This document shows, piece after piece, positions 1 to 64,000 of a stretch of 64,000 bases of DNA. Where the stretch lies: IMG/VR virus record IMGVR_UViG_3300031787_007614, positions 186,001 to 250,000 of that record. One strand, 5' to 3'. Every line of letters starts with the position of its first letter. The first letter of the stretch is position 1. Source of the DNA: a virus. The notes under the pieces are model-generated. The model had not been told where the DNA came from. It was given only the letters and a program-made list of their open reading frames with translations, and made no database searches. A program made the translations under genes and the position numbers.

Positions 1-472
1 CGTTTACGCAATAGGTATCGTCAAATGCTACCACAGCATCGGGACTCAACAAGGGTGTTAATGCAACCATTTGCCGCATGTGCTCAATTTGACAATGTTG
101 ATTGCTCATTACAATTCCTTGTCCAGCATAGTCATGCATTTGTTGGCGGATGGCTGCACTCACACTATCAATATCCCAGATGTAATCAAAGTTATCCAAA
201 TATAACACAGCAATGTCGGTGTGGGTATTAGCAAATTCTCTAGCCCAGACAGATCCAGATGCCACAACAAAGTCAGTGTTTGATAACGTGTGAGACAATC
301 TACTCTGCGCTTTGCTGGAAATGTCCACAGTGATCAAACGAGTGTTGTGTTGTTGAGCCACTTCAGCCAGAGTTTGAGTACTCCCTTCTCCACGGTCGCT
401 GCCAATTTCCACAAACACTCCACGTGGAGTTTGCGGCAGAAAGTTATTGATGTCTTTGTATATTTTGCCCAT
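1..472 (-). CDS. Class I SAM methyltransferase-like protein, C-terminus cut by window edge
   Basis: The frame opens with ATG at 472 and stays open to the window edge, giving about 157 N-terminal residues. The segment VFVEIGSDRGEGST (residues ~19-32) looks like the glycine-rich SAM-binding motif I of class I methyltransferases, and LITVDIS (~46-52) fits the acidic end of strand beta-2. A later VAFDDTY also suits this fold. The substrate is unknown. It overlaps the end of the upstream SGNH-like gene by 29 bases, so the two are co-transcribed. The neighbouring glycan genes suggest a sugar or surface substrate, which is inference. It could instead be a methyltransferase-like protein without activity. 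Confidence 0.6.
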   Translation of the reverse strand, partial: MGKIYKDINNFLPQTPRGVFVEIGSDRGEGSTQTLAEVAQQHNTRLITVDISSKAQSRLSHTLSNTDFVVASGSVWAREFANTHTDIAVLYLDNFDYIWDIDSVSAAIRQQMHDYAGQGIVMSNQHCQIEHMRQMVALTPLLSPDAVVAFDDTYCVN

Positions 473-1145
473 GTATTATTTGGTGTATGTTGTTGGCAAC
501 TGTTTGCTGAGTTGCACGATCCGTGTGAAACGGTGTGTCGACGTTGGGATTGTTGCCACTGAAATCATAAGCGACTTTTCCCACATTATCATTGTTGAAA
601 AAAACAGGCAGTACACCTGCATCCAAGATCTTGTTGTGCCAAAATTCAAACAACCATCCATCAATGGTGTCTTGAAAATTGTAGTTCATAAAATACTTCA
701 TGTACAGGTCAACAGCAACAAGTTGTTCTTTGGTAAAATCAAAAAATGGACTGTTTTCTAAATTCTGCCACACAGTGGAAAAAATTGCAGCCTTGCTATC
801 GCCCACATGCGGCGAACCAGTGCTGGGCATGTGCGGATTAGAATAGATAAAATTCTTTAGGCCTTGAGACGGCTCAAAGTTGTCATGCATGGACAAGTTT
901 ATTCTGCTGGCCCATGTGCGATTGTAGACCACAACATCAGCTCCAAGCTCAAGGGCTTTTTGCATTTGAAAAAATATTCCAGCATTGCTAAATCCGCCAT
1001 GCGCTAGATGGATAACTTGATAGCCATATTGGTCTTCAAGCATCTGACTAAAATGCGCTCGCAGTCCCACCTCTTTGAGATCAACAGTTGATGCAGTACA
1101 AAAACTGTCTCCGCACACTGCAACAGTTATTTTATTTTCATCCAT
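444..1145 (-). CDS. SGNH/GDSL hydrolase-like protein
   Basis: A 233-residue protein with GDSFC at residues 12-16 directly after a hydrophobic strand, the usual position of the nucleophile block in SGNH hydrolases, where the serine attacks ester bonds. NAGIF and a later VVVYNRTW segment sit where blocks II and III are expected, but the C-terminal Asp-x-x-His block is not clear (FHTDRATQQ is the nearest). SGNH enzymes add or remove acyl groups on glycans and lipids. It overlaps the 3-prime end of uvsW by 19 bases. Three other SGNH-like genes lie in the window, each near glycosyltransferase or radical SAM genes. Activity is unproven. Confidence 0.6.
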   Translation of the reverse strand: MDENKITVAVCGDSFCTASTVDLKEVGLRAHFSQMLEDQYGYQVIHLAHGGFSNAGIFFQMQKALELGADVVVYNRTWASRINLSMHDNFEPSQGLKNFIYSNPHMPSTGSPHVGDSKAAIFSTVWQNLENSPFFDFTKEQLVAVDLYMKYFMNYNFQDTIDGWLFEFWHNKILDAGVLPVFFNNDNVGKVAYDFSGNNPNVDTPFHTDRATQQTVANNIHQIIHGQNIQRHQ

Positions 1146-2596
1146 TCTAATTTTTCCTGAGTAAAGGGATAGTTAGCTTCTTTATAAAATTGCTTGCGTT
1201 TGGTCAAGTGTCGTTTTGCAAATTTGCATGTTGAAGTTATGTCCCAGATTTGAACATGCTCTTTGTCTTCGGCTTTTCTTATGCCGCGTCCAATGCTTTG
1301 GATAACGCGGACAAAACTTTTCCCGGGTTCCACAAGAACCAAATTAAAAATCCTAGGGATATTAATACCCACAGCGGCAACACCATAGGTAGCCACAATA
1401 ATCTTATCAGTGCTGTCCGCCACTTCGTCATATTCGTCTTGTCTATCTTTTGCTTTGGTTGCACCTGACACAAACACCGCACGTTCGCCCAGTCGTTCTA
1501 CCAATTGTCTACCACATTCGGTGCGATCAACCAGTACCAGAGTGTTGCCTGTTTCATTTACATGGCGTATGAGTTCGGCCATGGCATCCAGTCTGCCTGA
1601 CTCTTCCAACAAGTATTTAAGCTCGCTTTGGTAGTTGGCGTACTCCACATGGTCCTGCAACTGCACAATGTTCACATGGCACTGCGCCAGCACCCCTTGT
1701 TGTTGTAGTTCATTGGCACTGAGCTTGCTGATCACTGGACCCAGGCTTACCAATAGGGCTTGGCTTTCAAACTTCTCTTTGGGCACAGTACCGGTCAATC
1801 CCCAGCGAATTGGCACTCTAGCCATTACGCTGGTCAGCAGAGTTTTGAGTGCGTCTGCCTTGGCCATGTGTACTTCGTCTACCATTACACATACCACATC
1901 CTCAATAAAGTCCTGTATGGTCACTTCACCAACACCTGCCTTGGTATTCTTCAGCAGTACATTTAAACTCTGCCAAGTGCAGATGGTATGTGTGCGTCCG
2001 TGTTCTTTTCTGTCGCCAAAGTAAACGCCCACGTCCAGGCCAAGATTCACATAGTCTTTTTCAGTTTGTGTGACCAAACTCTTGTTGGGCACAATCACAA
2101 TTGACCGCCCATATGGTTCTATACTGGCACTTAATGCCGCTGTCATGATTGTCTTGCCTGCACCTGTGGCCACTTCTTGTATGCATTGGGGATTGGTCAA
2201 GAAGTTGTTTACAATTTCTACCTGGTAGTCACGCAACATGATAGGTTGCCCTTCTGCAGGATGACCCTTGGGCCAAGTCTTGTGTGCAAATGTTTGTTCT
2301 GTAACTTGAGCAAACTCAAATGTGGTAGAGTATTCTCTTTGATCGTCCAGCTCAATGTCGTAGTTGTAACGTTCCAAGATGGGCATGATATCTGGTAACA
2401 AGTTGGTGTATGTTGATCCACCCAGTTGGAAGTAACTGACTTTACCATCCCACCGACCCAGCCTCACTGCTGGTAGATATCTTGCATAAGGTACATCATA
2501 CTTAAACGCATTGACCAGGGCCTTGCGCACATCCAGATCGATACCCTCTAGTTTGATGTTTACTTCATCTCGAATTTGTATGGTGCATCGTTTCAT
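1127..2596 (-). CDS. uvsW: UvsW-like recombination helicase
   Basis: A 489-residue superfamily 2 helicase, close to T4 UvsW (about 503). Walker A is ATGAGKT at residues 143-149 and the DEVH box is at 240-243. The N-terminal ~110 residues, with RLGRWDGKVSYF, match the small UvsW DNA-binding domain. The C-terminal half carries helicase motif VI as QSIGRGIRK. In T4, UvsW unwinds R-loops and branched recombination intermediates and moves the phage from origin-dependent to recombination-dependent replication. It overlaps the upstream gene by 32 bases. uvsX, uvsY and gene 32 lie 14 kb away, so the recombination genes are split here. Confidence 0.93.
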   Translation of the reverse strand: MKRCTIQIRDEVNIKLEGIDLDVRKALVNAFKYDVPYARYLPAVRLGRWDGKVSYFQLGGSTYTNLLPDIMPILERYNYDIELDDQREYSTTFEFAQVTEQTFAHKTWPKGHPAEGQPIMLRDYQVEIVNNFLTNPQCIQEVATGAGKTIMTAALSASIEPYGRSIVIVPNKSLVTQTEKDYVNLGLDVGVYFGDRKEHGRTHTICTWQSLNVLLKNTKAGVGEVTIQDFIEDVVCVMVDEVHMAKADALKTLLTSVMARVPIRWGLTGTVPKEKFESQALLVSLGPVISKLSANELQQQGVLAQCHVNIVQLQDHVEYANYQSELKYLLEESGRLDAMAELIRHVNETGNTLVLVDRTECGRQLVERLGERAVFVSGATKAKDRQDEYDEVADSTDKIIVATYGVAAVGINIPRIFNLVLVEPGKSFVRVIQSIGRGIRKAEDKEHVQIWDITSTCKFAKRHLTKRKQFYKEANYPFTQEKLEWMKIK

Positions 2597-3467
2597 CTAT
2601 ATAAACTCGAGTGACGAGTTGTCTTTGTTGTATGTCTTTGATCAATTGGTCGCGTGGAACAGTTTCAATTATCCTTGCAACAGGAAATTGCAATGGCTGT
2701 AGTTTGACATGATCAAACTGCGGGTATCCTTGATTGACAAAAAAATCATAGTGTTCTTGATAGTATTGTTGCATATTTTGTAGCATAAGGTCTACAACAT
2801 TTGAGTCAAGTTCAAATAATCTTACCACAAAATCAGGATTGTAATAATTGAACGGGCGAAAAGCTTCGTCGCCGATATATGCATCATTGTCTATCACAAG
2901 ATCAAGCAATGTTTTTCCAATCTCAACATAGTTCAAACACACACTTCCAAATGCCGGATTAATTGTACCATACTGATTCATAATCTCTTCAGGCAAAGCA
3001 GTATCTTTAGGCACGCCAAACCAGGTGCAAACAAGTCTTGGTTTTAATTTTCTTGACGCTGATTCGCAGCGATGCACCGCTATGTTTAAATCTGACAAAG
3101 CCTTTTTTATAGATTCCGGGGCTCGAAGCCACCATAAAGTTTTTTGTTGATTTAGCAAGCCATGATAACGTTCAAAAATGTTGTGCAAATAGTTCAAACA
3201 ATCCTGGTCATACACTGTAGTAAACTCTCGCTCAATAATTGGCTGATAACCATTGATTATACTAACACATTGTTGAATCATTTTTTCTGCACGAGCAATT
3301 TCTTGCTCTCGAGAATCAAATCCGTAAAAACGGTCAGGATGATCTATTGGATACGGATCCCGCAGGTGCATGCGCTCAAGCCAAAGGTCGGCTAAGGGCG
3401 TGTTGTGTATTTCAAAATCTAAGGTATAGTCTGCACCTAAGTCTATGTGCAAATATTGTTGGGGCAT
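2565..3467 (-). CDS. Conserved phage protein of unknown function
   Basis: A 300-residue protein I do not recognise. It is predicted soluble, rich in Tyr, Asp and His, with no signal peptide or membrane segment. Notable stretches are an aromatic YGFDSREQE region near residue 50 and HYDFFVNQGYP near residue 240. It is the first gene of the uvsW-SGNH-methyltransferase unit and has its own early promoter. The -10 box TATACT ends only six bases before the ATG, so its mRNA is expected to start at or next to the initiation codon. Early expression with uvsW suggests a DNA metabolism or takeover role, but nothing in the sequence shows this. Confidence 0.75.
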   Translation of the reverse strand: MPQQYLHIDLGADYTLDFEIHNTPLADLWLERMHLRDPYPIDHPDRFYGFDSREQEIARAEKMIQQCVSIINGYQPIIEREFTTVYDQDCLNYLHNIFERYHGLLNQQKTLWWLRAPESIKKALSDLNIAVHRCESASRKLKPRLVCTWFGVPKDTALPEEIMNQYGTINPAFGSVCLNYVEIGKTLLDLVIDNDAYIGDEAFRPFNYYNPDFVVRLFELDSNVVDLMLQNMQQYYQEHYDFFVNQGYPQFDHVKLQPLQFPVARIIETVPRDQLIKDIQQRQLVTRVYIDETMHHTNSR

Positions 3468-3473
3468 GATAAC

Positions 3474-3502
3474 AGTATATACTTATCACAGCAAGAAGTC
3501 AA
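3474..3502 (-). promoter_or_regulatory. Early sigma70-type promoter, leaderless geometry
   Basis: On the minus strand TTGACT (3497-3502), a 17-base spacer and TATACT (3474-3479). Six bases separate the -10 box from the ATG at 3467. The -35 box overlaps the T-run of the terminator just upstream. Confidence 0.75.
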
Positions 3503-3531
3503 AAAGACAGGTACCGTTTTACGGGTACCTG
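3501..3531 (-). terminator. Rho-independent terminator after the AAA+ ATPase unit
   Basis: An inverted repeat with arms CAGGTACC (3508-3515) and GGTACCTG (3524-3531) is followed on the minus strand by TCTTTTTGAC. It lies 80 bases downstream of the microprotein stop codon. An inner CCGT/ACGG pairing with one bulged base can lengthen the stem. Confidence 0.75.
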
Positions 3532-3610
3532 CCACAAAGCCCGGGCCGGAGCCAACCAATGCCCGGGATAACCTTGGAGGGTTAATCTTTTGAGTTGACT
3601 AAAGTCTTAA

Positions 3611-3727
3611 TCACGCTCCGTAGTATTCCAGGCACTTCACAGTGAAGCCTGCTTCACGCTGTTCATCTGCTTCGTACTCGGTATCCACTGAGTACAAATA
3701 CAAGTCTCCATCCCATATTTCATACAT
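3611..3727 (-). CDS. 38-residue acidic microprotein
   Basis: A short frame begins MYEIWDGDLYLYSVDTEYEA and ends CLEYYGA. It is rich in Tyr, Glu and Asp. Its ATG sits two bases beyond the TAA of the AAA+ ATPase gene, and the ribosome-binding site GCAGGAGCC lies inside the last codons of that gene, so translation is coupled. A terminator follows, which makes it the last gene of the unit. The strong Shine-Dalgarno sequence and tight spacing argue that it is real. The function is unknown; it may be a small partner of the ATPase. Confidence 0.65.
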   Translation of the reverse strand: MYEIWDGDLYLYSVDTEYEADEQREAGFTVKCLEYYGA

Positions 3728-3728
3728 G

Positions 3729-4757
3729 TTAGGCTCCTGCGGGTTTCATAACAGTGGTCTCTGCCAGGCGCTTCCAGTTCAACACTGACATCTTACGCAA
3801 GTCTGCAATCTTGAGAGCCATACGCAGGCTCATCTCACGCAGACGATTTTTATTCTCGTCCATGAAGGCAATGATCTCGTCTTGCACACACTCGTCAAAG
3901 TCGTAGTCTGCAAACAACACACCGTCCTTGGCAATCTGCTTGATACGCAGGACCTTGTCACGCATGGTGTCCAAGGTCAAGTCCAAGTAGTGGCATCGGC
4001 TTTGCAATGCATCCAAGTGGTCCCGCAATTTCTGCGAACGCATGGTGTCAAACTTCAAGTTGGTAATAAAAATTACCGAACCCTTGAACTCAAAACTGTC
4101 TGGAATACCTTCGCTCCGCAGAATGCGACTGTCTGACAACCAGGAAATCTTACGCTTCTTGCCGGAGTCCAGGGCACCCTTCAGCAAGTTCAGTGCAACG
4201 TCATCCAACAAGATAGAGTCGCAGTCATCAAACACCAACACACAATTGGGATCTGAATACTTGTACAGGGTTTGGTACAGGCCAATGGGACTGGCTGAGC
4301 CTTTCACAACCTCAGCCTTAAGGCGTTTGCTGGCCAGTTTGTCAAACAAACAGGCCTTGTCAATCTCTTGCTCAACACCATAACTCTTGCCCACGCCAGG
4401 AGGACCGCTCACAATCATTGCACGGATGTCGCCGCTCACACAAGCCTTGGTCATCTCATGCAGGATGTCAAAACGCTCACGAATACGATCCATGGCTTGC
4501 TCGTCTGTCTCTGCCACCACAGTGGGCTTGAACTTTACAGTGTTTTCTTTCACATGTTCTCCTGAAGTATACTCAATATCTGAAATGCCGTCTACTTTGA
4601 TGCGGATGGCAGCAGGGCAGTTGGGAAAGGTACCATCATTTTCTACGGTGACATAGCCACCTTTGGCACCAGTTTGGAATCCACTCACCAAAGTAAACAC
4701 TTGGTTTTGAATGGCCTTGTTGCGGTAAACGCCGCGAACGATACGAATTGCACTCAT
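3729..4757 (-). CDS. AAA+ ATPase
   Basis: From the ATG at 4757, which has a strong AAGGAG site, the protein is 342 residues. A longer frame upstream exists but has no such signal and would cover the promoter. Walker A is GPPGVGKS (118-125) and Walker B LVFDDCD (174-180). A sensor-like IFITN near residue 235 and a C-terminal helical lid (EMSLRMALKIADL) complete an AAA+ module. The N-terminal ~90 residues form a separate beta-rich domain. Such ATPases are common in aquatic T4-like phages, and their substrate is unknown to me. It is expressed from its own early promoter and followed by the microprotein. Confidence 0.85.
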   Translation of the reverse strand: MSAIRIVRGVYRNKAIQNQVFTLVSGFQTGAKGGYVTVENDGTFPNCPAAIRIKVDGISDIEYTSGEHVKENTVKFKPTVVAETDEQAMDRIRERFDILHEMTKACVSGDIRAMIVSGPPGVGKSYGVEQEIDKACLFDKLASKRLKAEVVKGSASPIGLYQTLYKYSDPNCVLVFDDCDSILLDDVALNLLKGALDSGKKRKISWLSDSRILRSEGIPDSFEFKGSVIFITNLKFDTMRSQKLRDHLDALQSRCHYLDLTLDTMRDKVLRIKQIAKDGVLFADYDFDECVQDEIIAFMDENKNRLREMSLRMALKIADLRKMSVLNWKRLAETTVMKPAGA

Positions 4758-4802
4758 GGTTGGCTCCTTGGTGTGCGGTTGAACTTTGCTGTCTATGTGT
4801 GT

Positions 4803-4831
4803 ATTATAGCAAATTGGCAATTATTGGTCAA
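4803..4831 (-). promoter_or_regulatory. Early sigma70-type promoter for the AAA+ ATPase
   Basis: TTGACC (4826-4831), a 17-base spacer and TATAAT (4803-4808) on the minus strand, with TGC before the -10 box (extended -10). The leader is about 40 bases and contains AAGGAG. Confidence 0.85.
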
Positions 4832-5052
4832 CCTTTAGAATTCATTTTATCTAAAATTTCTTGCGACCGCAATCGACCTAGTACTATAGTATACATTAAG
4901 TATACCAGTCCCCCAATAGCAATAGTGGCCAGGGCCGGTGCAATCATCTCTGGAGGTGTATACTTTAGTATTAACTGAACTGCCACTGCTATCAGGGCAA
5001 CATAACCTAAAATAACTACTGTTTTGACTGCGGCTCGAACACGAATATCCAT
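4828..5052 (-). CDS. Small two-pass membrane protein
   Basis: From the ATG at 5052 (AAAGGTAG upstream) the protein has 74 residues. An in-frame start further upstream would lie at the promoter and is unlikely. After a short basic N-terminus (MDIRVRAAVK) there are two hydrophobic segments, about residues 11-29 and 36-55, joined by a short KYTPPEM turn, with a charged C-terminus (LRSQEILDKMNSKG). The layout is that of a small inner-membrane hairpin protein. The function is unknown. Early expression fits an exclusion or takeover factor as well as a lysis-related one. Its end overlaps the -35 region of the ATPase promoter. Confidence 0.75.
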   Translation of the reverse strand: MDIRVRAAVKTVVILGYVALIAVAVQLILKYTPPEMIAPALATIAIGGLVYLMYTIVLGRLRSQEILDKMNSKG

Positions 5053-5076
5053 ATCTACCTTTCTTTGTATGCCACT

Positions 5077-5105
5077 ATTGTAGCAGATAGCCATTTATTG
5101 GTCAA
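5077..5105 (-). promoter_or_regulatory. Early sigma70-type promoter for the small membrane protein
   Basis: TTGACC (5100-5105), a 17-base spacer and TACAAT (5077-5082) on the minus strand, with the extended -10 TGC. The leader has AAAGGTAG before the ATG at 5052. A weak hairpin CCCGC/GCGGG (5108-5124) lies just upstream, beyond the previous stop codon. Confidence 0.8.
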
Positions 5106-5124
5106 GTCCCGCTAATTTGGCGGG

Positions 5125-5538
5125 TTATGTAATACTATCGTATACACAATTAAACACCTGATCTGCGGGCACACCATGTTGCTCGTAGCCCTGTACCACC
5201 ATGTCAAAATAGCTTTGGTTAGGCAGACTGCTATCGTTGCCGGGTTGCATAAAGTAACACTCTGCAACAACCACTCCGTTTCGGTGTTCTACTGCAAATT
5301 GCCCACGGTTGTAGTACCAAGGAAAGCCTTCTAGGGTATCCAGGCTGTTCAAGTGAAACTGATCAATGCGCCACAGCACACCATCTACATAGGAACCTAA
5401 TACAGGCACCACATCAGCGTGAATGGCAAAGCGGAAGGCATGGTCAATCAGGCGTGCGTGGCCTAGGCTCAGTGCGCCCGGACAGCGTTGAGCCATGCCC
5501 TCACGATTGGTATTCATTCCATAAGCAAAATATAACAT
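5125..5538 (-). CDS. Gamma-glutamylcyclotransferase-like protein
   Basis: A 137-residue protein starting MLYFAYGMN, the hallmark of the AIG2/gamma-glutamylcyclotransferase fold (usually YFAYGSN). LDTLEGFPWYY (~70-80) carries the expected catalytic glutamate. Family members cyclise gamma-glutamyl amino acids or peptides to 5-oxoproline or act on gamma-glutamylamines. The physiological substrate in a phage is unknown; glutathione metabolism is one candidate. The TATAAT box ends seven bases before the ATG and no Shine-Dalgarno sequence fits, so a leaderless mRNA is predicted. It is a single-gene early unit. Confidence 0.85.
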   Translation of the reverse strand: MLYFAYGMNTNREGMAQRCPGALSLGHARLIDHAFRFAIHADVVPVLGSYVDGVLWRIDQFHLNSLDTLEGFPWYYNRGQFAVEHRNGVVVAECYFMQPGNDSSLPNQSYFDMVVQGYEQHGVPADQVFNCVYDSIT

Positions 5539-5545
5539 AGCCTAA

Positions 5546-5574
5546 ATTATAGCAAACTTTGATTAATTTGTCAA
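5546..5574 (-). promoter_or_regulatory. Early sigma70-type promoter, leaderless geometry
   Basis: TTGACA (5569-5574), a 17-base spacer and TATAAT (5546-5551) on the minus strand, with the extended -10 TGC. The ATG at 5538 is seven bases downstream. Confidence 0.85.
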
Positions 5575-5600
5575 CTCATACAAAAGTACTACATAAATGT

Positions 5601-6260
5601 ATGGAAATTGTAGTAAACGAATATTTAACTTGGGAACGAGCTGAGCAGGCTAACAACTGCCCAGAACCGATGCCATGCAGTAAATTCTTTCCGGAATGGT
5701 GGCGCAATCTTAAAGGCGACCTGCGAAGCTACTTGCCAGAGTCTGGTGATCATGCCAACCACACAGCCAGAATGTGTTTGGGACTGCGTGGTGTTAGTCA
5801 GTTGGGGTACACTCTACCATTAACTGCTGACATGGATAACTTTTTTCCGGCCAGTGCAACCAAACACTGGAGGTATGGTTGGTTGTTGCAAGAAATGTTG
5901 CATGGTAGTTGTTGGGCTGAAAAAATCAATGATGAATATGTATGGGCCAGGCCTAGAATTGTTGCTTGGCCATGGCGTGCTAAAATGGCGCCAGGGTGGC
6001 GCATGATGGTAAATGATTATCCATTGGCCTGGAGCAGAGACTGGCATAATTTTTCAGGTTATGTCGAAGCCAGTCACTCATCAAGTTTATGGGGGTGGGA
6101 AGAAGAAATGGATCCCAACTACAATTACTACAACTTAGAGACTGTGTTGATCATGCGTAACTGTGAAATGAAAATTCCTACAGATACTGCGGTGTGTAGT
6201 TTTGTTCCGGTTTACGAGCCTGGATACACTCCCAAACAAAGTCGAGGTTATCCTTTTTAA
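5601..6260 (+). CDS. Conserved phage protein of unknown function (DUF6065-like?)
   Basis: From the ATG at 5601 the protein has 219 residues; an in-frame TTG at 5559 is a weaker alternative. It is unusually rich in Trp (FFPEWWRNL, WPWRAKMAPGW, WSRDWHNF, WGWEEEMD). The layout, with an early Pro-Phe-Phe-Pro-x-Trp segment, then a Cys-containing stretch and a GYTLPLTADMD motif, recalls small proteins (DUF6065 type) found in aquatic T4-like phages, an assignment made from memory. The ATG follows CATAAATG directly, so the position of its promoter is unclear. It is transcribed against its neighbours. Confidence 0.65.
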   Translation: MEIVVNEYLTWERAEQANNCPEPMPCSKFFPEWWRNLKGDLRSYLPESGDHANHTARMCLGLRGVSQLGYTLPLTADMDNFFPASATKHWRYGWLLQEMLHGSCWAEKINDEYVWARPRIVAWPWRAKMAPGWRMMVNDYPLAWSRDWHNFSGYVEASHSSSLWGWEEEMDPNYNYYNLETVLIMRNCEMKIPTDTAVCSFVPVYEPGYTPKQSRGYPF

Positions 6261-6262
6261 AA

Positions 6263-6715
6263 TTAAGCTGATGTTGGGTCAAAAGGTAAAGAACTCAAAT
6301 CAGCATCAAATGTTACTGTTTGTCCATCCAAGATAGCTAGGCTTCCGGTGCCCATAGTACCGCCACCGCCTACATGACCTGTTATATCATATGGGCCAAG
6401 TTCACCGTCCCATAATGGATTGCTTACAATCTGAAAATTACCAGGTTCGTACCCGCATATCAGTAGGTCATTATTGGTGACTGCTATGGTAAATTTTAGC
6501 AAGGTACCAAAATCCTTTGTTGGAAGATCTACAACAACATCTACACTGTCATCAGTGGTGGATCCAGCCACCCAATTCAGTGTTGGAGGCACTGTTTTCT
6601 GGTACGTTGACACATGCTCGAACGCTGGGTTTTCTACGGTGATTGTTATTTCAGCTGGTCGTAAATTTGAAATTTTTGAAGTTTTTCGTGCATGACATTT
6701 GAACGTTAGTTCCAT
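6263..6715 (-). CDS. Hypothetical protein, possible virion component
   Basis: A 150-residue beta-rich protein with low charge and a glycine run (GHVGGGGTMGTGS) near residue 115. AEITITVENPAF and TLLKFTIAVTNND look like strands of an immunoglobulin-like or jelly-roll fold. No enzyme motif is visible. A good AGGAG site lies nine bases before the ATG. It is the last gene of the minus-strand glycan block and ends two bases from the convergent gene at 5601-6260. Its composition suggests a virion or carbohydrate-binding accessory protein, with low certainty. Confidence 0.6.
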   Translation of the reverse strand: MELTFKCHARKTSKISNLRPAEITITVENPAFEHVSTYQKTVPPTLNWVAGSTTDDSVDVVVDLPTKDFGTLLKFTIAVTNNDLLICGYEPGNFQIVSNPLWDGELGPYDITGHVGGGGTMGTGSLAILDGQTVTFDADLSSLPFDPTSA

Positions 6716-6725
6716 TTATTTTCTC

Positions 6726-7844
6726 CTACTGTCGTTTATTTATTTTGTTAATCCAATCAACAAGTACCTGTTTGTTGTGTTGGCAGATAACTTGGGAACC
6801 TTGATACAATTTGAGTTTTTGCGCCGTTGACAGTAGGGCCACACTTTTAATTGTGGAAAACATGGCACTAAACCGTTCTGGGCCGCTTAGATTGTCATAA
6901 CCTTCATCCCAAAGTGTGTTAAACGTTTGGAATCCAAGATTTTGCATGCCTTTAAGAAATCCTGGGGCAGCATACACAAACTGAGGTTTTTCAGCTACCA
7001 GAGTGCGCACAGTTTTTTCGCTAGGCGTAAAGGTAAATCCTTCAGTCATGGTTTCAAAAGTTATTTCAAACAGATACTGATTTCTAAAACTCAACACACT
7101 ATCAATCAATGTTGCATTGCGATTTTCACCAACAACATTTTTAATATACTGATCTCCTACACATACACCATCAACGCTGTTTATTGGCGGGTGTTTCATC
7201 CAATCAAGCACAGCATCTAGATCTGGCACAATATCTGGTTGTTTCCAACGACCTATGTGATCATAGTATCGTTCAAGTCGCAGCCAGTTTGGACGATGAG
7301 CAGGTGCTGTTTCTTGCATGAGGCTCACTATGCAATCATTTTTTGTTTCAGGCATGTGAGTCAAGTGCCATAGGCCTAACATTCTTACAGTGGTTTTACG
7401 ACCCACAAATAATGCCCAAGTTTTTAAATTCTCAAGATCCAATTCTGCTGATGGCACAAGGTACTCTTGAGCACGATATATTTCATCAGTGATTTCACTG
7501 AAACCATTGTAAAACAAGTTGACCCAAGGATGATCTTGTGTCATGTTGTTTGGAGTAAACACAAATATCTTTGAGTCGTCTCGTCCTTGTTGCGCAATCA
7601 ATTGTTCAATACAGTTTCTTAGTCCGCTGGCAGAAAAACTCAATCCTTCAAATCTAACATGCACTACCACATAGTGATCCAATGGTACTTCTACAAAATT
7701 TTTAACAAATTCATACTGGCTTTCCCAGTAGTCTGAGCCCACATGCACATATACAACTGACAGTGGCAGTTGATTGTTGTCCGGCAACTGCAAGTACCGG
7801 TTGATCAATCTATTCATTTGAAAGTGGTTGAAATCTTCAGTCAT
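6726..7844 (-). CDS. Glycosyltransferase-like protein, phage paralogue family A
   Basis: A 372-residue protein that shares its C-terminal region with two others here (25119-26111 and 43399-44472). The order is a charged TEK/SEK motif, a PQFVYAAPG-type loop, then LGFQTFNTLWDEGYDN. This resembles the C-terminal donor-binding half of fucosyltransferase-like GT-B enzymes, where a glutamate and lysine contact the nucleotide sugar. The N-terminal half is specific to this copy. It overlaps the upstream radical SAM gene by four bases (ATGA). A role in transferring a sugar to a host or virion target is inference. Confidence 0.6.
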   Translation of the reverse strand: MTEDFNHFQMNRLINRYLQLPDNNQLPLSVVYVHVGSDYWESQYEFVKNFVEVPLDHYVVVHVRFEGLSFSASGLRNCIEQLIAQQGRDDSKIFVFTPNNMTQDHPWVNLFYNGFSEITDEIYRAQEYLVPSAELDLENLKTWALFVGRKTTVRMLGLWHLTHMPETKNDCIVSLMQETAPAHRPNWLRLERYYDHIGRWKQPDIVPDLDAVLDWMKHPPINSVDGVCVGDQYIKNVVGENRNATLIDSVLSFRNQYLFEITFETMTEGFTFTPSEKTVRTLVAEKPQFVYAAPGFLKGMQNLGFQTFNTLWDEGYDNLSGPERFSAMFSTIKSVALLSTAQKLKLYQGSQVICQHNKQVLVDWINKINKRQ

Positions 7845-8686
7845 CTAAATTTTACCAATCGTGAATGTGGCACATAGCAATCATCTTGACTGGTAGGGCA
7901 TTGTCGACAGATCATGTGTGGTTGGCCAAAGTTATCAGCAAACTGTTGAATATCTTCTGCACTGCTTTCTAATCCCACACTGCCGTTTGTGTTGTTGTCA
8001 AAATATTGATCCCATTGGTCTTTGTTGGGAGAATCATAGCGAGCCAGCGCATCTGGCAACAGCGCACTGGTACTGCATTTGTATATTCTTCCGTGGTACA
8101 GCAAAGGGCAAGTGGTTTGATGGCAATTGGCAAAAGCTGCTGAGGGATTGGAATTCCAAGGATGTGCAGTTTCGTATGTGCCACGAAATGTTTGTGTGAA
8201 AATTTCTGGTCGGTTGATTTGAAATCGCAAACCTGTTTTGGTACGCCACCGATCTATGCCGTATTCATGCACTGGTTGCCAATCATACGCAGACCACACT
8301 CGTTGAATGCTGGTTTCAAGTTCAGGATGATCTACATGTGCTGTGATTTTTAGTGTGGCATTACCATCTTGATACAACCAATCAACCACATCCCAGTGTT
8401 TGTGCAACAACAACCCATTGGTAGGAAAACGTATCTTGCTGTTGGGGAACATAGATCTCACGTCCCGAAGCAACTGCATGATGTCAGGATATATCAACGG
8501 TTCGCCACCCATGGGTCCTATGTCTTCAATATCAAACTTTTGTTGCCATTGTTCCAGCCAGGATCGAATTTCAGACCAAGGTGTGTATCCGCGACTGGGT
8601 ATGTCACTGTATGTACTACACCCTTGGCACACAAGGTTGCAAACTGAACTCAACATGAGTTCTAAAAATGGTAGTTGAGGTTTCAT
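7841..8686 (-). CDS. Radical SAM enzyme with C-terminal Cys cluster
   Basis: From the ATG at 8686, which overlaps the upstream stop as ATGA, the protein has 281 residues. C16, C20 and C23 form the CxxxCxxC motif that binds the 4Fe-4S cluster and SAM. GPMGGEPLIYPD is the GGE motif and RFPTNGLLL fits a beta-3/4 strand. Additional cysteines (CHQTTCPLLYHGRIYKC, then CRQCPTSQDDC) form a SPASM-like auxiliary cluster region. Such enzymes modify peptides, sugars or cofactors by radical chemistry. It lies between two glycosyltransferase-like genes, which favours a glycan or peptide substrate. The substrate is unknown. Confidence 0.85.
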   Translation of the reverse strand: MKPQLPFLELMLSSVCNLVCQGCSTYSDIPSRGYTPWSEIRSWLEQWQQKFDIEDIGPMGGEPLIYPDIMQLLRDVRSMFPNSKIRFPTNGLLLHKHWDVVDWLYQDGNATLKITAHVDHPELETSIQRVWSAYDWQPVHEYGIDRWRTKTGLRFQINRPEIFTQTFRGTYETAHPWNSNPSAAFANCHQTTCPLLYHGRIYKCSTSALLPDALARYDSPNKDQWDQYFDNNTNGSVGLESSAEDIQQFADNFGQPHMICRQCPTSQDDCYVPHSRLVKFR

Positions 8687-9423
8687 TTCCAAAAATTTTC
8701 TATTACGGGATCTTGAATTTGATGTGGTTTGGGCTGGCCGTGAAACACCAATGCACATGCGTCTGGATCAATGTGTGTGCCAGCCCCTGGAGTGTTTTGT
8801 TTTCTCAATTGAAAATTCATGCCTCCGTCCCAGGCTTGCCAGCGCCAGCTTTGAAAACGTTTTACATCAAAATATCTTTTTTTGTTGTGATCAATAGTGG
8901 CATTTATAAAGTCTTGATCACCCTGCCAGCGCCGAATCACAGCATCATGCCCTTGCCGATTGAACTCGTCCCAAACCCAAGAAAATTTTGAAACATTCCA
9001 CCACATCACGCTGCTGTTCATATTGTTCCATGAAGGACGCTGTAGGTATCTAAAGTCTTTGAGAGTCCAGAAGTAATCAGTATGCAGTTGGGTTATCCAG
9101 GTTAGGTCTGCAACAATCACACAGTCCAAATCAAAGTACAAAAAATCATCCAGATGGTGCGCAGGATTAAACATCTGTATCTTGTACCACCAAGACTTTT
9201 TGGGCCCAGCAATTCCTGGCCAATCTTCCAGTACATGTTTTACCATATGTGGCGGCACTGACCTATCATGCTCTGTGAACACATGTAGCCTTGCGCCGCC
9301 AGGCAGCCAACGATTTAGCATGTTATGCAATCGTTCAACGTAAATCCAATCGTAGCCCGAGCTGTGTATCACACAGGCGCAATCAGTCACTTGATCAGTG
9401 CGGGTTCTATTCTTTTTAGCCAT
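8683..9423 (-). CDS. Glycosyltransferase, GT-A type with DxD motif
   Basis: A 246-residue protein. LYFDLDCVIVAD (~95-106) carries the DxD metal and nucleotide-sugar site of GT-A enzymes. GDQDFIN (~169) and the C-terminal VFHGQPKPHQ match conserved features of GT8-like and related phage glycosyltransferases. It is soluble, with no membrane helix. It overlaps the upstream gene by 37 bases and the downstream radical SAM gene by four. It is predicted to transfer a hexose from a UDP- or GDP-sugar to an unknown acceptor. Confidence 0.82.
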   Translation of the reverse strand: MAKKNRTRTDQVTDCACVIHSSGYDWIYVERLHNMLNRWLPGGARLHVFTEHDRSVPPHMVKHVLEDWPGIAGPKKSWWYKIQMFNPAHHLDDFLYFDLDCVIVADLTWITQLHTDYFWTLKDFRYLQRPSWNNMNSSVMWWNVSKFSWVWDEFNRQGHDAVIRRWQGDQDFINATIDHNKKRYFDVKRFQSWRWQAWDGGMNFQLRKQNTPGAGTHIDPDACALVFHGQPKPHQIQDPVIENFWK

Positions 9424-10235
9424 GTTCCTGTGCGTATTTCAGTTAGTGTGTATTCAGTGTGGCAGATCTCTACCAGCCACTTATCTCGATTGATGTCATA
9501 AGACTTTTCTATGTTGGCCATGCTCATACCTACCGGGGCCGCCAAACTGCTCTCATGCACAATGGGCCTACAACCTGCAATAGCAGCCTGCACTCCAGGA
9601 CCTGAATTGTAATTGACCACTGCATGATAGTTAAACCGCATGTCAAAGCTGTCGTAGGTGCCAGCAACCGGCCGCGGTTGTTCCACTGCGACGTCAGGCG
9701 GCAACTGACTCAAGTTCAGTCGATTGCGTGGATGCGGGCGTATACTGATGGGCCGATCAGTGTGCTGTCTTACCAATTTAATTTGATCCAATACCCATTG
9801 TGTCATGTCCATACCAGAGACTTGTAAACTGCGAGCATGTTGAGCAGCAATAACTACATTGGGACTGGAGTTAAAAGTTATGGCCTGGCTGACATTCAAT
9901 GTGCGTGGTCGATCCCAATCTAAATTTTCTTCATGTCCGTAGTATCCATCTCTTGTGATATTGTTTACTGCTACCTTCCAAGTCTGCCCACGATACAGCG
10001 CACCAATTTCCAAAACAATCACTGGTTTGTTTTGACTGCGATAGTGCTCGTACACTGCTTGATTTGGTGCCATGCGTCCTGCCCAAAGCACACTCCAAAT
10101 CACAGCCGCATCAGCAGTCATTGAATTTTCTTGTGTTTGTATGCCGCGCGATTGCAAAAGATCCAAAACCGCCGACATCACAGGCCTACTGTTTTGGGCA
10201 CATTGAGAAGGAAAATAGGCTATGTTATTGATCAT
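9387..10235 (-). CDS. GT-B-like glycan/capsule synthesis protein, paralogue family B
   Basis: A 282-residue protein of a four-member family in this window. The shared core is RQHTDRPISIRPHPRNR (~165-181), followed ~35 residues later by VVNYNSGPGVQAAIAGCRPIV. This resembles the C-terminal domain of capsule polysaccharide or surface glycan transferases, where the His-Pro-rich and NSG segments hold the nucleotide. It diverges from the plus-strand gene at 10247 with an 11-base gap, so promoters must overlap coding sequence. Function is inferred from fold-like motifs only. Confidence 0.65.
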   Translation of the reverse strand: MINNIAYFPSQCAQNSRPVMSAVLDLLQSRGIQTQENSMTADAAVIWSVLWAGRMAPNQAVYEHYRSQNKPVIVLEIGALYRGQTWKVAVNNITRDGYYGHEENLDWDRPRTLNVSQAITFNSSPNVVIAAQHARSLQVSGMDMTQWVLDQIKLVRQHTDRPISIRPHPRNRLNLSQLPPDVAVEQPRPVAGTYDSFDMRFNYHAVVNYNSGPGVQAAIAGCRPIVHESSLAAPVGMSMANIEKSYDINRDKWLVEICHTEYTLTEIRTGTWLKRIEPALIK

Positions 10236-10240
10236 AAGTA
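10233..10240 (+). promoter_or_regulatory. Possible late promoter CATAAGTA
   Basis: It differs by one base from CATAAATA used elsewhere and lies six bases before the ATG at 10247, the same spacing as at 49215. It overlaps the start codon of the divergent gene. Confidence 0.4.
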
Positions 10241-10246
10241 CGTGAG

Positions 10247-11041
10247 ATGAAATACACTGTAATTACCACTTTCAACGCGGATGGTTATGCAAAGTACGGC
10301 CAGCGCATGATACAGACATTTTTACAAAATTGGCCAGTTGATCTAGTTGTGTATGCCGAAGGATGCAAAGTAACTGAGTCATCACCTAATCTTGAAGTAC
10401 GTGATATTGATGTAGTTACCGAGCTCTCTGCATTCAAACAACAGTGGCAAGGGGTTCCCCGGGCCAATGGCGATGTCAGTGCTGATCCTGTTAGATCAAA
10501 ACGCAAAGATTCAGGTAAAGGATTCAAATGGGACGCTGTGAGATTTGCTCACAAGGTCTACAGCATTTTCCATTGTGCAAAAAATGCACAGACTGATTGG
10601 CTGATTTGGATGGACGCAGACACTGTGTGCCATAGTGCAATCACTCAATCTGATTTGGCAAGACTATGTCCGGACACCGTGGATCTTTGTTTTTTAGGCC
10701 GGCGCGGCAAATTCAGCGAGTGCGGATTGTACGCTATGAATCTTCAAAGTCCACGCACAAGAGATTTTTTAACACAGTTTCAGCAATACTATGATAATGC
10801 TGAACAGGGTATCTTTACTCTGGCCGAATGGCATGACTCATTTGTGTTTGATGCAGTAAGAAGTCACTTGCCACTGATAGAACTTGATTGGTCAAGCCAT
10901 TTGATCACAGGCGAAGGCCATCCCTTAATCAATTCAGAGTGGGGTGCCTGGCTAGATCATCTCAAAGGCAAACGCAAGGCCACAGGACGCAGTCCTGCTA
11001 GTGACTTAAAAGTCCAACGAACAGAGGCATATTGGCAATGA
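10247..11041 (+). CDS. Glycosyltransferase with DxD motif
   Basis: A 264-residue protein, first gene of a four-gene plus-strand block. LIWMDADTVCHS (~122-133) carries the DxD motif, ECGLYAMNL follows the acceptor loop and EWHDSFVFD (~196) matches a conserved acidic segment of phage GT-A-like proteins. The N-terminal VITTFNADGYAKYGQRMI starts a nucleotide-binding half. A basic tail (GKRKATGRSPASDLK) near the C-terminus is unusual. The stop codon overlaps the next ATG (ATGA). The acceptor is unknown. Confidence 0.8.
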   Translation: MKYTVITTFNADGYAKYGQRMIQTFLQNWPVDLVVYAEGCKVTESSPNLEVRDIDVVTELSAFKQQWQGVPRANGDVSADPVRSKRKDSGKGFKWDAVRFAHKVYSIFHCAKNAQTDWLIWMDADTVCHSAITQSDLARLCPDTVDLCFLGRRGKFSECGLYAMNLQSPRTRDFLTQFQQYYDNAEQGIFTLAEWHDSFVFDAVRSHLPLIELDWSSHLITGEGHPLINSEWGAWLDHLKGKRKATGRSPASDLKVQRTEAYWQ

Positions 11042-11838
11042 ACTGGATTTACCTTAACAAAAATAACGAAGACCAATACATAGAGATGTTTGCACAAGGC
11101 AGTCAGTGTCACACTACTCAGTTGGAAACGTGGAACTATGATGACAGCAATGATCCTATTGTGTTACGTGGCATCATGAAACACAAGATATTCAAACGCT
11201 GCTGGCAAGACAACAGACCATTTAGGTACATGGACACAGGATACTTTGGCAACAGAGCTAATTTTAGAAATCCACATGGTGTAAAAATGTGGCATCGAAT
11301 AGTAGACAACAATTTGCAACACGGAAAAATTATCTCCAGGCCAGATGATAGATGGAAACAGTTTAATATTGATATCAAAGCACGGCGTCGTGGGTCTGAT
11401 ATTGTGATTGTGATGCCTGAAGATAAACCTTGTATTGTGTATGGTACCACAGCTCAACAATGGCTAGATGAAACTGTAGCAACAGTTAAACAACACACAG
11501 ATAGACCCATTGTGATACGTGAACGAAACAAAAATCGACAGGCGAGAGAAGCTGTACCATTTACCAGTTTGTTACGAGATGCACATGCTGTAATTGTATA
11601 TAACAGTATTGCCGCTACAGAGTCGGTGCTGGAAGGAGTACCAGCGTTTGTTTGTGCTCCAAGCAATGCAGCAGATCCAGTTGCCAACAGAGATCTAGCC
11701 AAAATTGAAGATCCTTGGTTCCCAGATCTGGAGCTGGTGCGTGCATGGGCTTGTCATTTAGCTTATGGTCAATTCCACAACAGAGAACTTAGAGATGGCA
11801 CGGCCGCAAGGATATTAGAGGAAACCAAACATGTATGA
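11038..11838 (+). CDS. GT-B-like glycan protein, paralogue family B
   Basis: From the ATG at 11038 (ATGA overlap; a TTG at 11032 is less likely) the protein has 266 residues. KQHTDRPIVIRERNKNR (~153-169) and VIVYNSIAATESVLEGVPAFV match the family core. The C-terminal HLAYGQFHNRELRDGTAARIL is nearly the same as the end of the protein at 13931-14911, so these two are the closest pair. The N-terminal YFGN and WHRIVDNNLQ segments are also shared by them. Probably a nucleotide-sugar-dependent transferase. Confidence 0.65.
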   Translation: MNWIYLNKNNEDQYIEMFAQGSQCHTTQLETWNYDDSNDPIVLRGIMKHKIFKRCWQDNRPFRYMDTGYFGNRANFRNPHGVKMWHRIVDNNLQHGKIISRPDDRWKQFNIDIKARRRGSDIVIVMPEDKPCIVYGTTAQQWLDETVATVKQHTDRPIVIRERNKNRQAREAVPFTSLLRDAHAVIVYNSIAATESVLEGVPAFVCAPSNAADPVANRDLAKIEDPWFPDLELVRAWACHLAYGQFHNRELRDGTAARILEETKHV

Positions 11839-12493
11839 AAGCCACGGGTGGTGGTTCCCAGACACCGAAGATCACTTTCCCAAAATGCTAGCCAAAAGTG
11901 TAAGCAAGGGTGGACCAACTGAATATCAGTACCAAGTTAGACGTCGAAGTTTTGATCATGTAAAACAAAAACGTGTGGCCTTAGACATTGGTGCCAATGT
12001 TGGGTTATGGAGTCGTGACCTTACAAAACATTTTACACAAGTGATTGCATTTGAACCTGTTGCTATGTTTAGAGAATGCTTGGAACGCAATGTGTTTGCC
12101 AAGAACTTGCTTGTTGAGCCAATTGCACTGGGAGACCACGAAGGCATGATCCAAATGATCATTACAGAAGGCAACACAGGACATACTCATGTGGATCCAA
12201 ACAGCACAGCGGGCGACACAAAAATCACACGTTTGGACAGTCTAGAATTGCCTGTAGTTGATTACATCAAAATTGACTGCGAAGGATTTGAGTATCGTGT
12301 GTTGCAAGGTGCAGAACAAACTGTCAAACGCTGCCGTCCTATTGTGGTAATAGAACAAAAACCGCATGATGCATACAGCAAAGATTATGGACAGTTTGCC
12401 GCTGTTGGGTTACTGGAATCTTGGGGCATGATTCGACTGGATCAAGTCAAAGACGATTGGATCATGGGTTGGATAAAAAATGACATTAATTGA
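11831..12493 (+). CDS. FkbM-family methyltransferase
   Basis: A 220-residue protein with the FkbM layout. ALDIGANVGLWSRDL (~50-64) is SAM-binding motif I, VIAFEPV (~73-79) the acidic strand, and YIKIDCEGFEYRVLQGAE (~139-156) the family signature. FkbM enzymes methylate hydroxyl groups, often on sugars or polyketides, which fits the surrounding glycosyltransferases. It overlaps both neighbours by 8 and 14 bases, so the block is translated as a coupled unit. Confidence 0.88.
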   Translation: MYESHGWWFPDTEDHFPKMLAKSVSKGGPTEYQYQVRRRSFDHVKQKRVALDIGANVGLWSRDLTKHFTQVIAFEPVAMFRECLERNVFAKNLLVEPIALGDHEGMIQMIITEGNTGHTHVDPNSTAGDTKITRLDSLELPVVDYIKIDCEGFEYRVLQGAEQTVKRCRPIVVIEQKPHDAYSKDYGQFAAVGLLESWGMIRLDQVKDDWIMGWIKNDIN

Positions 12494-13040
12494 CAAAGAA
12501 TACCAAAAACAATTGGCCAGCATGCACAGTGGTGGTAAATTTAATCATGGCGCCAAAGCCTACACTGTGGTCAAAGATTTTATCAATCAATATCAGCCTG
12601 CCACACTGCTAGATTTTGGATGCGGGCATGGCGCATTACTAGACACAATTGGCCAGCATCATCCAAACATTGTGCTATCTGGATATGACCCTGGCAATGC
12701 CAGCTTTGCTAAATTGCCCACCAAGACATTTGATGCAGTTATCAGCACAGACGCTATAGAACACATTGAGCCAGAGTTTCTAATAGAAACATTCAAAACC
12801 ATAAACCATTTGATGGAACGTTGTGGTTGTTTTAGAATTGCTTGCTATCCTGCCAAGAAAAATTTACCAGATGGTCGCAATGCTCATTTGATTGTGGAGA
12901 GTCCAGACTGGTGGCGAAACAAATTAACAACAGTGATGGGTGTAAAGGTCGTGAGCGAACAGATTTCAGTAGTTGATAAAACTCACAAATGGCCGCATGT
13001 TCTAGGTTACAACTACGATGTTATCGTAGAAAAGGCATGA
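12480..13040 (+). CDS. Class I SAM methyltransferase (Methyltransf_11/23-like)
   Basis: A 186-residue methyltransferase. LLDFGCGHGALLDTIG (~42-57) is motif I, LSGYDPGN (~66-73) motif Post-I and DAVISTDAIEHIEP (~84-97) motif II. No target-recognition insert is visible, which is typical of small-molecule or glycan methylases. It ends the plus-strand block and overlaps the convergent minus gene by 20 bases. No terminator hairpin is visible between them. Confidence 0.82.
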   Translation: MTLIDKEYQKQLASMHSGGKFNHGAKAYTVVKDFINQYQPATLLDFGCGHGALLDTIGQHHPNIVLSGYDPGNASFAKLPTKTFDAVISTDAIEHIEPEFLIETFKTINHLMERCGCFRIACYPAKKNLPDGRNAHLIVESPDWWRNKLTTVMGVKVVSEQISVVDKTHKWPHVLGYNYDVIVEKA

Positions 13041-13941
13041 ACTTTTGATAGATTTGCCCACTGCGGCCATCGGCATCCGACCAGTGTGCAGCCGCTAGGT
13101 CGTTGATCCATTGCGATCTATCAAAGGTCTGTGGTGACTCTAAATTGGCAATGTTTTTGTTGGCCACTGACCAGCTCACACAACTTTGATCATCAACAAA
13201 CACCGGAATGTTGGCGCACACAGCAGCCACACTGGCAGAACTGTTAAAAAACACAGCGGCATGAGCATTTTGCAAATCTTGCAACAATGAACTCTTTGCT
13301 GGATCTACCACTGTTACTTTAGGTATGTTTCGAAACTTTCTAAAGTCTTGCAAACGATAAGCACCTGGGTGTGGTCTTACCACTATTGGTCGTTTGGTGT
13401 ATTCTTTTATCAATGTAATTTTGTTTTCTAGCCATCGAATAGGATCCAATGTTTTCATTGCAAATCCTCCGTCTCTCTGCATGCAGATCAGTACATGTCC
13501 GTTTGGCCTAACTACTGGTTGCTCAATCATGGGCACATTGATAGCGTTGCGAATTTCGTTCCACTTGGTAGCATCGCTGTTGTGATTGGCATACTCTGCA
13601 CGATCATAAAATGGGCCGCCAATGCTGTATCTCAAATAAGTTCCGTGATCATCAAGATATTTGAAACAACTGGCATCAATGCACATTGTTTTCAAACCTT
13701 GGCGTTGCTGTTCAGCAATAATTTGTTTACGTAGAGCTATATTTGGTCCACCAGTGTTTGTGGTTGCCCAGCCCAACATCACAGCCAGTCTGCTGGGTGT
13801 ATATTTGTAATCCCACTCTACTACTACATTACCGCCTGAATTTTTGACTCCGTCAGCAAAACTTTCCAAACATTCAATTTTTCTAGAATGTTTTCGAGGA
13901 TTGGCAACAGAACTGATGTAAACCACTGCATCAATGGTCAT
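13021..13941 (-). CDS. GT-B-like glycan protein, paralogue family B
   Basis: A 306-residue family B member. KEYTKRPIVVRPHPGAYR (~190-207) and AAVFFNSSASVAAVCANIPVFV (two adjoining segments, ~235-256) align with the other three. RPHP is shared only with the 9387-10235 copy. The N-terminal half is divergent. It overlaps the upstream family member by 11 bases. The tandem position suggests duplication followed by divergence in donor or acceptor choice. Confidence 0.62.
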   Translation of the reverse strand: MTIDAVVYISSVANPRKHSRKIECLESFADGVKNSGGNVVVEWDYKYTPSRLAVMLGWATTNTGGPNIALRKQIIAEQQRQGLKTMCIDASCFKYLDDHGTYLRYSIGGPFYDRAEYANHNSDATKWNEIRNAINVPMIEQPVVRPNGHVLICMQRDGGFAMKTLDPIRWLENKITLIKEYTKRPIVVRPHPGAYRLQDFRKFRNIPKVTVVDPAKSSLLQDLQNAHAAVFFNSSASVAAVCANIPVFVDDQSCVSWSVANKNIANLESPQTFDRSQWINDLAAAHWSDADGRSGQIYQKFMPFLR

Positions 13942-14911
13942 TCAGTATTCTCCATGCAGTGCCATCGCGCATTTCTGGCTCAGTGAACTGGCAATATGCA
14001 ATGTGCCTGGTCCAAGCTTCTACTTCGTCTAGCGTGGGTATTTTTGGATTTTCAATTTCTGATAATGATTGACTGCATAATGCGGCAGCGGCATTTGGAC
14101 CCAAAGTAATAGCTGGTTTGCCGCACAACAGTGCTTCGCCGGCAGCAATGCTTGAGTAAGTGACCAGGCACCAGATATCTTGTTGCAGAGCCATTTGCAT
14201 GGTGTCGGTGGTTTGTCGTACTGACCGACCTTGCTTGAGTCTGACCACTATTTCACGGTCAGTGTGCTGTTTTAAAGTAGCAATGGTTTGATTCATCCAC
14301 TGTTCAAGATCGATGTCATACAAGTTTAACAGTTTTTGGCTAGGAGGGGCCAACAAAATTTTGGCGCCGTCTTGTCTAAATTTTGTAAGTTGAAGATTGC
14401 ACTTAGCAACTCGGTCGCCTGGTCTGTCAATTATGGGCCCAAAATTTTGCACATCATTTTTGGTGATGCGGTGAAATGTTTTTTTCTTACCATTACCAAA
14501 ATAACCAGTGTCAAGATAGTAGAAATCTCTGCCTTGCTGTTTGCACACTGCCATCTCTTTGCGTTTGGTAATACCTCGTAGTACCACCGGAGTCATGTTA
14601 TTTTCTTCTTTTGTCCAATTGCTGATTCTTCCGCCAGCCCCTTGTACAAAACTTTGTAGTATGGGATCGTACATGTGTCCTTTTTCCTTATACTTGAAAT
14701 CTCCTGGTTCTGTGGCAATAGCTGCAACTGTATCTTGTTTTAGGCCATGTATGGATTGAATTAAAGTATCTGCTGTGACACCATAGTATTCGCCAGCAGC
14801 ATCAACTCGATACTTTAAGATATCTCTAAACAATTTGTGTATGTCAGGAGGCACCATGTCTAAAACATGCTGAGGTAATGGTGCTAACAGTTCTTCATCT
14901 TCTTCACTCAT
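13931..14911 (-). CDS. GT-B-like glycan protein, paralogue family B
   Basis: From the ATG at 14911, which overlaps the previous stop (ATGA), the protein has 326 residues, beginning MSEEDEELLAPLPQHV. The core is KQHTDREIVVRLKQGR followed by VTYSSIAAGEALLCGKPAI, and the end HIAYCQFTEPEMRDGTAWRIL pairs it with the plus-strand copy at 11038. The first ~90 residues are an extra, mostly helical domain absent from that copy. Likely role: glycan assembly. Confidence 0.62.
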   Translation of the reverse strand: MSEEDEELLAPLPQHVLDMVPPDIHKLFRDILKYRVDAAGEYYGVTADTLIQSIHGLKQDTVAAIATEPGDFKYKEKGHMYDPILQSFVQGAGGRISNWTKEENNMTPVVLRGITKRKEMAVCKQQGRDFYYLDTGYFGNGKKKTFHRITKNDVQNFGPIIDRPGDRVAKCNLQLTKFRQDGAKILLAPPSQKLLNLYDIDLEQWMNQTIATLKQHTDREIVVRLKQGRSVRQTTDTMQMALQQDIWCLVTYSSIAAGEALLCGKPAITLGPNAAAALCSQSLSEIENPKIPTLDEVEAWTRHIAYCQFTEPEMRDGTAWRILNDH

Positions 14912-15594
14912 ATATCTCTCTGTTGACAATATTCTGTTAGTAAGCGTTCCTTGTGCCACTCGTTACCTTGTGGAGTGTCAGCAAACTCGTGAAAGCATGG
15001 AGTGCCCAAGGTATAGTGCAAGAGCTTGGCGTCGGGGTTTGGCCCGTATTCATCGGGCAACCAATTCCATTCTTTAGGCAGTTCGCCTATGCGAGCATCA
15101 TCCAACCATGTGAATCTATGCAACTCAGCACCTGTAGCTTTTTGCACAAACTCAGGAGTAAGTTTTCGGTTAGGATAACTGTTACAATTCCACAGTATCA
15201 CACTGGACCAGTTTTTGCGTGGATAGTCTTCGTTCTTGGCCCCTAAATACTTTTCAGTCATCTTGGTTTTATAGTCATGTTTGACTACCATTACATCTGA
15301 ATAAGCATCTCGCAAGTTCCAAAGTTCTGCAATGTCTCCACGCACAATCATATCACCGTCAATGAATATTGCCCAACCTATGTGTTGCATGAGATGTGGC
15401 ACAAGAAATCGTGTGTAGATAAAGTGATTGCTGCCGTCTGTGTGTGTTTCGCTGTAGTCCTTGAACAAATTAAGTGCAACTGGAATGATTGCAACAGGTC
15501 TGCTTGAATTTCGAATAATAGAATTTACGCAGGTGTGATATGCAATTGCTTCTCTAGGATCGTATCCTACAAATACTGGTATAATATCTTTCAT
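14908..15594 (-). CDS. GT8-like glycosyltransferase
   Basis: A 228-residue protein beginning IIPVFVGYDPREAIAYHTC, the usual N-terminus of GT8-type glycosyltransferases in phages. AIFIDGDMIVRGDI (~75-88) carries the DxD motif. KLLHYTLGTPC near the C-terminus supplies the HxxG-like metal ligand of this family. It is expected to use a UDP-sugar. It overlaps the upstream nucleotidyltransferase-cupin gene by four bases, which supports a shared sugar pathway. Confidence 0.85.
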   Translation of the reverse strand: MKDIIPVFVGYDPREAIAYHTCVNSIIRNSSRPVAIIPVALNLFKDYSETHTDGSNHFIYTRFLVPHLMQHIGWAIFIDGDMIVRGDIAELWNLRDAYSDVMVVKHDYKTKMTEKYLGAKNEDYPRKNWSSVILWNCNSYPNRKLTPEFVQKATGAELHRFTWLDDARIGELPKEWNWLPDEYGPNPDAKLLHYTLGTPCFHEFADTPQGNEWHKERLLTEYCQQRDI

Positions 15595-16352
15595 CGGCGT
15601 TCGATATCTTCTTCTACACAGTTTTCCCCAAACTGTATTTCAATCAGTTTGAGTGGACGGTCTGTTTCGTTGCACAATTGATGCCATTCATTGCGATTGA
15701 TCCAAGTAGCTTCATGCACAGTTAGGTGATCTTTGATGTCTCTATCTGTACTGGAATCTAGTGTGTACACCGTGGCTTCACCTTCAGCCACAAACCAAAA
15801 CTCTGATCGTCGGTCATGCCGTTGCATGCTCAAACAAGTTTTGGGTGCCACAGTAAGTTCTTTAAGTTTGGTGTTGGCGCCAACTTCGTGTAACACACGA
15901 TAGTATCCCCAGGCTCGCGAGGTCTTGGGCTTTTTCCATTCTTCAAGAATCCATGAACTGCTATTCTTTTTATCCTCGCCGCCTACACCAAATGCAAATT
16001 CTAAATTGCTATCTATCACATCCATTTCAGGAATGTTTTTGTCAGTGCGATCACCACCATTGGCAAATATCAACGTTGCGTCAGGGTAGTGTGCTCGAAC
16101 CTGTCGGATAAACTCTTTAGCTGAACCATCTGCATCGTCAAATGTGTACACTTCGTCAACCATGGCAAGATTGTTTATCACACACAATCTTTCCGTCCAT
16201 GGCATGAATGGCCGACCTTTTTTACGAGTCAGCCATTCGTCTGAATTAAGTCCCACAATCAGCATGTCGCCTAAAGTGCGGGCGGTTTTGAAATAGGCAA
16301 TATGCCCAGAGTGTAGCGGATCAAAGCCGCCAGTTACAAGTACAATTTTCAT
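15591..16352 (-). CDS. Nucleotidyltransferase-cupin fusion
   Basis: From the ATG at 16352 the protein has 253 residues; a longer frame runs antiparallel to nothing useful and lacks a start signal. Residues 1-140 are a cytidylyltransferase-like domain with GGFDPLHSGH and the HxGH site at 14-17, as in HldE or TagD. The usual ISSTxxR motif is altered to NSSSWILEEW. Residues ~150-253 form a cupin like the C-terminus of type II mannose-6-phosphate isomerases (SMQRHDRRSEFWFVAEGEA). This joins sugar activation and a sugar-binding cupin in one chain. TAAATA lies five bases before the ATG. Confidence 0.8.
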   Translation of the reverse strand: MKIVLVTGGFDPLHSGHIAYFKTARTLGDMLIVGLNSDEWLTRKKGRPFMPWTERLCVINNLAMVDEVYTFDDADGSAKEFIRQVRAHYPDATLIFANGGDRTDKNIPEMDVIDSNLEFAFGVGGEDKKNSSSWILEEWKKPKTSRAWGYYRVLHEVGANTKLKELTVAPKTCLSMQRHDRRSEFWFVAEGEATVYTLDSSTDRDIKDHLTVHEATWINRNEWHQLCNETDRPLKLIEIQFGENCVEEDIERR

Positions 16353-16357
16353 GCAGG

Positions 16358-16365
16358 TATTTACA
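16358..16365 (-). promoter_or_regulatory. Late promoter-like TGTAAATA
   Basis: The motif ends five bases before the ATG at 16352 and overlaps the uvsY stop codon. No Shine-Dalgarno sequence is present. Confidence 0.45.
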
Positions 16366-16813
16366 CCTGGATGTCTTCCATGCCAGCAGTTCTTAGCCGC
16401 ACAACATGCCCCATTTGCCACTGTTTGGTATCCAGACCCTTCATGATACCCAACCAGCGATTGCGTAGGTATGCCACTTCGTTGATTATGGTTTCGTAAT
16501 CAATCACTTCATCTTCGCCATCCACATACTTTTCTGCGTCGCGACTAGTGAGCGCACGGGCATAGCCTTCCAGATACTTTTGGAAATGCTTTCTGCGGAT
16601 CTTACGCAGTTGGATATTGAGGAAGTTCAACACAGCTTCAATTTCTTGAAGCTGGTTGTATCTAAACTCAGTAATGCCAGGAAGTGCTGTTATGTTTTTT
16701 TCAACAATTCCAGCAATGCGGCAGTCTTTTTTAGCGTCAGTTATTTCACGCTCGTAGTGTGCTATAAAATCTGGAATAGCATCAAGATTAGCAACTACTC
16801 GACTATACCACAT
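16361..16813 (-). CDS. uvsY: UvsY-like recombination mediator
   Basis: A 150-residue protein (T4 UvsY is 137). The helical KHFQKYLEGYARALTSRDAE region (two turns, ~73-92) and the C-terminal RNRWLGIMKGLDTKQWQMGH followed by VVRLRTAGMEDI match the family. UvsY is a hexameric mediator that loads UvsX onto gp32-coated single-stranded DNA. Its ATG overlaps the stop of the acidic gene upstream (TAATG), in the conserved order 32-uvsX-small gene-uvsY. Confidence 0.9.
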   Translation of the reverse strand: MWYSRVVANLDAIPDFIAHYEREITDAKKDCRIAGIVEKNITALPGITEFRYNQLQEIEAVLNFLNIQLRKIRRKHFQKYLEGYARALTSRDAEKYVDGEDEVIDYETIINEVAYLRNRWLGIMKGLDTKQWQMGHVVRLRTAGMEDIQV

Positions 16814-17079
16814 TAATTTTCCCAGTCGTCTTCGTTGGGATCCTCTTCTTCAGGATCCTCTTCTTCGTCGTCTTCTGAGTAATCTTTGTCGTTGTCAAGA
16901 TATACAGTAAGTGCTCGTTTGATGTCTGAATCACCTTTGAATGCGTTACGAATATCTTCAGCGTCACAGTCATTGTCCATTAGAATTTGAACCACAGTCT
17001 CTGCTGCTTCGTTGCGGTCAACTGTGTTTACATAACGCTTGAGCTCTCCCCAAATTTCTGCTGCCACATGTTCACTCAT
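16813..17079 (-). CDS. Small acidic protein between uvsX and uvsY
   Basis: An 88-residue protein. The first ~65 residues are helical (AETVVQILMDNDCDAEDIRNAF). The last ~22 are almost all Asp and Glu (YSEDDEEEDPEEEDPNED). Such a tail can mimic DNA and compete with it. T4 has small genes near uvsY (uvsY.-1, uvsY.-2), but I cannot claim homology. It overlaps uvsX by four bases. A modulator of recombinase or SSB binding is a reasonable inference. Confidence 0.8.
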   Translation of the reverse strand: MSEHVAAEIWGELKRYVNTVDRNEAAETVVQILMDNDCDAEDIRNAFKGDSDIKRALTVYLDNDKDYSEDDEEEDPEEEDPNEDDWEN

Positions 17080-18131
17080 TCTGCTTCCTCCTCGCCGGTA
17101 CTTACCTCTTCCTTGATATTTCCAAAGTCTTTCATCACAGTGTCAAGGCAGTTGTCATCGTTGCGTTCCCATCCTTTGCGGAACTTCTTGATGATTTCAC
17201 CATGACTGGTAGTAAACACCAGACTGTTGCCTTCTTTCTTGAGCAGGCCTTTTTTCTCAATCAAGTCAGTTAGTCCTGAGTACGGACTCATACCTGTTGT
17301 GTAAGGAATCTTAACTTGCACGCCTTCAAACGGTTTGGCATAGCGTGTTTTCATAACCTTGCAACCAGCACGTATGCCCATGACATCAGTGATCTTGTTG
17401 CCGTCCTCGTCCTCTTTGAGTTTCATCTTCTTCATGGCCACTACAATTGATGAGGCGTAAATGAAACCTTGACCGCCGCTAATTTTATCGTCTGGGTCAA
17501 ACATATCCTGTGAGGCGTATGTGTGGTTGGTACAAACCAAACCCACATTGTATGAACCAAACATGTTCACACAGTTACGCACCAAGGCGGTGAGAGCTTT
17601 GGGTTTACGTCCTAGATCACCCTTCATTTCGCCTGCATCAAACTGATTCACATCAGTGGGTGTCAACAACATACCCAGTGAGTCAATTACAAACATGACC
17701 TTGGGCCGCTCGCCATCTGGCAGAGCCTTGTAGTCGCTCATGAATGTGGAGATAGTTTTGGCCACGTCATCAATCATGGCCATGCTTAGTTTGAGCAATT
17801 TGCTGTCACTTGTGTCAACACCAAGTGCCTTGAGCCAATCTTCATCCAGTGCGTTTTCACTGTCAATCAACACCACAAAGATACCTTGCTCTTGTGCGTT
17901 CTTCACAATGTTGCCCGAGCAGATATAACTCTTACCTGCGCCAGAATCTCCAGCAAACACAGTTACCTTGCCCAGTGGAATGCCACGGTTAAAGTCTCCT
18001 GAAATCAGGTAGTTCAGTGCATAGTTGCCTGTTGAGATCCAGTCTGTTGGATCATTAAAACCAATCGATAGGCCGTCGATTGATTTGGTAATTTCCTTAC
18101 GAAACTTACTTACGTCAAATGGTTTTCCCAT
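17076..18131 (-). CDS. uvsX: UvsX RecA-like recombinase
   Basis: A 351-residue protein (T4 UvsX is about 391). Walker A is GDSGAGKS at 61-68 and Walker B KVMFVIDSLGML near 150. NHTYASQDMF and ISGGQGFIYASS form the L2-like DNA-binding region. It forms filaments on single-stranded DNA and carries out strand exchange. The start has AGGTGAT upstream. A hairpin-terminator in the gap after gene 32 may reduce its level relative to gp32. The C-terminus is acidic (EEVSTGEEEAE). Confidence 0.95.
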   Translation of the reverse strand: MGKPFDVSKFRKEITKSIDGLSIGFNDPTDWISTGNYALNYLISGDFNRGIPLGKVTVFAGDSGAGKSYICSGNIVKNAQEQGIFVVLIDSENALDEDWLKALGVDTSDSKLLKLSMAMIDDVAKTISTFMSDYKALPDGERPKVMFVIDSLGMLLTPTDVNQFDAGEMKGDLGRKPKALTALVRNCVNMFGSYNVGLVCTNHTYASQDMFDPDDKISGGQGFIYASSIVVAMKKMKLKEDEDGNKITDVMGIRAGCKVMKTRYAKPFEGVQVKIPYTTGMSPYSGLTDLIEKKGLLKKEGNSLVFTTSHGEIIKKFRKGWERNDDNCLDTVMKDFGNIKEEVSTGEEEAE

Positions 18132-18140
18132 GTATCACCT

Positions 18141-18182
18141 GTTATAAAAATAGAAGAACACAAGAGGTTGCCCTCTTGTGTT
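18141..18182 (-). terminator. Intercistronic terminator between gene 32 and uvsX
   Basis: On the minus strand an 11-bp perfect stem AACACAAGAGG / CCTCTTGTGTT (18157-18182) closes a GCAA (GNRA) tetraloop and is followed by CTTCTATTTTTAT. Probably a partial terminator or an mRNA-stabilising hairpin that keeps gp32 in excess over uvsX. Confidence 0.75.
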
Positions 18183-18192
18183 AGTGCAGAGA

Positions 18193-19191
18193 TTACTGCT
18201 TGTTTTGACGAGCGCGGATCATGGCCAAGATGTCTTGAGCATTACCGCTTGGCTTGGCTGCTGTGACTGGCGCAGCAGCTGGTGCTGGTTCTTCATCGAA
18301 CGCATCCTCAGCCGCAGGTGCTGCCGGAGCGGCAACCTTCAGTGCTGGTTTGGCAGCAGGTGCCGGAGTATCTTCTGCATCACCGGCAGCGGCACCACCA
18401 GGTGCTGCCACGCCAGCAGGGCGGAAGTATTGACCCCAACGCTCAGTGTCGTATGGCTGTCCATCTACTGATGCTTCAAACATCTCTTTGATGACCTTTA
18501 GCTCAACGTCGCCGGGACGCTTGGGCAGGAATGTGCTCAAGTCATACAAGCCGTGAGTTTCAATTGCAGCCTGTTCAGCTTCTGTGAGTGCCGACTCTTT
18601 ACGAGCCCACTTGGAACTGTTGTAGTCAGCAAAACCACCCTTTTGTGTCTTGGTGATACGGAAGTCCAATCCACGCATCAAGTCAGTTGGCAATTCTTCC
18701 AGTTCAGGATCCATCAATGCACCCTTGATTAGAGTAAACAACTGAGGCCCAATGATGAACTTGCGGATGGGATTGTCCGGAGTCTTGTCATCAGCAATGG
18801 GATTCTCACGCACAAAACCTTGGAACAAGTATGAACGCTTCTTCCAGTACTTGCGACCCATATCTTCAAGGCTCTTGTCCTTGAACCAAGTACGAACTTC
18901 TGCCAGTACCGGGCAGGCGTCTCCCCACATTTCCACGCAGGGTACTTGTACGAATACTTGTTTTGATTCCATCTCTCCTTTGACGCCGTTGAATGGCAAT
19001 CGGATCATTGCTCGTTCGACCCAGAAAAATGTGTTTTTTGTGTTACCGTCAGGTAGGAAGCGTAGTGTGGCCGATTGACCTTCTTCCATGTTCCAGTGTG
19101 GATAAATTGCTCGATCGCCTCCACCTTGGTTTGAGTTGCCTTTTGTGTCAGCTGCCTGTAGTCTTGCTCGGATTTCTGCTAAAGATGCCAT
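18193..19191 (-). CDS. gp32: Single-stranded DNA-binding protein gp32
   Basis: A 332-residue protein (T4 gp32 is 301). The N-terminal MASLAEIRARLQAADTK is the basic cooperativity region. The OB-fold core spans ~25-230. Only C-x7-C (PCVEMWGDACPVL) and scattered residues replace the full zinc site. An Ala/Pro linker (~240-310) leads to a C-terminus with few acids (FDEEPAP) and a final DILAMIRARQ that echoes the N-terminus. gp32 coats replication and recombination intermediates. It has an early promoter and a structured leader. Confidence 0.92.
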   Translation of the reverse strand: MASLAEIRARLQAADTKGNSNQGGGDRAIYPHWNMEEGQSATLRFLPDGNTKNTFFWVERAMIRLPFNGVKGEMESKQVFVQVPCVEMWGDACPVLAEVRTWFKDKSLEDMGRKYWKKRSYLFQGFVRENPIADDKTPDNPIRKFIIGPQLFTLIKGALMDPELEELPTDLMRGLDFRITKTQKGGFADYNSSKWARKESALTEAEQAAIETHGLYDLSTFLPKRPGDVELKVIKEMFEASVDGQPYDTERWGQYFRPAGVAAPGGAAAGDAEDTPAPAAKPALKVAAPAAPAAEDAFDEEPAPAAAPVTAAKPSGNAQDILAMIRARQNKQ

Positions 19192-19211
19192 AGTTTATTT
19201 CTCCTTAAAAA

Positions 19212-19254
19212 GTTGCCTATGTGTTGCCTATCTAAAATTAGATCTTTGTTGCCT
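19212..19254 (-). promoter_or_regulatory. Gene 32 leader with three GGCAAC repeats
   Basis: The 5-prime leader has AGGCAAC at 19212-19218, 19223-19229 and 19248-19254, plus an inverted repeat TCTAAAATTAGA (19231-19242). T4 gp32 represses its own translation by binding a leader pseudoknot and unstructured repeats, so an autoregulatory element is likely here. That is inference. Confidence 0.5.
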
Positions 19255-19265
19255 GTGACGCACAA

Positions 19266-19300
19266 ACAAAAAAGCGCATACACCATGTAGTATATGCGCT
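19266..19300 (-). terminator. Terminator overlapping the gene 32 promoter
   Basis: Stem AGCGCATA / TATGCGCT (arms 19293-19300 and 19273-19280) followed on the minus strand by TTTTTTG. It ends the 19329-21965 transcript. The -10 box of the gene 32 promoter lies in its loop and stem. Confidence 0.75.
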
Positions 19301-19317
19301 ATTTGCCTTGGTGTCAA
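19289..19317 (-). promoter_or_regulatory. Early sigma70-type promoter of gene 32
   Basis: TTGACA (19312-19317), a 17-base spacer and TATACT (19289-19294) on the minus strand, giving a leader of about 90 bases. Confidence 0.75.
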
Positions 19318-19320
19318 GTG

Positions 19321-19328
19321 TATTTATA
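19321..19328 (-). promoter_or_regulatory. Late promoter TATAAATA
   Basis: A perfect T4-type late box just after the stop of the upstream gene. With the early promoter it would allow gene 32 to be expressed both early and late, if polymerase passes the terminator. Confidence 0.6.
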
Positions 19329-21965
19329 TCATTTGAGCAAAGCCAGTGATTTTATTCTTGCCAATTCGTCAGACTCGTAATAGCTGCCTGTAACCGCGCC
19401 ATTGTAGTTGATTGCGTCCTGTGGTGCTTCACCAATTACTGGTGCCATGCCACCGGCTACTGTGCCCATTTCGTACATGCCGCATTCCATTAAACCATGC
19501 TCCGGGCAGTACTCACCTTCCATGGTTGAGTTGCAAGAGCCTTCTTTGGTCATTTTGCGACCCAGCATGCCGCCACCAGTACTGCCTGCGGCACCACCTA
19601 CCACGCCACCTATTGCTGCGCCAATTGGTCCGCCTGCAAGAGCTCCTAATGCAGATCCAGCAACTGTTCCGCCAACACCGCCTAATGTTCCGCCGGCAAG
19701 TTCGCCCTTCCAACCTTCGCTTAATCCTAAATCAGCATAAAATCGATCAGACACCCACTCATACGGATCACCATCTCTGGCTTTTTTGGTGCCATATGGC
19801 ATGTCATCAAAGTAATAGTCGTACAGTGCATGATAGAGATCATCATCCAAATCGCCGCGTTCTTTAAAGTCTGCAACTTCTTTGGTGAAACGTTTGATGA
19901 TGTGATCCATGGTGTGACCAGTTGAATCTGTCAACACACTTTCTTTCATTGGCACACCAGCATATTTCAGCATGGTGTTCAGTTCTGCGTTTTCGGCCAC
20001 AGCTTGTTGTGTTGGAATACCAATTGTAAATGCACCGCCTACAGGTTGATCAAATCTCCAACCTTTTTGTCTAAATGTATTATAGTATGGATTGATTGCT
20101 TTGGTAATATTTTGCATTGTTGCACCGTCATTACCTGTTGGAACTATATATCCACGTGATGGCGGATATGTACGGTCGTTAGGATCTGGGTTTATTACTA
20201 TTCTAACAGTGCCGTCTTGATTTGGAAAATCTTTTACAGTTGCACCGGTTGCTTGTTGCAATGTCTGCACAATTTGTTGAGCATACTGTTGAGTTGCTTT
20301 GGGATCTACTCCAGCAGCCGGAATTGCTTCTGCCATGCCTTGCTCAGGAAGATTTGGGCGGGGGTGTTTGCCGCTAATATCTCTAATACTCTGTTTTAGA
20401 CTGGTTATTTGATCTCTTGATGGCAGGCCTTTTCTCTTACCAGCTGTGTTGATACTATGTTCGATGCCTGAACGGCCAATGCCAGCTCCCTTCACTAACG
20501 GATCAGTACGATCATAAGCACTACCTACGCCGCCCATTCTACGTTTTTGTCCAGGATCGTTTTCTGGTCGTTCAGGAAAATCGTAGCCGTACCCAATATC
20601 ATCATATTCGTCACTGTCACCTGGTTCTTGAGTGTACAAGCGATCCTTGTATTTAGGGTCACGCCATTTAGCAGCCTCAGCCATACCTTGTTCAGGTGCG
20701 GTGTCTTGTGCAACATCAGCAGGTTCAGCTTCAGAACTCTGTGGTGTTTGGATCCCTAGTTCAGCCAATCTAGCTTGCACATCTGAGTCATCCCAAATGT
20801 TGGCACGAGGATCACGGTCAGCCAAGTTGCCAAGGATATCAAACAATTGATCGTCACCTATGACATCGTACAGTAGTTCTGTAGCGTTGGTGGCGTCTGG
20901 ACCAACAATCAGCTCTCCGGTCATGAGTTGATTGAGTTTTTCCTGTGCTTCTGGATTGTCTGGCAAGGCCCATGTGCCTTCCATGATACCGTTTACCCAG
21001 TTTTCAAAAATTTGTGCTTCTTTCATAGCGTTTCCTCGTTGTTGTATTTTGGCCAAGGTAGGCAAGGCCTGTTCAATTCTTGTGTCCAATGTTTGTTCAA
21101 TGAACATGTTGCGTAGATCTTCTACCAGTGATTCTTGTTCACCAATGTCTGCTGGTGTCCAAGATTCAAAATAATGTGTGTACCCGCGACCAGTGGCCAG
21201 GTGTTTTAAATTGCTTTGCAGGGCTTCGTAATATACATTGGCGCTTTCAACCAGTTGCTGTGTAACACCTTCAAACATGCGGCCTTGCTGTGCTCTGCGG
21301 AATCTTGACAGCACTGCCATCTCACCAACAGTTTCTGTGATGTGTTGTCCACGGATATCGTAGGGTCTGCCACCTTGGCGCACATGTTCCAGCATGGCTC
21401 GGCCGCCGACCAATTTGACAAATGGCAATTTAAAACGTTCACCATCCACAGTTTCAATAAACAAACTTTCTACATAGCGATAGCGTTTGTCGTTTTCGCC
21501 AATCATGCGGTTGTGTTTGATTACCAATCTTGCATCAGTTTGCTCGCCCATGTAGCTGATTTTGCGTGTGCCATAGTAGCCTTCAAACAAACCTTCTTTG
21601 ATGGCAGCCATGCCAGTCATTGTGTGTTTGAGAGCATTGATATTCTTTGGGCTAAAAGTATTGAAGTTGTGACGAGTACTAAAATCTTTGAGTTCTTTCA
21701 TGAATCCAAACCACTCATCTTTGTCTTCAGGCGCCATGCCCTTGCCAAGATTGTCACCGTAAAACAGCATGAGCTCGTTTTCATCGCCGGCCACAATCAC
21801 TGCGGTGCCATAGTTGTTGCCGTTAGATGATACCCAATCAAACTTAAAAACTTTGCCGTCAGCAGGATCAGCTGCTTGCCCACGCTCGTCAGTGATATCC
21901 ACATCAAAATTACGAGTGTTTAACAGATCATACAGATCATTGCCAATTTGGATTTCTTGTGCCAT
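19329..21965 (-). CDS. Large modular protein, probable head-associated
   Basis: An 878-residue protein with visible modules. Residues 1-420 form one globular region. The sequence EQGMAE occurs at 425-430 and again at 541-546, and QQAVAE at 653-658, splitting the rest into segments of ~115 residues. A glycine-zipper stretch (AGGPIGAAIGGVVGG, ~750-790) could insert in membrane or oligomerise. A Cys-rich patch (CNSTMEGEYCPEHGLMEC) and a YYESDELARIK tail follow. The boundaries resemble T4 prohead-protease sites (x-x-Glu). It lies downstream of the terminase gene. I infer a processed virion or core protein. Confidence 0.7.
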   Translation of the reverse strand: MAQEIQIGNDLYDLLNTRNFDVDITDERGQAADPADGKVFKFDWVSSNGNNYGTAVIVAGDENELMLFYGDNLGKGMAPEDKDEWFGFMKELKDFSTRHNFNTFSPKNINALKHTMTGMAAIKEGLFEGYYGTRKISYMGEQTDARLVIKHNRMIGENDKRYRYVESLFIETVDGERFKLPFVKLVGGRAMLEHVRQGGRPYDIRGQHITETVGEMAVLSRFRRAQQGRMFEGVTQQLVESANVYYEALQSNLKHLATGRGYTHYFESWTPADIGEQESLVEDLRNMFIEQTLDTRIEQALPTLAKIQQRGNAMKEAQIFENWVNGIMEGTWALPDNPEAQEKLNQLMTGELIVGPDATNATELLYDVIGDDQLFDILGNLADRDPRANIWDDSDVQARLAELGIQTPQSSEAEPADVAQDTAPEQGMAEAAKWRDPKYKDRLYTQEPGDSDEYDDIGYGYDFPERPENDPGQKRRMGGVGSAYDRTDPLVKGAGIGRSGIEHSINTAGKRKGLPSRDQITSLKQSIRDISGKHPRPNLPEQGMAEAIPAAGVDPKATQQYAQQIVQTLQQATGATVKDFPNQDGTVRIVINPDPNDRTYPPSRGYIVPTGNDGATMQNITKAINPYYNTFRQKGWRFDQPVGGAFTIGIPTQQAVAENAELNTMLKYAGVPMKESVLTDSTGHTMDHIIKRFTKEVADFKERGDLDDDLYHALYDYYFDDMPYGTKKARDGDPYEWVSDRFYADLGLSEGWKGELAGGTLGGVGGTVAGSALGALAGGPIGAAIGGVVGGAAGSTGGGMLGRKMTKEGSCNSTMEGEYCPEHGLMECGMYEMGTVAGGMAPVIGEAPQDAINYNGAVTGSYYESDELARIKSLALLK

Positions 21966-21972
21966 AGTAGTG

Positions 21973-21980
21973 TATTTAGC
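21973..21980 (-). promoter_or_regulatory. Late promoter-like GCTAAATA
   Basis: Overlaps the gp17 stop codon (TAA ATA) and ends seven bases before the ATG at 21965. No good Shine-Dalgarno sequence lies between. Confidence 0.5.
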
Positions 21981-23562
21981 GCATCATTGATATGAATGGA
22001 AACGGCTCAACAATCATGTCTCCGTGGTCTTTAAGGTGCGAATCCAAGTCTGAGTGGTAAGTTTGTAGCATTAACAGCATGCGTACAACCAGCAAACTGG
22101 CCATGACCAAATCGTCTGTTTCGCCGGGTTTGGCAGCATAGCTGGTGCCCATGGCCACAAACGTTTTGAGTTCTGAAACCAAGGGCCTTGAGTTAATTTT
22201 CATACGCCCAGATTCCACTAGAATTTTGAACTTGTTGCAGGCTGTTATTTTGCTTTTGTTTGTGGTGTTAAAGCCCTTGCGGAATCGTCGACCCGTTGTG
22301 CCTGTTACTGAATTGTCGCTTAAAAAATATCCTGGAATATTTTCTTCACCGTATTCAGCAATACTGATCAAGGCCGCTTCACCAATGGTGTTGTTTTCTA
22401 CTGAATAGTAAATGCTTTTTTCGTCTTTCACTACCCCATGCAGTTCTTTTATAATATCTGCAAGAATTCTAATTTGTGTGGGAATGTCAGTTTTGTTGTG
22501 GCGCCATTCAGCAATCTGATCTGTAGTTCTAGCATCAAATACTTGTATGGCAGCAGGATCGCCACCTGTGCCCAAGCTGGGATCCAGTGCTACCACATAC
22601 ATGCCATCTTTAGTGGGAGTCTTGTACCAGCGTACCTGTCCAGTTCTGTGCATGGGCTCTGTTCCTTCAAGATCCATCAGCTTGATAGGTGCTATTAGTG
22701 TTTCGTCATTGATAACAAATTCGCAATCCATTTCTCTGCGAAAACGTTCTTCGCCCAGCTGAGCCAGTTGTTCTGCACCCCATTGATCTCCACGATCAGG
22801 GTGCTCGCGCCAGAAACTGCGAAAGGCACGGAATCCGTTGATGCCTAGTTCTGTGGTATTGCCGTGTTCATCTTCTGTCTTATTAGCACCTTTCCACAAG
22901 AACGCAAACTGGTCCTCGTCTGAGTTGGGAGTGCTTGTGATAATTGCTTTACCACCAGTGGCCAAGGTAGGTGAAATTGAAGTCCAAAACTCTTTGGCAA
23001 TTGTGGGTCGCACAAACGCAAATTCGTCAGCGTACAGCAAGGATATTGACATACCCCGTCCGGTTGTTTCTGTTGTGGTTTGACTCACAATACGCGATCC
23101 GTTTTCAAACTCCACTGACCCTTTGTTGTAAGAGGTAGCACCTGCTCGTATGTGATTGGGGCACAACTCATAAGCATATCTTATGCGTTGCATGATCTCT
23201 TGTGCGCCTGTGTATTTGTGTGCGGCAATAAGAATTGTGGAATCTGGCACAAACATTGCATACCACAGCAGGTATCCAGCAGCTGATGTGGACTTGCCTG
23301 TTTGTCGAGGCATCAAGGATATTGAATATCTATAGTTGTGATAGGTATGGATCAGTCGCTTTTGATAGTCAAAAGGATGATACAACATCTTGCCGCGTGT
23401 GGGATGCTGGATAAAGAAAAAGTTATCCATGAAATACAGCGGGCCTGTGACGGGATCAGCACACAGCGCAAACTCCGTGAGTTCTTGTTCAGTGTATGTT
23501 TCAACTCTGTGCGGTGCTTTGACCAGCACTGTTTCTAGATTATTTGATTTCATTCCAATCAT
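21976..23562 (-). CDS. gp17: Terminase large subunit gp17
   Basis: A 528-residue protein (T4 gp17 is 610). Walker A is PRQTGKST near residue 85 and Walker B ISLLYADEFAF near 170, with the coupling motif ITSTPN near 205. The nuclease half begins at VALDPSLGTGGD (~310), with the third acidic site at DDLVMA near the C-terminus. It cuts concatemers and drives DNA into the prohead. There is no clear ribosome-binding site before either candidate ATG (23562 or 23553). It sits beside the glycan island, far from gp18-gp19. Confidence 0.96.
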   Translation of the reverse strand: MIGMKSNNLETVLVKAPHRVETYTEQELTEFALCADPVTGPLYFMDNFFFIQHPTRGKMLYHPFDYQKRLIHTYHNYRYSISLMPRQTGKSTSAAGYLLWYAMFVPDSTILIAAHKYTGAQEIMQRIRYAYELCPNHIRAGATSYNKGSVEFENGSRIVSQTTTETTGRGMSISLLYADEFAFVRPTIAKEFWTSISPTLATGGKAIITSTPNSDEDQFAFLWKGANKTEDEHGNTTELGINGFRAFRSFWREHPDRGDQWGAEQLAQLGEERFRREMDCEFVINDETLIAPIKLMDLEGTEPMHRTGQVRWYKTPTKDGMYVVALDPSLGTGGDPAAIQVFDARTTDQIAEWRHNKTDIPTQIRILADIIKELHGVVKDEKSIYYSVENNTIGEAALISIAEYGEENIPGYFLSDNSVTGTTGRRFRKGFNTTNKSKITACNKFKILVESGRMKINSRPLVSELKTFVAMGTSYAAKPGETDDLVMASLLVVRMLLMLQTYHSDLDSHLKDHGDMIVEPFPFISMMR

Positions 23563-23566
23563 ACAA

Positions 23567-24523
23567 TTACTTATTGCGTTGTTGTTGTATCCATAGATAC
23601 AATTGGGTTATGCCATGCTCCAAACGATCTTGTGGTTTCCACCCCAGCACCGACTCAATCAAGGTGTTGTCACTGTTGCGCCCCATTACTCCCAGTGGTC
23701 CAGGTATGTTTTGTATTGCAACTGGTTTGTTGACTACATTGGCTATCAAGTTTACTAGGTCGTTGATTGATATCATTCGATCACTGCCAATGTTTACAGG
23801 TTGAGTATGACTGCTGTCCATCAGTCGGTGTATGCCTTCAATGCATTCTTCAATCCATAAAAAACTGCGAGTTTGCGTGCCTGGTCCCCATACTTCAACA
23901 ATACCATTTTCACTTTCAGCAACTTTGCGACACAATGCCGCTGGTGCTTTTTCTTTGCCACCTTGCCAGGCGCTGTCAGGACCAAACACATTATGCAGTC
24001 TAGCTATTCTAACATCAAATCCATGATTGCGAGCAAAGCTGGAGTAAAGATGTTCGCTGAACAGTTTTTCCCATCCATATTCACTGTCTGGGTTGGCCGG
24101 ATAAGCACTGGACTCTTCACAGTTGGGATTGTCAGGATCAACTTGATTGTGCGCAGGATAGATACAGGCACTGGAACTGTAGAAAATCTTTTTGCAACGT
24201 TTAAAAGTCATCTCATGTAGAATGTTGAGATTGATCAGCGCACTGTTGTGCAAAATTTCTGCGTCGTTGACCCCAGAAAAAATGTATCCTGCGCCTCCCA
24301 TGTCTGCTGCCAGTTGATAAATTTCATCTATTTCGTTTGTGATCAAACTGGTCACTCGCCGTTGGTTTCTTAAATCGTACTGATAAAATTCGTGGCATTC
24401 ATGCGGCCCAAATTCTGGATGTTTTAGATCAGCACCAATCACATAGTGACCTTGTGCTCGTAAACTTTTTACCAGGTGTGTGCCAATAAATCCCCCAGCA
24501 CCACAAACTAAAACTTTTTTCAT
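23567..24523 (-). CDS. NAD-dependent sugar-nucleotide epimerase, GDP-mannose 3,5-epimerase-like
   Basis: A 318-residue extended SDR protein. GAGGFIG (8-14) binds NAD, and SSSACIYP with YGWEK supplies the Ser and Tyr-x-x-x-Lys catalytic set. QLAADMGGAGYIFSG and the following KLFSEH are typical of GDP-mannose 3,5-epimerase and close relatives. It would supply an activated sugar to the transferases. It overlaps the SGNH-like gene by four bases. GDP-fucose-type or UDP-sugar epimerisation cannot be excluded. Confidence 0.85.
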   Translation of the reverse strand: MKKVLVCGAGGFIGTHLVKSLRAQGHYVIGADLKHPEFGPHECHEFYQYDLRNQRRVTSLITNEIDEIYQLAADMGGAGYIFSGVNDAEILHNSALINLNILHEMTFKRCKKIFYSSSACIYPAHNQVDPDNPNCEESSAYPANPDSEYGWEKLFSEHLYSSFARNHGFDVRIARLHNVFGPDSAWQGGKEKAPAALCRKVAESENGIVEVWGPGTQTRSFLWIEECIEGIHRLMDSSHTQPVNIGSDRMISINDLVNLIANVVNKPVAIQNIPGPLGVMGRNSDNTLIESVLGWKPQDRLEHGITQLYLWIQQQRNK

Positions 24524-25122
24524 TGTATTTCCTTGATATAGTAGTTAGCCACTTGTTGATGTATGGCAGTGTCAGTTATGTGATAGTAGGGTCTGTACAG
24601 TGCGGTATTGCCATGGTCCCAGAGATTCACTTGGCTGCGATACTGATCAAACTTGCTAAAATACTGTTTGGTACCGCCAAACTTTGGATGTTCAAAGCCG
24701 CCTTGGTCAAACAAAAAAGGTATTTTGCTATCAACTAATTTTTGGAGAGTGTTTTCAATGACGCATTGATTTTGGTATATGGCAAGATCAAGATCAAAAA
24801 ATTCTGTGTAATAGTGTTTGATCAATTCTAACTTGCGTTGATCAAATGGCGTGGTTGCTGTGCTGGCTGTGAGAAAACTGTAAGGAACTATTTGGTCTTG
24901 ATATCGTGTTTGGCTGCGAGTGCAACTGGTTCCTTGCACAATCACAAAGTCAGCTTGATCCTCAATGGCACCATCTACTTGCATGGCTATCATGAGATTG
25001 GTAGCACTGACTGTCGCTTGATTTACCGTCTGAAATTCTACGCCCAATAGGTCTACCCAGCAAGGTCCGTATTCTGGATCTGGCACACAAAAACTATCAC
25101 CGCAAATGTACACACGTTTCAT
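24520..25122 (-). CDS. SGNH/GDSL hydrolase-like protein
   Basis: A 200-residue protein beginning MKRVYICGDSFCVPD, with GDSFC at 8-12. The C-terminal HITDTAIHQQVANYY fits the Asp-x-x-His block with D and H in the DTAIH segment. IVQGTSCTRSQ near residue 80 is at the block III position. Compared with the 444-1145 protein it is shorter but shares both ends. It overlaps both neighbours by four bases. It probably deacylates or acylates a glycan made by the adjacent enzymes; this is inference. Confidence 0.65.
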   Translation of the reverse strand: MKRVYICGDSFCVPDPEYGPCWVDLLGVEFQTVNQATVSATNLMIAMQVDGAIEDQADFVIVQGTSCTRSQTRYQDQIVPYSFLTASTATTPFDQRKLELIKHYYTEFFDLDLAIYQNQCVIENTLQKLVDSKIPFLFDQGGFEHPKFGGTKQYFSKFDQYRSQVNLWDHGNTALYRPYYHITDTAIHQQVANYYIKEIQ

Positions 25123-26111
25123 GAGTTTACAAAATTTTCAATGTCTCTTATGATTTCATTTGCAAATCGTTGTTGCACCAACTGTTGGTTAAAAAATCTA
25201 TTGCGATTGTGTTGCAATTTTTGTTCAGTCAATGAGTCAATTGCAAATTGATGCGGCCAATACTCACGTACAGCGTCAACAACAACTTGTGTAACTTGAG
25301 TATGCCGTTGCTCGTCATTAGCAATGTTGTCATAGCTTTCGTCCCAGAGATTACCAAATGTTTCAAATCCTTCGCGATGCAAGTACTTTAATGTTTCATA
25401 AGATCCAAACACAATAAAAGGATGATAGTAGGCCATGGGTTTGAATATTTTTTCGCTCACTTCTGTTTTGTAGCAAGGCAAGCATGGGCTGTTGGTCCAG
25501 GCGTTGGTGCGCATGTAGCTTTCTACCACCACACTAAAGCAAGTGGAGTCGTACCAGTCTGGATTCATGTAGTACAACCAGTAAACTGGATTGTTGGGAT
25601 TGTTGTGATCGCAATCGCCTGGCAACAGGTGTCCACGTGCTACATAACTCCACAGAGCTTGATCAAGCACAGGAGACAGTGTTTTCAAAGTGAGGTCTTT
25701 GTGTTCTCGTTCTTTGTTCATTGGCATGAAAAAACTGTGTCGATAGCGTCTGTTAGGGCGGTACTCGTTGTATGCCACAGCAGTGTAGTACAAACTTTCT
25801 CTGTACCACAGCCAATTGCCATTTCTCAGTGTTAATCTTCCATCTTTGGCTATACTGGGCGTGTCTACATCACTGTCCCAAAGATGGTCCACAATCATTT
25901 TAAATCCGCTGTTGACAAACGGCTGCCACCATTGTGGAGTTTTTTCCAGCACACTAACATGATTGGTCAGCACCACACAATCTGCAGGTGAATAGAATAC
26001 ATCATCAGAGTAAGGCACCAGGTCAAAGTATGGATCAACCTGCGGGCGAACACACCCGTGAGTAAAGTTCACAAACTCATTGGGGTGATATATTAGTTTG
26101 ATTTTGCTCAT
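25119..26111 (-). CDS. Glycosyltransferase-like protein, phage paralogue family A
   Basis: A 330-residue protein. SEKIFKPMAYYHPFIVFG (~232-249) then LKYLHREGFETFGNLWDESYDN is the clearest copy of the family signature, resembling the donor-binding loop of alpha-1,3-fucosyltransferase-like GT-B enzymes (EK...P). A Cys-containing ACTNSPCLPCYKTEVSEK-like region precedes it. It overlaps the SGNH gene upstream by 35 bases. The N-terminal half differs from its paralogues, as expected if acceptors differ. Confidence 0.65.
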   Translation of the reverse strand: MSKIKLIYHPNEFVNFTHGCVRPQVDPYFDLVPYSDDVFYSPADCVVLTNHVSVLEKTPQWWQPFVNSGFKMIVDHLWDSDVDTPSIAKDGRLTLRNGNWLWYRESLYYTAVAYNEYRPNRRYRHSFFMPMNKEREHKDLTLKTLSPVLDQALWSYVARGHLLPGDCDHNNPNNPVYWLYYMNPDWYDSTCFSVVVESYMRTNAWTNSPCLPCYKTEVSEKIFKPMAYYHPFIVFGSYETLKYLHREGFETFGNLWDESYDNIANDEQRHTQVTQVVVDAVREYWPHQFAIDSLTEQKLQHNRNRFFNQQLVQQRFANEIIRDIENFVNS

Positions 26112-26865
26112 ATTGTAACAACATGGTACTGGCTATTTCACGATGTATCTTTGGACCACCGTGCATGTGATCTCTTGCATATCCTATGTCTTCTCTCGAT
26201 CTTGTCATTGTAGTGTCAGTGTCTACAGAACAAAATTTAGCACCTGCATTGGTAGACATTTGCTGCACAGCAAAAATGTTTTTTTCTTTGTTGATCAAGT
26301 GATTTTCTTCTTGCATGAACCATGTGTTGAGATACACATCTGCAGGGTTGAAATACTTGCTCTGGCTCTGTGGCATAAAAGTATCTGCTTTAAATATATC
26401 ACTGTCTTGGCATTTTTCTGCAAGAACTAATTCAATTCTAGCTTGCGGTGGTGCAAGCATGCAAACCACTTTGGCATTGAGTTTTGGTAGCCAATATCTA
26501 GCCAATCTAAAACAACTGTCAGCTGAATAGCCGCCCCAAGCCAAATTAAACACTTTTAAATTCAATGCTTGTCCTACTAGGCTGGGCCACAAGCATTCTA
26601 CTGGCAACCCAATGCCCATGGTATAACTGCAACCCAGTGCCACAACACACGGCAAGTCATCAAACTCATCGCATCTGAATCCTTCGCTGTTTAGATTGTA
26701 AGTGATAGCACCTGGCTTGTCCCAACCCATGTTTTGAAAATATTCTCGATGTGCAGAATTTTGCATCAAGTTGTCAAAATGTTCTTTGGTGTCAGTTGGC
26801 ATCCAATCCAAACATTGGTCTGCTATGTGAATGCCAGGATGATATGGTTTTTGATGTGTTATCAT
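26077..26865 (-). CDS. SGNH hydrolase-like protein with GCSYT nucleophile block
   Basis: A 262-residue protein. VVALGCSYTMGIGLP (~67-81) is a variant nucleophile block, and LAWGGYSADSCFRLA the glycine block. MLAPPQARIEL holds the block III position. DHMHGGPKIHREIASTM near the C-terminus supplies candidate Asp and His. The first ~60 residues (KPYHPGIHIADQCLDWM) are an extra segment absent from the other three copies. It overlaps the radical SAM gene upstream by four bases. Confidence 0.65.
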   Translation of the reverse strand: MITHQKPYHPGIHIADQCLDWMPTDTKEHFDNLMQNSAHREYFQNMGWDKPGAITYNLNSEGFRCDEFDDLPCVVALGCSYTMGIGLPVECLWPSLVGQALNLKVFNLAWGGYSADSCFRLARYWLPKLNAKVVCMLAPPQARIELVLAEKCQDSDIFKADTFMPQSQSKYFNPADVYLNTWFMQEENHLINKEKNIFAVQQMSTNAGAKFCSVDTDTTMTRSREDIGYARDHMHGGPKIHREIASTMLLQYEQNQTNISPQ

Positions 26866-27998
26866 AATGAATTAGCAATGGTAGGCCAAAGAGCAGCAAA
26901 ACTTGTTGATTTTTTAAGCTGTTGCTCAATGTTTTTATGAAATTCCAAAATGTCAAAGTTGTAATCAGGAGATATCAAATAACTGTTGTCTTGCAAAGTC
27001 ATGCGATATCGTTTGAGTGTGTCTACTGCACGACCCTTGTGATCTTGCCAGCGTTGTACAACTTTATCTATTTCTTGTATGGCCAGTTGTCTTAACGCCT
27101 CAGGGTATCGTCGAATGTCTAACTCCCAAGGATGAGACAGTTCACACCAAAACAAATCAAGATTGTGACGTTCACAATATTCATAGTATTCCACAAGGTC
27201 TAATGCACAATAAATTGAATAGGCCGGATGCGCTATGACTTTTTGTTGATCTTGTTTCATCACAGCAATGTTTTTTTCAAACTGTTGCCAATTGGCTCGA
27301 TCCCGCACATATTCAAATTTTTCAGCATTGGCATTGTCAAAGCTGATCATCCAGTCCACGCTAGGCCAAGTTTTAAGTGTTTGATAGATTGTGTTGGTAG
27401 TGATATCCATGCTGAGATTGGTAGTAACCATTACTCGTACTTTGTTTGGATTTATAAATTTTAGAAACCTGTCAAGCCCTTTTTGCAACAATGGTTCACC
27501 GCCGCCCAACACAAGACCTTGAATGTTTTGTCCTTGTGCTTGTGCCAATTCGATAAGGTCTTCATGTTCATTTTTAACATGATTGATTGGTATGCGTTTG
27601 ACACTTTGCCAAGCCGTGGAAGTTTCAGGATTGCAATACACACAGGTAAGATTGCACAGATTACTCCAGTTAACCACAAGATGTTCTAATTTAAAAAATT
27701 CAATGTCTTGATCAATAGCTGACAATGTGTCTGGATCTGCATGTCGCACTGTTCTACCACTGGAGCCTGTGGTTTCTTCAAGTTGCTTGCACCAAGTGCA
27801 TGCTGCATGCCACTCGCCTTGTGCCATGGCATTTTTAAGTTCTCTAGCAGGTGCATTCAACAACACCTGTTGTATGGGTATTTCTTTGATGTTGCCCAGT
27901 TCATAACCTGAGTGCATGCAGGGGAACACACGACCAGTTTGATCAATATTCAAACTGGTCCAAGGTGCTGAACAAAATGTAGGACTTTGTGTAATCAT
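26862..27998 (-). CDS. Radical SAM protein with N-terminal SPASM/twitch-like domain
   Basis: From the ATG at 27998 (ATGA overlap) the protein has 378 residues. The N-terminus FCSAPWTSLNIDQTG with C9, C27, C67 and C70 looks like the auxiliary-cluster (SPASM/twitch) domain that normally follows the core. The radical SAM CxxxCxxC is C115, C119 and C122, and GLVLGGGEPLLQ is the GGE motif. The order is therefore auxiliary domain first. The substrate may be a peptide, an amino acid or a sugar. It is followed by an SGNH gene and preceded by an oxygenase-like gene. Confidence 0.85.
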   Translation of the reverse strand: MITQSPTFCSAPWTSLNIDQTGRVFPCMHSGYELGNIKEIPIQQVLLNAPARELKNAMAQGEWHAACTWCKQLEETTGSSGRTVRHADPDTLSAIDQDIEFFKLEHLVVNWSNLCNLTCVYCNPETSTAWQSVKRIPINHVKNEHEDLIELAQAQGQNIQGLVLGGGEPLLQKGLDRFLKFINPNKVRVMVTTNLSMDITTNTIYQTLKTWPSVDWMISFDNANAEKFEYVRDRANWQQFEKNIAVMKQDQQKVIAHPAYSIYCALDLVEYYEYCERHNLDLFWCELSHPWELDIRRYPEALRQLAIQEIDKVVQRWQDHKGRAVDTLKRYRMTLQDNSYLISPDYNFDILEFHKNIEQQLKKSTSFAALWPTIANSL

Positions 27999-28555
27999 AA
28001 TTTTTCTGAAAGCCAACTGTAACTGCACAGTCTAAAAGAGTCAGCAGGAACTGGCGTTAGCATGGCATGCCATTGTAAATGTCTCACACCTTGACTATCT
28101 GGTGTGTTGATCATTATATAACCACTGTTGGGTTGCATGGTAAATTGATATCGCAATGAGTCAGGATTTTTGTAGTGGTAAAACGAAGTGCCCAACTGTG
28201 CGTCAGCACCAATCCAAGTCAGTTGCATGGATCCCGGCATTTCGCCATCAGTGTGCATGGCACAAGTGAATCCTGGTTCGTCTACCCACCACGCTGTGCC
28301 TTGATATCCTTGCAGTTTGCGCCCAAGGCCATGTTCAATTTGATCAATGTGCTGTTCAAGATATTGGTGCCATTCTGGCATCCAAGGCAAAGAGTCATTG
28401 TTAATTTTTCTTCGTGGCCATAGTTCTTGCCCTTCTTGTTTTTGCCAGGGCAGAGACAACCAGTCGGTAGTCATGACTTTTTGCACAATGTTTTCAGGAA
28501 AAACATTTTCAATCAAGAACAAGTCATAATACTCATCAACAGCAGTTATTTGCAT
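27995..28555 (-). CDS. 2OG-Fe(II) oxygenase-like protein
   Basis: The start chosen is the ATG at 28555 (186 residues); an ATG at 28576 is possible. H101 and D103 (MHTDGEMP) form an HxD metal pair after WVDEPGF. H159 or H163 (VRHLQWHAM) is the likely distal histidine and R175 (FRLCSYSW) may bind 2-oxoglutarate. This is the facial triad of the double-stranded beta-helix dioxygenases, which hydroxylate proteins, sugars or small molecules. It lies between two radical SAM genes with overlapping ends, so all three probably act in one pathway. Confidence 0.72.
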   Translation of the reverse strand: MQITAVDEYYDLFLIENVFPENIVQKVMTTDWLSLPWQKQEGQELWPRRKINNDSLPWMPEWHQYLEQHIDQIEHGLGRKLQGYQGTAWWVDEPGFTCAMHTDGEMPGSMQLTWIGADAQLGTSFYHYKNPDSLRYQFTMQPNSGYIMINTPDSQGVRHLQWHAMLTPVPADSFRLCSYSWLSEKL

Positions 28556-29694
28556 AGGAATGCCAGTTCTGGCCATAGGCGTTGAAATTCACCAGCTTTG
28601 TCTGGATGATACTTGGTCTCGTTGTCATGAATGTGTTTGAAGAACGCTGTGTCAATCTTGCTGATTTTGTTCTCACTCAATCTGGCTTGATAGGTAGCTA
28701 ATGCATTGTCAAAGAACTGGCGTTCAGCAGGGGTAGCAATACCCATCGCATAGAAACGTTCAATCTCTGTAATGGCTTCCCGAGCAACACCAGCACCGTG
28801 CAAGAACGGATCAAGGTATTCGGGCTGAAACAAGTTTTGCCACAGCACTGTGGTGCCTGTATCCTCAGCAAACTGTCTTAATTCACAGATGCGAGTGGCA
28901 TTGTAAATGTTGTACACCGCATGTATGCCGCCCCACTGACCTTGTGTGGTCATGAGATGTTTGATCTTACTCAAGTTTTCTTTGATCAATGACCATGTAG
29001 CACCGTGTCGCACATACTCCACTCGTTCACCGGTGTTGTCAAAACTCATTGACCAGCCAACTCGATTGCGTGTTGACAACTTTTGAAATATCTTGTTTGA
29101 ATCCAAGTCCACGTTTAGGTTTGTGATCAGTGTGACTATGGCATCCTTGGGTATGACATCTAGCAGTCGATTGTTTTCTGGCAGCAACAAGGGTTCACCA
29201 CCCACAAGTGCTACTTCGTGTATGTGTTCATAGTGCTGTTCAATAAAGTCGCATACTGAATCATAGTAGGGTCTTGCACCACTCTTAAATGGAATGCCTT
29301 TGAGGCTGGCCCATTTTGAACTGCAAGATTCGCCACAGTAGTTGCAACTCAAATTGCAAGTGGTATTCCAGCGCACATCCACAATAACAGGATAGTGATA
29401 CTGGTCCCCAGCTGTGGCATAGTCAAAGTTGGGATTTACATTGTTGTGCCATTGGCGTTCGGAATCTGCACCAAAACGTTCAGCTCGCACACAGTTAGAA
29501 CAATACTCATGCGGCTTGCCTTGTGACAAGCTGGTGCGTATCTCTGTCATGAGATTGGAGTTAAGGATCTGTTCAATTGTTTGGGTATTGAGGTTGCCCA
29601 GCATGTTGGGGTTGCCAGCACAACAAGTTTTTACATCGCCTCGGGGATTGATATGTAGACCGCGCCAGGGGGCCGCGCAATAAAATTCTTTCAT
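28546..29694 (-). CDS. Radical SAM protein with N-terminal SPASM/twitch-like domain
   Basis: A 382-residue paralogue of 26862-27998. The N-terminal YCAAPWRGLHINPRGD with C6, C24, C25, C65 and C68 is the auxiliary domain, including an LGNL turn typical of SPASM. The core CxxxCxxC is C113, C117 and C120, and VALVGGEPLLLP the GGE motif. WSMSFDNTGERVEYVRHG is nearly shared with the other copy (WMISFDNANAEKFEYVRD), which indicates related substrates. It is the first gene of the island, behind a late-type box. Confidence 0.86.
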   Translation of the reverse strand: MKEFYCAAPWRGLHINPRGDVKTCCAGNPNMLGNLNTQTIEQILNSNLMTEIRTSLSQGKPHEYCSNCVRAERFGADSERQWHNNVNPNFDYATAGDQYHYPVIVDVRWNTTCNLSCNYCGESCSSKWASLKGIPFKSGARPYYDSVCDFIEQHYEHIHEVALVGGEPLLLPENNRLLDVIPKDAIVTLITNLNVDLDSNKIFQKLSTRNRVGWSMSFDNTGERVEYVRHGATWSLIKENLSKIKHLMTTQGQWGGIHAVYNIYNATRICELRQFAEDTGTTVLWQNLFQPEYLDPFLHGAGVAREAITEIERFYAMGIATPAERQFFDNALATYQARLSENKISKIDTAFFKHIHDNETKYHPDKAGEFQRLWPELAFLCK

Positions 29695-29706
29695 CCCGTA
29701 TTTACG
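29695..29706 (-). promoter_or_regulatory. Late promoter CGTAAATA inside a palindrome
   Basis: The TAAATA box (29699-29704) is part of CCCGTA-AA-TACGGG and ends four bases before the ATG at 29694. The palindrome could be an operator or a short mRNA hairpin. No Shine-Dalgarno sequence is present. Confidence 0.5.
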
Positions 29707-29712
29707 GGCGTT

Positions 29713-30150
29713 TTAGTTGCACCAAGATGTTTTGGCTTCGCCGTAGTATTCACGGGCAAATCCGTTGGAAATGAGCATTTGACGTAGACTTTGCCCGTTT
29801 AGCAAAACATCACCTAGCACACGACCGCCATATTTGTCCCAGTCCATGAGTACAATTTGTCGCTTTTGTGAATTGGCAATTGCTTGCTTGGTAAATGCTG
29901 TGGCTGCTTCGCCACGTTGGGCTTCGCTTGGACACTGTGCTCTGTGTCCTTTTTCAGGAGTGTCTACCCCAAACACACGAATGCTGAGTTCTTGTTTGAG
30001 TGGTGCTGGTAGCCATGTGGCTGCAATGCCCACTGTGTCTCCGTCAATCACACGAGTGATCACCGCATCGTAAACAACGCCGGGTTTTTGTTTGGGTTGT
30101 GCAAATGCCAAGCATGGCACAATCAGTAAGAGTGTTAAGAGTTTTTTCAT
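29713..30150 (-). CDS. Exported thermonuclease (SNase family)
   Basis: A 145-residue protein with a clear Sec signal (MKKLLTLLLIVPCLAFA, cleavage after AFA at 17). The mature part is a staphylococcal-nuclease OB-fold: VIDGDTV, then IRVFGVDTPEKG and DKYGGRVLGDV, with the expected Asp, Arg, Glu and Arg active-site residues. Two cysteines (CPSEAQ and the final WCN) could form a disulfide in the periplasm. It degrades DNA or RNA with Ca2+. It is the last gene of the late virion operon, which is unusual for an exported nuclease. Confidence 0.9.
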   Translation of the reverse strand: MKKLLTLLLIVPCLAFAQPKQKPGVVYDAVITRVIDGDTVGIAATWLPAPLKQELSIRVFGVDTPEKGHRAQCPSEAQRGEAATAFTKQAIANSQKRQIVLMDWDKYGGRVLGDVLLNGQSLRQMLISNGFAREYYGEAKTSWCN

Positions 30151-30151
30151 A

Positions 30152-31738
30152 TTAGGTTATTTCCTGCCATTCTACGCTGGCATATACGTCTTGGTTGGTG
30201 CCTGTGGTAGCCATGGTAATTAGATACTCGTATGGAGTGCCAGTGAATGGTTCGCGTTCCAATTGATATTCAAACGAAAATGGCTCTTGTGTGGGCGCAC
30301 CAGTGGTTTGATTGGTTGAGTTAACAAATGATTGCTCAGCAATGTCGCCTGACACCAAGGCCGTGGGCGCAAGATTGTATTGAACTGAACTATCTGCGGC
30401 TGAATCTACCCAAGTTCCACCTGACGTGATAGCTCTTTTATACACACGGAATGCAAACACACTGGCAGCTATTGGAATTAAACTGTAGTTTATGGGTATG
30501 ACCACAGCGTTGAGATTGGTGCTCTTGAGACGGATAGCAATCACAGGTTTAAAACTTTGATCATTAGGCAACCGCACTGGAGTGCCCAATACATGACTAG
30601 CTGCACGCGGATTGCCTGAGCCTGACAGTTGGAAGCCACCTTCTGAAATTACACTGCTACAAATCTGTGTCATCTGACTAACACTGGCCACTGTTGCTGT
30701 GTTGGTTATTTCATAGCGAATGGGCAAACTGGCTGTGGTCATGTAGACTTTGGTGTTGCCCGGCTGATTGGCGTGATTGAAGGTGTGGCAAATAATGTAA
30801 GCACCGTCAATCACAAAACCCACACGCACTGATCCTACACCCAGCCACTCTACATCAGCATAATAAATTTGTGTACGTTGTGGGTACAATGTGATACCTG
30901 ATGGGTTTGTTGCACCACCGACTCCGGTGAGTTGGTCACCGTTCCAGGCATCTTGACGCACACGCTCTTCTACACCGTATGATCCTGAACGGATCACCAT
31001 GTAGTTGTATGTGCCGTCGTTTTCAAAGAACACACCGTCGTTGGCATCAAACAAGCCCACACGCTGGCGTAGATTTGTTTTGGGAGTGTTCATACAGAAT
31101 GTGTTCAGTGTGAGTTGACTTTTGCCAGGCTGATAAGGGAATGGTTTCAGTGTTTCTCGCAACACTGAATCGCCCGACGCTGTGCCCACGTTGAGTTGGT
31201 ACGAACTTTGATTTTGCACATATACCACGTTGCCTGTGCCTGTGACGTTGCTTGCAAACTGTCCATGATCGTAATAACGTGACTGTGTGTCAAATAGAGT
31301 AAAAGGATTGCTTACACGCAGTCGTCCAAACGCATCAGATACTGCACCCGAGAATCCTGATATGATCACATTGGCGTCGTTGTTGAGCGTGGCATTGATA
31401 TTTCCAGATACTACCCAAGGGCTGGTGCCTTGTGTGACGTTGACGTTGCCGACAATGCCTACGTTGCCAGTAATGGGGTTGATAGTAACATTGCCAGTGA
31501 TGCCTGCTATGTTGCCAGTGATGCCTGTGATGTTGCCTACCACAGTAACTGGCAGTGTGTTGCCTGTGAGATCAACGTTGCCTAAACTACCAATGGCTAC
31601 ATTGCCTACAGATACGTTGCCTATAATAGCAGCATTGGTTCGAATAAAAACATTGCCAGTCGCGTCGTCAAGCTCCAGGGCTTGATTGATATTCCGTAGA
31701 TACCACGGTGCTACTTGAGTTGGGTCTGGGATTGCCAT
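30152..31738 (-). CDS. Virion structural/tail-fibre-like protein
   Basis: A 528-residue protein. Residues ~28-110 are a run of short GNV/GNI repeats (VTVVGNITGITGNIAGI and similar), recalling the repeats of the long fibres at 56-64 kb. After ~140 a globular, beta-rich region continues to the end, including AFGRLRVSNPFTLFDTQSRY. No enzyme motif is visible. AGGA precedes the ATG. It ends one base before the thermonuclease start region. I infer a fibre, whisker or decoration protein. Confidence 0.7.
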   Translation of the reverse strand: MAIPDPTQVAPWYLRNINQALELDDATGNVFIRTNAAIIGNVSVGNVAIGSLGNVDLTGNTLPVTVVGNITGITGNIAGITGNVTINPITGNVGIVGNVNVTQGTSPWVVSGNINATLNNDANVIISGFSGAVSDAFGRLRVSNPFTLFDTQSRYYDHGQFASNVTGTGNVVYVQNQSSYQLNVGTASGDSVLRETLKPFPYQPGKSQLTLNTFCMNTPKTNLRQRVGLFDANDGVFFENDGTYNYMVIRSGSYGVEERVRQDAWNGDQLTGVGGATNPSGITLYPQRTQIYYADVEWLGVGSVRVGFVIDGAYIICHTFNHANQPGNTKVYMTTASLPIRYEITNTATVASVSQMTQICSSVISEGGFQLSGSGNPRAASHVLGTPVRLPNDQSFKPVIAIRLKSTNLNAVVIPINYSLIPIAASVFAFRVYKRAITSGGTWVDSAADSSVQYNLAPTALVSGDIAEQSFVNSTNQTTGAPTQEPFSFEYQLEREPFTGTPYEYLITMATTGTNQDVYASVEWQEIT

Positions 31739-31780
31739 TAAAATCCTATCAGTGGGTTAAATTGTATCATTGATTATTCT

Positions 31781-32059
31781 TTAAGTGTAATATACAATTT
31801 CACCAGTGGTGGGATTGTAAGCCAATTGAAAAAATCCTGCAGGAAGTCCTGAACTACCGCCGTTACTAATACCGGCAGCAATCTGTGTTAGTGCGCCAGA
31901 GCTGTTGCCAATATACACTTGATCAGTACTTTGATCAACTACCAGTTCACCAGGTCTAGCATTGCCATTGTAATTTGCCAATGTTACTTGTGCGTTGTCT
32001 TTCATTACAGCACGGCTTATGCCTGTGATGTTGTCGTATGGTGGGGGTGGGTTTGCCAT
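31781..32059 (-). CDS. Small virion protein, fibre-like
   Basis: A 92-residue protein with a Pro-rich start (MANPPPPYDNITGI) and ARPGELVVDQSTDQVYIGNSS, a pattern frequent in trimeric phage fibre repeats. The C-terminus FFQLAYNPTTGEIVYYT is beta-rich. It may be a tip or adaptor of the following fibre-like protein. No catalytic motif is seen. Confidence 0.65.
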   Translation of the reverse strand: MANPPPPYDNITGISRAVMKDNAQVTLANYNGNARPGELVVDQSTDQVYIGNSSGALTQIAAGISNGGSSGLPAGFFQLAYNPTTGEIVYYT

Positions 32060-32077
32060 TATAATTCCAATTTGAAT

Positions 32078-32085
32078 TATTTAGC
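32078..32085 (-). promoter_or_regulatory. Late promoter-like GCTAAATA
   Basis: Lies 18 bases before the ATG at 32059 and just after the stop codon of the preceding gene. Confidence 0.45.
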
Positions 32086-32096
32086 AAAAAAAAAGT

Positions 32097-32486
32097 TTAG
32101 CGAGGGTAGCCAGCAAATGCCTTTACAGGACTGGTTGTGCTTACAAAGCTGGGTTCTGTGCTGTCAGGTGTTGACACTAGTTTTTTGCCACCAGGTGTGT
32201 TGGTCATTGCCAACGCTTGATCAATAATTTCAGCAACGTTAGGACCCATGCCTTCGACCACACCATGTTCACCAAATGCTGTTTCATCATGCCAATTGGG
32301 AATGTGATTGGTAATTCCATCTTTGCCAGCATCACTTCTGGCTCGTGCCAATGCCACACCAAATCTATAGTTGCGATAGGGGTCGGCTGCACTCAGTCCT
32401 GGAATCACATAAGTGTAACGCATGGGGTCAGATTGCTCTGGTGGCAAAATAGCTGCTTGTTCAGTAATGAATTCTCGTGCTCTCAT
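32097..32486 (-). CDS. Internal head protein candidate with capsid-targeting N-terminus (copy 2)
   Basis: A 129-residue protein starting MRAREFITE. This matches the form of the capsid-targeting sequence of T4 internal proteins (EFIAE), cut by the gp21 protease after the glutamate. The end, SPVKAFAGYPR, is shared with the next gene, while the middle is unrelated. EHGVVEG (~73-79) and NVAEI (~83-87) resemble further protease-type sites. Its ATG overlaps the stop of copy 1. I predict it is packaged in the head and ejected with DNA. Alternatively it is a scaffold component. Confidence 0.65.
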   Translation of the reverse strand: MRAREFITEQAAILPPEQSDPMRYTYVIPGLSAADPYRNYRFGVALARARSDAGKDGITNHIPNWHDETAFGEHGVVEGMGPNVAEIIDQALAMTNTPGGKKLVSTPDSTEPSFVSTTSPVKAFAGYPR

Positions 32487-32854
32487 CTTGGATAGCCCTG
32501 GAATGCTTTGACTGGACTGGTGGCATTCACTGCTGGATGTTCTTGCGAAGCCAAATCGCCATGATTTAGGTCTTGGTGATGACTGCCCACTGCTTGATAG
32601 GCCTTTTTCAACATGGCCTGTTCTTCAGGAGTGTATGGTGCTGCCACATTGTTGCGACCGCTCCATGATTCGCCGTCAAGATCAGGTACAAACGTGCCAT
32701 CAGTAGATGCCACTGCCATCATGATTCTGTTGAGTTCATACACGCGGTCAGCAAACTGCTTGTCTCGAAACTTGTTCAAGCCTACTGTGGCATTTTGATT
32801 GCGTTTGCTAATCGTGCCAACTTTGTCTTCTGCAATGAACTCTTGTGCTCGCAC
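32483..32854 (-). CDS. Internal head protein candidate with capsid-targeting N-terminus (copy 1)
   Basis: A 123-residue protein starting MRAQEFIAE, identical over EFIAE to the recalled T4 internal-protein targeting peptide. It ends SPVKAFQGYPR like its tandem neighbour. The middle (KVGTISKRNQNATVGL, then FADRVYELNRIMMAVAS) is basic at first and then helical. The four-base overlap with copy 2 and the conserved ends with divergent cores suggest a fast-changing cargo. Cleavage after residue 9 by the prohead protease is predicted. The function after ejection is unknown. Confidence 0.68.
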   Translation of the reverse strand: MRAQEFIAEDKVGTISKRNQNATVGLNKFRDKQFADRVYELNRIMMAVASTDGTFVPDLDGESWSGRNNVAAPYTPEEQAMLKKAYQAVGSHHQDLNHGDLASQEHPAVNATSPVKAFQGYPR

Positions 32855-32856
32855 AA

Positions 32857-33147
32857 TCAGCTGCCTCCGCCAATCACTCCAGATGTGGCTGAACTGGCTG
32901 TGCCAAGTTCTGTTGCGGTAAACGGGGCAGTAGATATCACTGTTACTTTGTTGCCAGCACCAGAATAAGTTTGATACACAGTGTTGGCTGGGATATTAAC
33001 TGGTACAGAATACAAATTGCCAACTGCGTTGGCTGTTCCTAACGCAACAGCATACACCTGCAACCAAGCATTGGCTGTACTGGTGCTGATTTCAAGTTTG
33101 TCAGTGTAAACAGTAGTATTGCTTAAGGTAGTATATACATTGGCCAT
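32857..33147 (-). CDS. Small virion-associated protein
   Basis: A 96-residue, Thr/Ser/Ala-rich beta protein (NTTVYTDKLEISTSTANAWL, VTVISTAPFTATELG), with no charged core and a GVIGGGS tail. It resembles short receptor-end or fibre-adaptor proteins such as the one at 60183-60518. Its ATG overlaps the stop of the 56-residue gene (TAATG). Confidence 0.6.
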   Translation of the reverse strand: MANVYTTLSNTTVYTDKLEISTSTANAWLQVYAVALGTANAVGNLYSVPVNIPANTVYQTYSGAGNKVTVISTAPFTATELGTASSATSGVIGGGS

Positions 33148-33317
33148 TATTTGCTATCCTGATTGGGTTGAATCACCACAGGGCGAAACAACTCACGTGT
33201 TTGATGCAACACTCCAGGAATTTCTACTGGCTGTTGTCGGTACCCACTGGTAGCAGGACTGTGAGGGTTCTGCTGTGTGGGCGTGTTCAAGTTTTCGTTA
33301 TAAGGCTTGTATACCAT
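33147..33317 (-). CDS. 56-residue Pro/Gln-rich protein
   Basis: A short frame begins MVYKPYNENLNTPTQQNPHS and ends with VVIQPNQDSK. AAGGGG lies nine bases before the ATG, the gene starts five bases after the preceding stop and its own stop overlaps the next ATG, so it fits exactly in the operon. It is rich in Pro, Gln and Asn and probably extended. It could be a minor virion or assembly peptide. I do not recognise it. Confidence 0.65.
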   Translation of the reverse strand: MVYKPYNENLNTPTQQNPHSPATSGYRQQPVEIPGVLHQTRELFRPVVIQPNQDSK

Positions 33318-33321
33318 GTTA

Positions 33322-35253
33322 TTACCCCTTGTAGGCTTTCCATTGATTGGTCAAATCAAAAATACTTTCTTCAACTTTTTTTTCTTTTTTGTCATCAACG
33401 GCTTTCTTGAAAGGTTCTTTCTTGTCGCCATCTTTGTCAACATCTAAAAAATCAGGTTTCTTGGCTTCCTTAATACCAGCAATGTCACGCATGCGCTGTA
33501 ACTCTGCTTCGTAGGTGTGTTGACGATTTTCTTGGCTGGCAATCACAGGCACAGTGGTTTGACCAGTTGACTTGGGACCGTTCAGACCGCCACTGTACAT
33601 CATGGCATCTTCTGTGCCTTCTTCTTCTGTGGGCCAATCAGGAGCATTTTCATCAATAGCCTTTTCAATATCACCGCATCCGCAATCGCCGCTGCCACAA
33701 GTTGGACAAGAAACTTTGCTGCCCATGTAACTGCCTTCATCACCACTGCCACCAAGACCTGCGTTTTTCAACAGCATGCCTAATTTAAGTGCATCTTCGT
33801 CAGACGCTGTAATGGTCAGGCTCTTGCCGCCTTCTGTGGAGTCGCTCATGTTGATGCTCATTGATTCAGCAATCATGGCTTCTAAGTCACGATTCAATGA
33901 ATCATAGATGCCTTTGCCAAACCCAAATCCGCTAGACGCTGTTGGTGTTCCAGTACCGCCTTCTTCTTTGACTTTTTTAGGTTTGTCTTCTGAAGATCCT
34001 TTTTCTTTGGCGGCCTTTTTCATAGGTTCTTTTTTGTCGCCATCGCCATCAACATCGGCAAAATCAGGCTTGCTGCCAGAAGATTTTTTCTTTGGTGCAG
34101 AGTCATTATTGCTTTCAGGCTTGCTGTCAGACTTGCTAACTTTGTAGCCAGCTTTCTTCAACAATGCCATTGCAGCTTTAAGATCGCCGTGGTCTTCACC
34201 AGGATCAATGTCGTTTTCTTTGGTCATCAACTTTGAACGACCTGATGGTCCTTTGGCGCCCATTTTGCTACCTGTTCCTGCAGGACGTCCACGGCCGCGC
34301 TTGGCTGGTTGAGCATCAGCAGTGTCATCTGCGCCCACTGAATGACCTTGGTCATCCACTCTACGAGTTACTTTACGGCCAGTGGCAGTGTGTTCAATGT
34401 CGTGTTTGTGACCGCGTTCAACTGATCCAACCTTTGGTCGATCAGCACGTGGCTTTTTCCATGATGTAAACGGATTGTTATCATCGTCTTCGGCAGTTTC
34501 TTGTTTGCCGCCTTTGCGTAACATAGCAAAGTCGTTGGCATCTAGTTTGCCATTTTTGTTCATGTCAATTTTCTTTTGCTTGGGACTAAGTGCAGCCTTC
34601 ATTGCTTCAGCAGCTACATCGCCCAAACGCTCGTCAACTTCTTTCTTGGCGCCGGCAATCTTGTCAGCAAAAGTAATTTTGTCTTTAGGTTCAGCAAGTG
34701 CAGCAAAGCTCTTGGCCTTGGCTGGTGACATTTTTTCTTTAACTTGCTTGGGATTGGGTTCTGCGCCTGGCTTCATACCAGTCTGCGGAACACCCATCTT
34801 GCGTTGTAGGTCACGCATCATGTCAGCATCGTCGCCGTGGCCTAGTTTGTTTAACACAGCGCCGCCAACTTTCTTGGCCATACCGCCAACTTTCTTGGCC
34901 ATGTCGCCCATGCTTTCTTTGGCAGTTTTTTCAGTGTCCATGCCTTTTTCAGCATAGTGACCAAGAGCAGCTCCAGCAGCGCCACCCAGCGGTCCGGCAG
35001 CCAATGCTCCTAATCCGCCACCAACAGCAGCACCAGTGGCGCCTTCGTCATACTTGTCGTATTTTTTGCGAACAGGATCTAATGCCTTGCCTTCACGTCC
35101 AGCTTTGGCCAATGCTTCCATACCTTGCTTGCCATACTTTTCATAACCCTTGGCTGCACGGCTCATGTCACGTTCGTTAAGTTGACCGTGTGTGGTTTCT
35201 GGCTTCTCACGAATGGAATCCAGCTTTTTGTTTAAGTCGTAAAAAAATGTCAT
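33322..35253 (-). CDS. Large head-associated protein with glycine zipper, AT-hook and EF-hand-like loops
   Basis: A 643-residue, highly charged and mostly disordered protein. Residues 71-98 are a glycine zipper (AVGGGLGALAAGPLGG). KRGRGRPAG (318-326) is an AT-hook DNA-binding core. DMNKNGKLDANDF (230-242) reads as an EF-hand loop, and KPDFADVDGDGDKKEPMKKA and KPDFLDVDKDGDKKEPFKKA (~395-414 and ~599-618) are duplicated Asp-rich loops. CPTCG...CGCG (516-526) may hold zinc. Its place before the internal-protein genes suggests a core or DNA-condensing head protein. No sequence match to a T4 protein is claimed. Confidence 0.72.
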   Translation of the reverse strand: MTFFYDLNKKLDSIREKPETTHGQLNERDMSRAAKGYEKYGKQGMEALAKAGREGKALDPVRKKYDKYDEGATGAAVGGGLGALAAGPLGGAAGAALGHYAEKGMDTEKTAKESMGDMAKKVGGMAKKVGGAVLNKLGHGDDADMMRDLQRKMGVPQTGMKPGAEPNPKQVKEKMSPAKAKSFAALAEPKDKITFADKIAGAKKEVDERLGDVAAEAMKAALSPKQKKIDMNKNGKLDANDFAMLRKGGKQETAEDDDNNPFTSWKKPRADRPKVGSVERGHKHDIEHTATGRKVTRRVDDQGHSVGADDTADAQPAKRGRGRPAGTGSKMGAKGPSGRSKLMTKENDIDPGEDHGDLKAAMALLKKAGYKVSKSDSKPESNNDSAPKKKSSGSKPDFADVDGDGDKKEPMKKAAKEKGSSEDKPKKVKEEGGTGTPTASSGFGFGKGIYDSLNRDLEAMIAESMSINMSDSTEGGKSLTITASDEDALKLGMLLKNAGLGGSGDEGSYMGSKVSCPTCGSGDCGCGDIEKAIDENAPDWPTEEEGTEDAMMYSGGLNGPKSTGQTTVPVIASQENRQHTYEAELQRMRDIAGIKEAKKPDFLDVDKDGDKKEPFKKAVDDKKEKKVEESIFDLTNQWKAYKG

Positions 35254-35258
35254 TTTGA

Positions 35259-35867
35259 TTATCCTCTTGGGTTGGCGCCGGTTGCAGGCTTGGGTTGACG
35301 TTTGATATTGGTCATAGGGCTCTTGTTGCCCTGGGGAAGTTGGTTAGTGGTTTTAGCAGGTGGAGTCTTTTCTCCAGCAATAGTAAAATCACTGCGGTAA
35401 GCATTTTTCAACACAGCATGATCGTATGGACCAGTTGAGTAGTCTTTGCTAAGTGCTCGCTGAGCAGCATCAGGTGTTGGATAGTCTGTGTCAGCCAACA
35501 AGTTTTTGTTTTCAGCTTCAATCTTGTCTGCTTCATCAACCAGGCCATCAACGTGAGCTTGAGTCTGCATCACAATAAGATTGGGATTGCCACCGAGCAT
35601 TTGAAACAGTTGTTTGATCTGCGGCTCAATAGCAGGATACTTGAAACTCACATCAAACATTGTCACAGCATCATTCTGATTGTTTGGAAAGTCTGTGAGG
35701 ATCTTTTGAATAGGAGTGGTCTTGGCATCGCCCAACTTAGTTGGATCAAATTGATCCAGCTTGGTTTTGAGTTGACGCACAAGATCGTCTGGAATGCGGC
35801 CGCACATTTTGATACGATAGTCGTATGTGCGTTCGCTTTCTGCTAGATATTTGGCAAATGGTTTCAT
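35259..35867 (-). CDS. Conserved head-region protein, possible internal/core protein
   Basis: A 202-residue protein starting MKPFAKYLAES. The YLAE segment is a possible prohead-protease site (Leu-x-Glu) after a short basic peptide, as in the neighbouring internal-protein candidates. ERTYDYRIKMCG follows, a stretch I recall in conserved unknown proteins of aquatic T4-like phages. The C-terminal ~50 residues are Pro/Lys-rich and probably disordered. AGGA precedes the ATG. Confidence 0.65.
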   Translation of the reverse strand: MKPFAKYLAESERTYDYRIKMCGRIPDDLVRQLKTKLDQFDPTKLGDAKTTPIQKILTDFPNNQNDAVTMFDVSFKYPAIEPQIKQLFQMLGGNPNLIVMQTQAHVDGLVDEADKIEAENKNLLADTDYPTPDAAQRALSKDYSTGPYDHAVLKNAYRSDFTIAGEKTPPAKTTNQLPQGNKSPMTNIKRQPKPATGANPRG

Positions 35868-35884
35868 GTCAGGTTCCTGTGATA

Positions 35885-35892
35885 TATTTATT
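35885..35892 (-). promoter_or_regulatory. Late promoter-like AATAAATA
   Basis: Lies 17 bases before the ATG at 35867, which also has an AGGA ribosome-binding site. Confidence 0.5.
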
Positions 35893-36373
35893 CATTTTGT
35901 GCTTTTTGGTTCTTGGCACCAATAATTCTGTCCAACAACTCATTGCGACTGAGCACATGGCCTTGGCCTTGCTGTGGCTGTTTTTCTTCAGGTTGTTGCT
36001 GATCTAATCGTGCTTTTTTCATTTGCAAATCGATCATCTTGAGTTTTTTGTCCAGCTTGGCAGTTTTGGCTGTGATTGCATGTCCCAGCATGTTTGATGC
36101 TACTGAAAATATTTCGCTGGCAAATCGACTGTCTACCTGCATGCCAAGATCCATTAGGTCTCGGTAACTGGAAGTGGCGAGGTCACTAAGCTCGTCCATT
36201 TCTTTATCAGTAGATTCCAAGCCTCGCACAGCCGGCAAGGCCGCATCTATTTTGTCAATGGCTTGATCTAATGCAACGATGGTGTTGCGATTTTCCTCTA
36301 AGGCAGGAACAGCCAAGTCTATTTCTTTGTCAGAAGGGGGTAAATCGAAGAGTTCTTCTAGTTTTCGTGTCAT
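35888..36373 (-). CDS. gp16: Probable terminase small subunit gp16
   Basis: A 161-residue helical protein, near T4 gp16 (about 164). A Ser-Tyr-Arg-Asp-Leu-Met start of the central helix (SSYRDLMDLGMQVDSRFASE) followed by IFSVASNMLGHAITAKTAKL and a long Lys/Gln-rich helix fits the coiled-coil oligomerisation core of gp16, but similarity is weak at the residue level. It lies next to gp4. The CATAAATA box ends four bases before the ATG with no Shine-Dalgarno sequence. gp16 selects DNA and stimulates the gp17 ATPase. Confidence 0.6.
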   Translation of the reverse strand: MTRKLEELFDLPPSDKEIDLAVPALEENRNTIVALDQAIDKIDAALPAVRGLESTDKEMDELSDLATSSYRDLMDLGMQVDSRFASEIFSVASNMLGHAITAKTAKLDKKLKMIDLQMKKARLDQQQPEEKQPQQGQGHVLSRNELLDRIIGAKNQKAQNE

Positions 36374-36377
36374 GCCA

Positions 36378-36385
36378 TATTTATG
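36378..36385 (-). promoter_or_regulatory. Late promoter CATAAATA, leaderless geometry
   Basis: Ends four bases (TGGC) before the ATG at 36373. Confidence 0.6.
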
Positions 36386-36388
36386 GAC

Positions 36389-36820
36389 TTACGGACGACC
36401 GTTATGAAACATGTCATTTTCGGTGATGACTCGAAACGTCATACCATTGCGTCTAGCCCATTTGGTTGCAGCGTCCCATTTGGCATAGTTGATTGCTACC
36501 ACTGCTCGGTCTCTACTGCTCATTTTTGATTCCACTACACTTTGCTTTTTGGGCTTGATTTCAATCAACTCTGCTCGCACAGTGTTGTCTCTATTGCGAT
36601 AGGTAATCAGAAAATCAGGTATGTATTGGGTCATTTTACCTGTGAGCGGATGGCGGTATGGTATGGCTATGCTTTCACTGGCCCATTGCAGTATGTGATC
36701 GTTGCTGTCACAAAATCTCATAAAGCTGTGTTCCCACCCAGAACGAAATCTAGGTGTGCCCTTGCCCACGTATTTGGCAGGGTTTTGAACTACGTATTGA
36801 CCTTGGGCCCAGCGACTCAT
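36389..36820 (-). CDS. gp4: Head completion protein gp4
   Basis: A 143-residue protein (T4 gp4 is about 150). NPAKYVGKGTPRFRSGWEHS (~12-31), MRFCDSNDHILQWASE, YIPDFLITYRN and ELIEIKPKKQ form the nuclease-like fold (TnsA/PD-(D/E)xK type): E in GWEHS, D in PDF, and E-x-K in IEIKPK. gp4 acts at the head vertex after packaging, possibly trimming DNA ends before the neck binds. It overlaps the preceding gene by four bases. Confidence 0.9.
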   Translation of the reverse strand: MSRWAQGQYVVQNPAKYVGKGTPRFRSGWEHSFMRFCDSNDHILQWASESIAIPYRHPLTGKMTQYIPDFLITYRNRDNTVRAELIEIKPKKQSVVESKMSSRDRAVVAINYAKWDAATKWARRNGMTFRVITENDMFHNGRP

Positions 36821-37176
36821 TGCAATACGTTTCTAGCCACGTATGCGTTTGGTACCACTGCCACACCCACACCCAGCAGTGTGGCACGGCTGCGTATTTG
36901 ATTGAGGTAGTAGGCCAAGCTGGCATTTAGATTTACTCCATTGGTGCCCTGAAATTCTTTGAGCAATGTCAAGGCTGGAATGTTAGTACTTGAAGCAACT
37001 TGAAACAAACTTGATGTAAAGTTTCCAGCTGAATTTTTGTTGCCCATTTCTTTTAAGAAATAGCTGTAGACCACATCATATTCAGCAGCCGGCACGTTGA
37101 CTTCAAATTTGTAAAAGTTATCAAAAACTCTTACAGTTGCATCAATGTTAGGGTTAACGGCGTTTACAGTGCTCAT
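36817..37176 (-). CDS. Conserved virion protein of tail/neck region
   Basis: A 119-residue protein. VFDNFYKFEVNVPAAEYDVV near residue 18 and LNQIRSRATLLGVGVAVVP near 91 look like conserved blocks. I recall similar small proteins between tube and head-completion genes in aquatic T4-like phages, but no function. It has only a weak GGAA site before the ATG. A tail or neck assembly role follows from its position. Confidence 0.65.
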   Translation of the reverse strand: MSTVNAVNPNIDATVRVFDNFYKFEVNVPAAEYDVVYSYFLKEMGNKNSAGNFTSSLFQVASSTNIPALTLLKEFQGTNGVNLNASLAYYLNQIRSRATLLGVGVAVVPNAYVARNVLQ

Positions 37177-37179
37177 GTG

Positions 37180-38364
37180 TTATGTTCCATTAGGAGTTGA
37201 TGGTGATGTCTTTGGAGTTGGAATAAACACACCAGTAGGACGGTTCATCACTGATCGTGTGGCAGATGCTACTCCGCCCAACAACACTTGAGTTCCAAGT
37301 GCAGTGGCTTCGCTTTTTACCACTGCTGCCAGGCCTGGGCCCTTGTTGCCGCCAAAAGTTTGATATGTGCGCATGGCTTTTTGTGCTGCTCCAATTAGTC
37401 CACCCACTGTGCCGCTTTGCAAATCACCAATGATGCCTGCACCTGCATCTAGCAAGCCGCCTTGACCAAAAATTGTACGATTGCCACCCGGACGAGCAAT
37501 TGGACTGACTGTGGTGTCATAGTGACTGCGATCAGCAAATCCTTGCACGTTAACATCAGGTCTACTGCTGCCAACTGCGCCATCATAGTATTTTACAGTT
37601 TCATAATCTATAGTCATGGTATTTTCCATGATGCCACCACCTTCAGTGTAGTTATAGGTATCGTGGTTCCAGTTTGATATTACAGGATTGATTAGCACAT
37701 ACTCAGCAAACTTGCGCTGATCCAGGCCGTAGATTCGGATGTCTCTAAAGAAAGGAGGCTTGCCACCGCCGGTGCCTGAACCAGTGCCATCCAGCCAGCT
37801 TTCACCTGAATATCCCCAGCCGTTGCGATTTTGAATGGTATCAGAATAGATGTCTCTGGTGTTGAGACTCGATCCAGTGGTTTGATTGTTTACTGTACCA
37901 TTAGTGCCGTTGGTAGCAGATGCTGCCAAATACTGTTGGGTCGGATCTTTGTAGTAGTAGGAATAGTAATAGTACCACAACTTGCGAGCATTGTCTCCAC
38001 CATCGTCATGAAAGGTGAGAGTCACTGGCTGGTAATCAATTTTGGTTTGAATTATTCTTTTGCGATTGTATTGATTCAGCGTCTCAGTGGCCATTTTGTA
38101 TTTTGGCAGTTCAGCTGTTTTGACCAAGAGACTGAGGTCATTGCGTTCTTGATTTCCAAATACGCCTGCTGATCTCAAATAAGGAATGGCATCTGTGTTT
38201 ATGGTAAAACTAACGTGGAACAAGAACTTAAACCGAGGTTTAAGTTCGTAACTGTTCGTGGTGAAAGTTTTACTTGCGTGAGTGTAGTCACGCAAGGTAT
38301 TGTTGCCAATGAATCCCTGAAGGATTTCATTACCAATGCCAAAAGGGCCGCCACCGTTGGCCAT
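37180..38364 (-). CDS. Tail-tube-like or baseplate tube-initiator protein
   Basis: A 394-residue protein. ELKPRFKFLFHVSFT (~40-54), LLVKTAELPKYKMATETLNQ and KIDYQPVTLTFHDDG follow the same order as the tube protein gp19 next door (PKLKYRFRVFF, ...), so it shares the tube fold. T4 gp54 and gp48 also have this fold and start the tube at the baseplate. A Tyr-rich turn (WYYYYSYYYKD) and a Gly-rich insert are unusual. The last ~90 residues are hydrophobic and low in charge. I favour a gp54-like or second tube protein. Confidence 0.65.
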   Translation of the reverse strand: MANGGGPFGIGNEILQGFIGNNTLRDYTHASKTFTTNSYELKPRFKFLFHVSFTINTDAIPYLRSAGVFGNQERNDLSLLVKTAELPKYKMATETLNQYNRKRIIQTKIDYQPVTLTFHDDGGDNARKLWYYYYSYYYKDPTQQYLAASATNGTNGTVNNQTTGSSLNTRDIYSDTIQNRNGWGYSGESWLDGTGSGTGGGKPPFFRDIRIYGLDQRKFAEYVLINPVISNWNHDTYNYTEGGGIMENTMTIDYETVKYYDGAVGSSRPDVNVQGFADRSHYDTTVSPIARPGGNRTIFGQGGLLDAGAGIIGDLQSGTVGGLIGAAQKAMRTYQTFGGNKGPGLAAVVKSEATALGTQVLLGGVASATRSVMNRPTGVFIPTPKTSPSTPNGT

Positions 38365-38373
38365 AAGTTATCC

Positions 38374-39006
38374 TTATGCGCCTTGACCAGCGCCTGTTAC
38401 AACATCGTTAATTGTGCGGCCAATTGCACTGCCAACTCCTGAGCCTTCAGGTGTCTGGTTGGCGTTATCGTAAGCAATGCTCATTTCAATTGTGGCTGCT
38501 TCGTTGGTACCATAGTTCAAGTCACCATAGTTGGCACCTTTGAGGTAGCAACCATACAACTCCCAAGTTTCAAGAACGTTGATTTCTGTTGCGCCATTGC
38601 CGCCGTCAAGCACTTGAATCTTGGTCAAGAACTTGTAGTCGATACCAGATGCAGCAGAAGCCATTTCCAAAAAGTCCATTTGCTTTTGAAGTTGCTCGCC
38701 AATCAAGCGTGAAATTTGTCCTGATGCATCATCACGCAGCGACACTGTGATGTCGGCCCAGGTGTGCTTGCCGGCCAATTTCAATGTTGAATTATAAATT
38801 GGAATTGTAATTTCTTCAAAAGTCAAATTTGGGCGTGTGGCGCTGACAACTTGCTTTGTAAGTTCTGTAGTTGGTTTTGAAACACCAAAGTTCTCAAAAA
38901 ACACTCGAAAGCGATATTTGAGTTTGGGCATCAACAGACCCTGAGCATTCGAGCTTTGGTCGCTTGCCAGTGGTACTGTCATTCTCTGTAGTGATGAAAC
39001 TGCCAT
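38374..39006 (-). CDS. gp19: Tail tube protein gp19
   Basis: A 210-residue protein (T4 gp19 is 163). LKYRFRVFFENFGV (~29-42), TKQVVSATRPNLTFEEITIP (~50-69) and HTWADITVSLRDD (~79-91) give the tube fold; ETWELYGCYLKGANYGDLNY follows. Subunits stack as hexamers to make the DNA-conducting tube. A good AGGAG site precedes the ATG, with GGTAAATA upstream. It directly follows gp18, as in T4. Confidence 0.9.
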   Translation of the reverse strand: MAVSSLQRMTVPLASDQSSNAQGLLMPKLKYRFRVFFENFGVSKPTTELTKQVVSATRPNLTFEEITIPIYNSTLKLAGKHTWADITVSLRDDASGQISRLIGEQLQKQMDFLEMASAASGIDYKFLTKIQVLDGGNGATEINVLETWELYGCYLKGANYGDLNYGTNEAATIEMSIAYDNANQTPEGSGVGSAIGRTINDVVTGAGQGA

Positions 39007-39028
39007 TTGTAGTAATCTCCTATATTGT

Positions 39029-39036
39029 TATTTACC
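39029..39036 (-). promoter_or_regulatory. Late promoter GGTAAATA for gp19
   Basis: Lies 22 bases before the ATG at 39006, followed by AACAATATAGGAG. The same GGTAAATAACA string lies before gp13. Confidence 0.6.
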
Positions 39037-39073
39037 TGGAATGGAGGCGGATTAAAACCGCCCCCAATTTGGT

Positions 39074-42000
39074 TTAGCCTCCAGCAGCGATTTCACCAGT
39101 GTTCTTGATACGCAATGGAATATAGATAAACTCCACTGCCTTCACTGGTTCTATGGCAATATCAACCCACAACTCATTACGGTCAATACGAGCTGGAGTG
39201 TTGTTACTCAAGTCGCACACTACCAAGTAGTCATAGATTGCACGTTTAGCAATCAAGTCAATCATCAAACTGTTGCAAGTGTTGGTGATCTCATTGCGTG
39301 TGATTTCGTCATTGGGCTCAAACAAATACAGTTTACCAATTTCTTCAAGACGTCCACGCAAGAATGCAACCAGTCGTGCAACGTTGATACGATCCAATGC
39401 TGTGGTAACAGTGGTCGATGTCTTGTTACCAAAGTTGGTAATACCCACACCTGGAATAAAGGTGATTGGGTTGATGTTACGCTCATACAGGATGTCACGT
39501 ACAGCTTGTCCAACGCTGAGTTGTTCAAATTCGCCAGTTGCGGCATTGATGTAGCCGATGGCCACAGCATTGTCAACAACACCACGACGTGTGCCTGCTG
39601 GTGCCAACCATGGATAGCTCACAGCGTCTGATCGTAGAATTGTACGCATCATCATGTGACTTGGCGCACTAACCACAGTGTTTCCGCTGAGATCGCTTGT
39701 TTGGCAACTTGGGTAGAAGTTGGCGGCGTAGTTGCTGGTTGATGTCAATCCATCTTCAGTATCTAAACCAAGTCCAAGGTTGTTGGTAGCCCAGCTAACC
39801 AAGCTGTTGCCATCTGGTCCAAGACGCATTGGTGTATCACCAACCACAAACAATGTGTTGTTGCGCTCGTTGCTGAGTGCAATCATGTTTGGTGTCAACT
39901 CAGGATATGCTGTGGCAGAAATCAAGTTGAATCCATTCTGCTCTTCTCTTGCAGCAGCACTGGTATCAATACCTGACTTCATTGCTGCCACAACCATCTT
40001 GCGTTGTGCTTGACGTCCAGCAAACATTGCACCAGTATCTTTGTTGCCGCTAGCTGTCAACCAGGTATTCTTCACAGCTGGCAATGTATCATCTGGGAAG
40101 TCTGTGGCATTAAAGTAGTCGCTTTGATAGCTCTTGACATTGTATCCTGATCGACGAGTGTTCCATAACAACATGCCTTGTGGATACAGGGCAGGATCTG
40201 GAGCATCCAAGTCTAAATAGTTAGAACTTGCCAATGCTTCAATGGTTGGGAATGGATCACTGATCGGATCTGTGGTACCATTTGTGGCCCAACGAGCGTC
40301 GGCAAATAGTATACCATTTTCTGTAACTTGATCAGTGGTATTGATTGCTACCCACTGATCAACGTTGTTTACTGATTCCCAACGATAAATCAATGGATAG
40401 TTTTCAAGATCACTTGAATCAATCCACAAATCACCGTACTCCAAAGGAGATTCAGCAGCATTATTTTGTGTTGTTGGTGCAGTCGCAGCCACAATAGGTC
40501 CACTTGCATTGGTAATTGTCAAATCGTAACCACGAACATCATTAGTTACGTTTTGATATCCAATCCAGCTGCCGTTGTTTTGAATCATGATATCAACTTG
40601 ACTTGGAGTGCTGTAATACCACAAACGTCCGTCATCTGGATCAACGTCAGGTGCAGTGTCGCTGGCTGTGTAAGTGAACAAGTCAGCTGTGACCCAGTTG
40701 CTCAAATCTAAAAACGTGTCATCAGTTTTATTAAGGCGGCATTTGGGTGTTGCGTCTGTAAATCCAGCTTCAAGAATTGGTGTCCCTGAAACTTCTTGCA
40801 ATGCAATAGATCCGCCTTGACTGTGTGAAAACACAATGTTACCAGCTGAGTTCACACTGGCTGATACATAAGGCACATTGGCAGCACTTATTGCTGCAAT
40901 AAAATCAGCCACTGTTCCAGTACCACCAACAGTTGCAGTGCCTTGGTTAACTGTAGTTGCTGATCCAGCAACAGACGCTCTTATAAGAAGCGAATCACCA
41001 ACAGTAAACGATGGAGGCACAGTAGTACCAGTAACTACAGTAGCACCAAGTGCAATTCTTTCAAGGATTTCAAAATTAAATTGTGGGAATCCAGAAGCAG
41101 ATTCTACAGCTTGTGTTAGCACATAGGTCGTTCCTACTGGAATATTTTTACCACCACCAGATGGATCTAGATCATAATTGGCAGCACGGTCTGAAGTATA
41201 AACGCCACTAACTTGACTTACCCAAGCACCCAAGGTGGTGCTGTATTTTTGCACTTTCAAACTCATGCCATTGTTGGCAGAGCTGATGTTGTTCCATATA
41301 GATCCAGTTGGACGAGGACTTGTATCAGTGGTTCTCCAGCGTGGAGCTTGATAACTGTACCCCACAAAGTATGTGGGTGCAAGATAATCTTTAGCTTCAA
41401 TGCCTAATGCTGTCAGTAATGCTGCACCGCTGGTTGGTCCAGCTTCAATTGACACAATGCCACCTGAGCCAGTAGATCCGTCATTGGTAGCGTCGCTGGT
41501 GGCAAAAATTTGTAACTTACCACTTACTGCGGCGGCTGTTACACCAGTTATAGAAGCAGCAGTAATAACTGCCGCTAGTCCAGCAACAGTATTGGTAGCA
41601 CCCACTGTGATCAACGTATCGTTGATAAACATGCTTGCACCAACAGTCAATGTGGCAGGACTTGCTGTGCCTGCCACTGTGGCCCACGATGTTTTCCACT
41701 CATCAGTACCAATTTGCACCCAAAGATTGCTAGAATTTTTGTAGTAGCCTGGTATAAACTGCGCAAATGCAATTACAGCATAGTCACCAACACTGCCAAT
41801 TGATGGCAATGGCTCATAGTCTCCGCCTGCGGCATCAACAACATCATCTTCGCTAATGATTTGAATTGGTGTTTTGACAGTGAAAACATTGGTAGTTTCA
41901 TTCCACTCTTGGATGCCCCAAACTGATGTTGAAGTATCTAACCAATAGGTACCGTCAGCTGGCTCACCTACCGGACGAGTCAAACTAGCAGTAAGCTCTG

Positions 42001-42349
42001 TGAGATCAATATCACAACGTTGGATATAGGCACGATTTGTAACGCCTAGTGCCGAATAAGCAGCCAGTAGACCATATTCGTTGAGTTCGTAACCGTTGAT
42101 TGGAGTGCCAGTTGTGGTAGAATAAAAGAATGGCACACCAAATGTGGCCACCAAATCTCGTTGACTGGTGATTAAATAGGTTTTGTTGGCGTTGGCAGCA
42201 GTTGTGCCAGCAGCAACAGTTACTCCATCGCCTGACACTTTGTTTTGTGCAGTGGCAATGAGGAAATACGGTACGGTGTTAACGGCTGAAGGGATATATT
42301 GACTTTCGTCAATTACTGTTACTTCTACGCCTGGGGATACTAGAGCCAT
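39074..42349 (-). CDS. gp18: Tail sheath protein gp18, enlarged
   Basis: A 1091-residue protein against 659 in T4. The N-terminus SPGVEVTVIDESQYIPS and the C-terminal third (FLRGRLEEIGKLYLFEPND, NRNELWVDIAIEP-type strand, VEFIYIPLRI) are the conserved sheath core. The middle holds several repeated beta-rich inserts with similar starts (RPTGSIWNNISS, PAPDDGRLWYYSTP-like, DLWIDSSD), which resemble surface-exposed domains. The sheath contracts to drive the tube through the host envelope. It starts the long late operon, with a CATAAATA box 25 bases upstream and AAAGGAA before the ATG. Confidence 0.92.
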   Translation of the reverse strand: MALVSPGVEVTVIDESQYIPSAVNTVPYFLIATAQNKVSGDGVTVAAGTTAANANKTYLITSQRDLVATFGVPFFYSTTTGTPINGYELNEYGLLAAYSALGVTNRAYIQRCDIDLTELTASLTRPVGEPADGTYWLDTSTSVWGIQEWNETTNVFTVKTPIQIISEDDVVDAAGGDYEPLPSIGSVGDYAVIAFAQFIPGYYKNSSNLWVQIGTDEWKTSWATVAGTASPATLTVGASMFINDTLITVGATNTVAGLAAVITAASITGVTAAAVSGKLQIFATSDATNDGSTGSGGIVSIEAGPTSGAALLTALGIEAKDYLAPTYFVGYSYQAPRWRTTDTSPRPTGSIWNNISSANNGMSLKVQKYSTTLGAWVSQVSGVYTSDRAANYDLDPSGGGKNIPVGTTYVLTQAVESASGFPQFNFEILERIALGATVVTGTTVPPSFTVGDSLLIRASVAGSATTVNQGTATVGGTGTVADFIAAISAANVPYVSASVNSAGNIVFSHSQGGSIALQEVSGTPILEAGFTDATPKCRLNKTDDTFLDLSNWVTADLFTYTASDTAPDVDPDDGRLWYYSTPSQVDIMIQNNGSWIGYQNVTNDVRGYDLTITNASGPIVAATAPTTQNNAAESPLEYGDLWIDSSDLENYPLIYRWESVNNVDQWVAINTTDQVTENGILFADARWATNGTTDPISDPFPTIEALASSNYLDLDAPDPALYPQGMLLWNTRRSGYNVKSYQSDYFNATDFPDDTLPAVKNTWLTASGNKDTGAMFAGRQAQRKMVVAAMKSGIDTSAAAREEQNGFNLISATAYPELTPNMIALSNERNNTLFVVGDTPMRLGPDGNSLVSWATNNLGLGLDTEDGLTSTSNYAANFYPSCQTSDLSGNTVVSAPSHMMMRTILRSDAVSYPWLAPAGTRRGVVDNAVAIGYINAATGEFEQLSVGQAVRDILYERNINPITFIPGVGITNFGNKTSTTVTTALDRINVARLVAFLRGRLEEIGKLYLFEPNDEITRNEITNTCNSLMIDLIAKRAIYDYLVVCDLSNNTPARIDRNELWVDIAIEPVKAVEFIYIPLRIKNTGEIAAGG

Positions 42350-42374
42350 GGTGGGTTCCTTTTCAAGTTGTAGA

Positions 42375-42382
42375 TATTTATG
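42375..42382 (-). promoter_or_regulatory. Late promoter CATAAATA for gp18 and the virion operon
   Basis: 25 bases before the ATG at 42349; the leader contains AAAGGAA. Confidence 0.65.
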
Positions 42383-42432
42383 GGTAGATTCAAAAAACGG
42401 TGTCGTAGACTGCCCTTACCGTAAGGTTTGAG

Positions 42433-42440
42433 CATAAATA
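42433..42440 (+). promoter_or_regulatory. Late promoter CATAAATA, leaderless geometry
   Basis: Ends four bases (CACC) before the ATG at 42445. A small palindrome CCTTA-CCG-TAAGG (42414-42426) lies just upstream and may be an operator. Confidence 0.6.
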
Positions 42441-42444
42441 CACC

Positions 42445-42789
42445 ATGAGACCCATGTGCCCGGCCTGCAATCAACGACCTCGAGCTGTAAACTGCCATAG
42501 AGATGGCAAGATATACTATCGCAGTCGTTGCGAAACTTGCACGAAGAAAAATCGCAAAATCAAAGCACCGGTGCCGCGCTGGCAGTCAAGCGGATATAAG
42601 AAAAAACCCACATGTGATCGATGTGGGTTTAAGGCCAGACATCACAGTCAGTTGCTGGTATACCATGTGGATGGCAACCTCAATAACTGTGAGCTTCGTA
42701 ATTTAAAGACTGTGTGTATGAACTGTGTGGCGGATTTAAAACGCACAGATTCTACGTGGAAGCCCGGGGATCTTGAACCAGACTCTTGA
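42445..42789 (+). CDS. HNH endonuclease with zinc-binding cysteines
   Basis: A 114-residue protein with three CxxC pairs before the active site: CPAC, CETC and CDRCG. YHVDGNLNNCELRNLKTVCM is the HNH core (H-x-D-G-N...N-L-x-T-x-C). The N-terminal half is basic. Such small HNH proteins occur in many phages as free-standing homing or recombination nucleases. It is inserted between gp18 and gene 1, on the opposite strand, and its end overlaps the convergent dNMP kinase gene by 38 bases. Confidence 0.85.
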   Translation: MRPMCPACNQRPRAVNCHRDGKIYYRSRCETCTKKNRKIKAPVPRWQSSGYKKKPTCDRCGFKARHHSQLLVYHVDGNLNNCELRNLKTVCMNCVADLKRTDSTWKPGDLEPDS

Positions 42790-43402
42790 CCTGTTGATAC
42801 AAGTCGTCTAGTGTGCCGTTGTTGTCTAGCACAGCATCAAATTCAGTTCCCACCCAGGCAGTTTCTGACGCATGAATTGCTAGTTTTTCCAGTTTGCGTT
42901 GACTCAGCGCCCAGGTTGAATTGCCATTGGCACCACGATTGACACTTACGGCTGCATTATACCAAGCAGGTTCAGGACCACGCACCACACGCACCACACG
43001 TCCGCCTGCGTTCTTAATGGCTAAAATTTCATTGGGGAAACGGCAGTCTGAGATCACAACATCATCCTGGCTGTGGCGCAGTTTGTTTTCCAAGCTGGCA
43101 ATCCAAATATCATCATGAAACCCGGCTCTGCACACTTCTGTGCCCCAGTATTGTAGTATCCAACGAGGCGTTAGAGTGGGCATGTGCAAGCGTTCTGCCC
43201 ACCACGGATCCACTTGTTCTCGCCATTCACGGGCCATTTTTGTGCGGCCTTCCAGCATGGTTCTGTCCCACCCAAACACTTGTGCCACAGCATCTTTTAA
43301 TGTGCTCGCAAAACTTTCTCTACGAAAGTGGTGCAAGTTTACAAGATAATCAGCTATGGTGTCTTTGCCAGACCCAATGAATCCACATATACCAATGATC
43401 AT
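42752..43402 (-). CDS. gp1: Deoxynucleoside monophosphate kinase (gene 1)
   Basis: A 216-residue kinase (T4 gp1 is 241). Its P-loop is GFIGSGKDT (7-15). PRWILQYWGTEVCR (~75-88) and VVISDCRFPNE (~112-122) are family signatures of the phage dNMP kinase, which converts dTMP, dGMP and modified dCMP to diphosphates for DNA synthesis. Its ATG overlaps the stop of the gene upstream by four bases. The C-terminal 12 residues are encoded in the overlap with the HNH gene. Confidence 0.93.
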   Translation of the reverse strand: MIIGICGFIGSGKDTIADYLVNLHHFRRESFASTLKDAVAQVFGWDRTMLEGRTKMAREWREQVDPWWAERLHMPTLTPRWILQYWGTEVCRAGFHDDIWIASLENKLRHSQDDVVISDCRFPNEILAIKNAGGRVVRVVRGPEPAWYNAAVSVNRGANGNSTWALSQRKLEKLAIHASETAWVGTEFDAVLDNNGTLDDLYQQVKSLVQDPRAST

Positions 43403-44472
43403 ACAAGTTCCATAAATTTTTCTGTCAGTGTGTTTGGGGCCACTTGGTCATGCAGCATGAGAACGTCAATTGCTGATCCGTTGTAACCGTATTTTGCTAA
43501 CATGGCAGCGGCACGATCAAGTTGTTGTTGATATCGTTGCTTGTTGACAGTATAGTTATGTTCTATATCATTTGCAAGAGATTCTGGATGCTCTGTGGCC
43601 AACTTATGCAACGCCAAAATGTTTTCATAAATTAGTTCCAAACGGATGTCATTGTTAACTTCCTGATCATACCCTGGATTGGGTAGGTGTTTTTCAAACG
43701 TTTTGTAGCCTAGCGACTGCAATCGTTCCAAGGTTCCTGCTGGGCCGGCAATCACAAAAGGATGGCGATTGTTGATTGCTTTGTAAGTTTTTTCTGTGGC
43801 CCGAGCAGTCAACGCATTGGATTGTTCAAACATGCTTTCACTGACCAAACTCACGCTGGTATCAGCAAATATTTTTGCATCATAATCACAATAATTACAA
43901 ACGTGAATGCTGGACCCACTCACTATTGGTGTCACCCCATCAGGACTGCCTTGCAGTTGCATAAACTCTTGCCATTGCTGATCAGCTGCATGAGGAATCA
44001 ACTTGCGTACTTGATTTTCAATTTGAACAGGTATAAACAACGACCAGCTCAGTTTATCCAGTTGCTCACGCTCATAAAACTTGTATAACAGTGGTGCTCG
44101 ATGTGGTCTATCAGGTTTGCCAATTAAAAATAAAATGCGACTGCCTTGCTTTGCAACAGGCGCAGGAGCATTGTGGATTGTTTTTAACAACATGAAGTCA
44201 ATATAATCAACATCTATTCCTGGCAAATGTTCTTGAGTGTATTGAGTGTAAAAATTAAAAAACACACAAAATTTCATGCCTAGATTGTGTATGTGTTCTT
44301 GCAGTGCAAGAGTTTGAGCATAGTGCTCTAATGGATTGCAATCTTCTTCCCGACAACCTAATACCAAAACATCTTTGCTTTTTTTAGCAAGAACAGCAAT
44401 GCTGGTCAACAAGTTTTCATAGGATACCGGGCTAAATTTTCCGCCAAAATCAAACGTAACCACCTGAGTCAT
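43399..44472 (-). CDS. Glycosyltransferase-like protein, phage paralogue family A
   Basis: A 357-residue protein. TEKTYKAINNRHPFVIAG (~231-248) then LERLQSLGYKTFEKHLPNPG matches the family A signature. Here the LWDE segment is replaced by HLPNPGYDQ. The C-terminal ~60 residues (HNYTVNKQRYQQQLDRAAAM) form a helix like the one ending the 25119 copy. It sits between gene 1 and dexA, away from the main glycan islands. Confidence 0.62.
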   Translation of the reverse strand: MTQVVTFDFGGKFSPVSYENLLTSIAVLAKKSKDVLVLGCREEDCNPLEHYAQTLALQEHIHNLGMKFCVFFNFYTQYTQEHLPGIDVDYIDFMLLKTIHNAPAPVAKQGSRILFLIGKPDRPHRAPLLYKFYEREQLDKLSWSLFIPVQIENQVRKLIPHAADQQWQEFMQLQGSPDGVTPIVSGSSIHVCNYCDYDAKIFADTSVSLVSESMFEQSNALTARATEKTYKAINNRHPFVIAGPAGTLERLQSLGYKTFEKHLPNPGYDQEVNNDIRLELIYENILALHKLATEHPESLANDIEHNYTVNKQRYQQQLDRAAAMLAKYGYNGSAIDVLMLHDQVAPNTLTEKFMELV

Positions 44473-44478
44473 AGCAAC

Positions 44479-45000
44479 TTATTTCAACTCCCGAACATTG
44501 AGATATTTAAGTGTATTTTGTAACATGCCTATTTGTCTGCGGCAGTCTTCTAGTGCATGGTGAGTGGTGGGAGGCATGGGTTGGCCGGGCCATAAACTGA
44601 ACACTGTGCGGCTGTCTCGTACCATGTAGTACTGCCAGGGTAAGGGTTTGTTGTAGCTCTTGTAGGCATGCTCCAGGATGTTCATGTCGTATGTCGGTCC
44701 TTGCGCCCACACACGCTTGGCATGCCAAATTAATCGGCCTAGTCCATCCAGTGCTTGGTCTAATGGTATGCGATCTTCATCAGCAAAGGCTTCGTCACGC
44801 ACCACAGCAGGTTGTGTGGCCCACCATTCTATGGTGCCTTGCTGTATGCTACGAGTTTCTTGACTTTCCAGTGTGACTCTAGCATAAAATGATTGTTCGT
44901 AACAGCCAGAGCCAAACGGATCAAACGCCTGAGCAGCAATGGTAAGAATAGTAGTGTCGGGGCCTGTTCCCAAGCCCTCAAGATCAATCATCAGGTCCAT
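44479..45000 (-). CDS. dexA: DexA-like 3-prime to 5-prime exonuclease
   Basis: A 173-residue DEDD-type exonuclease (T4 DexA is 227). DLEGLGTGPDTTILTIAAQA (6-25) holds the first Asp and Glu, TYDMNILEHAY (~103-113) the second Asp, and HHALEDCRRQ (~147-156) the His and last Asp of a DEDDh site. The same arrangement is seen in the Rv2179c-like exoribonuclease family. The TATAAT box ends six bases before the ATG, so a leaderless early mRNA is predicted. Confidence 0.85.
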   Translation of the reverse strand: MDLMIDLEGLGTGPDTTILTIAAQAFDPFGSGCYEQSFYARVTLESQETRSIQQGTIEWWATQPAVVRDEAFADEDRIPLDQALDGLGRLIWHAKRVWAQGPTYDMNILEHAYKSYNKPLPWQYYMVRDSRTVFSLWPGQPMPPTTHHALEDCRRQIGMLQNTLKYLNVRELK

Positions 45001-45006
45001 TTGATG

Positions 45007-45035
45007 ATTATAACAGATTTATGACTATGTGTCTA
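45007..45035 (-). promoter_or_regulatory. Early sigma70-type promoter of dexA, leaderless geometry
   Basis: TAGACA (45030-45035), a 17-base spacer and TATAAT (45007-45012) on the minus strand, with extended -10 TGT. The ATG at 45000 is six bases on. Confidence 0.72.
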
Positions 45036-45042
45036 CTGTGTG

Positions 45043-45813
45043 TTAACCAATTACCCAAGTCAACGGTTGTGAGCCGTCTACATACATTTTGAGTTGTTCA
45101 AGAAGAGCATCCATTTGAGTTTGCGCTTCGACTTTCATGGCAGTGCCATTTAGAGTGCCGCCGCCTTGTGGGCCTGCAATTTGACCAAACTTCTCACGGG
45201 CTTCACCAATGATCATTTTGCAGTTGGCAACCATGTAGTCTTTGATCCATTGTTGGATTTGGAAATCACTCAACAAGTTGATTTCAGGTTTTAGATTGTA
45301 AGTCCACAACAACACAGCTTCGCCGGTGCCTTTGGGATCACGAATCAATTGCAGTTTTTTGGTTACAGGATTGTATGTGTAGTTCATGTAGCCACCAAAC
45401 ATTCTGGCAGCCAGTTCCACATACTGTGAGTAAAAGTCGTATGTGGCCAAGCCGCCTGCCACGTTGAAGTTCATCAGATACACATTCAAGCTGGCCTGAC
45501 TAAACGGATCAAAGTTTGATGCAAAGGGTCCAGTTGAGTCACCAAATGTTCTGCGAAATATCTGACGCACACTTATGACTTCTTGCGGCAGCTGGTAGAT
45601 GTTTTCGTCCTTGACCAGGTACATGAAGCTGTAGCTTTCTTCATAGGCATTGTTGGCACGTTGACGATAGGTGCCAATGGTCTTTTGATATGCTGCTTCG
45701 TAATGTTCGGGATCTAGTTCAAGATCGATAATTTGACTGCCCAGCTGAAGCTGTGCATAATCTATGAGATTTTGCTTGAGCGTGGAAAGTGTATCTTGTT
45801 GCTGTTCAGCCAT
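45043..45813 (-). CDS. gp13: Neck protein gp13
   Basis: A 256-residue protein (T4 gp13 is 309). The helical N-terminus (LIDYAQLQLGSQIIDLELDP) and a conserved beta region (PQEVISVRQIFRRTFGDS) match neck-protein relatives of aquatic T4-like phages. It joins gp14 in the collar that closes the filled head. GGAG lies ahead of the ATG, with a GGTAAATA late box. gp14 and gp15 lie 3.4 kb away on the other strand, so the T4 order 13-14-15 is broken here. Confidence 0.75.
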   Translation of the reverse strand: MAEQQQDTLSTLKQNLIDYAQLQLGSQIIDLELDPEHYEAAYQKTIGTYRQRANNAYEESYSFMYLVKDENIYQLPQEVISVRQIFRRTFGDSTGPFASNFDPFSQASLNVYLMNFNVAGGLATYDFYSQYVELAARMFGGYMNYTYNPVTKKLQLIRDPKGTGEAVLLWTYNLKPEINLLSDFQIQQWIKDYMVANCKMIIGEAREKFGQIAGPQGGGTLNGTAMKVEAQTQMDALLEQLKMYVDGSQPLTWVIG

Positions 45814-45830
45814 TGTGGACTCCGATAATG

Positions 45831-46505
45831 TTATTTACCAGGGGTTATCCATTTTTCTAGCTTGGATGCAATCAGTTCATGCCCAAGTTGATTGGGGTGT
45901 GCAAAATTAGGTCTAATAAATTCATTGTCTGCAACATTTAGTAGGTGTTCTCCGTGGTAGTCTGTTGCACCAAACCAGTCTGCGGCTGTTTCTGTTCCTT
46001 GTTTCCAAATTTTACTTGTGTCAACTCCAGGCAGCCATTCAGGATATCGCACCCATCCAGCAAAGTAAAAGTCATTGATTTTGTAATGCTTGGACCAAGA
46101 TTGCAAGGCTGTTATTGTGGCCGAAGAACGCATGACTTCGTGTCCTTTGCGATGAAAGTGCATGAACACCTCACGTGCCCATTCTTTGGCGTCTGTAGGC
46201 CAGTGTTTCCACTCACGATCTTGTTCGTTCCATGTTCCAAATCTAGGCCAGTGTGTAGACCTACCTGGATTTGTTAAAAAAAACACAGCAGTGATTTCGT
46301 CATCAGTGTTGTGATGATCAGCAATGTATTCTTGAAACTGATACAACATGTCCTCATTACTGGCTCCAGCAGATCCGTAGTTGAAAAATTTATCAAAACC
46401 CATTTGACGTTGCAGTAGGTCGCCGTATGGTACCTCATGGGGTGGGGTTAGCTCTCCGCCTTGTGGCCAGCTGTCGCCAAATGTTAATAACGTTTTATGT
46501 GTCAT
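45831..46505 (-). CDS. SGNH/GDSL hydrolase-like protein
   Basis: A 224-residue protein and the most complete SGNH copy: FGDSWPQGGE (9-18) carries the nucleophile Ser, NYGSAGASNEDML the glycine block, FFLTNPGRST the Asn block and FAHPNQLGHELIA the C-terminal His. Expected activity is hydrolysis or transfer of ester groups on a glycan or lipid. It overlaps the radical SAM gene upstream by 11 bases, a pairing also seen at 26 kb. Confidence 0.75.
   Translation of the reverse strand: MTHKTLLTFGDSWPQGGELTPPHEVPYGDLLQRQMGFDKFFNYGSAGASNEDMLYQFQEYIADHHNTDDEITAVFFLTNPGRSTHWPRFGTWNEQDREWKHWPTDAKEWAREVFMHFHRKGHEVMRSSATITALQSWSKHYKINDFYFAGWVRYPEWLPGVDTSKIWKQGTETAADWFGATDYHGEHLLNVADNEFIRPNFAHPNQLGHELIASKLEKWITPGK
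45832..45839 (-). promoter_or_regulatory. Late promoter GGTAAATA for gp13
   Basis: Lies 18 bases before the ATG at 45813 and includes the stop codon of the SGNH gene. Confidence 0.55.
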
Positions 46506-47412
46506 TGGATGCAGTGCCTTTGACTGTGGGGGTAATAATTCTATTGATTCCTTTGTCTGGACAAAATTTACATTGTGGAATTGGGTGCTTTAAACTTTCC
46601 ACCCAATCATCTTTGTAGAGTTCAAAGTTGTCCAAGGTCAGTGGTCGGTAGCTGTTCATGATCTGGCGATCTGATTCAGAAATGTCAAATTGATTTTGTT
46701 CATCAAATTCTGGAAACAGCGCCGCGGGGCCGCATTTGTATATTTTTCCGCGAACAAAGTGATAGCATTTAAATTTAACAAATCCGCACTGTTGATGACT
46801 GCGTATAGGGTCGCTGTCATGAACAATAAATCGGCCAGTGTTGTTTAACTGCACAGCGGATGTTTGGAAATTGTTGGCTAGGTGCATGCAAACAATCACA
46901 CCATTTTTATCAACCACAGTCCAGTATGAATCCCATCCTTGCCAATTTGGTGGTGGGGGGAGGTCTAATTTAAAACCAAATTCTACTACAACGGTATCAA
47001 GAAAATCCAATATGTTTTGACGCAACATTTCAAAGTCTGCTATGTTGTGCAGACTCACTCCAATGTGATTCACTGGCCTTTCTGGCGGTCGGGGTCTGGT
47101 CATTGCCTCATACAGTCCTGGGACATGATTCAGTCGAGTGCCATTGGTCAGTATTTCTACATCGCAATTGAATATTTCATTCAAGCCCACTACCCATTCT
47201 GACAGTGTGGGATTTAGTGTGGGCTCGCCACCTAAGATAGTTATGGCACGTAGTTCAATTTGTTTTGCCCACTGTTGATAGATGCCTTCGTAATCGCTCC
47301 AGCGTTGCCATCCTGAAAATTTATGATTGTTAAAACGGTTGCAATTATCGCAGGTGTAGTTGCAGACATTGGTAATGTAAAATTCTACTTTTTCATCAAA
47401 TTTCAATTTCAT
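46495..47412 (-). CDS. Radical SAM enzyme
   Basis: A 305-residue protein. C17, C21 and C24 form the CxxxCxxC site in ITNVCNYTCDNC. ITILGGEPTLNP is the GGE motif and VEILTNGTRLN the next strand. C-terminal cysteines (CGFVKFKCYHF, CGPAALFP, PQCKFCPDKG) form an auxiliary-cluster region like that of 7841-8686, to which it is closest. It lacks the N-terminal SPASM-like domain of the 26-29 kb pair. GGTAAATA lies seven bases before the ATG. Confidence 0.85.
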   Translation of the reverse strand: MKLKFDEKVEFYITNVCNYTCDNCNRFNNHKFSGWQRWSDYEGIYQQWAKQIELRAITILGGEPTLNPTLSEWVVGLNEIFNCDVEILTNGTRLNHVPGLYEAMTRPRPPERPVNHIGVSLHNIADFEMLRQNILDFLDTVVVEFGFKLDLPPPPNWQGWDSYWTVVDKNGVIVCMHLANNFQTSAVQLNNTGRFIVHDSDPIRSHQQCGFVKFKCYHFVRGKIYKCGPAALFPEFDEQNQFDISESDRQIMNSYRPLTLDNFELYKDDWVESLKHPIPQCKFCPDKGINRIITPTVKGTASNDT

Positions 47413-47419
47413 ATAGCCA

Positions 47420-47427
47420 TATTTACC
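47420..47427 (-). promoter_or_regulatory. Late promoter-like GGTAAATA
   Basis: Ends seven bases (TGGCTAT) before the ATG at 47412. It overlaps the stop codon of the upstream gene. No Shine-Dalgarno sequence is present. Confidence 0.5.
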
Positions 47428-48559
47428 AGCTCTTGAGTATGATCAAGTTCTCTGTGCCACGGGCATTCCATGCAGTTTCTGTGGCTTTGATATCCTTGAA
47501 TGCTTTGCGGGCGGCTGGCTTGCCAGCACCTGTAATACCTTTCAGTTGTTCTGCTGGTTTCCGCAGAGTTTTTTGCATGGTTTCCACAGTTGAGAACCCA
47601 ATGATTGAGTTGTTCTTCACAGTGAATGCCTGTGTGTGGCTGTCTGCCACAAGGTGGATGAGCTTGCGTTTTTTGCTGTCATACAACCAGGCTTCTGTTT
47701 TGTCCACAAGGCTTGCGGCGGGCAAACTCTTGAGTTTGAGCTCTGCAAATTCTGCCAAAATCTTGAACTTGGCCGCACGTTTTTCAGGTGGCACTGCCTT
47801 GACCTTGCGTGGCTTGCGTTCCACTTTCTTGATCTGCACATAAGCACCACAGTCGTTGACCACAGCTTCGCAAAACTTGATCACATTGCGCAGTTGTATT
47901 TTAGAAAGGTAACTGTAGCCTTCAACCAATTGAGGGTCTTTGCCTTCTGCCACACGCTCAAACTCTGCGAGCTTGCGTTTCCAGTTGTCAGAAATTTGAC
48001 TGATCAGTTGTGGTGCTATGTTCAATCCACGCATGATTACCACAGGCTTGAAGTCAGCAGTCATCTTAGCGCCACTCAACATAAATTCATCAAATAAGCC
48101 TTCCAATTCACCGTTACACTCTGCTGCCTTTTCGCGCAGTCGGTCTTGGATGGTAATTCTTGGTGTAGCGTCTTCCACTACTGCTTCGGACGCAACTTCA
48201 TTCTGCTTGCTGTCCAGGATTTCTCGCAGTTGGTTTTCCAGCTTGAGCTGTTCCTCGCCATGCAGTTCCAAGCCCACCATACTCATGCGACACAGCCAAC
48301 CTGTGGTCAGTCGAATTGCTGAGTCTGGAATGCCTTTGAGTAACCGCACATCGGCTTTGCGGTCATGTGCTTCGAGATAGTTTACAATCATGTCCCGGGC
48401 ATCTTTTTTGCCGTAGAAATAGTTGTACCAAGAGAACGCTTTGCTCAGTCGACTGGTGCGATACTCTGTGGGCTGGATTTGCCAAGTAGGCTCCATACCT
48501 AGGATGTTAGTGTCAGAACTGCGAGGGTTTAGCAGTTTAATTTTGAATGTGGTGCTCAT
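47423..48559 (-). CDS. Conserved phage protein of unknown function
   Basis: A 378-residue basic, mainly helical protein. A Lys/Arg-rich patch (KKVERKPRKVKAVPPEKRAA, ~250-269) and a Lys/Ala-rich C-terminus (PAARKAFKDIKATETAW) suggest nucleic-acid contact. The N-terminal FSWYNYFYGKKDARDMIVNY looks conserved. No catalytic motif is recognised. It follows the 95-residue early gene closely and so belongs to the early unit that begins at 48915. Confidence 0.7.
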   Translation of the reverse strand: MSTTFKIKLLNPRSSDTNILGMEPTWQIQPTEYRTSRLSKAFSWYNYFYGKKDARDMIVNYLEAHDRKADVRLLKGIPDSAIRLTTGWLCRMSMVGLELHGEEQLKLENQLREILDSKQNEVASEAVVEDATPRITIQDRLREKAAECNGELEGLFDEFMLSGAKMTADFKPVVIMRGLNIAPQLISQISDNWKRKLAEFERVAEGKDPQLVEGYSYLSKIQLRNVIKFCEAVVNDCGAYVQIKKVERKPRKVKAVPPEKRAAKFKILAEFAELKLKSLPAASLVDKTEAWLYDSKKRKLIHLVADSHTQAFTVKNNSIIGFSTVETMQKTLRKPAEQLKGITGAGKPAARKAFKDIKATETAWNARGTENLIILKSW

Positions 48560-48571
48560 GTGTGTCCTTAC

Positions 48572-48859
48572 TTATTTTACAGGTAAATCTCGGCAGAGTT
48601 CAAACAATTCCGTAGCACGTTTGAGTTTAAAGTTTTTGTGGTTGTACATGTACTTTCTCTTGCGCTCTGCAATGTCCAAAGCCTCCATTAGACGCCATTT
48701 GGTGTCAAAGTCTGACTGCATCAAAATACGATTCATATCCACAATGTCCAGGCTGTATTCCACCCATTTTTCTGTGGCTTGTATACGATCATAAGGAACC
48801 ACTGCTTTGGACTTGTTGGCAGTAGAGTACTTTGCAACAAATTTTGCTGCCTTTTGCAT
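48572..48859 (-). CDS. Small basic early protein
   Basis: From the ATG at 48859 (CAGGAG upstream) the protein has 95 residues, starting MQKAAKFVAKYSTANKSKAV. It is helical and rich in Lys and Arg. FDTKWRLMEALDIAERKRKY and YNHKNFKLKRATELFELC are two amphipathic helices. Nothing identifies its role. Its early promoter and its position ahead of the 378-residue basic protein suggest a host-takeover or DNA-binding role. Confidence 0.72.
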   Translation of the reverse strand: MQKAAKFVAKYSTANKSKAVVPYDRIQATEKWVEYSLDIVDMNRILMQSDFDTKWRLMEALDIAERKRKYMYNHKNFKLKRATELFELCRDLPVK

Positions 48860-48886
48860 ACAGACTCCTGTAGTGAACAAGTGTGT

Positions 48887-48915
48887 ATTATAGCAGATTT
48901 TGATTATTTGGTCAA
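48887..48915 (-). promoter_or_regulatory. Early sigma70-type promoter
   Basis: TTGACC (48910-48915), a 17-base spacer and TATAAT (48887-48892) on the minus strand, with extended -10 TGC. The leader of about 25 bases contains CAGGAG before the ATG at 48859. Confidence 0.85.
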
Positions 48916-49173
48916 GCAGGCAGAAAGTAGTACTAAAGTAAGATCTGATTCCCTGCGGAAGGAAATCCAGAATGGACGATTGGCGCGGCCGTTGTTTTTA
49001 CCAAAGTAAGCATGCCAGTCGTTGGTGGGCATGTAACCTTGGCCTCCCAGTTTGGCTTTGCATACTTGTTCAAAAGATGTGCCTTCTCCCAGCCAACTAT
49101 CACATCGCACAGCAATCACATGCCCATGCTGTTTGAATTGGCGGAATCGGTTGTTCAGTTTAACTACTTTCAT
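48904..49173 (-). CDS. Small basic early protein
   Basis: From the ATG at 49173 the protein has 89 residues, starting MKVVKLNNRFRQFKQHGHVI. WLGEGTSFEQVCKAKLGGQG and NDWHAYFGKNNGRANRPFWI follow. It is Lys/Arg/Gly-rich and probably nucleic-acid binding. An in-frame TTG two codons earlier is less likely. TATACT ends six bases before the ATG, so its mRNA is predicted to be leaderless. The stop overlaps the -35 region of the next promoter. Confidence 0.72.
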   Translation of the reverse strand: MKVVKLNNRFRQFKQHGHVIAVRCDSWLGEGTSFEQVCKAKLGGQGYMPTNDWHAYFGKNNGRANRPFWISFRRESDLTLVLLSACLTK

Positions 49174-49179
49174 GCCCAA

Positions 49180-49208
49180 AGTATAGCAGGTTTGGAATTA
49201 TTGGTCAA
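49180..49208 (-). promoter_or_regulatory. Early sigma70-type promoter, leaderless geometry
   Basis: TTGACC (49203-49208), a 17-base spacer and TATACT (49180-49185) on the minus strand, with extended -10 TGC. It is back to back with the late box at 49215. Confidence 0.82.
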
Positions 49209-49214
49209 CCTGCC

Positions 49215-49222
49215 CATAAATA
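49215..49222 (+). promoter_or_regulatory. Late promoter CATAAATA for gp14-gp15-Nudix, leaderless geometry
   Basis: Ends six bases (TATGTT) before the ATG at 49229. No Shine-Dalgarno sequence is present. Confidence 0.65.
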
Positions 49223-49228
49223 TATGTT

Positions 49229-50599
49229 ATGCCACGCCTAAGTTTATACCGCCCAAATCGCACAAGAGACTACCAATTTTTTGACCGTACTATCAGTGAA
49301 ATGTACACTGTGGGCGGCTTGGATATCCTTGTTCACAAGTATCTAGGGCCAGAAACTGGCGGCCAAGATTCTGCATTCAGCGGCAATGCTGATGCTACAC
49401 AACCTGTTTATGAAACGCAAAGTGTACTGAACATTCAAGACTTGCTGTTGCTGGAAAACAGAGATAGAGTGTATGACACAGATGTTTATGTCATGCGTGG
49501 TGTGTACAACACACAAGATATTGACTTTGATCTCACACAATTTGGTTTGTTTTTGAACAACGACACGCTGTTTATCACGTTCCACTACAACGACATGATT
49601 GACACATTTGGTCGTAAACTCATGAACGGCGATGTGCTTGAGATTCCAAATTTAAAAGATTACAATCCACTGAATCCTGCTATCCCAAAAGCATTTCCAA
49701 AATACTACGTGATACAAGATGCGTCGTTTGCTTCTGAAGGATTTAGCCAAACTTGGTTGCCACACTTGTGGCGTGTGAAAGCCACGCCACTGAACGATCA
49801 ACAAGAATACAAATCAATCACTGATAAACCTTTTGTGGCTGAGTACATTTGGGATCCGGGCGATTTTTACCCCATGGGTTCTATTGTGAACTATGGAGAT
49901 GTGTATTATCAAGCTCAGAAAAATACGCCAGCAGGCACAGAAATAACCAACACTGAATTTTGGGTGCCCTATACTCCTGCCACCATTAGTGATGTTCAAG
50001 GAACTCGTGCCAAAGACACTCAGATCAATGACGCCATACTCACACAGGCCGACGCAGAAGTTCCATTGAGTGGCTATGACGTAACTAAATTTTACATTGA
50101 GCCCACACAAGATGGTCAACCTGCCAATCCAGTAGGCCTTGGGTCAGAAAGCACTGTCACAGTAGATGGCACACAAGGTGGCATGAATGTCACACCAAAG
50201 TCATTTGGTTATACCATGGGTTACCTCACTGGCGACGATATGGCACCAAATGGCCTGCCTGTTACACCTGGCGTGAGTTTCCCAACCAATCCTGTAAGTG
50301 GAGATTATGCCTTGCGACTAGATTATCAACCAAATCGACTGTTCCGCTATGATGGCCGACGCTGGGTCAAAATTGAAAGCAATGTGCGTACAAATCTTAA
50401 CAATGGTCCTACCAATGATACTTTGCGCTCGACCTTTGTGAACAATACATACACTGTGAATACTACAGACCTGGGTAACATACCAAGTAGACAGAGTCTC
50501 AGCGAGATATTGAAACCCCGTGCTGACAACGGTGATCAAGGTGGGGACAAACCTGCTAACCCTAGACCTGGCACACAACCTGGACAAAAGTCAAGTTAA
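49229..50599 (+). CDS. gp14: Neck protein gp14
   Basis: A 456-residue protein (T4 gp14 is 256). The N-terminus LSLYRPNRTRDYQFFDRTIS followed by MYTVGGLDILVHKYLGP is the typical start of gp14 in aquatic T4-like phages. FGRKLMNGDVLEIPNLKDY is another family block. The C-terminal ~150 residues (GGMNVTPKSFGYTMGYLTGD to the Pro-rich tail) extend beyond the T4 protein. gp14 joins gp13 to form the head-tail collar. Confidence 0.85.
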   Translation: MPRLSLYRPNRTRDYQFFDRTISEMYTVGGLDILVHKYLGPETGGQDSAFSGNADATQPVYETQSVLNIQDLLLLENRDRVYDTDVYVMRGVYNTQDIDFDLTQFGLFLNNDTLFITFHYNDMIDTFGRKLMNGDVLEIPNLKDYNPLNPAIPKAFPKYYVIQDASFASEGFSQTWLPHLWRVKATPLNDQQEYKSITDKPFVAEYIWDPGDFYPMGSIVNYGDVYYQAQKNTPAGTEITNTEFWVPYTPATISDVQGTRAKDTQINDAILTQADAEVPLSGYDVTKFYIEPTQDGQPANPVGLGSESTVTVDGTQGGMNVTPKSFGYTMGYLTGDDMAPNGLPVTPGVSFPTNPVSGDYALRLDYQPNRLFRYDGRRWVKIESNVRTNLNNGPTNDTLRSTFVNNTYTVNTTDLGNIPSRQSLSEILKPRADNGDQGGDKPANPRPGTQPGQKSS

Positions 50600-50601
50600 C
50601 A

Positions 50602-51999
50602 ATGCAACAATTTTTTTACGACGAACAGATACGCAGATTCTTACTGCAATTCACTAGAATCTTTTCGGGGTTCCAAATTGAGTATGGCAGAGAAGAAGGC
50701 AGCGAGAATGCGGCCTTGCTTAGAGTTCCAATCAGATATGGTGATTCAAGTAGAAACGCACAAACCATATTGCAGGACAACTCACGCAACAGCTTGCCGT
50801 CAACTCCGTTGATGACATTTTACATCACTGCACTAGATTATGATAGACCCAGAATCCAAGAGCCTTACCATGTGAGTAAGGTTTCTGTACGTCAACGCAC
50901 CTACGATACCAGCACTGAAACTTACGAAACCACTCAAGGCAATGCATTTACCATTGAACGCCTGATGCCTGTTCCGTACAAGCTGACTTTGAATTTAGAT
51001 TTGTGGACTTCAAATACCAATCAAAAATTGCAATTGCTTGAGCAAATTCTAACGCTGTTCAACCCCAGTTTGGAAATTCAAAGCACAGACAATTACATTG
51101 ACTGGACTTCATTGAGTGTGGTAGAACTAGATGGCACCACTTGGACGTCTAGAACTATCCCCATGGGTGCAGAAAATCCCATAGATATATGCACACTGAG
51201 ATTCACATTGCCAATCTGGATCAGTTCACCTGCCAAAGTTAAAAAATTGGGTGTGGTGGAAAGAGTTATTGCCAGTGTGTTTGATGCACAAGGCGATGCT
51301 GTTGATGCTATCACAAACAATGATTTGTTGTTGGGTACTAGACAAGTGATCACACCCTACAACTATGCCACAGTGTTGATTGGCAACAAAATACAAATTT
51401 TGCGACCTCCAAGTTCTGTAGAAGAACCCAGCAACAGCAGTCTTACTCCAACTAACATTGTAGGCAACAGCAACTTGTTGTGGCCAGCAGTTATTGATGC
51501 ATACGGTGTTCTGCGGCCCGGAATAAGTCAAATTTATTTAGAACAACCAGATGGGTCTGAGGTTGTTGGTACCATTGCCCTTGACCCAAATGATGATCGA
51601 TTTGTGTTGTATGATATAGACATTGACACTGCGCCACAAAACACACTGGATGCAATTGACGCTGTGATTAACCCACAAGCAAGTGGCCCGTTAAACGGAT
51701 TAGACAGTGCGCTAGAAGGGCAAAGATATTTGCTTACCGAAAGCACAGGATCTGCTGGCAATTCAGGACCTGCTGAGGCCTGGATAGGAGCCAATGGCAG
51801 GCCACTTGTTGCCGAAGCCAATGATGTAATTGAGTACTCAAACAACTACTGGCGTGTGGTTTTTAGAGCCAATGGACAACCTGCTGGCCAGTATGTGACC
51901 AACATAACCACCAGTCAACAGTATATGTGGACTGGTGACGCATGGATGAAAAGTTATCAAGGATACTACCCGGGAGGCCAATGGAGACTGGTGCTGTAA
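50602..51999 (+). CDS. gp15: Tail sheath stabiliser/completion protein gp15
   Basis: A 465-residue protein (T4 gp15 is 272). MQQFFYDEQIRRFLLQFTRI, VPIRYGDSSRN, RLMPVPYKLTLNLDLWTSNT and LEQILTLFNPSLEIQSTDNY form the conserved core (residues 1-220). PIWISSPAKVKKLG closes the core. The remaining ~240 residues are a beta-rich extension not in T4. gp15 caps the tail as a hexamer and binds the neck. Its start is two bases after gp14. Confidence 0.92.
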   Translation: MQQFFYDEQIRRFLLQFTRIFSGFQIEYGREEGSENAALLRVPIRYGDSSRNAQTILQDNSRNSLPSTPLMTFYITALDYDRPRIQEPYHVSKVSVRQRTYDTSTETYETTQGNAFTIERLMPVPYKLTLNLDLWTSNTNQKLQLLEQILTLFNPSLEIQSTDNYIDWTSLSVVELDGTTWTSRTIPMGAENPIDICTLRFTLPIWISSPAKVKKLGVVERVIASVFDAQGDAVDAITNNDLLLGTRQVITPYNYATVLIGNKIQILRPPSSVEEPSNSSLTPTNIVGNSNLLWPAVIDAYGVLRPGISQIYLEQPDGSEVVGTIALDPNDDRFVLYDIDIDTAPQNTLDAIDAVINPQASGPLNGLDSALEGQRYLLTESTGSAGNSGPAEAWIGANGRPLVAEANDVIEYSNNYWRVVFRANGQPAGQYVTNITTSQQYMWTGDAWMKSYQGYYPGGQWRLVL

Positions 52000-52421
52000 A
52001 AGCTGTGGGTGTTTGGTTTAGAGCCAGCAACACTGGCCGTTATCTTTATTTGTTGCGCAACGATTCAAAACATCCAGGTGCATGGGGATTGCCGGGGGGC
52101 AAAGTGGAAACTGGCGAAACTCTACTGGGTGGTATGGAACGCGAATGCATTGAAGAACTGGGAAGTTTTCCTGTTTACCAACGCCTGGTTCCTTTGGAAA
52201 AATTCACATCAGCAGATTTAAACTTTGAATATCACACCTGGGTATGTGTGGTTGCTGAAGAATTTCAACCCACACTAAATCACGAACACTTAGGATATGC
52301 ATGGATAGACAAAGGCACCTGGCCCAAGCCCATGCATCCAGGCTTGTGGTCAACTGTGAATATTGTAGCAATTCAGGACAAGATAGACATTGTTGAACGC
52401 TATCTTGCCACTGAACATTAA
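51981..52421 (+). CDS. Nudix hydrolase
   Basis: From the ATG at 51981 (GGGAGG upstream, inside gp15) the protein has 146 residues. The Nudix box GX5EX7REUXEEXGU runs from G40 to G61, with E46, R54, E55, E58 and E59. GAWGLPGG directly precedes it. A GDP-mannose hydrolase- or MutT-like substrate is possible, but the flanks do not settle it. Overlap of 19 bases with gp15 and late co-transcription with tail genes is unusual. T4 NudE-like function is one possibility. Confidence 0.88.
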   Translation: METGAVKAVGVWFRASNTGRYLYLLRNDSKHPGAWGLPGGKVETGETLLGGMERECIEELGSFPVYQRLVPLEKFTSADLNFEYHTWVCVVAEEFQPTLNHEHLGYAWIDKGTWPKPMHPGLWSTVNIVAIQDKIDIVERYLATEH

Positions 52422-55400
52422 GCCTGACTTTCTTGGAAGCTCAGTTGAATTTCACCCACTGGAGTTGACTGAGTTGACAGTGCAGTAATTTGTACAGCCA
52501 ACACTTCTGGTCCATTTGGGAAAGTTCCTGTGCCAGGCACTGCACTGGTACCAATTTGTTTGACTGAGCTTAGGTTCAACACTCCTTGGTTTGTAGAACT
52601 GACTGGAATAGCAAACAGTCGCTCGCCACCATTAATGTCAGCAGTGATAGCTTGAATTGTCAGCGTTAAATCATTAGCAGTGGTTGATCCACCTAGCGCA
52701 TTACCAAGAATTTTAATAGTATCTCCCACAGCATATCCAGTACCAGCTACTTGAACTGAAATTTGAGTGGTTGTGGTATTATATGCGGTGCCAGCAGCAG
52801 TCAGTGTCACTGTTAAATTTGCACCTGTTCCAGAACTTGATATGTTGGTTGGAGCAAGGTTAGCATACACTCTTTGGCCACTGGTGGTTACTTTTACGCC
52901 CGAGCGACTCATACCACCAGTGGTATTAAAAGGAGCACCAGTCAAACCACCAGTTGATTCTGAAGTGAAACGAGGCGCCACTGAGAATTGACTAAAGCTA
53001 GGCTGGAAGCCACCGCCCGAATTGTTCAGCCCCTGCCAAGAAGTGTTGGCAGAATCTATATTGTTGGGATTCAAAATACCTTCAATTAGATATCTACCAG
53101 CTCCCACTTGCACGTTTAGATCGATCAGTGTCAACTGCGCACGATTGATCAAATCTCTTACTCCCAAGTCACCAATGATACCATTGCTAACGCTAGGAGC
53201 CAATCGCATGGCAAATGCCACTTGCTTTGCACCAATTGTGGCTGGCAAGCCGTAGTTTGATCTATTGTAGGTAAATTGATAGCCTTCGTCACCATCAAAA
53301 TTACCGTCCATGATCACTGAACTACCCCAGTGATTAACCAGCGGAGTACAAGTATTGCTGATCAATATCACACCAGTGTTGTCAGTATGCGAAGCAGCTG
53401 GACCTCCTGTGAAGCTGCGACTTGCACCTTCAACCCATTGTGTAAACGTTGCATTTCGTGTGCAACCAGTTAGGTCATTGCCACTCTTACCTGAATACTT
53501 AATAATCTCACTGTCAATCATCACATACACTGGATATGTTACGCTGGCCGCAGGATAGTCTGTTGCGTCACGTAAACTAATTGTGGTGTCTGCATCTGTA
53601 ATGCCGCCATCAAGACTGCTGGTAGCAGTTTCGTTAATGGCTTCGTATCTTGCTGGCAAGTTACCTGAACGCATGTAAGCTTCGTTGTTCAAGTTGTTGT
53701 TAGGACGACGATGTGCATGAATAAATCTGCCATCTTGTCCACGCACCATCCAAGTCACGTAGCCAGCACCGTACCATGAATACTCAATTGCCAACATCTG
53801 CATTTTGTTGGTATCAATAGTATACCCGCTTGCGCCTGTGCCATCAATTGGATCAATGTTATAGTCACTTTGACGAACTCTAATTTCATTACGCAAAGTC
53901 ATTTTTACACGAGTCTGATTGCTCACTCCGCGGAAAGTGGGCACAATGGTCATGGCATTGTTGTCAATCACACTGGTCACTGTGTGAGTCATGCCCTTGA
54001 TTACCACTACGTCACCGTTGTTGAGTTGATCTTGGAATCTACAGTTTCCATCACCTGTAACAAGGTTGGATCCCACTCCAACTGACACAAGGCCAGCTGT
54101 TTGGAACGTGCTGGTGCGTTGAACTGCATTCAATGATATGCCATCAGATTCCCAAAATAGTCCGTTTTGATCATCAAAAATTCCAGCACGGATGCTTGAA
54201 CCGTGCCAGGCTGTGATAAACAATCTTGGTTGTTGCCCTAACTCTGGTGCAACACTTCCTAGCGAGCCTTGCGCCTGTACAACAAAACTGACATCTGATG
54301 TGATACTGGTCACAATATACCCTGAAGCATCGTAACCACTAGTAGTAATACCACTGATGGTTACTGTTGCGCCAGCATTGAGACCGTGTTCAACATCTGT
54401 GGTAACTGTGATATTGCTGTTGACTGTTGTTCCGTCAGCACTCAGAGCAGAAATGTCAAATGTTGGCTTGAGCATGGTACCAGATGAAAACAGGATACCT
54501 TTACCAGATTGATAACGGAAATATTTTTTGGTCTGTCTAGTAGCGGAAGCACCACGTGTGGGAGTGCCTGGGCCTAATATAACGCCGCCGTCAAATGGTC
54601 TTGGTAAAAACACTGCGTTACTTCGCACATTAATTGTACCAGCCAAACTACCGCTTACTGCGGCTCCAGTTTTGGCAGTGTATGTAAATGTAGTTGTGCT
54701 GGGCACAGAAATTATAAAAAACGATCCTTCAGCATAAGCTTCGTTAGTACCTGAGCTCAGACTGACCAAGATTGGAGTGCCAGGTACCATGCCATGTGCA
54801 TAGGTTGTGGTCACTGTGATTGTGCTAGGATTGCCGCCATCACTCACAATAGACACAACGTCCAAATCTGCACCAGTATACGGGAATGCCTGTCTGATTG
54901 TGGAATCAAATTGATTGATTGGATAACCAGGTGCTAGATTCAAACTTCTACGTGGATAGTAAAAGAAATTGTTGGTGTTTGCAGAATATACCAAACCAAT
55001 ACCTTCAGCATTAGAACTGGCTGAATTTTGATTGCTTACATACTCGTTCACATCAATTGGAGTGTCACTTTGATTAACGCCAACTTGAGGAAGATTGTTA
55101 GATCCTGTGGCATAAAATATTCCAGTCAATCTCACCATTGGTGATCCTGCGCCGGCTGCTGTCAATGCTGTGGTATTATTGATGCCTCTAGAAATTGTTT
55201 GAGTTCCGTTTACAGCAGTGCTGATCACAGTATGTTGCACAATTTCTACGTTACTGCTGAGTTTTTGCATGACTGTGCCTGTAGCAAAAGCATTAGCAGC
55301 AGTGGTATTGTACCAACCTCTGTTCAAGTTAATAGCTGTGCCGTTGCCCACACTCTGCACTTGCGCAATTTCTAAAGTACTTACAGGATAGATGTTTGCG

Positions 55401-56371
55401 CCAATGATGATGTTTGCGCCAGCACCGTTAGTGTTGTTGGTCTGTCGAGTAACTGTTAAAGCATTAGCAGCTACGTTAGTCACTGCCATGACTTCATACA
55501 CGTTGCCAGTGATTGTTTCAGCAATAACATAAGAACCATCCACAATACCTGACGCATTGGCCACGTTAACTGTGGTTGTTGCAGTGCTGGTAATATTGGC
55601 TACTGCAATTGTGGTACCACCAGAAGTGGGTCTGCCAATCAATATCACGTTATCCAATGCAGTGAACCCAGTGGTACTGGCCAAAGTAAATGTTCTTTCT
55701 GCTGAACTGTTGACTGCGGTTGTGAGATAGTTGCTAGTAAATGGTGTGACATTACCTTGTGTTTGACTGATGATCAACGCATAGTCATTGGCTACCCATT
55801 GGGCAGTGCCAGGATTTTGCAATTTGAGACTGGTATCAACGTTGGATGTAATAACATCATCGCCGGCTATCAAACTAATATAACCATTGGTATTGATTGT
55901 TAAATCACCTCCAATGTCTTCAAAAAACCCAGGAATGTTGTTGTTGGTTGAAACGTTTTGCCACTTGGTGTTTTGCAAACCATATTCAAAGTCAGCGTCA
56001 ATCAAGGCTTCTGGATTTGAAATACGATTACGTCCAATTGCGTCTTCGCCAAACGCCCAAGGTTCAACTACTAAACTACGTTCTTCAACATAAACTGCTA
56101 ATTTATCAGTGTTAACGTATGCACTGGTATCTAAATCCAAAGTGATAGTTGTTACACCAGCATAGGCTGTGGGGAATGTTGCAGTTGGGCCCGCTGCCCA
56201 TGACACTGTACCACCCATGGTAGGATCGGCAAAGTTGTAGATAGCAACATTGTATGTTGTATCATAGATAGCCAGAATGTCAGCCAGGTTGTATCTGTCT
56301 GGCACCTTCACTGTGCCTAAACCAGCAGTTCCTGGGGTAAACGAATACTCGTATAATCTTTTTCTTGCCAT
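52418..56371 (-). CDS. Giant virion/fibre protein (1317 residues)
   Basis: A Thr/Asn/Gly-rich beta protein. The first ~110 residues (RKRLYEYSFTPGTAGLGTVK, then AVYVEERSLVVEPWAFGEDA) form a conserved-looking head domain, probably the tail attachment. The middle is a long run of strands with repeated TATTTVNVA- and NNTTALTAA-type segments. RFIHAHRRPNNNLNNEAYMR near 930 recalls NHANQPGNTKVYMTT in the 30152 protein, as does a YEAINETAT/YEITNTAT pair, so both share a domain. No enzyme motif. It ends four bases into the Nudix gene. Confidence 0.72.
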   Translation of the reverse strand: MARKRLYEYSFTPGTAGLGTVKVPDRYNLADILAIYDTTYNVAIYNFADPTMGGTVSWAAGPTATFPTAYAGVTTITLDLDTSAYVNTDKLAVYVEERSLVVEPWAFGEDAIGRNRISNPEALIDADFEYGLQNTKWQNVSTNNNIPGFFEDIGGDLTINTNGYISLIAGDDVITSNVDTSLKLQNPGTAQWVANDYALIISQTQGNVTPFTSNYLTTAVNSSAERTFTLASTTGFTALDNVILIGRPTSGGTTIAVANITSTATTTVNVANASGIVDGSYVIAETITGNVYEVMAVTNVAANALTVTRQTNNTNGAGANIIIGANIYPVSTLEIAQVQSVGNGTAINLNRGWYNTTAANAFATGTVMQKLSSNVEIVQHTVISTAVNGTQTISRGINNTTALTAAGAGSPMVRLTGIFYATGSNNLPQVGVNQSDTPIDVNEYVSNQNSASSNAEGIGLVYSANTNNFFYYPRRSLNLAPGYPINQFDSTIRQAFPYTGADLDVVSIVSDGGNPSTITVTTTYAHGMVPGTPILVSLSSGTNEAYAEGSFFIISVPSTTTFTYTAKTGAAVSGSLAGTINVRSNAVFLPRPFDGGVILGPGTPTRGASATRQTKKYFRYQSGKGILFSSGTMLKPTFDISALSADGTTVNSNITVTTDVEHGLNAGATVTISGITTSGYDASGYIVTSITSDVSFVVQAQGSLGSVAPELGQQPRLFITAWHGSSIRAGIFDDQNGLFWESDGISLNAVQRTSTFQTAGLVSVGVGSNLVTGDGNCRFQDQLNNGDVVVIKGMTHTVTSVIDNNAMTIVPTFRGVSNQTRVKMTLRNEIRVRQSDYNIDPIDGTGASGYTIDTNKMQMLAIEYSWYGAGYVTWMVRGQDGRFIHAHRRPNNNLNNEAYMRSGNLPARYEAINETATSSLDGGITDADTTISLRDATDYPAASVTYPVYVMIDSEIIKYSGKSGNDLTGCTRNATFTQWVEGASRSFTGGPAASHTDNTGVILISNTCTPLVNHWGSSVIMDGNFDGDEGYQFTYNRSNYGLPATIGAKQVAFAMRLAPSVSNGIIGDLGVRDLINRAQLTLIDLNVQVGAGRYLIEGILNPNNIDSANTSWQGLNNSGGGFQPSFSQFSVAPRFTSESTGGLTGAPFNTTGGMSRSGVKVTTSGQRVYANLAPTNISSSGTGANLTVTLTAAGTAYNTTTTQISVQVAGTGYAVGDTIKILGNALGGSTTANDLTLTIQAITADINGGERLFAIPVSSTNQGVLNLSSVKQIGTSAVPGTGTFPNGPEVLAVQITALSTQSTPVGEIQLSFQESQA

Positions 56372-56374
56372 CTT

Positions 56375-56767
56375 TTAAACTCCAAATATAATTTGTCCGG
56401 CAGTTAGTCTAGCTTGTGTACTAGCACTGAACTTGTCATAACTCACAGCACCTGTGGCTATTTTACTGTTGATAACAGTGGCATCGCTGGGTGTGCCTGT
56501 ATATAGTGTGTCGCCAAACAACAACGCAAAGAACGGTGTGTTGTTTACAGGTGCTACAGAAAAACTTATGGTAGAAGCTGTTACGCTGAAATCTACACCA
56601 GGATTTAATGGAATGTTGTTTAGCACTACCAACATTGCATACGCAGTTGGTGGTGTAAAACTCACACCACCCACAGTGATGTTGAATGTCTGCGTGGATC
56701 CATTAAAAGTCAACGCATCCATTTTACGGTATTGTCCCAATACAGGTGAATAACCTACATAAGCCAT
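56375..56767 (-). CDS. Fibre-associated adaptor protein
   Basis: A 130-residue protein beginning MAYVGYSPVLGQYRKMDALT. This start is related to MSYVGLNPQQQLLNTSTQTF of the next fibre. NNIPLNPGVDFSVTASTISF and GTPSDATVINSKIATGAVSY are typical of fibre-head repeats in aquatic phages. It is probably a connector between fibres. Its ATG overlaps the stop of the long fibre gene (TAATG). Confidence 0.65.
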   Translation of the reverse strand: MAYVGYSPVLGQYRKMDALTFNGSTQTFNITVGGVSFTPPTAYAMLVVLNNIPLNPGVDFSVTASTISFSVAPVNNTPFFALLFGDTLYTGTPSDATVINSKIATGAVSYDKFSASTQARLTAGQIIFGV

Positions 56768-59700
56768 TATAATCTTCCTACAACAATTTCAATCGTACCT
56801 TGATCGCCATCAAAGTCTTGCAATGCTTTGCCTATCACTGTGCCCATTGCAGGAGTAGCACAGGCCTGCGCACGACCGTTGATTGCTGACACCATCATGT
56901 CGCCTTTCTTCACAGGTCCAATCACTTGCGCTGGAACTCGTCCAGTTAGTGCCACTGCCACAATGTGTTCAGCTTCCATCACACTGTTCATCAAGTGTGC
57001 AGGATTGGTAGAAACCACACCAGCCACTTTGGGGTCACTGACCTTGTTTGCCATTGTGACTTCGTTGTCACCGCCAAACACCAACACAGTGCCTGGTGCA
57101 TACACGGCATCGGCAGAATAATTTTCTGCCAAGTCAGCGTATTGTGCTGTGGTTGCTTTCAAGAAACCAGTGTTGAAATACACTGTTGAACTACCAATGT
57201 TACCAACGCCGTTGCCGTTGCCATTGATAATGTTGCCGCCAGTAATTGATCCTGTGCCAACTGTTAATCCAGCAAATGTTGGAGTTGCACCTGTTGCTAC
57301 TGACTGTCCAATACTAATTGTAACAGCACCTGTTGCTCCACTTACGCCAACACCTGTGCCAGCCACAGCTGATGTAACACCAGTGTTGGTAATTGAAACT
57401 GCACCAGTAGCATTGGTATTGGTGCTTAATCCACTGCTGGTGGTGATGTTTGTAACACCTGAGTGAGTGTGGTCTGCTCGGGCAAAAGTTGTACCTGTTC
57501 CAACTGCGGCTGACCCAACTGCACCTGGTGAAGTTGAGCTGGCTTGACCAATAACAAATGCAGTAGTTGCCACTTGTGTAGTATTGGTATTTTGAGCTGC
57601 GGTTGGTGCTGCCAAGTTACCAGCAGTTGAAATATTGCCGCCTGTGATGTTGCCAACTGCACTCAATGCAAGCGTGGCATTGACGTTAGCGCCTGTGATA
57701 TTGCCTGTGGTTGCTACAGCACTGATAATGTTACCGCTCAAACTCAACTGAGCTGCCAACACAGTGCCAGCTGCTGAAATGTTAGCTGCTGCCAACACGT
57801 TGGCTGTGGCACTAACAATTGATCCTTGCACTAGTGTGGTGCCTAAAATATTACCGCCAGCAATGTTGCCAGCTGATGTTATGTTACCAGTTGATGTAAT
57901 AATTCCAGCAGTAACTAAATTACCGCCTGTGACGTTGCCTGTTGCACTCACACCACCTGAACCTGCTGTGACTGCTGTGGTTGCAGTGACATTGCCACCA
58001 ACCACGTTGCCTGTGGCACTAACAGCACCACCTGCAGATATAGCACCACCTGTGATAATGTTGCCGCCTGTGATATTACCTGTGGCACTGGCAATTCCAC
58101 CAGTAAGTACGTTTCCACCTGTGATGTTACCAGTGGCACTGACTGAAGTACTTTGAACCAATGTGGTTGCAATTACGTTTCCGCCAACCACATTACCTGT
58201 AGATGAAACTATTCCACCAGTATTGATGTTACCACCAATCACATTACCCACAATTGACAATATACCTGTGCTACTTAAACTTCCAACCAGTGTTGTGCCG
58301 CCGTACCATTTGAAAAATTGCGAACCGTCATTGCCTGGCACGCTGTTCCATAGCGTACTGATGTCAATACCAATGGCATAATCTGCATTGGTTGCACCCA
58401 CCGAAGGGAATAATGTAATTTTAGTACCAGCACTTCTTGTGGTATATGCCGGAGCATCGGTACCGTTTGTGTTGAAATCAATTCGATTGTTACCAGCACC
58501 ATTCAAGAAAATTTGGCCTGCATTAGCCGCTGAGCTGCCAAGTTTAGATGATATTATCTGACCAGCTGTGGTTATGTTACCACCAATTACGTTAGCAGTG
58601 GCGCTAACTACACCACCAGTTGTGATGTTGCCGCCTGCTATGTTTGCAGAAGATGTTACGCCACCGTCACCAGTGATTGTTCCCACCGCTGATATTGTGC
58701 CACCAGCAGTGATATCTGTAGTTGCCGCAACTGTTGTGCCAGCACTAACACCATTTGCTGCACTAAAACTGTCTCCGTATACAACACCAGCTGCCGAAAC
58801 TGATCCAGCTGTGGTTACGTTACCACCAATGACGTTACCACCAGCGCTGGCTTGACCAGCTGTGCGCAAGTTACCACCTGTGACATTGCCAGTGGCCAAT
58901 ACCAAACCGCCAGTGTTGACGTTTGCACCAGTAATGTTACCTGCGGCGCTGAACATGCCGCCTGTTAAAATGTTACCAGCAGATATGTTAGCTGCTGAAG
59001 TTATGTTGCCTGTGCCAGTTACTTCGCCAGCTGTGGTTATGTTACCACCTGTGACGTTGCCAGTTACCAAAAGTGTAGTTGATCCACTTATGGCACCAGT
59101 TACAACAAGGCCGCCTGACCAAACTGTGGCAATTGTTACTCCATTAACGTTGTTAACAATATTACCAGCTGCTGATGGAATAATAACTCGACTGGTACCA
59201 TTGAAAATTTGACTGGTCTCAGTTGTAATACCACTCAGCAATGCACCGTTGCCCAAAATATATGTTCCACTAACGTTGCCTGTAGCACTCAAATTGGCCA
59301 GAATCAAATCATTGTATGTGAAACTGGCATTGGCTGTGTCAACAACTGTGGTTGGTTTGACGATTAGATTACCAAAGAGTTTGTATTTGGCATCTGTGAT
59401 GTCACGGAAATATCCAGAATAACGTGTGTTGACGCCATCAAAGTATTCAGTGATCACACCAGAATCGAATGTGTCACCCGGATTGGCATTGGCCAAGAAG
59501 ATAAACGGATCGTTTACCTCTAAACTGTCTGTGCCTGTTGTGGTAAATGTTCCATTAACTGTAAAATCGCCCACACAGGTAATGTCGCCGCCAATATTTA
59601 AGTTACCAACAATGCCTGCACCACCTGCCACAGTTAATGCGCCAGTGGTTACATTGCCACTGTTAGTAGCATTGGTAATGGTCACTGCTCCGCTGGTGTT

Positions 59701-60183
59701 GATATTACCAGTAACGCCAACTCCACCTGTTACTGTCAACGCACCTGTTACATTGCTGGTTGATTCAACATTACTACTGAAAGTGGCACGATTGCCACCT
59801 GCCACAGTCATGACCATTGTGGTAGCATTTGGCCAATATATACCAGTGTTGTTGGCTGCTACTGAGTACACACTAGGTGCGCCAACTGTGCCAGCGCCAA
59901 ATGCGTTGGCTGTGAGATTTAAAGAGTTAAGTGCGCCTGCACGATAGGTAACCGTGATGTTGTTGGTACCACTAGGAGGTGGTGTTTGAAACAACAAACT
60001 TACATTTTCGGCTTCGTAGTCAGTGAATGGACGTTGTAGAGTTTGGTCAATCATCACGTCCAAGTCAGACGCTGATGCAACGGCTCGACCCAAAGTGAAC
60101 TGATATGCTACCGCATTGCCACTAAAGGTCTGTGTGCTGGTGTTCAGCAGTTGTTGTTGCGGATTTAGGCCAACGTAACTCAT
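56767..60183 (-). CDS. Long tail fibre with 17-residue repeats and C-terminal processing-like domain
   Basis: A 1138-residue protein. Residues ~1-330 form the N-terminal attachment region (QFTLGRAVASASDLDVMIDQ). From ~360 to ~940 it is built of 17-residue units such as ATGNVTGGNLRTAGQAS, predicted to form a beta-solenoid or triple beta-helix. The C-terminus from TTAQYADLAENYSADAVYAP through VAGVVSTNPAHLMNSVMEAE and ALTGRVPAQVIGPVKKGD resembles the autoproteolytic (peptidase G2-type) end domain of phage appendages. The repeats differ in small residues only, so the length can change by recombination. Confidence 0.8.
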   Translation of the reverse strand: MSYVGLNPQQQLLNTSTQTFSGNAVAYQFTLGRAVASASDLDVMIDQTLQRPFTDYEAENVSLLFQTPPPSGTNNITVTYRAGALNSLNLTANAFGAGTVGAPSVYSVAANNTGIYWPNATTMVMTVAGGNRATFSSNVESTSNVTGALTVTGGVGVTGNINTSGAVTITNATNSGNVTTGALTVAGGAGIVGNLNIGGDITCVGDFTVNGTFTTTGTDSLEVNDPFIFLANANPGDTFDSGVITEYFDGVNTRYSGYFRDITDAKYKLFGNLIVKPTTVVDTANASFTYNDLILANLSATGNVSGTYILGNGALLSGITTETSQIFNGTSRVIIPSAAGNIVNNVNGVTIATVWSGGLVVTGAISGSTTLLVTGNVTGGNITTAGEVTGTGNITSAANISAGNILTGGMFSAAGNITGANVNTGGLVLATGNVTGGNLRTAGQASAGGNVIGGNVTTAGSVSAAGVVYGDSFSAANGVSAGTTVAATTDITAGGTISAVGTITGDGGVTSSANIAGGNITTGGVVSATANVIGGNITTAGQIISSKLGSSAANAGQIFLNGAGNNRIDFNTNGTDAPAYTTRSAGTKITLFPSVGATNADYAIGIDISTLWNSVPGNDGSQFFKWYGGTTLVGSLSSTGILSIVGNVIGGNINTGGIVSSTGNVVGGNVIATTLVQSTSVSATGNITGGNVLTGGIASATGNITGGNIITGGAISAGGAVSATGNVVGGNVTATTAVTAGSGGVSATGNVTGGNLVTAGIITSTGNITSAGNIAGGNILGTTLVQGSIVSATANVLAAANISAAGTVLAAQLSLSGNIISAVATTGNITGANVNATLALSAVGNITGGNISTAGNLAAPTAAQNTNTTQVATTAFVIGQASSTSPGAVGSAAVGTGTTFARADHTHSGVTNITTSSGLSTNTNATGAVSITNTGVTSAVAGTGVGVSGATGAVTISIGQSVATGATPTFAGLTVGTGSITGGNIINGNGNGVGNIGSSTVYFNTGFLKATTAQYADLAENYSADAVYAPGTVLVFGGDNEVTMANKVSDPKVAGVVSTNPAHLMNSVMEAEHIVAVALTGRVPAQVIGPVKKGDMMVSAINGRAQACATPAMGTVIGKALQDFDGDQGTIEIVVGRL
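57600..59100 (-). repeat. 51-bp coding repeats in the downstream fibre gene
   Basis: Units of about 51 bp encode GGN-containing 17-residue repeats. The DNA is visibly repetitive on the plus strand (ccaccagttgtgatgttgcc-like strings), with diverged spacing and point changes. Boundaries are approximate. Confidence 0.75.
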
Positions 60184-60518
60184 TATGTGATTTCCATTAT
60201 GCTCATTACTGCATCAATACTGGTAGCTGCGCTACTTTGAACTTGCAATTGATCTCCTGTGACCAACACAATCTTTTGATCGCCGCCTCCTACAACCAAA
60301 CTTGACCCTGCTGAAATAGGTGCATTTACTGCCAATCGAGTGGTTTGCGCTGCGTTATCTAAAATAATCACGTTGGCTGCAATTGCACTTGATGTGACAT
60401 TGGTCAAAGAAAGTCCAACCACAACTGCGGTTGTATTTGCCGCAACTGTGTACGCACCAACTGAGGTAGCTGTGGTTCCAACAAGTCTGCTGAGTTTTCG
60501 TGTAAAAGTGTTTGCCAT
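60183..60518 (-). CDS. Small virion protein between two fibres
   Basis: A 111-residue protein. An N-terminal basic stretch (MANTFTRKLSRLVGTTATSV) is followed by Ala/Val/Thr-rich strands (AVVVGLSLTNVTSSAIAANV, VVGGGDQKIVLVTGDQLQVQ). The layout is like small tail or fibre-tip proteins of the same family as 32857-33147. AGGAT precedes the ATG and its stop overlaps the next ATG (TAATG). Confidence 0.65.
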   Translation of the reverse strand: MANTFTRKLSRLVGTTATSVGAYTVAANTTAVVVGLSLTNVTSSAIAANVIILDNAAQTTRLAVNAPISAGSSLVVGGGDQKIVLVTGDQLQVQSSAATSIDAVMSIMEIT

Positions 60519-60521
60519 TTT

Positions 60522-63500
60522 TTATCCTAATGCTATTGCCAATGCTGTTGCGTCTGCTATGGTTGCCGCCAACTGTCCAGCAATATTTATGTTACCTGTA
60601 GCTGAGATATTTCCACCTGAAATATTGCCTGTAGTGGTGATATTTGCAGTCATTGTGATTGCAGAAACCACGTTGCCACTCAAGCTCAATCCTGTGGCGT
60701 TGACATTGCCACCAGTTATATTGCCTGTTGCAGTTATTAATCCACCTGTGGTCAAGTTGCCACCAATCACGTTGCCAGTGATACTGACTGTGGTTCCTGT
60801 GTGATTTGTAGCTGCTATGTTTCCACTGGTTATGTTACCAGTTACTGTGGCTGTTCCTGCAGTGATAATATTGCCGCCTGTGATATTGCCAGTTACGGTA
60901 GCATATCCAGATGCTACTACGTTGGCACCAGTAGCAAGATTGCCAGTTGCTGACACTAAACCTGCTGTGGTTACATTGCCACCAATCACGTTACCAGTTG
61001 CGCTGACCGTTGCACCTTGTACCAATGCTACACTGATAACATTGCCGCCATTTACGTTGGCAGTTGCACTCAATGTGGTAGCCGAGATTACATTGGCACC
61101 AGTGATGTTACCACTTGCGCCTGCGGTAATAATGTTACCGCCAGTGATGTTACCTGTTGCACTTACTTGACCACCTGTGGTGATGTTTCCGCCCACAACG
61201 TTGGCAGCAGAAGTGATTGTACCTGTTGCAGTTATCAATCCACCTGTGACAATGTTACCGCCTGTGACGTTACCAATACCGCTAATTTGAGCACCACTCA
61301 AAACGTTGCCGCCACTGATGTTGCCAGTACCAGTCAAAATGTTACCAGCTACTGAAATTCTGCCGCCAACGTTGATGTCTGCTGCCACACCGTTTGTGGC
61401 AAATGTGCCAGTGATGCTGAGTGCATTGGTAGTTTTGTCAAACACCATGCCAGCAGTACCACCAACAATGCCGCCGTCATTAAACAACACTTGAGTATTA
61501 CTGCCTGCTAGGGAGATATTACCTTGCAAGTTACCAATAAATGTGGTTGCTATGACATTTGCACCAGTGATGTTACCTGTTGCTGAAAGTTGACCAACTG
61601 TTCTGATGTTGCCGCCGTCAATATTGCCTGTAACACTGAGTGTGGTACCTGTATAATTTGTACCAGAAATATTTGCGCCTGTAATGGCACCAGTAGCACT
61701 AACTTGTCCGCCAGTATTGATATTGCCACCAATCACATTGCCCACTGCACTGAGAGTGGTACTTGATAATATGCTGCCACCTGCAATTGCATTGCCTGTT
61801 GAAATATTGCCGCCAGCAATGTTAGCTATAGCTGTGATGTTACCTGTTGCTACAATCAACCCAGCAGTTGAAATATTGCCACCAGCAATGTTGGCTGCGG
61901 CTGTGATATTACCAGCTGCGCTAACAGCACCACCAGTTGTTAAGTTTCCACCTGCTACGTTAGCAGCAGAAGTGATAGTACCAGTAGCAGTGATCAATCC
62001 ACCAGTAACAATATTACCGCCAGTTACATTACCTTGCGCACTTACTGTGCCGCCTGCTGTGACATTGGTTGTTGCACTAACAATACTGCCGTTGACATTG
62101 CCACCAGTTACATTACCTGTTGCACTTACTTCACCAGCTGTTGTGATATTGCCGCCAGTGACATTACCAGTTGCTGTTACCAAACCAACTGTGCGTAAAT
62201 TGCCACCAGTTACGTTGCCAGTGATTGCAGCCAAACCACCAGTGACCAAATTGCCACCTGACACATTGGCTGTGGCTGTTACTCCACCGCTAACTGTTAA
62301 GTTGCCGCCATCAATGTTGCCTGTAGCACTAAGTCCAGCACCTTGTACCAAAGTGGTAGCAACCACATTACCACCTGCAACGTTGGCAGTAGAAACAATG
62401 TTGCCTGTGGCTGTGATCAATCCACCTGTGACAATGTTGCCACCAATCACGTTGCCAGTAGCTGATATTGCTGTTGTGGCAGAAATCAATGCACCTTGCA
62501 GATTACCACCAAAAATGTTGCCTGTGGCTGTGATTGTGCCACCTGTCAGCAAGTTGCCACCGTCAATGTTGCCTGTGGCTGAAACTAACCCTGCTGTGCG
62601 TAGATTTCCACTATCAACGTTACCAGTTACACTCAAGCTAGGTAAAGTACCAATTGCAGTGGCAACCACGCCAGTTAACAAACTACCATTACCAGCATAG
62701 TAGCCGGCACTGATGTTGCCTGTGGTTGTGACGTTAGAAGTAGAGTTCAATGCACTCTGAACATTACCACTCAAACTCAATCCTGCGGCATTCAAATTAC
62801 CGCCTGTGATGTTGCCAGTTGCCAGGATCAAACCTGCAGTTGATACATTTCCACCAACTACGTTGCCTGTGGCTGACAAAATACCACCAGTGATGTTGCC
62901 ACCAGTGATGTTGCCAGTTGCACTTACTATGCCCGCTGTGGTTAAATTTCCAGTGGCTGTGTTAGCAGTTACATTCAGTCCAGATGCACTGATTGTTCCT
63001 GTGGTGTCAATATTTCCGCCGGTGATATTGCCAGTTGCTACAATCAAACCAGTTGCACTAATTGCTCCGCCAGTAAGAATATTACCACCAGTGATATTGG
63101 CTGTTGCGCTAACTGTGGTTGCTGTTAAGATACCAGTACCAACATTGCCACCAGTGATGTTGCCTGTGGCACTAACTTGTCCAACAGTTCTAACATTACC
63201 ACCTGTGACATTGCCTGCGGCACTGATCAATCCTGCTGTGGTCACGTTGCCGGCTGCTATGGTAGCAGTAGAAGTTACAGATGCTGCTGCCAATGCACCA
63301 ACCACAAATGTACCGTAGCTGTTGACTGTGACAATTTCGTTAGCAATGCTTACGTTGCTGGCTGCAATCAAATTGCCTGTGGAGTTTTGATAACCAATAA
63401 ACGCTGAATTCTCAGCAGTGGTATAATACCACATTTGTTCGCCACGATCTTTGTTATCGTTGACTGTAAGAGGTGTGTTGTTGGCACCACGGCCTAATCC

Positions 63501-64000
63501 AATAATTGGATCTTGAACATTTAAGTCTGTGATGTTAATGTAGATAACATTGCCATCAACAGTCAAGTCACCACCCACAACTGCATTACCAGTGATGTTA
63601 AGTGTGGCGCCGTTGACTGTTCCAACTGTGATTAAATTACCGCCAATGACGTTGGCTGCGGCACTGATCAATCCACCTGTGACCAAATTGCCACCAGTTA
63701 CATTGCCTGTAGCAGTTACTATACCACCTGTGAGCAAATTGCCACCTGTGATATTGGCCAGTGCACTGATGTTACCACCGGTGATGCCTGGTCCAACTAT
63801 GATATTTTCAGCAATAACAGTGTTTGTGCTAGTGATATTTCCAGCTGTTCCAATATTGCCGCCAGTGATATTACCAGTTGCTGAAACTGTATTAGTAGAC
63901 AACAACACACCCGAAACTGCAATATTGCCGCCGGTGATGTTACCAGTGCCTGTTACTATACCAGTGCCAAAATATACATTACCATTGAACGCCGCGCCAT
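60522..64000 (-). CDS. Long tail fibre with 17-residue repeats, 5-prime end beyond window
   Basis: The frame is open from the stop at 60522 to the window edge, at least 1159 residues. The missing start lies outside; an in-frame GTG at 63908 is within the repeats and is not the start. Units such as ATGNVTGGNLVTGGLIS run through almost all of it. A conserved interruption (TVDGNVIYINITDLNVQDPI, then GLGRGANNTPLTVNDNKDRG) near the upstream part is a globular knob. It lacks the processing-like C-terminus of the 56767 fibre and ends ADATALAIALG. Probably a fibre shaft. Confidence 0.75.
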   Translation of the reverse strand, partial: GAAFNGNVYFGTGIVTGTGNITGGNIAVSGVLLSTNTVSATGNITGGNIGTAGNITSTNTVIAENIIVGPGITGGNISALANITGGNLLTGGIVTATGNVTGGNLVTGGLISAAANVIGGNLITVGTVNGATLNITGNAVVGGDLTVDGNVIYINITDLNVQDPIIGLGRGANNTPLTVNDNKDRGEQMWYYTTAENSAFIGYQNSTGNLIAASNVSIANEIVTVNSYGTFVVGALAAASVTSTATIAAGNVTTAGLISAAGNVTGGNVRTVGQVSATGNITGGNVGTGILTATTVSATANITGGNILTGGAISATGLIVATGNITGGNIDTTGTISASGLNVTANTATGNLTTAGIVSATGNITGGNITGGILSATGNVVGGNVSTAGLILATGNITGGNLNAAGLSLSGNVQSALNSTSNVTTTGNISAGYYAGNGSLLTGVVATAIGTLPSLSVTGNVDSGNLRTAGLVSATGNIDGGNLLTGGTITATGNIFGGNLQGALISATTAISATGNVIGGNIVTGGLITATGNIVSTANVAGGNVVATTLVQGAGLSATGNIDGGNLTVSGGVTATANVSGGNLVTGGLAAITGNVTGGNLRTVGLVTATGNVTGGNITTAGEVSATGNVTGGNVNGSIVSATTNVTAGGTVSAQGNVTGGNIVTGGLITATGTITSAANVAGGNLTTGGAVSAAGNITAAANIAGGNISTAGLIVATGNITAIANIAGGNISTGNAIAGGSILSSTTLSAVGNVIGGNINTGGQVSATGAITGANISGTNYTGTTLSVTGNIDGGNIRTVGQLSATGNITGANVIATTFIGNLQGNISLAGSNTQVLFNDGGIVGGTAGMVFDKTTNALSITGTFATNGVAADINVGGRISVAGNILTGTGNISGGNVLSGAQISGIGNVTGGNIVTGGLITATGTITSAANVVGGNITTGGQVSATGNITGGNIITAGASGNITGANVISATTLSATANVNGGNVISVALVQGATVSATGNVIGGNVTTAGLVSATGNLATGANVVASGYATVTGNITGGNIITAGTATVTGNITSGNIAATNHTGTTVSITGNVIGGNLTTGGLITATGNITGGNVNATGLSLSGNVVSAITMTANITTTGNISGGNISATGNINIAGQLAATIADATALAIALG
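60560..63950 (-). repeat. 51-bp coding repeats in the upstream fibre gene
   Basis: The same 51-bp unit continues over about 3.4 kb with a few non-repeat interruptions (near 61400-61500 and 63380-63600). High similarity with the neighbouring repeat block makes cross-gene recombination likely. Boundaries are approximate. Confidence 0.78.

Follow-up and report, generated by a model that had tools for sequence, protein, structure and literature searches.

Tandem proteins with a T4-like capsid-targeting tag as probable internal head proteins of an uncultured jumbo phage

Do two small neighbouring proteins that share their first and last residues carry signals that bring them into the head of a phage? 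The question is raised by two genes in a stretch of 64,000 nucleotides (the window), which comprises bases 186,001-250,000 of a 364,404-base IMG/VR virus record. The initial annotation described two open reading frames (ORFs) with the shared starts MRA(R/Q)EFI(T/A)E and ends SPVKAF(A/Q)GYPR, and both are found as described on the minus strand, where they overlap by 4 bases and start MRAREFITEQ (P1) and MRAQEFIAED (P2):

32097..32486, minus strand: P1, 129-aa tagged head-protein candidate, MRAREFITE / core / SPVKAFAGYPR (ORF, ATG start)
32483..32854, minus strand: P2, 123-aa paralogue, MRAQEFIAE / core / SPVKAFQGYPR (ORF, GTG start)
32460..32486, minus strand: P1 N-terminal tag MRAREFITE, predicted cleavage after E9 (conservation, DNA pattern, codons, T4 comparison)
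32828..32854, minus strand: P2 N-terminal tag MRAQEFIAE, predicted cleavage after E9 (conservation; QEFIAE identical to T4 IPII/IPIII)
32100..32132, minus strand: P1 C-terminal tail SPVKAFAGYPR, basic, pI 10 (PSSM link to the gp67-like core protein; charge)
32486..32518, minus strand: P2 C-terminal tail SPVKAFQGYPR (PSSM link to the gp67-like core protein; charge)

The paralogues P1 and P2 are probably internal proteins of the head in an uncultured T4-like jumbo phage, targeted by the tag and cut after E9; their packaging, cleavage and ejection, as well as the role of the tail, we infer from sequence comparison. The nonapeptide MRAxEFIxE, as a T4-type capsid-targeting sequence, would recruit them to the scaffold core during prohead assembly, where the S77 prohead protease would cut after E9, giving the neo-N-termini QAAILPPEQSDPMR... 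(P1) and DKVGTISK... (P2) and leaving mature proteins of ~12.6-12.8 kDa in the head. The SPVKxFxGYPR tail would be a second core-association element, probably docking to scaffold, shell or DNA, and in related phages the same tag would direct other cargo to the head.

The virome search proposed at the outset for proteins with such ends was productive, with 79 IMG/VR relatives for P1, 108 for P2 and at least 234 through a family alignment. Across 316 distinct members of this P family, the tag scarcely varies at six positions, R2, A3, E5, F6, [IVLM]7 and E9 (R2 in 316, F6 in 313, I/V/L/M7 in 313, E9 in 308). The eight members without E9 comprise two mis-assigned starts, four insertions that keep [IL]xE, one with IIE one residue earlier and one without a site. 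In the insertion variants MRAREFVSAKITET, MRAREFVSARITET and MRAREFVSAVLSET, E9 is lost and [IL]xE stands four residues further on, a displacement that selection for a protease site would predict. At position P3 of the cleavage motif, 22% of relatives have Val, which the strict L/I-x-E of T4 does not include. In T4 itself, gp21 cuts after L/I-x-E, the first ten residues of the internal protein IPIII suffice for its packaging, and Tyr4 is one of two residues reported to be important in IPIII targeting (PMC9026906). The T4 start ending in EFIAE, as given in the initial annotation, is borne out by the T4 record, in which IPII and IPIII begin MKTYQEFIAE(A), with QEFIAE common to P2, and IPI (MKTFKEFTSTTTPVSTITEA) has EF...ITE|A, an insertion relative to IPII/IPIII.

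A prohead protease gene was expected elsewhere in the genome and was found: an S77 (gp21-type) protease is encoded at G000:262533-263171 (PF03420, E 2e-24), alongside gp23 (E 7e-98), gp20, gp22 and an acidic protein at the position of gp67, in the T4 gene order. An LxE is kept in gp23 of this phage and its relatives (YLKE|N, LAE|S, LNE|N) where mature T4 gp23* starts, in agreement with the L/I-x-E specificity known for T4 gp21 (PMC9026906), and the S77 protease of this phage is thus predicted to use L/I-x-E. In a sample of 25 records, all of them tag-bearing, the protease is present in 12/12 of at least 151 kb and in 0/13 of at most 129 kb, the latter being likely fragments. The proposal of a T4-like capsid-targeting peptide therefore holds up on several sides, namely the protease, the LxE of gp23, the start of T4 IPII/IPIII, the near-invariance of the tag, its co-occurrence with the protease and its presence on other proteins, so that it is well supported that the tag would work like the T4 sequence.

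Exact MRAxEFIxE starts occur at least 95 times in viral contigs, 51 of them on the P family; among the 95 matches listed, 40 proteins of at least 60 aa carry the tag on other cores, which form about 20 clusters, a couple of them noise. Each long record has 1-7 tags, which are often spread over several loci and both strands. Tagged or P-related proteins with recognizable domains are:

L204:2340-3212: tag MRARDFLLE, HExxH metallopeptidase-like part and cytidine/dCMP deaminase domain
L231: tagged GNAT
L475: tagged GNAT (by eye)
L466: tagged Kinase-PolyVal and DUF6934 (weak)
L355: tagged ParB_N and DUF6886
L348, L401: tagged GH19/LysM
L464: tagged LRV repeats
L469, L465: tagged kinase-like and ART-like proteins (by eye)
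L223:4384-5721: cytidylyltransferase-like domain fused to the C-terminal part of the P family, end KLSPVAATKRNKYGI

The peptidase-deaminase is a candidate injected enzyme. Polyvalent proteins with domains of these types are predicted to be injected (PMC5512222), and their sharing of the tag supports head loading. That the tag is separable from the domain behind it follows from DUF6321, which in cultured Synechococcus phages, as the C-terminal part of longer proteins, aligns with the tagged version only from about residue 7-11; in phage B23, the domain follows IVE|DWQKVN, and the tagged form has an identical junction, FIVE|DWQKVN. Two further proteins were observed. A tagged GH19 protein (L349:2992-3609) has a Tat-like signal directly after the tag (MRAVEFIAE-IDRRGFLGALGAGAMAAAG), and outside the window a 470-aa protein of this phage (G000:72191-73603, minus strand) has a DUF6321-like end (RRKSFCARMSG...RKWNC) and a likely start, MKLNDVILEA, that also fits an N-terminal [IL]xE tag.

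We lean, with some reserve, towards regarding MRAxEF[ILV]xE as a portable head-loading address in freshwater T4-like jumbo phages that form a large group without any cultured member. It would serve to package a broad, effector-type repertoire of ejected proteins (kinase-like, ART-like, GNAT, peptidase-deaminase, ParB-like and a nucleotidyltransferase joined to the P-family fold); P1 and P2 would be its constant members and would have a second, C-terminal core-docking motif besides.

The cores of P1 and P2 had been described as unrelated and variable, possibly acting against host defences, and this part of the initial annotation needs revision. P1 and P2 are distant full-length paralogues bridged by intermediates: their groups are joined by full-length BLASTP alignments (183 relatives), and the cores without both ends are still joined stepwise in profile searches (class 0-5 2.8e-10, 5-4 ~1e-4, 4-1 3.6e-7; best shuffled decoys 0.0011-0.08). 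The homology rests on these intermediates, since the direct profile-profile match of the P1 and P2 cores is too weak alone (hhalign E 0.006, probability 3%). In a 20-member alignment, one Y, two A and one S of the core are invariant. AlphaFold models of P1 and P2 (pLDDT 85 and 82, pTM 0.53 and 0.47) have a like order of elements, with a helix at ~36-53 or 37-49, a helix at ~84-95 or 76-89 and the remainder extended, and the tag is their lowest-confidence part. Among 236 P-family loci, 183 have two members, 21 three and two four, and consecutive members overlap by exactly 4 bases at 179 of 231 junctions. Purifying selection acts on the cores (dN/dS about 0.1; 0.10-0.14), and the family is present in 4/4 records of at least 150 kb picked by gp23 alone; P1 and P2 are therefore old, constant paralogues.

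Outside the uncultured relatives, a tblastn search of 50,697 cultured-phage records gave no homologues of P1 or P2, nor of one distant member (a single chance match at E 5), a nucleotide search of the region against cultured phages gave no match, and neither did GTDB genomes. There is no significant match of P1 or P2 to PADLOC, Pfam, PHROGs or NCBIfam, and fold searches had no match for P1 in the PDB and none for P2 in BFVD. A gene of about 177 aa (LYLIEAS...RTNHG) lies repeatedly between P-family copies (L016:4076-4606, L192, L202, L203); on visual inspection it looks like part of an N-terminal nucleophile acyltransferase, and the L016 copy is without a Pfam/PHROG match.

T4 IPI* acts against a restriction enzyme, and P1 and P2 could similarly be tagged, packaged and injected to block a host defence enzyme. 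They share with the T4 internal proteins the type of tag and the small size, they occur as tandem paralogues, 2 to 4 per locus, and in relatives the same tag stands on enzyme-like and polyvalent-type domains for which a role in the host is plausible. Such a function is nevertheless unlikely: the cores are under the strong purifying selection described above, the P family occurs in all four of the gp23-selected records, in contrast to the highly diverse internal proteins of T-even phages (PMC3012670), and PADLOC gave no match. Conserved cores that nearly every member of the phage group possesses make it more probable that P1 and P2 are standard parts of the head, or else ejected proteins that stay constant, than that they are anti-defence proteins evolving fast.

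If P1 and P2 are internal head proteins, their basic SPVKxFxGYPR tails may tie them to the core in a second way. A PSSM built from the C-termini of gp67-like proteins of relatives ranks P2 second and P1 third among the 496 ORFs (17.0 and 11.3 bits; next unrelated 8.4), and the reverse PSSM, built from P-family tails, ranks the gp67-like protein third, behind P1 and P2 (16.7 bits; next 6.6). The match between P1/P2 and the acidic core protein encoded between gp20 and gp21 is thus reciprocally best among the 496 ORFs; ranking by trained PSSM was used instead of counting SP motifs at C-termini, which is not significant alone (4 seen, 2.4 expected). The acidic protein is called gp67-like by gene position and composition, without a family match. 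Distant P relatives have tails such as SPVAKPKKNKYGV, resembling the KSPVAESKKSVKKVIR of the core protein. The shared tail may be a core-association element of P1, P2 and the acidic protein, and the reciprocal match suggests a second targeting element that is not described for T4 internal proteins.

A variant of the preferred reading, compatible with it, is that both ends of P1 and P2 are propeptides: a second cut by the protease, at a conserved SxE some 17-19 residues before the C-terminal end, would leave only the core. In its favour, 306 of 316 relatives have SxE ahead of the tail; both ends of T4 Alt are reported to be processed, and cleavage by phiKZ proteases follows S/A-x-E (PMC9026906). 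Yet gp23 of the clade has L-x-E rather than S-x-E and the SxE could be structural, and we regard cleavage at the second site as doubtful.

The gene order places P1 and P2 among virion genes. They had been assigned to a late head/tail operon, rightly: transcription runs first through the upstream genes, those of the tail sheath, the tail tubes, a gp4-like head-closure protein and a virion structural protein. Their order recurs in the cultured jumbo phages XbC2, PA5oct and Kaldavass; in PA5oct, ESI-MS/MS annotation marks several of the genes located here as structural. The neighbours include:

33322..35253, minus strand: 643-aa low-complexity protein, at the position of MS-identified structural proteins in PA5oct
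35259..35867, minus strand: 202-aa protein, N-terminus MKPFAKYLAESER, C-terminal KSPMTNIKRQPKPATG (phrog_14802, head and packaging; virion structural homologue)
36389..36820, minus strand: gp4-like head-closure protein (phrog_218, 5e-41)

The 202-aa neighbour has a Y[IL]xE start that is also found in relatives, and its PA5oct homologue is annotated by ESI-MS/MS. It was considered as the carrier of an old capsid-targeting sequence and rejected: the cultured homologues (PA5oct MKSFRDYYDAS, XbC2 MNKLQKILTDL) have no LxE, and the tag-like start is thus confined to the clade. Several other observations concern the surroundings. The tail sheath (window 39074-42349) has 1091 aa and is larger than the phrog_10581 model (915 positions), and genes that by eye are radical-SAM-like, glycosyltransferase- or methyltransferase-like lie among the structural genes (window 6726-8758, 26862-29694 and 46495-47412). 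In many relatives, a protein that starts MKxLxDY[IL]xE and ends SFRARHNCxNPGPRxKARYWSCRAW stands just before P2 (L037:3806-4321 and 28 related proteins); this type is absent from the ORFs of the present record.

The genes at 31781-32059, 30152-31738 and 32857-33147 look fibre- or decoration-like, which would allow a surface location for P1 and P2. As tail, neck or capsid-surface (decoration or fibre) proteins, they would use the N-terminal peptide as an uncut assembly or docking motif and the SPV tail to dock on another virion protein; their place among tail-tube, sheath and fibre-like genes and the conservation of the C-terminal tail, equal to that of the N-terminal tag, would fit. This reading is improbable, however, given that the [IL]xE site survives insertions in the tag, that the tag also occurs on polyvalent-type proteins, for which injection has been predicted (PMC5512222), and that the tail is common to a protein encoded between gp20 and gp21.

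The two ends behave as protein features. Synonymous codons are free to vary at A3, E5, F6, I7 and E9 of the tag and at P, F, G and Y of the tail, which argues that the ends are under selection as protein. The DNA pattern of the tag (ATG start) occurs once in the window against 0 expected from shuffles, and the C-terminal sequence is absent from every other ORF of the 364-kb record. A DNA-level or chance origin of the shared ends (recombination site, start-region RNA signal, recent duplication) is highly improbable, for although the paralogues are adjacent and tag codon 2 is nearly always AGA or CGA, all synonymous codons are used at the other conserved residues, which already contradicts it, pN/pS is low at both ends, the protease motif is preserved in the insertion variants and the reversed tag pattern has 0 matches across 25 related records.

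To our knowledge, packed and injected head proteins are known for very few phages. With a tag that marks head proteins, sequence alone would suffice to predict the cargo of many uncultured jumbo phages, and what they inject could be tested directly by mass spectrometry or tag-reporter fusions; if the address is indeed portable, metagenomes could be read directly for lists of head cargo. The larger lead would be the tag in its role as a label of cargo in uncultured jumbo phages. No earlier description was found in the open-access literature searched, and the match of the C-terminal SPV tail to the gp20-gp21 core protein is new here.

Among known systems, the T4 internal proteins IPI, IPII and IPIII are similar to P1 and P2 in being small, present in several copies, provided with a short N-terminal peptide (ending EFIAE in IPII and IPIII) and accompanied by an encoded S77 protease, and the insertion variants of the P family parallel IPI. 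They differ in the tag, MRA-xEF against MKTYxEF, which in P1 and P2 is one residue shorter and without Tyr4, and in the cores, which are non-homologous, essentially the tag alone being aligned: the P-family profile matches T4 IPII weakly (10 bits, mainly via the tag) and IPIII and IPI not significantly. T4 IPII and IPIII are basic, with a pI above 9, whereas P1 and P2, at pI 5.5 and 6.4, are not, and the P family has conserved cores (dN/dS about 0.1) and an extra conserved C-terminal tail. P1 and P2 are therefore outside the T4 internal-protein family proper by homology, charge and variability.

T4 Alt, an injected ADP-ribosyltransferase, likewise has an N-terminal propeptide processed by gp21 and is processed at both ends (PMC9026906), but it is an enzyme of another size and P1 and P2 are without an ART domain. 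The phrog_14802 virion structural protein (PA5oct EST35_0202 and relatives) corresponds to the neighbour at 35259-35867, in the same order behind sheath, tube and gp4, and has a PA5oct homologue, whereas P1 and P2 have no cultured one. The polyvalent proteins of phages and conjugative elements are comparable through the Kinase-PolyVal, ParB-like, GNAT and metallopeptidase domains that bear the same tag in related phages, although P1 and P2 are single small domains without a known fold. With respect to the prohead core proteins of the T4 gp67/gp68 type, P1 and P2 lie elsewhere in the genome, have an N-terminal tag and lack acidic repeats, but they share a C-terminal xNTKSPV-basic motif with the acidic protein that this phage encodes between gp20 and gp21.
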